Positions 1 to 32,507 of a DNA stretch of 32,507 bases are shown here, in pieces; positions within the stretch are counted from its first letter, which is position 1; each line of letters begins with the position of its first letter. The notes beneath the pieces are model-generated. The model saw nothing but the letters and a program-made list of their open reading frames with translations. It was not told the origin of the DNA and did no database searches. The DNA comes from Utricularia gibba (taxonomy: Eukaryota; Streptophyta; Magnoliopsida; Lamiales; Lentibulariaceae). The stretch is from the NCBI GenBank assembly GCA_002189035.1, contig NEEC01000217.1, positions 1 to 32,507 on the forward strand, written 5' to 3'. Made by a program: the position numbers and the translations under genes.

Positions 1-3000
1 TCCTTTGCCACATCGGGTCCTACTCGACGAAATCGTGTGCACTTATTGAAGTTAGGATGTCATCACCCAAAATGGTTTTCTCAACCGCATGCTTTATATC
101 TGAGGAGGCGCTCTCGTGGGCAACGGTATCGAGAAGGAGGTCGAGTCGAGCTCGGGCCCATAGTCATTTGTGCTCGGCAAAAAACTTGATGCATTTCTTA
201 ACGTTGGGTTTTAATTGGCTGCCTACATGGTTTCTCAAGGAAAAGCTTGTCGTTTTTGGCGGGTGATGTCGTTGTGAACTTCGTTCTGACCCAAGGTTCG
301 GTCTGACTCCTTTGCCACATCGGGTCCTACTCGACGAAAATCGTGATGCACTTATTGAAGTTAGGATGTCATGAGCACCCAAAATGGTTTTCTCAACCGC
401 ATGCTTTATATCTGAGGAGGCGCTCTCGTGGGAACGGTATCGAGTCGAGTCGAGCTCGGGCCCATAGTCATTTGTGCTCGGCAAAAAACTTGATGCATTT
501 CTTAACGTTGGTTTTAATTGGCTGCCTACATGGTTTCTCAAGGAAAAGCTTGTCGTTTTGGGCGGGTGATGTCGTTGTGAACTTCGTTCTGACCCAAGGT
601 TCCTGCCACATCGGGTCCTACTCGACGAAAATCGTGCTGCACTTATTGAAGTTAGGATGTCATGAGCACCCAAAATGGTTTTCTCAACCGCATGCTTTAT
701 ATCTGAGGAGGCGCTCTCGTGGGGCAACGGTATCGAGAAGGAGGTCGAGTCGAGCTCGGGCCCATAGTCATTTGTGGCTCGGCAAAAAACTTGATGCATT
801 TCTTAACGTTGGGTTTTAATTGGCTGCCTACATGGTTTCTCAAGGAAAAGCTTGTCGTTTTTGGGCGGGATGTCGTTGTGATTCGTTCTGACCCAAGGTT
901 CGGTCTGACTCCTTTGCCACATCGGTGACGAAAATCGTGATGCACTTATTGAAGTTAGGATGTCGCACCCAAAATGGTTTCTCAACCGCATGCTTATATT
1001 GAGGAGGCGCTCTCGTGGGCAACGGTATCTCGAGTCGAGCTCGGGCCCATAGTCATTTGTAGCTCGGCAAAAACTTGATGCATTTTTAACGTTGGGTTTT
1101 AATTGGCTGCCTACATGGTTTCTCAAAAGCTTGTCGTTTTTGGGCGGGTGATGTCGTTGTGAACTTCGTTCTGACCAAGGTACATCGGGTCCTACTCGAC
1201 GAAATCGTGATGCACTTATTGAAGTTAGGATGTCATAAGCACCCAAAATGGTTTTCTCAACCGCATGCTTTATATCTGAGGAGGCGCTCTCGTGGGGCAA
1301 CGGTATCGAGAAGGAGGTCGAGTCGAGCTCGGGCCCATAGTCATTTGTAGCTCGGCAAAAAACTTGATGCATTTCTTAACGTTGGGTTTTAATTGGCTGC
1401 CTACATGGTTTCTCAAGGAAAAGCTTGTCGTTTTGGGCGGGTGATGTCTTGTGAACTTCGTTCTGACCCAAGTTCGGTCTGACTCCTTTGCCACATCGGG
1501 TCCTACTCGACGAAAATCGTGATGCACTTATTGAAGTTAGGATGTCATAGCCCAAAATGGTTTTCTCAACCGCATGCTTTATATCTGAGGAGGCGCTCTC
1601 GTGGGGCAACGGTATCGAGAAGGAGGTCGAGTCGAGCTCGGGCCCATAGTCATTTGTGGCTCGGCAAAAAACTTGATGCATTTCTTAACGTTGGGTTTTA
1701 ATTGGCTGCCTACATGTTTTCTCAGGAAAAGCTTGTCGTTTTTGGGCGGGTGATGTCGTTGTGAACTTCGTTCTGACCCAAGGTTCGCCACATCGGGTCC
1801 TACTCGACGAAAATCGTGATGCACTTATTGAAGTTAGGATGTCATGAGCACCAAATGGTTTTCTCAACCGCATGCTTTATATCTGAGGAGGCGCTCTCGT
1901 GGGGCAACGGTATCGAGAAGGAGGTCGAGTCGAGCTCGGGCCCATAGTCATTTGTGGCTCGGCAAAAACTTGATGCATTTCTTAACGTTGGGTTTTAATT
2001 GGCTGCCTACATGGTTTCTCAAGGAAAGCTTGTCGTTTTTGGGCGGGTGATGTCGTTGTGAACTTCGTTCTGACCCAAGGTTCGTCTGACTCCTTTGCCA
2101 CATCGGGTCCTACTCGACGAAAATCGTGATGCACTTATTGAAGTTAGGATGTCATGAGCACCCAAAATGGTTTCTCAACCGCATGCTTTATATCTGAGGA
2201 GGCGCTCTCGTGGGCAACGGTATCGAGAAGGAGGTCGAGTCGAGCTCGGGCCATAGTCATTTGTAGCTCGGCAAAAAACTTGATGCATTTCTTAACGTTG
2301 GGTTTTAATTGGCTGCCTACATGGTTTCTCAAGGAAAAGCTTGTCGTTTTTGGGCGGTGATGTCGTTGTGAACTTCGTTCTGACCCAAGGTTCGCCACAT
2401 CGGGTCCTACTCGACGAAAATCGTGCTGCACTTATTGAAGTTAGGATGTCATGAGCACCCAATGGTTTTCTCAACCGCATGCTTTATATCTGAGGAGGCG
2501 CTCTCGTGGGCAACGGTATCGAGAAGGAGGTCGAGTCGAGCTCGGGCCATAGTCATTTGTGCTCGGCAAAAAATTGATGCATTTCTAACGTTGGTTTTAA
2601 TTGGCTGCCTACATGGTTTCTCAAGGAAAAGCTTGTCGTTTTTGGGCGGGTGATGTCGTTGTGAACTTCGTTCTGACCCAAGGTTGACTCCTTTGCCACA
2701 TCGGGTCCTACTCGACGAAATCGTGCTGCACTTATTGAAGTTAGGATGTCATGAGCACCAAAATGGTTTTCTCAACCGCATGCTTTATATTTGAGGAGGC
2801 GCTCTCGTGGGCAACGGTATCGAGAGGAGGTCGAGTCGAGCTCGGGCCATAGTCATTTGTGCTCGGCAAAAAACTTGATGCATTTCTTAACGTTGGGTTT
2901 TAATTGGCTGCCTACATGGTTTCTCAAGGAAAAGCTTGTCGTTTTTGGGCGGGTGATGTCGTTGTGAACTTCGTTCTGACCCAAGGTTCGGTCTGACTCC

Positions 3001-6000
3001 TTTGCCACATCGGGTCCTACTCGACGAAAATCGTGATGCACTTATTGAAGTTAGGATGTCATAAGCACCCAAAATGGTTTTCTCAACCGCATGCTTTATA
3101 TCTGAGGAGGCGCTCTCGTGGGCAACGGTATCGAGAAGGAGGTCGAGTCGAGCTCGGGCCCATAGTCATTTGTGCTCGGCAAAAAACTTGATGCATTTCT
3201 TAACGTTGGTTTTTAATTGGCTGCCTACATGGTTTCTCAAGGAAAAGCTTGTCGTTTTTGGGCGGTGATGTCGTTGTGAACTTCGTTCTGACCCAAGGTT
3301 CGGTCTGACTCCTTTGCCACATCGGGTCCTACTCGACGAAAATCGTGATGCACTTATTGAAGTTAGGATGTCATGAGCACCCAAAATGGTTTTCTCAACC
3401 GCATGCTTTATATCTGAGGAGGCGCTCTCGTGGGGCAACGGTATCGAGAAGGAGGTCGAGTCGAGCTCGGGCCATAGTCATTTGTGCTCGGCAAAAAACT
3501 TGATGCATTTCTTAACGTTGGGTTTTAATTGGCTGCCTACATGGTTTCTCAAGGAAAAGCTTGTCGTTTTGGGCGGTGATGTCGTTGTGAACTTCGTTCT
3601 GACCCAAGGTTCGGTCTGACTCCTTTGCCACATCGGGTCCTACTCGACGAAAATCGTGCTGCACTTATTGAAGTTAGGATGTCATGAGCACCCAAAATGG
3701 TTTTCTCAACCGCATGCTTTATATTGAGGAGGCGCTCTCGTGGGGCAACGGTATCGAGAGGAGGTCGAGTCGAGCTCGGGCCCATAGTCATTTGTGGCTC
3801 GGCAAAAAACTTGATGCATTTCTTAACGTTGGGTTTTAATTGGCTGCCTACATGGTTTCTCAAGGAAAAGCTTGTCGTTTTTGGGCGGGTGATGTCGTTG
3901 TGAACTTCGTTCTGACCCAAGGTTCCTTTCCACATCGGGTCCTACTCGACGAAATCGTGCTGCACTTATTGAAGTTAGGATGTCATGAGCACCCAAAATG
4001 GTTTTCTCAACCGCATGCTTTATATCTGAGGAGGCGCTCTCGTGGGGCAACGGTATCGAGAAGGAGGTCGAGTCGAGCTCGGGCCCATAGTCATTTGTGC
4101 TCGGCAAAAAACTTGATGCATTTCTTAACGTTGGGTTTTAATTGGCTGCCTACATGGTTTCTCAAGGAAAAGCTTGTCGTTTTTGGGCGGTGATGTCGTT
4201 GTGAACTTCGTTCTGACCCAAGGTTCGGTCTGACTCCTTTGCCACATCGGGTCCTACTCGACGAAAATCGTGATGCACTTATTGAAGTTAGGTCATGAGC
4301 ACCCAAAATGGTTTTCTCAACCGCATGCTTTATATCTGAGGAGGCGCTCTCGTGGGGCAACGGTATCGAGAAGGAGGTCGAGTCGAGCTCGGGCCATAGT
4401 CATTTGTGCTCGGCAAAAAACTTGATGCATTTCTTAACGTTGGTTTTAATTGGCTGCCTACATGGTTTCTCAAGGAAAAGCTTGTCGTTTTTGGGCGGGT
4501 GATGTCGTTGTGAACTTCGTTCTGACCCAAGGTTCCTTTGCCACATCGGGTCCTACTCGACGAAAATCGTGCTGCACTTATTGAAGTTAGGATGTCATGA
4601 GCACCCAAAATGGTTTTCTCAACCGCATGCTTTATATTGAGGAGGCGCTCTCGTGGGGCAACGGTATCGAGAAGGAGGTCGAGTCGAGCTCGGGCCCATA
4701 GTCATTTGTGGCTCGGCAAAAAACTTGATGCATTTCTTAACGTTGGGTTTTAATTGGCTGCCTACATGGTTTCTCAAGGAAAAGCTTGTCGTTTTTGGGC
4801 GGTGATGTCGTTGTGAACTTCGTTCTGACCCAAGGTTCGGTCTGACTCCTTTGCCACATCGGGTCTACTCGACGAAAATCGTGATGCACTTATTGAAGTT
4901 AGGATGTCATAAGCACCCAAAATGGTTTTCTCAACCGCATGCTTTATCTGAGGAGGCGCTCTCGTGGGGCAACGGTATCGAGAAGGTCGATCGAGCTCGG
5001 GCCCATAGTCATTTGTGCTCGGCAAAAAACTTGATGCATTTCTTAACGTTGGGTTTTAATTGGCTGCTACATGGTTTCTCAAGGAAAAGCTGTCGTTTTT
5101 GGGCGGTGATGTCGTTGTGAACTTCGTTCTGACCCAAGGTTCACATCGGGTCCTACTCGACGAAAATCGTGCTGCACTTATTGAAGTTAGGATGTCATGA
5201 GCACCCAAAATGGTTTTCTCAACCGCATGCTTTATATCTGAGGAGGCGCTCTCGTGGGCAACGGTATCGAGAAGGAGGTCGAGTCGAGCTCGGGCCCATA
5301 GTCATTTGTGCTCGGCAAAAAACTTGATGCATTTCTTAACGTTGGGTTTTAATTGGCTGCCTACATGGTTTCTCAAGGAAAAGCTTGTCGTTTTTGGGCG
5401 GGTGATGTCGTTGTGAACTTCGTTCTGACCCAAGGTTCGGTCTGACTCCTTTGCCACATCGGGTCCTACTCGACGAAAATCGTGCTGCACTTATTGAAGT
5501 TAGGATGTCATGAGCACCCAAAATGGTTTTCTCAACCGCATGCTTTATATCTGAGGAGGCGCTCTCGTGGGGCAACGGTATCGAGAAGGAGGTCGAGTCG
5601 AGCTCGGGCCCATAGTCATTTGTGGCTCGGCAAAAAACTTGATGCATTTCTTAACGTTGGGTTTTAATTGGCTGCCTACATGGTTTCTCAAGGAAAAGCT
5701 TGTCGTTTTTGGGCGGGTGATGTCGTTGTGAACTTCGTTCTGACCCAAGGTTCGGTCTGACTCCTTTGCCACATCGGGTCCTACTCGACGAAAATCGTGA
5801 TGCACTTATTGAAGTTAGGATGTCATGGCACCCAAAATGGTTTTCTCAACCGCATGCTTTATATCTGAGGAGGCGCTCTCGTGGGGCAACGGTATCGAGA
5901 GGAGGTCGAGTCGAGCTCGGGCCCATAGTCATTTGTGCTCGGCAAAAAACTTGATGCATTTCTTAACGTTGGTTTTAATTGGCTGCCTACATGGTTTCTC

Positions 6001-7395
6001 AAGGAAAAGCTTGTCGTTTTTGGGCGGGTGATGTCGTTCTTCGTTCTGACCCAAGGTTCGGTCTGACTCCTTTGCCACATCGGGTCCTACTCGACGAAAA
6101 TCGTGATGCACTTATTGAAGTTAGGATGTCATAAGCACCCAAAATGGTTTTCTCGCATGCTTTATATCTGAGGAGGCGCTCTCGTGGGGCAACGGTATCG
6201 AGAAGGAGGTCGAGTCGAGCTCGGCCCATAGTCATTTGTGCTCGGCAAAAAACTTGATGCATTTCTTAACGTTGGGTTTTAATTGGCTGCCTACATGGTT
6301 TCTCAAGGAAAAGCTTGTCGTTTTTGGGCGGTGATGTCGTTGTGAACTTCGTTCTGACCCAAGGTTCGGTCTGACTCCTTTGCCACATCGGTCCTACTCG
6401 ACGAAAATCGTGATGCACTTATTGAAGTTAGGATGTCAGCACCCAAAATGGTTTTCTCAACCGCATGCTTTATATCTGAGGAGGCGCTCTCGTGGGGCAA
6501 CGGTATCGAGAAGGAGGTCGAGTCGAGCTCGGGCCCATAGTCATTTGTGGCTCGGCAAAAAACTTGATGCATTTCTTAACGTTGGGTTTTAATTGGCTGC
6601 CTACATGGTTTCTCAAGGAAAAGCTTGTCGTTTTTGGGCGGGTGATGTCGTTGTGAACTTCGTTCTGACCCAAGGTTCCTTTGCCACATCGGGTCCTACT
6701 CGACGAAAATCGTGCTGCACTTATTGAAGTTAGGATGTCATGAGCACCCAAAATGGTTTTCTCAACCGCATGCTTTATATCTGAGGAGGCGCTCTCGTGG
6801 GCAACGGTATCGAGAAGGAGGTCGAGTCGAGCTCGGGCCCATAGTCATTTGTAGCTCGGCAAAAAACTTGATGCATTTCTTAACGTTGGGTTTTAATTGG
6901 CTGCCTACATGGTTTCAAGGAAAAGCTTGTCGTTTTTGGGCGGGTGATGTCGTTGTGAACTTCGTTCTGACCCAAGGTTCGGTCTGACTCCTTTGCCACA
7001 TCGGGTCCTACTCGACGAAAATCGTGATGCACTTATTGAAGTTAGGATGTCATAGCACCCAAATGGTTTCTCAACCGCATGCTTTATATCTGAGGAGGCG
7101 CTCTCGTGGGGCAACGGTATCGAGAAGGAGGTCGAGTCGAGCTCGGGCCCATAGTCATTTGTGGCTCGGCAAAAAACTTGATGCATTTCTTAACGTTGGG
7201 TTTTAATTGGCTGCCTACATGGTTTCTCAAGGAAAAGCTTGTCGTTTTTGGGCGGTGATGTCGTTGTGAACTTCGTTCTGACCCAAGGTTCGGTCTGACT
7301 CCTTTGCCACATCGGGTCCTACTCGACGAAATCGTGCTGCACTTATTGAAGTTAGGATGTCATGAGCACCCAAAATGGTTTTCTCAACCGCATGC

Positions 7396-7596
7396 TTTAG
7401 AGAGGCGCTCTCGTGGGGCAACGGTATTCGAGTCGAGCTCGGGCCCATAGTCATTTGTCGGCAAAAAACTTGATGCATTTCTTAACGTTGGGTTTTAATT
7501 GGCTGCCTACATGGTTTCTCAAGGAAAAGCTTGTCGTTTTGGGCGGGTGATGTCGTTGTGATTCGTTCTGACTCCTTGCCACATCGGACTCGACGA
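7396..7596. repeat. Compressed units with several internal deletions
   Basis: Here GCTTTATATCTGAGGAGG is reduced to GCTTTAGAGAGG, the GAGAAGGAGG segment is lost (GGTATTCGAGTCGAG), and TTTGTGGCTCGG becomes TTTGTCGG. At 7561-7578, CGTTCTGACTCC replaces the segment that normally holds two TCTGAC copies. This removes one copy and the bases between them, a deletion between direct repeats. The adjoining register spacings are 292 and 282 bp. Confidence 0.8.
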
Positions 7597-8162
7597 AAAT
7601 CGTGCTGCACTTATTGAAGTTAGGATGTCATGAGCACCCAAATGGTTTTCTCAACCGCATGCTTATATCTGAGGAGGCGCTCTCGTGGGGCAACGGTATC
7701 GAGAGGAGGTCGAGTCGAGCTCGGGCCCATAGTCATTTGTGGCTCGCAAAAACTTGATGCATTCTTAACGTTGGGTTTTAATTGGCTGCCTAATGGTTTC
7801 TCAAGGAAAAGCTTGTCGTTTTGGGCGGTGATGTCGTTGTGAACTTCGTTCTGACCCAAGGTTCGGTCTGACTTTTGCCACATCGGGTCCTACTCGACGA
7901 AAATCGTGATGCACTTATTGAAGTTAGGATGTCATGAGCACCCAAAATGGTTTTCTCAACCGCATGCTTTATATTGATCTCTCGTGGGGCAACGGTATCG
8001 AGAAGGAGGTCGAGTCGAGCTCGGGCCCATAGTCATTTGTAGCTCGGCAAAAAACTTGATGCATTTCTTAACTTGGGTTTTTGGCTGCCTACATGGTTTC
8101 TCAAGGAAAAGCTTGTCGTTTTTGGGCGGTGATGTCGTTGAACTTCGTTCTGACCCAAGGTT

Positions 8163-8250
8163 CGGGGTCTACTCGACGAAAATCGTTTATTGAAGTTAGG
8201 ATGTCATGAGCACCCAAATTTTTCTCAACCGCATGCTTTATATCCGCTCT
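8163..8250. repeat. Strongly shortened unit (spacing 271 bp)
   Basis: The join TTCGGGGTCTACTCG has lost most of the hotspot region. GTGATGCAC is missing altogether (ATCGTTTATTGAAG). ATGG is missing from CCCAAAATGGTTTT (CCCAAATTTTTC), and TATATCTGAGGAGGCGCTC has become TATATCCGCTC. Four separate losses in under 100 bp are more than any neighbouring unit shows. Confidence 0.8.
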
Positions 8251-11200
8251 CGTGGGGCAACGGTATCGAGAAGGAGGTCGAGTCGAGCTCGGGCCCATAG
8301 TCATTTGTGGCTCGGCAAAAAACTTGATGCATTTCTTAACGTTGGGTTTTAATTGGCTGCCTACATGGTTTTCAAGGAAAAGCTTGTCGTTTTTGGGCGG
8401 GTGATGTCGTTGTGAACTTCGTTCTGACCAAGGTTCGGTCTGACTCCTTTGCCACATCGGTCCTACTCGACGAAAATCGTGCTGCACTTATTGAAGTTAG
8501 GATGTCATGAGCACCAAAATGGTTTTCTCAACCGCATGCTTTATATCTGAGGAGGCGCTCTCGTGGGGCAACGGTATCGAGAAGGAGGTCGAGTCGAGCT
8601 CGGGCCCATAGTCATTTGTGGCTCGGCAAAAAATTGATGCATTTCTTAACGTTGGGTTTTAATTGGCTGCCTACATGGTTTCTCAAGGAAAAGCTTGTCG
8701 TTTTTGGGCGGTGATGTCGTTGTGAACTTCGTTCTGACCCAACATCGGGTCCTACTCGACGAAAATCGTGCTGCACTTATTGAAGTTAGGATGTCATGAC
8801 ACCCAAAATGGTTTTCTCAACCGCATGCTTTATATTGAGGAGGCGCTCTCGTGGGGCAACGGTATCGAGAAGGAGGTCGAGTCGAGCTCGGGCCCATAGT
8901 CATTTGTGGCTCGGCAAAAAACTTGATGCATTTCTTAACGTTGGGTTTTAATTGGCTGCCTACATGGTTTCTCAAGGAAAAGCTTGTCGTTTTTGGGCGG
9001 GTGATGTCGTTGTGAACTTCGTTCTGACCCAAGGTTCGTCTGACTCCTTTGCCACATCGGTCCTACTCGACGAAAATCGTGCTGCACTTATTGAAGTTAG
9101 GATGTCATGAGCACCAAAATGGTTTTCTCAACCGCATGCTTTAGAGGAGGCGCTCTCGTGGGCAACGGTATCGATCGAGTCGAGCTCGGATAGTCATTTG
9201 TGCTCGGCAAAAAACTTGATGCATTTCTTAACGTTGGGTTTTAATTGGCTGCCTACATGGTTTTCAAGGAAAAGCTTGTCGTTTTTGGGCGGGTGATGTC
9301 GTTGTGAACGTTCTGACCCAAGGTTCTGACTCTTTGCCACATCGGGTCCTACTCGACGAAAATCGTGATGCACTTATTGAAGTTAGGATGTCAAGCACCC
9401 AAAATGGTTTTCTCAACCGCATGCTTTATATGAGGAGGCGCTCTCGTGGGGCAACGGTATCGAGAAGGAGGTCGAGTCGAGCTCGGGCCCATAGTCATTT
9501 GTGCTCGGCAAAACTTGATGCATTTCTTAACGTTGGGTTTTAATTGGCTGCCTACATGGTTTCTCAAGGAAAAGCTTGTCGTTTTTGGGCGGGTGATGTC
9601 TTGTGAACTTCGTTCTGACCCAAGGTTCTTTGCCACATCGGTCCTACTCGACGAAAATCGTGATGCACTTATTGAAGTTAGGATGTCATGAGCACCAAAA
9701 TGGTTTTCTCAACCGCATGCTTTATATTGAGGAGGCGCTTCGTGGGGCAACGGTATCGAGAAGGAGGTCGAGTCGAGCTCGGCCCATAGTCATTTGTAGC
9801 TCGGCAAAAAACTTGATGCATTTCTTAACGTTGGGTTTTAATTGGCTGCCTACATGGTTTCTCAAGGAAAGCTTGTCGTTTTTGGGCGGTGATGTCGTTG
9901 TGAACTTCGTTCTGACCCCGGTCTGACTCCTTTGCCACATCGGGTCCTACTCGACGAAACGTGCTGCACTTATTGAAGTTAGGATGTCATGAGCACCCAA
10001 AATGGTTTTCTCACCGCATGCTTTATCTGAGGAGGCGCTCTCGTGGGGCAACGGTATCGAGAAGGAGGTCGAGTCGAGCTCGGGCCCATAGTCATTTGTG
10101 GCTCGGCAAAAAACTTGATGCATTTCTTAACGTTGGGTTTTAATTGGCTGCCATGGTTTCTCAAGGAAAAGCTTGTCGTTTTTGGGCGGGTGATGTCGTT
10201 GTGAACTTCGTTCTGACCCAAGGTTCGGTCTGACTCCTTTGCCACATCGGGTCCTACTCGACGAAAATCGTGATGCACTTATTGAAGTTAGGATGTCATA
10301 AGCACCCAAAATGGTTTTCTCAACCGCATGCTTTATATCGAGGAGCTCTCGTGGGGCAACGGTATCGAGTCGAGTCGAGCTCGGGCCATAGTCATTTGTG
10401 GCTCGGCAAAAAACTTGATGCATTTCTTAACGTTGGGTTTTAATTGGCTGCCTACATGGTTTCTCAAGGAAAAGCTTGTCGTTTTTGGCGGGTGATGTCG
10501 TTGTGAACTTCGTTCTGACCCAAGGTTCTGACTCCTTTGCCACATCGGGTCCTACTCGACGAAAATCGTGATGCACTTATTGAAGTTAGGATGTCATAAG
10601 CACCCAAAATGGTTTTCTCAACCGCATGCTTTATATTGAGGAGGCGCTCTCGTGGGGCAACGGTATCGAGAAGGAGGTCGAGTCGAGCTCGGGCCCATAG
10701 TCATTTGTAGCTCGGCAAAAACTTGATGCATTTCTTAACGTTGGGTTTTAATTGCTGCCTACATGGTTTCTCAAGGAAAAGCTTGTCGTTTTTGGGCGGT
10801 GATGTCGTTGTGAACTTCGTTCTGACCCAAGGTTCGCCACATCGGGTCCTACTCGACGAAAATCGTGCTGCACTTATTGAAGTTAGGATGTCATGAGCAC
10901 CCAAAATGGTTTTCTCAACCGCATGCTTTATATCTGATAGGCGCTCTCGTGGGGCAACGGTATCGAGAAGGAGGTCGAGTCGAGCTCGGGCCCATAGTCA
11001 TTTGTGCTCGGCAAAAAACTTGATGCATTTCTTAACGTTGGGTTTTAATTGGCTGCCTACATGGTTTCTCAAGGAAAAGCTTGTCGTTTTTGGGCGGGTG
11101 ATGTCGTTGTGAACTTCGTTCTGACCCAAGGTTCACATCGGTCCTACTCGACGAAAATCGTGCTGCACTTATTGAAGTTAGGATGTCATGAGCACCCAAA

Positions 11201-13299
11201 ATGGTTTTCTCAACCGCATGCTTTATATCTGAGGAGGCGCTCTCGTGGGCAACGGTATCGAGAAGGAGGTCGAGTCGAGCTCGGGCCCATAGTCATTTGT
11301 GGCTCGGCAAAAAACTTGATGCATTTCTTAACGTTGGGTTTTAATTGGCTGCCTACATGGTTTCTCAAGGAAAAGCTTGTCGTTTTTGGGCGGTGATGTC
11401 GTTGTGAACTTCGTTCTGACCAAGGTTCGGTCTGACTCCTTTCCACATCGGGTCCTACTCGACGAAAATCGTGATGCACTTATTGAAGTTAGGATGTCAT
11501 AGCACCCAAAATGGTTTTCTCAACCGCATGCTTTATATCTGAGGAGGCGCTCTCGTGGGCAACGGTATCGAGAAGGAGGTCGAGTCGAGCTCGGCCCATA
11601 GTCATTTGTGCTCGGCAAAAAACTTGATGCATTTTTAACGTTGGGTTTTAATTGGCTGCCTACATGGTTTCTCAAGGAAAAGCTTGTCGTTTTGGGCGGT
11701 GATGTCGTTGTGAACTTCGTTCTGACCAAGGTTCCTGCCACATCGGGTCCTACTCGACGAAAATCGTGCTGCACTTATTGAAGTTAGGATGTCATGAGCA
11801 CCCAAAATGGTTTTCTCAACCGCATGCTTTATATTGAGGAGGCGCTCTCGTGGGGCAACGGTATCGAGAAGGAGGTCGAGTCGAGCTCGATAGTCATTTG
11901 TGGCTCGGCAAAAAACTTGATGCATTTCTTAACGTTGGGTTTTAATTGGCTGCTACATGGTTTCTCAAGGAAAAGCTTGTCGTTTTTGGGCGGGTGATGT
12001 CGTTGTGAACTTCGTTCTGACCCAAGGTTCCTTTTGCCACATCGGGTCCTACTCGACGAAAATCGTGCTGCACTTATTGAAGTTAGGATGTCATGCACCC
12101 AAAATGGTTTTCTCAACCGCATGCTTTATATTGACGCTCTCGTGGGGCAACGGTATCGAGAAGGAGGTCGAGTCGAGCTCGGGCCCATAGTCATTTGTGG
12201 CTCGGCAAAAAACTTGATGCATTTCTTAACGTTGGGTTTTAATTGGCTGCCTACATGGTTTCTCAAGGAAAAGCTTGTCGTTTTTGGGCGGGTGATGTCG
12301 TTGTGAACTTCGTTCTGACCCAAGGTTCGGTCTGAATCGGGTCCTACTCGACGAAAATCGTGATGCACTTATTGAAGTTAGGATGTCATAAGCACCCAAA
12401 ATGGTTTTCTCAACGCATGCTTTATATCTGAGGAGGCGCTCTCGTGGGGCAACGGTATCGAGAAGGAGGTCGAGTCGAGCTCGGGCCCATAGTCATTTGT
12501 AGCTCGGCAAAAAACTTGATGCATTTTTAACGTTGGGTTTTAATTGGCTGCCTACATGGTTTCTCAAGGAAAAGCTTGTCGTTTTGGGCGGGTGATGTCG
12601 TTGTGAACTTCGTTCTGACCCAAGATCGGGTCCTACTCGACGAAAATCGTGATGCACTTATTGAAGTTAGGATGTCATGAGCACCCAAAATGGTTTTCTC
12701 AACCGCATGCTTTATATTGAGGAGGCGCTAACGGTATCGAGTCGAGTCGAGCTCGGCCCATAGTCATTTGTGGCTCGGCAAAAAACTTGATGCATTTCTT
12801 AACGTTGGGTTTTAATTGGCTGCCTACATGGTTTCTCAAGGAAAAGCTTGTCGTTTTTGGGCGGTGATGTCGTTGTGAACTTCGTTCTGACCCAAGGTTC
12901 GGTCTGACTCCTTTGCCACATCGGGTCCTACTCGACGAAATCGTGATGCACTTATTGAAGTTAGGATGTCATGAGCACCCAAAATGGTTTTCTCAACCGC
13001 ATGCTTTATATTGAGGAGGCGCTCTCGTGGGGCAACGGTATCGAAAGGAGGTCGAGTCGAGCTCGGGCCCATAGTCATTTGTGCTCGGCAAAAAACTTGA
13101 TGCATTTCTTAACGTTGGTTTTAATTGGCTGCCTACATGGTTTCTCAAGGAAAAGCTTGTCGTTTTTGGGCGGTGATGTCGTTGTGAACTTCGTTCTGAC
13201 CCAAGGTTCGCCACATCGGGTCCTACTCGACGAAAATCGTGATGCACTTATTGAAGTTAGGATGTCATGAGCACCCAAAATGGTTTTCTCAACCGCATG

Positions 13300-13340
13300 C
13301 TGAGGAGGCGCTCAACGGTATCGAGTCGAGTCGAATAGTC
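13300..13340. repeat. Shortened unit lacking the SacI and ApaI sites (spacing 266 bp)
   Basis: CCGCATGC is joined directly to TGAGGAGGCG, without TTTATATC. GCGCTC is then joined to AACGGTATCG, without TCTCGTGGGGC. GTCGAGTCGAATAGTC lacks the AGAAGGAG segment and the whole GCTCGGGCCC part. A SacI or ApaI digest would therefore leave a double-length fragment here. Confidence 0.8.
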
Positions 13341-16300
13341 ATTTGTGGCTCGGCAAAAAACTTGATGCATTTCTTAACGTTGGGTTTTAATTGGCTGCCT
13401 ACATGGTTTCTCAAGGAAAAGCTTGTCGTTTTTGGGCGGTGATGTCGTTGTGAACTTCGTTCTGACCCAAGGTTCGGTCTGACTCCTTTGCCACATCGGG
13501 TCCTACTCGACGAAAATCGTGTGCACTTATTGAAGTTAGGATGTCATGAGCACCCAAAATGGTTTTCTCAACCGCATGCTTTATATTGAGGAGGCTCTCT
13601 CGTGGGCAACGGTATCGAGAAGGAGGTCGAGTCGAGCTCGGCCCATAGTCATTTGTGCTCGGCAAAAAACTTGATGCATTTCTTAACGTTGGGTTTTAAT
13701 TGGCTGCCTACATGGTTTCTCAAGGAAAAGCTTGTCGTTTTTGGCGGTGATGTCGTTGTGAACTTCGTTCTGACCCAAGGTTCTTTGCCACATCGGGTCC
13801 TACTCGACGAAAATCGTGCTGCACTTATTGAAGTTAGGATGTCATGAGCACCCAAAATGGTTTTCTCAACCGCATGCTTTATATCTGAGGAGGCGCTCTC
13901 GTGGGGCAACGGTATCGAGACGAGTCGAGCTCGGGCCATAGTCATTTGTGGCTCGGCAAAAAACTTGATGCATTTCTTAACGTTGGTTTTAATTGGCTGC
14001 CTACATGGTTTCTCAAGGAAAAGCTTGTCGTTTTTGGGCGGTGATGTCGTTGTGAACTTCGTTCTGACCCAAGGTTCGGTCTGACTGCCACATCGGTCCT
14101 ACTCGACGAAAATCGTGATGCACTTATTGAAGTTAGGATGTCATGAGCACCCAAAATGGTTTTCTCAACCGCATGCTTTATATTGAGGAGGCGCTCTCGT
14201 GGGGCAACGGTATCGAGAAGGAGGTCGAGTCGAGCTCGGGCCCATAGTCATTTGTGGCTCGGCAAAAAACTTGATGCATTTCTTAACGTTGGGTTTTAAT
14301 TGGCTGCCTACATGGTTTCTCAAGGAAAAGCTTGTCGTTTTTGGGCGGTGATGTCGTTGTGAACTTCGTTCTGACCCAAGGTTCGGTCTGAATCGGGTCC
14401 TACTCGACGAAAATCGTGCTGCACTTATTGAAGTTAGGATGTCATGAGCACCCAAAATGGTTTTCTCAACCGCATGCTTTATATCTGAGGAGGCGCTCTC
14501 GTGGGGCAACGGTATCGAGAAGGAGGTCGAGTCGAGCTCGGCCCATAGTCATTTGTAGCTCGGCAAAAAACTTGATGCATTTCTTAACGTTGGGTTTTAA
14601 TTGGCTGCCTACATGGTTTCTCAAGGAAAAGCTTGTCGTTTTTGGGCGGGTGATGTCGTTGTGAACTTCGTTCTGACCCAAGCCTTTGCCACATCGGGTC
14701 CTACTCGACGAAATCGTGCTGCACTTATTGAAGTTAGGATGTCATGAGCACCCAAAATGGTTTTCTCAACCGCATGCTTTATATCTGAGGAGGCGCTCTC
14801 GTGGGGCAACGGTATCGAGAAGGAGTCGAGTCGAGCTCGGGCCCATAGTCATTTGTGCTCGGCAAAAAACTTGATGCATTTCTTAACGTTGAATTGGCTG
14901 CCTACATGGTTTCTCAAGGAAAAGCTTGTCGTTTTTGGGCGGTGATGTCGTTGTGAACTTCGTTCTGACCCAAGGTTCGGTCTGACTCCTTTGCCACATC
15001 GGGTCCTACTCGACGAAAATCGTGATGCACTTATTGAAGTTAGGATGTCATGAGCACCCAAAATGGTTTTCTCAACCGCATGCTTTATATCTGAGGAGGC
15101 GCTCTCGTGGGCAACGGTATCGAGGGAGGTCGAGTCGAGCTCGGGCCCATAGTCATTTGTGGCTCGGCAAAAAACTTGATGCATTTCTTAACGTTGGGTT
15201 TTAATTGGCTGCCTACATGGTTTCTCAAGGAAAAGCTTGTCGTTTTTGGGCGGGTGATGTCGTTGTGAACTTCGTTCTGACCCAAGGTTCGGTCTGACTC
15301 CTTTGCCACATCGGGTCCTACTCGACGAAAATCGTGATGCACTTATTGAAGTTAGGATGTCATGAGCACCCAAAATGGTTTTCTCAACCGCATGCTTTAT
15401 ATCTGAGGAGGCGCTCTCGTGGGGCAACGGTATCGAGAAGGAGGTCGAGTCGAGCTCGGCCCATAGTCATTTGTAGCTCGGCAAAAAACTTGATGCATTT
15501 CTTAACGTTGGGTTTTAATTGGCTGCCTACATGGTTTCAAGGAAAAGCTTGTCGTTTTGGGCGGGTGATGTCGTTGTGAACTTCGTTCTGACCCAAGGTT
15601 CGGTCTGACTCCTTTGCCACATCGGGTCCTACTCGACGAAAATCGTGATGCACTTATTGAAGTTAGGATGTCATGAGCACCCAAAATGGTTTTCTCAACC
15701 GCATGCTTTATATTTGAGGAGGCGCTCTCGTGGGGCAACGGTATCGAGAAGGAGGTCGAGTCGAGCTCGGGCCCATAGTCATTTGTAGCTCGGCAAAAAA
15801 CTTGATGCATTTCTTAACGTTGGGTTTTAATTGGCTGCCTACATGGTTTCTCAAGGAAAAGCTTGTCGTTTTTGGGCGGGTGATGTCGTTGTGAACTTCG
15901 TTCTGACCCAAGGTTCGGTCTGACTCCTTTGCCACATCGGGTCCTACTCGACGAAAATCGTGATGCACTTATTGAAGTTAGGATGTCATGAGCACCCAAA
16001 ATGGTTTTCTCAACCGCATGCTTTATATTGAGGAGGCGCTCTCGTGGGGCAACGGTATCGAGAAGGAGGTCGAGTCGAGCTCGGGCCCATAGTCATTTGT
16101 GGCTCGGCAAAAAACTTGATGCATTTTTAACGTTGGGTTTTAATTGGCTGCCTACATGGTTTCTCAAGGAAAAGCTTGTCGTTTTTGGGCGGGTGATGTC
16201 GTTGTGAACTTCGTTCTGACCCAAGGTTCTGACTCCTTTGCCACATCGGGTCCTACTCGACGAAAATCGTGATGCACTTATTGAAGTTAGGATGTCATGA

Positions 16301-17314
16301 GCACCCAAAATGGTTTTCTCAACCGCATGCTTTATATTGAGGAGGCTCTCGTGGGGCAACGGTATCGAGAAGGAGGTCGAGTCGAGCTCGGGCCCATAGT
16401 CATTTGTAGCTCGGCAAAAAACTTGATGCATTTCTTAACGTTGGGTTTTAATTGGCTGCCTACATGGTTTCTCAAGGAAAAGCTTGTCGTTTTTGGGCGG
16501 GTGATGTCGTTGTGAACTTCGTTCTGACCCAAGGTTCTTTGCCACATCGGGTCCTACTCGACGAAAATCGTGATGCACTTATTGAAGTTAGGATGTCATG
16601 AGCACCCAAAATGGTTTTCTCAACCGCATGCTTTATATCTGAGGAGGCGCTCTCGTGGGGCAACGGTATCGAGAAGGAGGTCGAGTCGAGCTCGGGCCCA
16701 TAGTCATTTGTGGCTCGGCAAAAAACTTGATGCATTTCTTAACGTTGGGTTTTAATTGGCTGCCTACATGGTTTCTCAAGGAAAAGCTTGTCGTTTTTGG
16801 GCGGGTGATGTCGTTGTGAACTTCGTTCTGACCCAAGGTTCCTTTGCCACATCGGGTCCTACTCGACGAAAATCGTGATGCACTTATTGAAGTTAGGATG
16901 TCATAAGCACCCAAAATGGTTTTCTCAACCGCATGCTTTATATCTGAGGAGGCGCTCTCGTGGGGCAACGGTATCGAGAAGGAGGTCGAGTCGAGCTCGG
17001 CCCATAGTCATTTGTAGCTCGGCAAAAAACTTGATGCATTTCTTAACGTTGGGTTTTAATTGGCTGCCTACATGGTTTCTCAAGGAAAAGCTTGTCGTTT
17101 TTGGGCGGGTGATGTCGTTGTGAACTTCGTTCTGACCCAAGGTTCTTTGCCACATCGGGTCCTACTCGACGAAAATCGTGATGCACTTATTGAAGTTAGG
17201 ATGTCATGAACCCAAAATGGTTTTCTCAACCGCATGCTTTATATTGAGGAGGCGCTCTCGTGGGGCAACGGTATCGAGAGGAGGTCGAGTCGAGCTCGGG
17301 CCCATAGTCATTTG

Positions 17315-17375
17315 TAGCGCAAAAAACTTGATGCTTTATATTGGCTGACATGGAGGCTTGTCTCGGGTCGTTGTG
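17315..17375. repeat. Mosaic, degenerate unit without a HindIII site
   Basis: After a normal start, TAGCTCGG is reduced to TAGCG before the A6 tract. The sequence then reads TTGATGC followed by TTTATATTGG. TTTATATTG belongs to the TATAT site some 110 bp upstream in a normal unit, not to this position. It continues with GCTGACATGG, AGGCTTGTC and TCGGGTCGTTGTG, so AAGGAAAAGCTTG and most of the T5-GGGCGGG segment are gone. The register spacing is about 265 bp. The displaced TATATTG suggests a template switch or a rearranged junction rather than simple deletion. Confidence 0.75.
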
Positions 17376-19314
17376 AACTTCGTTCTGACCCAAGGTTCGG
17401 TCTGACTCCTTTGCCACATCGGGTCCTACTCGACGAAAATCGTGATGCACTTATTGAAGTTAGGATGTCATGAGCACCCAAAATGGTTTTCTCAACCGCA
17501 TGCTTTATATTGAGGAGGCGCTCTCGTGGGGCAACGGTATCGAGAAGGAGGTCGAGTCGAGCTCGGGCCATAGTCATTTGTAGCTCGGCAAAAAACTTGA
17601 TGCATTTCTTAACGTTGGGTTTTAATTGGCTGCCTACATGGTTTCTCAAGGAAAAGCTTGTCGTTTTTGGGCGGTGATGTCGTTGTGAACTTCGTTCTGA
17701 CCCAAGGTTCACATCGGGTCCTACTCGACGAAAATCGTGATGCACTTATTGAAGTTAGGATGTCATGAGCACCCAAAATGGTTTTCTCAACCGCATGCTT
17801 TATATTGAGGAGGCCTCTCGTGGGGCAACGGTATCGAGAAGGAGGTCGAGTCGAGCTCGGGCCCATAGTCATTTGTGCTCGGCAAAAAACTTGATGCATT
17901 TCTTAACGTTGGGTTTTAATTGGCTGCCTACATGGTTTCTCAAGGAAAAGCTTGTCGTTTTTGGGCGGGTGATGTCGTTGTGAACTTCGTTCTGACCCAG
18001 GTTCCTTTGCCACATCGGTCCTACTCGACGAAAATCGTGATGCACTTATTGAAGTTAGGATGTCATAGCACCCAAAATGGTTTTCTCAACCGCATGCTTT
18101 ATATCTGAGGAGGCGCTCTCGTGGGGCAACGGTATCGAGAAGGAGGTCGAGTCGAGCTCGGGCCCATAGTCATTTGTAGCTCGGCAAAAAACTTGATGCA
18201 TTTCTTAACGTTGGGTTTTAATTGGCTGCCTACATGGTTTCTCAAGGAAAAGCTTGTCGTTTTTGGGCGGGTGATGTCGTTGTGAACTTCGTTCTGACCC
18301 AAGGTTCGGTCTGACTCCTTTGCCACATCGGGTCCTACTCGACGAAAATCGTGATGCACTTATTGAAGTTAGGATGTCATGAGCACCCAAAATGGTTTTC
18401 TCAACCGCATGCTTTATATTGAGGAGGCGCTCTCGTGGGGCAACGGTATCGAGAAGGAGGTCGAGTCGAGCTCGGGCCCATAGTCATTTGTGCTCGGCAA
18501 AAAACTTGATGCATTTCTTAACGTTGGGTTTTAATTGGCTGCCTACATGGTTTCTCAAGGAAAAGCTTGTCGTTTTTGGGCGGGTGATGTCGTTGTGAAC
18601 TTCGTTCTGACCCAAGGTTCGGTCTGACTCCTTTGCCACATCGGGTCCTACTCGACGAAAATCGTGATGCACTTATTGAAGTTAGGATGTCATGAGCACC
18701 AAAATGGTTTTCTCAACCGCATGCTTTATATTGAGGAGGCGCTCTCGTGGGGCAACGGTATCGAGAAGGAGGTCGAGTCGAGCTCGGGCCCATAGTCATT
18801 TGTGCTCGGCAAAAACTTGATGCATTTCTTAACGTTGGGTTTTAATTGGCTGCCTACATGGTTTCTCAAGGAAAAGCTTGTCGTTTTTGGGCGGGTGATG
18901 TCGTTGTGAACTTCGTTCTGACCCAAGGTTCCTTTGCCACATCGGGTCCTACTCGACGAAAATCGTGATGCACTTATTGAAGTTAGGATGTCATGAGCAC
19001 CCAAAATGGTTTTCTCAACCGCATGCTTTATATTGAGGAGGCGCTCTCGTGGGGCAACGGTATCGAGAAGGAGGTCGAGTCGAGCTCGGGCCCATAGTCA
19101 TTTGTAGCTCGGCAAAAAACTTGATGCATTTCTTAACGTTGGGTTTTAATTGGCTGCCTACATGGTTTCTCAAGGAAAAGCTTGTCGTTTTTGGGGGTGA
19201 TGTCGTTGTGAACTTCGTTCTGACCCAAGGTTCGGTCTGACTCCTTTGCCACATCGGGTCCTACTCGACGAAAATCGTGATGCACTTATTGAAGTTAGGA
19301 TGTCATGAGCACCC

Positions 19315-19425
19315 AAATGCTTTATGTTTTCGAGAAGGAGGTCGAGTCGAGCTCGGGCCATAGTCATTTGTATAAAAAACTTGATGGAGGCTGCTCATCG
19401 TTGTCGGGGCATGTCGTTGTGACTT
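19315..19425. repeat. Most eroded unit of the array, without SphI or HindIII sites
   Basis: CCCAAATGCTTTATG joins two blocks and omits GGTTTTCTCAACCGC. The next bases, TTTTCGAGAAGGAGG, omit the GAGGAGGCGCTCTCGTGGGG part. GTAGCTCGGC before the A-tract is replaced by GTATA. After CTTGATGG the sequence AGGCTGCTCATCGTTGTCGG stands where about 90 bp of unit would be. The register spacing is only about 211 bp. The string TGGAGGCT also occurs at 17352-17359 in the other degenerate unit, which hints that the two are related copies of one damaged unit. Confidence 0.75.
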
Positions 19426-22153
19426 CGTTCTGACCCAAGGTTCCTTTGCCACATCGGGTCCTACTCGACGAAAATCGTGATGCACTTATTGAAGTTAGGA
19501 TGTCATGAGCACCCAAAATGGTTTTCTCAACCGCATGCTTTATATTGAGGAGGCTCTCTCGGGGGCAACGGTATCGAGAAGGAGGTCGAGTCGAGCTCGG
19601 GCCCATAGTCATTTGTAGCTCGGCAAAAAACTTGATGCATTTCTTAACGTTGGGTTTTAATTGGCTGCCTACATGGTTTCTCAAGGAAAAGCTTGTCGTT
19701 TTTGGGCGGTGATGTCGTTGTGAACTTCGTTCTGACCCAAGGTTCGGTCTGACTCCTTTGCCACATCGGGTCCTACTCGACGAAAATCGTGATGCACTTA
19801 TTGAAGTTAGGATGTCATGAGCACCCAAAATGGTTTTCTCAACCGCATGCTTTATATTGAGGAGGCGCTCTCGTGGGGCAACGGTATCGAGAAGGAGGTC
19901 GAGTCGAGCTCGGGCCCATAGTCATTTGTAGCTCGGCAAAAAACTTGATGCATTTCTTAACGTTGGGTTTTAATTGGCTGCCTACATGGTTTCTCAAGGA
20001 AAAGCTTGTCGTTTTTGGGCGGGTGATGTCGTTGTGAACTTCGTTCTGACCCAAGGTTCGGTCTGACTCCTTTGCCACATCGGGTCCTACTCGACGAAAA
20101 TCGTGATGCACTTATTGAAGTTAGGATGTCATGAGCACCCAAAATGGTTTTCTCAACCGCATGCTTTATATCTGAGGAGGCGCTCTCGTGGGGCAACGGT
20201 ATCGAGAAGGAGGTCGAGTCGAGCTCGGGCCCATAGTCATTTGTGCTCGGCAAAAAACTTGATGCATTTCTTAACGTTGGGTTTTAATTGGCTGCCTACA
20301 TGGTTTCTCAAGGAAAAGCTTGTCGTTTTTGGGCGGTGATGTCGTTGTGAACTTCGTTCTGACCCAAGGTTCGGTAGCCACATCGGGTCCTACTCGACGA
20401 AAATCGTGATGCACTTATTGAAGTTAGGATGTCATGAGCACCCAAAATGGTTTTCTCAACCGCATGCTTTATATCTGAGGAGGCTCTCGTGGGGCAACGG
20501 TATCGAGAAGGAGGTCGAGTCGAGCTCGGGCCCATAGTCATTTGTAGCTCGGCAAAAAACTTGATGCATTTCTTAACGTTGGGTTTTAATTGGCTGCCTA
20601 CATGGTTTCTCAAGGAAAAGCTTGTCGTTTTTGGGCGGGTGATGTCGTTGTGAACTTCGTTCTGACCCAAGGTTCGGTCTGACTCCTTTGCCACATCGGG
20701 TCCTACTCGACGAAAATCGTGATGCACTTATTGAAGTTAGGATGTCATGAGCACCCAAAATGGTTTTCTCAACCGCATGCTTTATATCTGAGGAGGCGCT
20801 CTCGTGGGGCAACGGTATCGAGAAGGAGGTCGAGTCGAGCTCGGGCCCATAGTCATTTGTGCTCGGCAAAAAACTTGATGCATTTCTTAACGTTGGGTTT
20901 TAATTGGCTGCCTACATGGTTTCTCAAGGAAAAGCTTGTCGTTTTTGGGCGGGTGATGTCGTTGTGAACTTCGTTCTGACCCAAGGTTCGGTCTGACACA
21001 TCGGGTCCTACTCGACGAAAATCGTGATGCACTTATTGAAGTTAGGATGTCATGAGCACCCAAAATGGTTTTCTCAACCGCATGCTTTATATTTGAGGAG
21101 GCGCTCTCGTGGGGCAACGGTATCGAGAAGGAGGTCGAGTCGAGCTCGGGCCCATAGTCATTTGTAGCTCGGCAAAAAACTTGATGCATTTCTTAACGTT
21201 GGGTTTTAATTGGCTGCCTACATGGTTTCTCAAGGAAAAGCTTGTCGTTTTTGGGCGGTGATGTCGTTGTGAACTTCGTTCTGACCCAAGGTTCGTCTGA
21301 CTCCTTTGCCACATCGGGTCCTACTCGACGAAAATCGTGATGCACTTATTGAAGTTAGGATGTCATAAGCACCCAAAATGGTTTTCTCAACCGCATGCTT
21401 TATATCTGAGGAGGCGCTCTCGTGGGGCAACGGTATCGAGAAGGAGGTCGAGTCGAGCTCGGGCCCATAGTCATTTGTAGCTCGGCAAAAAACTTGATGC
21501 ATTTCTTAACGTTGGGTTTTAATTGGCTGCCTACATGGTTTCTCAAGGAAAAGCTTGTCGTTTTTGGGCGGGTGATGTCGTTGTGAACTTCGTTCTGACC
21601 CAAGGTTCCTTTGCCACATCGGGTCCTACTCGACGAAAATCGTGCTGCACTTATTGAAGTTAGGATGTCATGAGCACCCAAAATGGTTTTCTCAACCGCA
21701 TGCTTTATATCTGAGGAGGCGCTCTCGTGGGGCAACGGTATCGAGAAGGAGGTCGAGTCGAGCTCGGGCCCATAGTCATTTGTGGCTCGGCAAAAAACTT
21801 GATGCATTTCTTAACGTTGGGTTTTAATTGGCTGCCTACATGGTTTCTCAAGGAAAAGCTTGTCGTTTTTGGGCGGGTGATGTCGTTGTGAACTTCGTTC
21901 TGACCCAAGGTTCGGTCTGACTCCTTTGCCACATCGGGTCCTACTCGACGAAAATCGTGATGCACTTATTGAAGTTAGGATGTCATGAGCACCCAAAATG
22001 GTTTTCTCAACCGCATGCTTTATATTGAGGAGGCGCTCTCGTGGGGCAACGGTATCGAGAAGGAGGTCGAGTCGAGCTCGGGCCCATAGTCATTTGTAGC
22101 TCGGCAAAAAACTTGATGCATTTCTTAACGTTGGGTTTTAATTGGCTGCCTAC

Positions 22154-22311
22154 ATGGTTTCTCAAGGAAAAGCTTGTCGTTTTTGGGCGGGTGATGTCGT
22201 TGTGAACTTCGTTCTGACCCAAGGTTCGGTCTGACTCCTTTGCCACATCGGGTCCTACTCGACGAAAATCGTGATGCACTTATTGAAGTTAGGATGTCAT
22301 GAGCACCCAAA
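22154..22311 (+). repeat. Half-unit A of the 315-bp monomer (about 158 bp)
   Basis: The monomer divides into two related halves. Half A begins at ATGGTTTCTCAA and runs to the CCCAAA before the next ATGGTTTTCTCAA. It includes the HindIII site, the TCTGAC pair with the deletion hotspot, the ACGAAAATCGT dyad and the A/C allele. Against half B, the opening ATGGTTT(T)CTCAA block agrees over 12 of 13 columns. The stretch starting at CTACTCGACG (22255) agrees with TAGCTCGGCA (22412) in 27 of 39 columns without a gap. AAGGTTCGGTCTGACTC aligns to GAGGTCGAGTCGAGCTC with short gaps. The constant offset of 157-158 bp is what an ancient tandem duplication would leave. I aligned it by eye, so overall identity is not measured. 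Confidence 0.75.
22224..22250 (+). other. Deletion hotspot within the monomer, shown in the reference copy
   Basis: The segment GGTTCGGTCTGACTCC followed by TTTGCCACATCGG is intact here but is shortened in a large share of copies. Recurrent alleles include a loss of 10 bp (GGTTCCTTTGCC, for example near 4531, 6677, 16840, 18930 and 21606) and a loss of 11 bp (GGTTCTTTGCC, near 16533, 17141, 23791 and 26882). Other breakpoints join GGTTC directly to GCCAC, ACATC or TGACTCC. In the cleaner region 19.7-29.0 kb, 8 of 30 units are altered here. A TCTGAC direct repeat spans the segment, and one copy (7561-7578) carries exactly the deletion expected between those two repeats. The hotspot may be real slippage or an assembly effect. 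Confidence 0.8.
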
Positions 22312-22468
22312 ATGGTTTTCTCAACCGCATGCTTTATATCTGAGGAGGCGCTCTCGTGGGGCAACGGTATCGAGAAGGAGGTCGAGTCGAGCTCGGGCCC
22401 ATAGTCATTTGTAGCTCGGCAAAAAACTTGATGCATTTCTTAACGTTGGGTTTTAATTGGCTGCCTAC
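22312..22468 (+). repeat. Half-unit B of the 315-bp monomer (about 157 bp)
   Basis: Half B starts at ATGGTTTTCTCAACC and ends at CTGCCTAC just before the next half A. It carries the SphI site, the TATATCTGAGGAGG variable site, the GTCGAGTCGAGCTCGGGCCC segment, the A6 tract, the NsiI site and the T-rich GGGTTTTAATT. Relative to half A it holds the same ATGGTTT(T)CTCAA opening and an A-tract followed by TGATGCA about 110 bp later. The GTCGAGTCGAG block is local to this half and is itself a short tandem duplication. Since A and B are well diverged while successive 315-bp units are nearly identical, amplification evidently proceeded with the dimer as its unit. Confidence 0.75.
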
Positions 22469-24800
22469 ATGGTTTCTCAAGGAAAAGCTTGTCGTTTTTG
22501 GGCGGGTGATGTCGTTGTGAACTTCGTTCTGACCCAAGGTTCGGTCTGACTCCTTTGCCACATCGGGTCCTACTCGACGAAAATCGTGATGCACTTATTG
22601 AAGTTAGGATGTCATAGCACCCAAAATGGTTTTCTCAACCGCATGCTTTATATCTGAGGAGGCGCTCTCGTGGGGCAACGGTATCGAGAAGGAGGTCGAG
22701 TCGAGCTCGGGCCCATAGTCATTTGTGGCTCGGCAAAAAACTTGATGCATTTCTTAACGTTGGGTTTTAATTGGCTGCCTACATGGTTTCTCAAGGAAAA
22801 GCTTGTCGTTTTTGGGCGGGTGATGTCGTTGTGAACTTCGTTCTGACCCAAGGTTCGGTCTGACTCCTTTGCCACATCGGGTCCTACTCGACGAAAATCG
22901 TGATGCACTTATTGAAGTTAGGATGTCATGAGCACCCAAAATGGTTTTCTCAACCGCATGCTTTATATCTGAGGAGGCGCTCTCGTGGGGCAACGGTATC
23001 GAGAAGGAGGTCGAGTCGAGCTCGGCCCATAGTCATTTGTGGCTCGGCAAAAAACTTGATGCATTTCTTAACGTTGGGTTTTAATTGGCTGCCTACATGG
23101 TTTCTCAAGGAAAAGCTTGTCGTTTTTGGGCGGGTGATGTCGTTGTGAACTTCGTTCTGACCCAAGGTTCGGTCTGACTCCTTTGCCACATCGGGTCCTA
23201 CTCGACGAAAATCGTGATGCACTTATTGAAGTTAGGATGTCATCACCCAAAATGGTTTTCTCAACCGCATGCTTTATCTGAGGAGGCGCTCTCGTGGGGC
23301 AACGGTATCGAGAAGGAGGTCGAGTCGAGCTCGGGCCCATAGTCATTTGTGGCTCGGCAAAAAACTTGATGCATTTCTTAACGTTGGGTTTTAATTGGCT
23401 GCCTACATGGTTTCTCAAGGAAAAGCTTGTCGTTTTTGGGCGGGTGATGTCGTTGTGAACTTCGTTCTGACCCAAGGTTCGGTCTGACTCCTTTGCCACA
23501 TCGGGTCCTACTCGACGAAAATCGTGATGCACTTATTGAAGTTAGGATGTCATAGCACCCAAAATGGTTTTCTCAACCGCATGCTTTATATCTGAGGAGG
23601 CGCTCTCGTGGGGCAACGGTATCGAGAAGGAGGTCGAGTCGAGCTCGGGCCCATAGTCATTTGTAGCTCGGCAAAAAACTTGATGCATTTCTTAACGTTG
23701 GGTTTTAATTGGCTGCCTACATGGTTTCTCAAGGAAAAGCTTGTCGTTTTTGGGCGGGTGATGTCGTTGTGAACTTCGTTCTGACCCAAGGTTCTTTGCC
23801 ACATCGGGTCCTACTCGACGAAAATCGTGATGCACTTATTGAAGTTAGGATGTCATGAGCACCCAAAATGGTTTTCTCAACCGCATGCTTTATATCTGAG
23901 GAGGCGCTCTCGTGGGGCAACGGTATCGAGAAGGAGGTCGAGTCGAGCTCGGGCCCATAGTCATTTGTGGCTCGGCAAAAACTTGATGCATTTCTTAACG
24001 TTGGGTTTTAATTGGCTGCCTACATGGTTTCTCAAGGAAAAGCTTGTCGTTTTTGGGCGGGTGATGTCGTTGTGAACTTCGTTCTGACCCAAGGTTCGGT
24101 CTGACTCCTTTGCCACATCGGGTCCTACTCGACGAAAATCGTGCTGCACTTATTGAAGTTAGGATGTCATGAGCACCCAAAATGGTTTTCTCAACCGCAT
24201 GCTTTATATTGAGGAGGCGCTCTCGTGGGGCAACGGTATCGAGAAGGAGGTCGAGTCGAGCTCGGCCCATAGTCATTTGTGGCTCGGCAAAAAACTTGAT
24301 GCATTTCTTAACGTTGGGTTTTAATTGGCTGCCTACATGGTTTCTCAAGGAAAAGCTTGTCGTTTTTGGGCGGGTGATGTCGTTGTGAACTTCGTTCTGA
24401 CCCAAGGTTCGGTCTGACTCCTTTGCCACATCGGGTCCTACTCGACGAAAATCGTGATGCACTTATTGAAGTTAGGATGTCATGAGCACCCAAAATGGTT
24501 TTCTCAACCGCATGCTTTATATCTGAGGAGGCGCTCTCGTGGGGCAACGGTATCGAGAAGGAGGTCGAGTCGAGCTCGGGCCCATAGTCATTTGTAGCTC
24601 GGCAAAAAACTTGATGCATTTCTTAACGTTGGGTTTTAATTGGCTGCCTACATGGTTTCTCAAGGAAAAGCTTGTCGTTTTTGGGCGGGTGATGTCGTTG
24701 TGAACTTCGTTCTGACCCAAGGTTCGGTCTGACTCCTTTGCCACATCGGGTCCTACTCGACGAAAATCGTGATGCACTTATTGAAGTTAGGATGTCATGA

Positions 24801-24870
24801 GCACCGCAAAATGGTTTTCTCAACCGCATGCTTTATATTGAGGAGGCGCTCTCGTGGGTTCTGACAACGG
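24801..24870. repeat. Unit with inserted bases (318 bp, longest in the array)
   Basis: This is one of the very few units with gains. CACCCAAAATGG reads CACCGCAAAATGG, a substitution plus an added base. CGTGGGGCAACGG reads CGTGGGTTCTGACAACGG, adding a TTCTGA-like segment near 24859. GTTCTGAC is a normal part of the unit elsewhere (CGTTCTGACCC), so the insertion may be copied from the repeat itself. Confidence 0.8.
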
Positions 24871-25668
24871 TATCGAGAAGGAGGTCGAGTCGAGCTCGGC
24901 CCATAGTCATTTGTGCTCGGCAAAAAACTTGATGCATTTCTTAACGTTGGGTTTTAATTGGCTGCCTACATGGTTTCTCAAGGAAAAGCTTGTCGTTTTT
25001 GGGCGGGTGATGTCGTTGTGAACTTCGTTCTGACCCAAGGTTCGGTCTGACTCCTTTGCCACATCGGGTCCTACTCGACGAAAATCGTGATGCACTTATT
25101 GAAGTTAGGATGTCATGAGCACCCAAAATGGTTTTCTCAACCGCATGCTTTATATCTGAGGAGGCGCTCTCGGGGGCAACGGTATCGAGAAGGAGGTCGA
25201 GTCGAGCTCGGGCCCATAGTCATTTGTAGCTCGGCAAAAAACTTGATGCATTTCTTAACGTTGGGTTTTAATTGGCTGCCTACATGGTTTCTCAAGGAAA
25301 AGCTTGTCGTTTTTGGGCGGGTGATGTCGTTGTGAACTTCGTTCTGACCCAAGGTTCGGTCTGACTCCTTTGCCACATCGGGTCCTACTCGACGAAAATC
25401 GTGATGCACTTATTGAAGTTAGGATGTCATAGCACCCAAAATGGTTTTCTCAACCGCATGCTTTATATCTGAGGAGGCGCTCTCGTGGGGCAACGGTATC
25501 GAGAAGGAGGTCGAGTCGAGCTCGGGCCCATAGTCATTTGTAGCTCGGCAAAAAACTTGATGCATTTCTTAACGTTGGGTTTTAATTGGCTGCCTACATG
25601 GTTTCTCAAGGAAAAGCTTGTCGTTTTTGGGCGGGTGATGTCGTTGTGAACTTCGTTCTGACCCAAGG

Positions 25669-25785
25669 TTCGGGTCCTACTCGACGAAAATCCACTTATT
25701 GAAGTTAGGATGTCATGAGCACCCAAAATGGTTTTCTCAACCGCATGCTTTATATTGTCTCGTGGGGCAACGGTATCGAGAAGGT
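25669..25785. repeat. Shortened unit inside the clean domain (spacing 273 bp)
   Basis: AAGGTTCGGGTCC joins the two CGG motifs that flank the hotspot, removing about 22 bp with CGG as the shared bases. AAAATCCACTT lacks GTGATG. TATATTGTCTCG lacks AGGAGGCGC, and GAGAAGGTCGAG lacks GAG. The neighbouring units on both sides are near full length, so this is a local exception. Confidence 0.8.
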
Positions 25786-28700
25786 CGAGTCGAGCTCGGG
25801 CCCATAGTCATTTGTGCTCGGCAAAAAACTTGATGCATTTCTTAACGTTGGGTTTTAATTGGCTGCCTACATGGTTTCTCAAGGAAAAGCTTGTCGTTTT
25901 TGGGCGGGTGATGTCGTTGTGAACTTCGTTCTGACCAAGTTGGTCTGACTCCTTTGCCACATCGGGTCCTACTCGACGAAAATCGTGATGCACTTATTGA
26001 AGTTAGGATGTCATGAGCACCAAAATGGTTTTCTCAACCGCATGCTTTATATCTGAGGAGGCGCTCTCGTGGGGCAACGGTATCGAGAAGGAGGTCGAGT
26101 CGAGCTCGGGCCCATAGTCATTTGTAGCTCGGCAAAAAACTTGATGCATTTCTTAACGTTGGGTTTTAATTGGCTGCCTACATGGTTTCTCAAGGAAAAG
26201 CTTGTCGTTTTTGGGCGGGTGATGTCGTTGTGAACTTCGTTCTGACCCAAGGTTCGGTCTGACTCCTTTGCCACATCGGGTCCTACTCGACGAAAATCGT
26301 GATGCACTTATTGAAGTTAGGATGTCATGAGCACCCAAAATGGTTTTCTCAACCGCATGCTTTATATCTGAGGAGGCGCTCTCGTGGGGCAACGGTATCG
26401 AGAAGGAGGTCGAGTCGAGCTCGGGCCCATAGTCATTTGTGGCTCGGCAAAAAACTTGATGCATTTCTTAACGTTGGGTTTTAATTGGCTGCCTACATGG
26501 TTTCTCAAGGAAAAGCTTGTCGTTTTTGGGCGGGTGATGTCGTTGTGAACTTCGTTCTGACCCAAGGTTCGGTCTGACTCCTTTGCCACATCGGGTCCTA
26601 CTCGACGAAAATCGTGATGCACTTATTGAAGTTAGGATGTCATAAGCACCCAAAATGGTTTTCTCAACCGCATGCTTTATATCTGAGGAGGCGCTCTCGT
26701 GGGGCAACGGTATCGAGAAGGAGGTCGAGTCGAGCTCGGGCCCATAGTCATTTGTGGCTCGGCAAAAAACTTGATGCATTTCTTAACGTTGGGTTTTAAT
26801 TGGCTGCCTACATGGTTTCTCAAGGAAAAGCTTGTCGTTTTTGGGCGGGTGATGTCGTTGTGAACTTCGTTCTGACCCAAGGTTCTTTGCCACATCGGGT
26901 CCTACTCGACGAAAATCGTGATGCACTTATTGAAGTTAGGATGTCATAAGCACCCAAAATGGTTTTCTCAACCGCATGCTTTATATCTGAGGAGGCGCTC
27001 TCGTGGGGCAACGGTATCGAGAAGGAGGTCGAGTCGAGCTCGGGCCCATAGTCATTTGTAGCTCGGCAAAAAACTTGATGCATTTCTTAACGTTGGGTTT
27101 TAATTGGCTGCCTACATGGTTTCTCAAGGAAAAGCTTGTCGTTTTTGGGCGGGTGATGTCGTTGTGAACTTCGTTCTGACCCAAGGTTCGGTCTGACTCC
27201 TTTGCCACATCGGGTCCTACTCGACGAAAATCGTGATGCACTTATTGAAGTTAGGATGTCATGAGCACCCAAAATGGTTTTCTCAACCGCATGCTTTATA
27301 TCTGAGGAGGCGCTCTCGTGGGGCAACGGTATCGAGAAGGAGGTCGAGTCGAGCTCGGGCCCATAGTCATTTGTGGCTCGGCAAAAAACTTGATGCATTT
27401 CTTAACGTTGGGTTTTAATTGGCTGCCTACATGGTTTCTCAAGGAAAAGCTTGTCGTTTTTGGGCGGGTGATGTCGTTGTGAACTTCGTTCTGACCCAAG
27501 GTTCGGTCTGACTCCTTTGCCACATCGGGTCCTACTCGACGAAAATCGTGCTGCACTTATTGAAGTTAGGATGTCATGAGCACCCAAAATGGTTTTCTCA
27601 ACCGCATGCTTTATATCTGAGGAGGCGCTCTCGTGGGGCAACGGTATCGAGAAGGAGGTCGAGTCGAGCTCGGGCCCATAGTCATTTGTGGCTCGGCAAA
27701 AAACTTGATGCATTTCTTAACGTTGGGTTTTAATTGGCTGCCTACATGGTTTCTCAAGGAAAAGCTTGTCGTTTTTGGGCGGGTGATGTCGTTGTGAACT
27801 TCGTTCTGACCCAAGGTTCGGTCTGACTCCTTTGCCACATCGGGTCCTACTCGACGAAAATCGTGATGCACTTATTGAAGTTAGGATGTCATGAGCACCC
27901 AAAATGGTTTTCTCAACCGCATGCTTTATATTGAGGAGGCGCTCTCGTGGGGCAACGGTATCGAGAAGGAGGTCGAGTCGAGCTCGGGCCCATAGTCATT
28001 TGTAGCTCGGCAAAAAACTTGATGCATTTCTTAACGTTGGGTTTTAATTGGCTGCCTACATGGTTTCTCAAGGAAAAGCTTGTCGTTTTGGGCGGGTGAT
28101 GTCGTTGTGAACTTCGTTCTGACCCAAGGTTCGGTCTGACTCCTTTGCCACATCGGGTCCTACTCGACGAAAATCGTGATGCACTTATTGAAGTTAGGAT
28201 GTCATGAGCACCCAAAATGGTTTTCTCAACCGCATGCTTTATATCTGAGGAGGCGCTCTCGTGGGGCAACGGTATCGAGAAGGAGGTCGAGTCGAGCTCG
28301 GGCCCATAGTCATTTGTGGCTCGGCAAAAAACTTGATGCATTTCTTAACGTTGGGTTTTAATTGGCTGCCTACATGGTTTCTCAAGGAAAAGCTTGTCGT
28401 TTTTGGGCGGGTGATGTCGTTGTGAACTTCGTTCTGACCCAAGGTTCGGTCTGACTCCTTTGCCACATCGGGTCCTACTCGACGAAAATCGTGATGCACT
28501 TATTGAAGTTAGGATGTCATGAGCACCCAAAATGGTTTTCTCAACCGCATGCTTTATATCTGAGGAGGCGCTCTCGTGGGGCAACGGTATCGAGAAGGAG
28601 GTCGAGTCGAGCTCGGGCCCATAGTCATTTGTAGCTCGGCAAAAAACTTGATGCATTTCTTAACGTTGGGTTTTAATTGGCTGCCTACATGGTTTCTCAA

Positions 28701-29056
28701 GGAAAAGCTTGTCGTTTTTGGGCGGGTGATGTCGTTGTGAACTTCGTTCTGACCCAAGGTTCGGTCTGACTCCTTTGCCACATCGGGTCCTACTCGACGA
28801 AAATCGTGCTGCACTTATTGAAGTTAGGATGTCATGAGCACCCAAAATGGTTTTCTCAACCGCATGCTTTATATTGAGGAGGCGCTCTCGTGGGGCAACG
28901 GTATCGAGAAGGAGGTCGAGTCGAGCTCGGGCCCATAGTCATTTGTAGCTCGGCAAAAAACTTGATGCATTTCTTAACGTTGGGTTTTAATTGGCTGCCT
29001 ACATGGTTTCTCAAGGAAAAGCTTGTCGTTTTTGGGCGGTGATGTCGTTGTGAACT

Positions 29057-29125
29057 TTTCTGACCCAAAACATCGGGTCCTACTCGACGAAAATCGTGAT
29101 GCACTTATTGAAGTTAGGATGTCTG
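29057..29125. repeat. Shortened unit at the start of the right domain (spacing 270 bp)
   Basis: GAACTTCGTTCTGACCC reads GAACTTTTCTGACCC. The hotspot is lost in full (CCAAAACATCGGG), and GATGTCTGGTTTTC omits ATGAGCACCCAAAA. It marks the change from full-length units to the right-hand indel-rich part. Confidence 0.8.
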
Positions 29126-32079
29126 GTTTTCTCAACCGCATGCTTTATATTGAGGAGGCGCTCTTGGGGCAACGGTATCGAGAGGAGGTCGAGTCGAGCT
29201 CGGCCCATAGTCATTTGTGCTCGGCAAAAAACTTGATGCATTTCTTAACGTTGGTTTTAATTGGCTGCCTACATGGTTTCTCAAGGAAAAGCTTGTCGTT
29301 TTTGGGCGGATGTCGTTGTGAACTTCGTTCTGACCCAAGGTTCGGTCTGACTCCTTTGCCACATCGGGTCCTACTCGACGAAAATCGTGATGCACTTATT
29401 GAAGTTAGGATGTCATGAGCACCCAAAATGGTTTTCTCAACCGCATGCTTTAAGGAGGCGCTCTCGTGGGGCAACGGTATCGAGAGGAGGTCGAGTCGAG
29501 CTCGGGCCCATAGTCATCTCGGCAAAAAACTTGATGCATTTCTTAACGTTGGGTTTTAATTGGCTGCCTACATGGTTTCTCAAGGAAAAGCTTGTCGTTT
29601 TTGGGCGGTGATGTCGTTGTGAACTTCGTTCTGACCCAAGGTTCGCCACATCGGGTCCTACTCGACGAAAATCGTGATGCACTTATTGAAGTTAGGATGT
29701 CATGAGCACCCAAAATGGTTTTCTCAACCGCATGCTTTATATCTGAGGAGGCGCTCTCGTGGGCAACGGTATCGAGAAGGAGGTCGAGTCGAGCTCGGGC
29801 CCATAGTCATTTGTAGCTCGGCAAAAAACTTGATGCATTTCTTAACGTTGGGTTTTAATTGGCTGCCTACATGGTTTCTCAAGGAAAAGCTTGTCGTTTT
29901 TGGCGGGTGATGTCGTTGTGAACTTCGTTCTGACCCAAGGTTCGGTCTGACTCCTTTGCCACATCGGGTCCTACTCGACGAAAATCGTGATGCACTTATT
30001 GAAGTTAGGATGTCATGAGCACCCAAAATGGTTTTCTCAACCGCATGCTTTATATTGAGGAGGCTCTCGTGGGGCAACGGTATCGAGAAGGAGGTCGAGT
30101 CGAGCTCGGGCCCATAGTCATTTGTGCTCGGCAAAAAACTTGATGCATTTCTTAACGTTGGTTTTAATTGGCTGCCTACATGGTTTCTCAAGGAAAAGCT
30201 TGTCGTTTTTGGGCGGTGATGTCGTTGTGAACTTCGTTCTGACCCAAGGTTCGGTCTGACTCCTTTGCCACATCGGTCCTACTCGACGAAATCGTGATGC
30301 ACTTATTGAAGTTAGGATGTCATGAGCACCCAAAATGGTTTTCTCAACCGCATGCTTTATATCTGAGGAGGCGCTCTCGTGGGGCAACGGTATCGAGAAG
30401 GAGGTCGAGTCGAGCTCGGCCCATAGTCATTTGTAGCTCGGCAAAAAACTTGATGCATTTCTTAACGTTGGGTTTTAATTGGCTGCCTACATGGTTTCTC
30501 AAGGAAAAGCTTGTCGTTTTTGGGCGGGTGATGTCGTTGTGAACTTCGTTCTGACCCAAGGTTCGGTCTTTGCCACATCGGGTCCTACTCGACGAAAATC
30601 GTGATGCATTATTGAAGTTAGGATGTCATAGCACCCAAAATGGTTTTCTCAACCGCATGCTTTATATTGAGGAGGCGCTCTCGTGGGGCAACGGTATCGA
30701 GAAGGAGGTCGAGTCGAGCTCGGGCCATAGTCATTTGTAGCTCGGCAAAAAACTTGATGCATTTCTTAACGTTGGTTTTAATTGGCTGCCTACATGGTTT
30801 CTCAAGGAAAAGCTTGTCGTTTTGGGCGGGATGTCGTTGTGAACTTCGTTCTGACCCAAGGTTCGGTCTGACTCTTTTGCCACATCGGGTCCTACTCGAC
30901 GAAAATCGTGATGCACTTATTGAAGTTAGGATTCAGCACCCAAAATGGTTTTCTCAACCGCATGCTTTATATTTGAGGAGGCGCTCTCGTGGGGCAACGG
31001 TATCGAGAGGAGGTCGAGTCGAGCTCGGGCCCATAGTCATTTGTGCTCGGCAAAAAACTTGATGCATTTCTTAACGTTGGGTTTTAATTGGCTGCCTACA
31101 TGGTTTCTCAAGGAAAAGCTTGTCGTTTTTGGCGGGTGATGTCGTTGTGAACTTCGTTCTGACCAAGGTTCCTTTGCCACATCGGGTCCTACTCGACGAA
31201 AATCGTGATGCACTTATTGAAGTTAGGATGTCATAGCACCCAAAATGGTTTTCTCAACCGCATGCTTTATATCTGAGGGGGCGCTCTCGTGGGCAACGGT
31301 ATCGAGCAGGAGGTCGAGTCGAGCTCGGCCCATAGTCATTTGTGCTCGGCAAAAAACTTGATGCATTTCTTAACGTTGGGTTTTAATTGCTGCCTACATG
31401 GTTTCTCAAGGAAAAGCTTGTCGTTTTTGGCGGGTGATGTCGTTGTGAACTTCGTTCTGACCCAAGGTTCGGTCTGACTCCTTTGCCACATCGGTCCTAC
31501 TCGACGAAAACGTGATGCACTTATTGAAGTTAGGATGTCATGAGCACCCAAAATGGTTTTCTCAACCGCATGCTTTATATTGAGGAGGCGCTCTCGTGGG
31601 GCAACGGTATCGAGAAGGAGGTCGAGTCGAGCTCGGGCCCATAGTCATTTGTGCTCGGCAAAAAACTTGATGCATTTCTTAACGTTGGTTTTAATTGGCT
31701 GCCTACATGGTTTCTCAAGGAAAAGCTTCGTTTTTGGCGGGTGATGTCGTTGTGAACTTCGTTCTGACCCAAGTCCTTCGCCACATCGGGTCCTACTCGA
31801 CGAAAATCGTGATGCACTTATTGAAGTTAGGATGTCATGAGCACCCAAAATGGTTTTCTCAACCGCATGCTTTATATTGAGGAGGCGCTCTCGTGGGGCA
31901 ACGGTATCGAGAGGAGGTCGAGTCGAGCTCGGGCCCATAGTCATTTGTAGCTCGGCAAAAAACTTGATGCATTTTAACGTTGGGTTTTAATTGGCTGCCT
32001 ACATGTTTCTCAAGGAAAAGCTTGTCGTTTTTGGGCGGTGATGTCGTTGTGAACTTCGTTCTGACCCAAGGTTCGGTCT

Positions 32080-32095
32080 GACTCCTTTGGAGGCG
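32080..32095. repeat. Junction of a 103-bp internal deletion
   Basis: CTCCTTT, normally followed by GCCACATCGG, runs directly into GGAGGCGCTCTCG of the other half. The A/C allele, CCCAAAATGG, the SphI site and the TATAT site are all missing from this unit. The register spacing is 212 bp (32018 to 32230) instead of 315, so 103 bp are gone in one step. Only about one base of identity is seen at the join. The rest of this unit is otherwise intact. Confidence 0.85.
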
Positions 32096-32507
32096 CTCTC
32101 GTGGGGCAACGGTATCGAGAAGGAGGTCGAGTCGAGCTCGGGCCCATAGTCATTTGTAGCTCGGCAAAAAACTTGATGCATTTCTTAACGTTGGGTTTTA
32201 ATTGGCTGCCTACATGGTTTCTCAAGGAAAAGCTTGTCGTTTTTGGGCGGGTGATGTCGTTGTGAACTTCGTTCTGACCCAAGGTTCGGTCTGACTCCTT
32301 TGCCACATCGGTCCTACTCGACGAAAATCGTGATGCACTTATTGAAGTTAGGATGTCATAAGCACCCAAAATGGTTTTCTCAACCGCATGCTTTATATCT
32401 GAGGAGGCGCTCTCGTGGGCAACGGTATCGAGAAGGAGGTCGAGTCGAGCTCGGGCCCATAGTCATTTGTAGCTCGGCAAAAAACTTGATGCATTTCTTA
32501 ACGTTGG

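What the first reader, a model, noticed from the sequence alone, without database searches (positions are those of the whole stretch)
22154..22468. The 315-bp unit is a diverged dimer of an approximately 157-bp unit
Two halves of 158 and 157 bp align at a constant offset. They share ATGGTTT(T)CTCAA, an ungapped 39-column stretch with 27 matches (from 22255 and 22412), and an alignable GGT-CG-GTC-GA-CTC block. Plant and animal centromeric satellites often have 150-180 bp units and dimeric derivatives of about twice that, so the ancestral length is nucleosome-like. The dimer, not the half, has been the recent unit of amplification.
Basis: partly seen in the sequence, partly recalled or inferred. 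Interest (0 to 1): 0.7.

Follow-up and report, generated by a model that had tools for sequence, protein, structure and literature searches.

The report
Ancient two-part plant satellite repeat
The 315-letter DNA unit repeated through this stretch of a plant genome is really two old, diverged copies of a 157-letter unit locked together, a well-known way for such repeats to evolve, but it sits in what is probably a tiny plant genome whose centromeres were reported to lack repeats of this kind.

Summary
The halves of the 315-bp unit (22154-22311, 22312-22468) align at 60% identity, score 110 against shuffles of 51.8 +/- 8.0 (0 of 2000 reach it), and the unit's self-match peaks at shift 157/158. 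The named 39-column stretch has exactly 27 matches. The whole window is a 108-unit array.

In the source genome, consensi of 14 further array samples (70-98% to the window) all have 302-316 bp units, and all 15 A halves are split from all 15 B halves with support 1.000. The dimer therefore most likely arose once, before the subfamilies. No 157-bp array turned up: A-B neighbours 4513, A-A 5, B-B 3; of the seven exceptions aligned, one is a clean half-unit loss. Some arrays carry two- or four-dimer units.

The assembly looks like Utricularia gibba (inferred). The satellite covers at least about 4.2 Mb and ends a telomere-started 3.7-Mb contig (218 kb, sampled). Exact-word listings show none in contigs C1-C6. 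A published statement that putative U. gibba centromeres lack satellites may not hold for every chromosome; centromere function is untested. Most unit-to-unit differences in the window are probably assembly deletions.

The parts
1..32507 (+). Head-to-tail satellite array filling the whole contig (G000:C77): 108 full or partial units, 315-bp consensus
   Evidence: TRF; wraparound decomposition; window = C77:1-32507
22154..22468 (+). Reference unit, identical to the array consensus
   Evidence: 315 of 315 matches, no gap
22154..22311 (+). Half A (158 bp)
   Evidence: A side of the half tree
22312..22468 (+). Half B (157 bp)
   Evidence: B side of the half tree
22255..22293 (+). Conserved block in half A (CTACTCGACGAAAATCGTGATGCACTTATTGAAGTTAGG)
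   Evidence: 27 of 39 matches to 22412-22450
22412..22450 (+). Conserved block in half B (TAGCTCGGCAAAAAACTTGATGCATTTCTTAACGTTGGG)
22258..22318 (+). 61-column ungapped stretch, first copy (partner 22415-22475), 43 matches, crossing the half boundary

Best explanation
The window is an array of a plant satellite DNA. A tandem 157-bp unit was duplicated into an A-B pair and the pair then became the unit that unequal exchange or copying amplifies; A and B drifted apart to about 60% identity, after which half-register exchange became rare. The pair is old: A and B are separated in all sampled subfamilies (shown by the half tree), so it was most likely fixed once before they split. It is still being re-amplified: single dimers in C77, C510, C90 and C260, two-dimer units in C20 and C10, four-dimer units in C47 and C490 (shown). 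I infer, without proof, that the arrays form centromeric or pericentromeric heterochromatin of some, not all, chromosomes of Utricularia gibba, as repetitive DNA that can carry centromere chromatin and is kept uniform by recombination. The confidence given is for the dimer and its history; for the centromere step alone I would say about 0.5, and the species is inferred.
For: Half homology. One origin of the dimer: 15 consensi, units 302-316 bp; the split of all A from all B halves has support 1.000 and a branch of 0.51; A-A identity between subfamilies 0.68-0.87 and B-B 0.72-0.89 against A-B 0.55-0.64. Rare half-register exchange: 4513 A-B against 5 A-A and 3 B-B; of seven exceptions aligned, one clean half-unit loss, at C213 about 3,602,100, where column 157 joins column 314. 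Higher-order units. Abundance: at least 4513 + 8774 dimers (the two word sets exclude each other on all 15 consensi), about 4.2 Mb of 100.09 Mb. Place: C213 starts with telomere repeats and ends in satellite from 3,486,181 to 3,704,653, all 11 samples from 3,490,001 on being satellite; dimer satellite also at C402 end, C414 start (its first 160 bases) and both ends of C510; no fetched contig end shows both it and telomere repeats.
Against: No CENH3, FISH or nucleosome data. In two of 15 consensi (C20, C10) the best circular shift is 1, not about 157, and in C60 it is 153; the other 12 peak at 155-158. On the B side of the half tree the point where the A branch attaches is not resolved (0.351, falling among the B halves of subfamilies I-III). 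A second, unrelated satellite (347 bp) lies at the ends of C244, C255 and C451 and the starts of C480 and C508, and a partly matching relative at the start of C402, so which of the two, if either, is centromeric is open; C402 has one kind at each end. C414 and C402 show no telomere at their fetched ends. No CENP-B-box-like site stands out: 1 match with at most 1 mismatch against 9.6 expected. No Ty3/gypsy centromeric element was looked for; the one element read beside an array is Ty1/copia.
Confidence: 0.9

Rival explanations
1. The half similarity is compositional or chance, or convergent (for example nucleosome-favouring sequence), and there never was a 157-bp ancestor.
For: Identity is only 60% and depends on gaps outside the 61-column block; the eight consensi of the most diverged subfamily score lower (z 3.4-5.4; C20 is reached by 1 of 500 shuffles; best shift of C20 and C10 is 1).
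Against: 0 of 2000 dinucleotide shuffles for the window unit; a sharp peak at one shift; 14 of 15 consensi exceed all 500 shuffles each, though these consensi are related and not independent.
Confidence: 0.04
2. The satellite is non-centromeric heterochromatin (knob, interstitial or subtelomeric block) and the 347-bp satellite, or no satellite, marks the centromeres.
For: C402 carries a relative of the 347-bp kind at one end and the dimer at the other; exact-word listings show none in C1-C6, although C3 and C4 have telomeres at both ends and must have centromeres; PMC8333044 reports no satellites in putative centromeric regions of U. gibba (passages).
Against: The dimer array on C213 lies at least 3.48 Mb from the telomere at the contig start, and no fetched telomere end carries it.
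Confidence: 0.4
3. The array variation, and perhaps part of its length, is an assembly product: a collapsed and badly polished satellite contig. (This can be true beside the best explanation.)
For: 664 deletion events (1418 bases) against 6 inserted bases and 86 substitutions, 73 of the 86 at columns 121, 148 and 260; 5S units of the same assembly also lean to deletions (20 del, 4 ins, 11 sub in 4 units); a review says U. gibba was assembled with HGAP (PMC5793159, passages).
Against: It explains the indels, not the dimer: units in other contigs differ by substitutions and have different periods of order.
Confidence: 0.8

Closest known systems
New World monkey 343-bp alpha satellite (PMC4053949, passages seen)
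   Same: Unit is double an ancestral nucleosome-length unit; the two halves are weakly related and the dimer became the dominant unit.
   Different: [quoted passage not shown] here no 157-bp form has been found. A different organism; the sequences were not compared.
AB-dimer higher-order repeats of plant and animal satellites, for example Sorghum bicolor (PMC4053949, passages)
   Same: A and B halves group separately.
   Different: There A and B are told apart by single-base differences; here they are about 60% identical and the dimer is itself nested in two- and four-dimer units in some arrays.
Plant satellites of the 315-375 bp di-nucleosome size class (PMC5895790, passage; PMC2543021, passages)
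   Same: Unit length 315 bp, half 157 bp inside the 135-195 bp class.
   Different: Length only; no nucleosome data here.
Genlisea nigrocaulis 161-bp centromeric repeat Gn7c161 (PMC4542322, passages)
   Same: Same plant family if the genome is U. gibba (family); unit near 157 bp; most abundant tandem repeat there.
   Different: Only its two primer sequences were available. Seven of eight primer-by-consensus comparisons are reached by 14 or more of 200 shuffles; the reverse primer against C510 is reached by 2 of 200, not convincing among eight tests.

Membership tests
AB-dimer (higher-order) satellite | The two halves are homologous | tested here: met
AB-dimer (higher-order) satellite | A halves group with A and B with B across the array and its relatives | tested here: met
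   split with support 1.000 on 30 halves of 15 consensi
AB-dimer (higher-order) satellite | Dimers far more alike than halves | tested here: met
   0.996-0.997 against 0.60
AB-dimer (higher-order) satellite | Monomeric (157-bp) relatives survive somewhere (helpful, not required) | tested here: inconclusive
   None; the words fit only part of the subfamilies and no other species was searchable
Centromeric satellite | Long head-to-tail arrays, abundant | tested here: met
Centromeric satellite | Present on all chromosomes, or one site per chromosome | tested here: inconclusive
   No exact word listed in C1-C6, two of which (C3, C4) run telomere to telomere; at contig ends elsewhere
Centromeric satellite | Bound by CENH3 | not testable with these tools
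   No ChIP data
Centromeric satellite | CENP-B-box-like motif (optional in plants; recalled) | tested here: not met
Genlisea Gn7c161 | Sequence identity to the 161-bp unit | tested here: inconclusive
   Only 49 primer bases compared

The most novel reading that the evidence does not exclude
Utricularia gibba has a mixed centromere karyotype: some chromosomes, the ones that assembled telomere to telomere, have centromeres without satellite, while others carry centromeres on an old dimeric satellite that is re-amplified in nested one-, two- and four-dimer units (and perhaps others on the 347-bp satellite). The published view that its centromeric regions lack satellites would then be a bias from reading only the chromosomes that assembled completely.
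Probability: 0.35. Interest if true: 0.7.

Novelty: new member of a known kind. Interest (0 to 1): 0.42.

Why it matters
The dimer itself is a clear example of a known route of satellite evolution, with the merit that several subfamilies of one genome let the dimerisation be ordered before the subfamily splits. If the genome is U. [quoted passage not shown]

Tried and rejected
Search for 157-bp arrays: A-A and B-B spacing patterns gave 5 and 3 places in G000; of the 8, seven loci were cut out and aligned (C456:51651 was not aligned, though its region was fetched later). Six of the seven are ragged internal deletions and one (L012) is a clean half-unit loss. The whole-unit DNA search in the own genome returned nothing (its answer warns that very common words are skipped); pattern searches replaced it.

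CENP-B box: rejected. Rfam on the window: nothing at gathering threshold. Link to Genlisea Gn7c161 by its primers: not convincing. Half structure in the 347-bp satellite: no peak near 173 (best shifts 82 and 103 at 0.317, mean 0.248, sd 0.024). Relation of the 347-bp satellite to the dimer: no hit at E 0.001. One conserved 21-base word in viral contigs (0) and in bacterial and archaeal genomes (4 records with one match each, read as chance, not inspected). A first attempt to use the 5S array as a control by wraparound alignment failed (1028 mismatches) and was replaced by an alignment of four units. Papers: the satellite's words and the unit lengths gave no paper; one search gave one paper, on tubulins, by its listing. 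Searches gave listings from which I opened passages of eight papers. So no print record of this satellite was found by those searches; the U. gibba genome paper is not held.

Full report
What is there. The window is one contig (G000:C77:1-32507) and satellite from end to end: TRF reports periods of 314-315 from 1,787 to 32,089, and a wraparound alignment cuts the whole into 108 full or partial units. The unit at 22154-22468 is identical to the consensus.

The dimer. Half A against half B scores 110 globally; 2000 dinucleotide-preserving shuffles average 51.8 (sd 8.0) and reach at most 83. Locally 53 against 23.4, none of 2000 reaching it. Of all circular shifts, 157 and 158 stand out (0.378 against a mean of 0.253, sd 0.025), with a 61-column ungapped run of 43 matches.

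Related arrays. A conserved 21-base word hits G000 13,365 and 12,367 times on the two strands with at most 2 mismatches, against 0 for the reversed control. I built consensi from 14 array samples besides the window: C34, C37 (97-98% to the window), C240, C160 (86%), C47, C490 (80 and 83%) and C20, C90, C260, C300, C510, C60, C10, C78 (70-71%); I call these groups subfamilies I, III, II and IV. Units are 302-316 bp. C50, C52 and C56 were also read (94-96% to the window) but not carried into the half tree. In a survey of the first 700 bases of 39 contigs that I picked (two of them, C133 and C456, because earlier calls had hit them), 16 hold this satellite, 7 read N and 16 hold neither.

Age of the dimer. 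In each of the 15 consensi half A aligns to half B with z 3.4 to 8.2; 14 of 15 exceed all 500 shuffles and C20 is reached by 1 of 500. These are related sequences, so this is not 15 independent tests. The best circular shift is 155-158 in 12 of 15, 153 in C60, and 1 in C20 and C10. In a tree of the 30 halves all A halves lie apart from all B halves, with support 1.000 and a separating branch of 0.51; the point where this branch meets the B side is unresolved (0.351, among the B halves of I-III). Between subfamilies A-A identity is 0.68-0.87, B-B 0.72-0.89, A-B 0.55-0.64 on five representatives. The dimer therefore most likely formed once, before the subfamilies.

Half-register events. Exact word patterns give 4513 A-B neighbours against 5 A-A and 3 B-B. 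Seven of the eight exceptions were cut out and aligned: one, in C213 near 3,602,100, is a clean loss of one half (column 157 joined to 314); the other six are ragged. The A-B pattern fits the consensi of C77, C34, C37 and C47 only, not C160, C240, C490 or subfamily IV, so strict alternation in those rests on their consensus periods. Repeat counts of the tool are lower bounds.

Higher order. Identity of unit i to unit i+k, on units with under 30% gaps (107 of 108 in the window): in the window 0.996-0.997 at every lag from 1 to 12; C510 1.000, C90 0.995 or more, C260 0.988 or more; C20 0.98-0.99 at even and about 0.90 at odd lags, C10 0.97-0.98 against 0.94-0.97 (two-dimer units, about 625 bp); C47 0.944-0.958 at lags 4, 8 and 12 and C490 0.996-0.998 at lags 4 and 8, against 0.79-0.87 elsewhere (four-dimer units, about 1250 bp). 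C34, C37, C50 (L006) and C56 (L008) show no clean period. C52, C60, C78, C160, C240 and C300 were not tested for this. So the dimer is the recent unit in the window, and larger units have been in others.

Deletions. Against the consensus the window has 664 deletion events (1418 bases), 6 inserted bases and 86 substitutions, 73 of these at columns 260, 121 and 148. I read such one-sidedness as consensus error of a long-read assembly rather than unequal exchange or point mutation. Four 5S units of the same assembly lean the same way (20 deletions, 4 insertions, 11 substitutions). Statements on array divergence from this contig should use substitutions only.

Which plant. G000 has plant-type 5S arrays (type recalled) and TTTAGGG telomeres. 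It has 100,091,633 bases in 516 contigs. Papers give U. gibba as about 101 Mb (PMC6982007, passages), assembled with HGAP, contig N50 3.4 Mb, 581 contigs (PMC5793159, passages), with four putatively complete chromosomes, 18 contigs above 1 Mb and a unitig of 6.8 Mb (PMC8333044, passages). Here C255 is 3,424,836 bases, which I recall as the published N50, and C451 is 6,822,880. Against: 516 contigs, not 581, and at least 21 contigs above 1 Mb, not 18. I hold U. gibba to be very likely, but it is an inference.

Place in the chromosomes. I looked at both ends of 26 contigs (the far end of C4 only through the telomere pattern; C496, also gene-bearing, was not looked at). C3 and C4 have telomere repeats at both ends. 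C213 begins with telomere repeats and ends in satellite from 3,486,181 on, all 11 samples between 3,490,001 and the end at 3,704,653 being satellite. The array is bordered by a Ty1/copia-type element in two open reading frames. The dimer also stands at the end of C402 (seen from 2,615,001, not at 2,600,001), in the first 160 bases of C414, and at both ends of C510 (from the start to at least 30,300 in the samples read, and in the last 1.8 kb). Exact-word listings, which run in contig order and are capped, begin at C7 for the subfamily IV word, at C7 for an A word and at C34 for the A-B pattern; these words fit exactly 8, 6 and 4 of the 15 consensi. So C1-C6, among them C3 and C4, show no exact match to them; diverged copies, and copies of subfamilies the words do not fit, are not excluded. 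A second, unrelated satellite of about 347 bp stands at the ends of C244, C255 and C451 and the starts of C480 and C508, and a relative matching over a third to a half of each sample at the start of C402.

Meaning. PMC8333044 says of U. gibba's putative centromeric regions that satellite repeats are absent (passage, citing its reference 15; the genome paper I recalled for this is not held). At least 4513 + 8774 dimers (two word sets that exclude each other on all 15 consensi) make about 4.2 Mb, 4.2% of the assembly. A simple reconciliation is that complete chromosomes are those without large arrays, and that arrays end the other contigs. Whether they are centromeres is not shown: the 347-bp satellite is an equal candidate, and C402 carries both kinds.

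Verdict. Real and well supported; a new member of a known kind (dimeric satellite), with a near precedent in the 343-bp repeat of New World monkeys (PMC4053949, passages). The more interesting part is the genome it sits in.

Noticed in passing
L094 (G000:C480:1-2500), L093 (C180), ends of C244, C255, C451, starts of C508, C402: A second satellite with units of about 335-347 bp, unrelated to the dimer by blastn and without a half structure, also standing at ends of large contigs.
   Followed up: partly
window 1-32507: Unit-to-unit differences are nearly all deletions (664 events against 6 inserted bases), most frequent at unit columns 61-90 (195 of 664 events); probably an assembly artefact.
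   Followed up: partly
L005 (C47) and L086 (C490); L076 (C20) and L082 (C10): Higher-order units of four dimers (about 1250 bp) and two dimers (about 625 bp).
   Followed up: yes
L141 (C321 end), L142 (C328 end), L152 (C508 end): Telomere-like ends with many TTCAGGG variants among TTTAGGG; Genlisea of the same family is reported to have TTCAGG/TTTCAGG telomeres (PMC7360632, passage).
   Followed up: no
G000 C40, C70, C280, C340, C360, C470, C516 (first 700 bases), C98 (first 500): Fetched starts read only N; several contig lengths are multiples of 2,500.
   Followed up: no
L087 171-4676 (G000:C213 about 3,481,371-3,485,876): Ty1/copia-type element close beside the edge of the satellite array, in two open reading frames.
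   Followed up: partly
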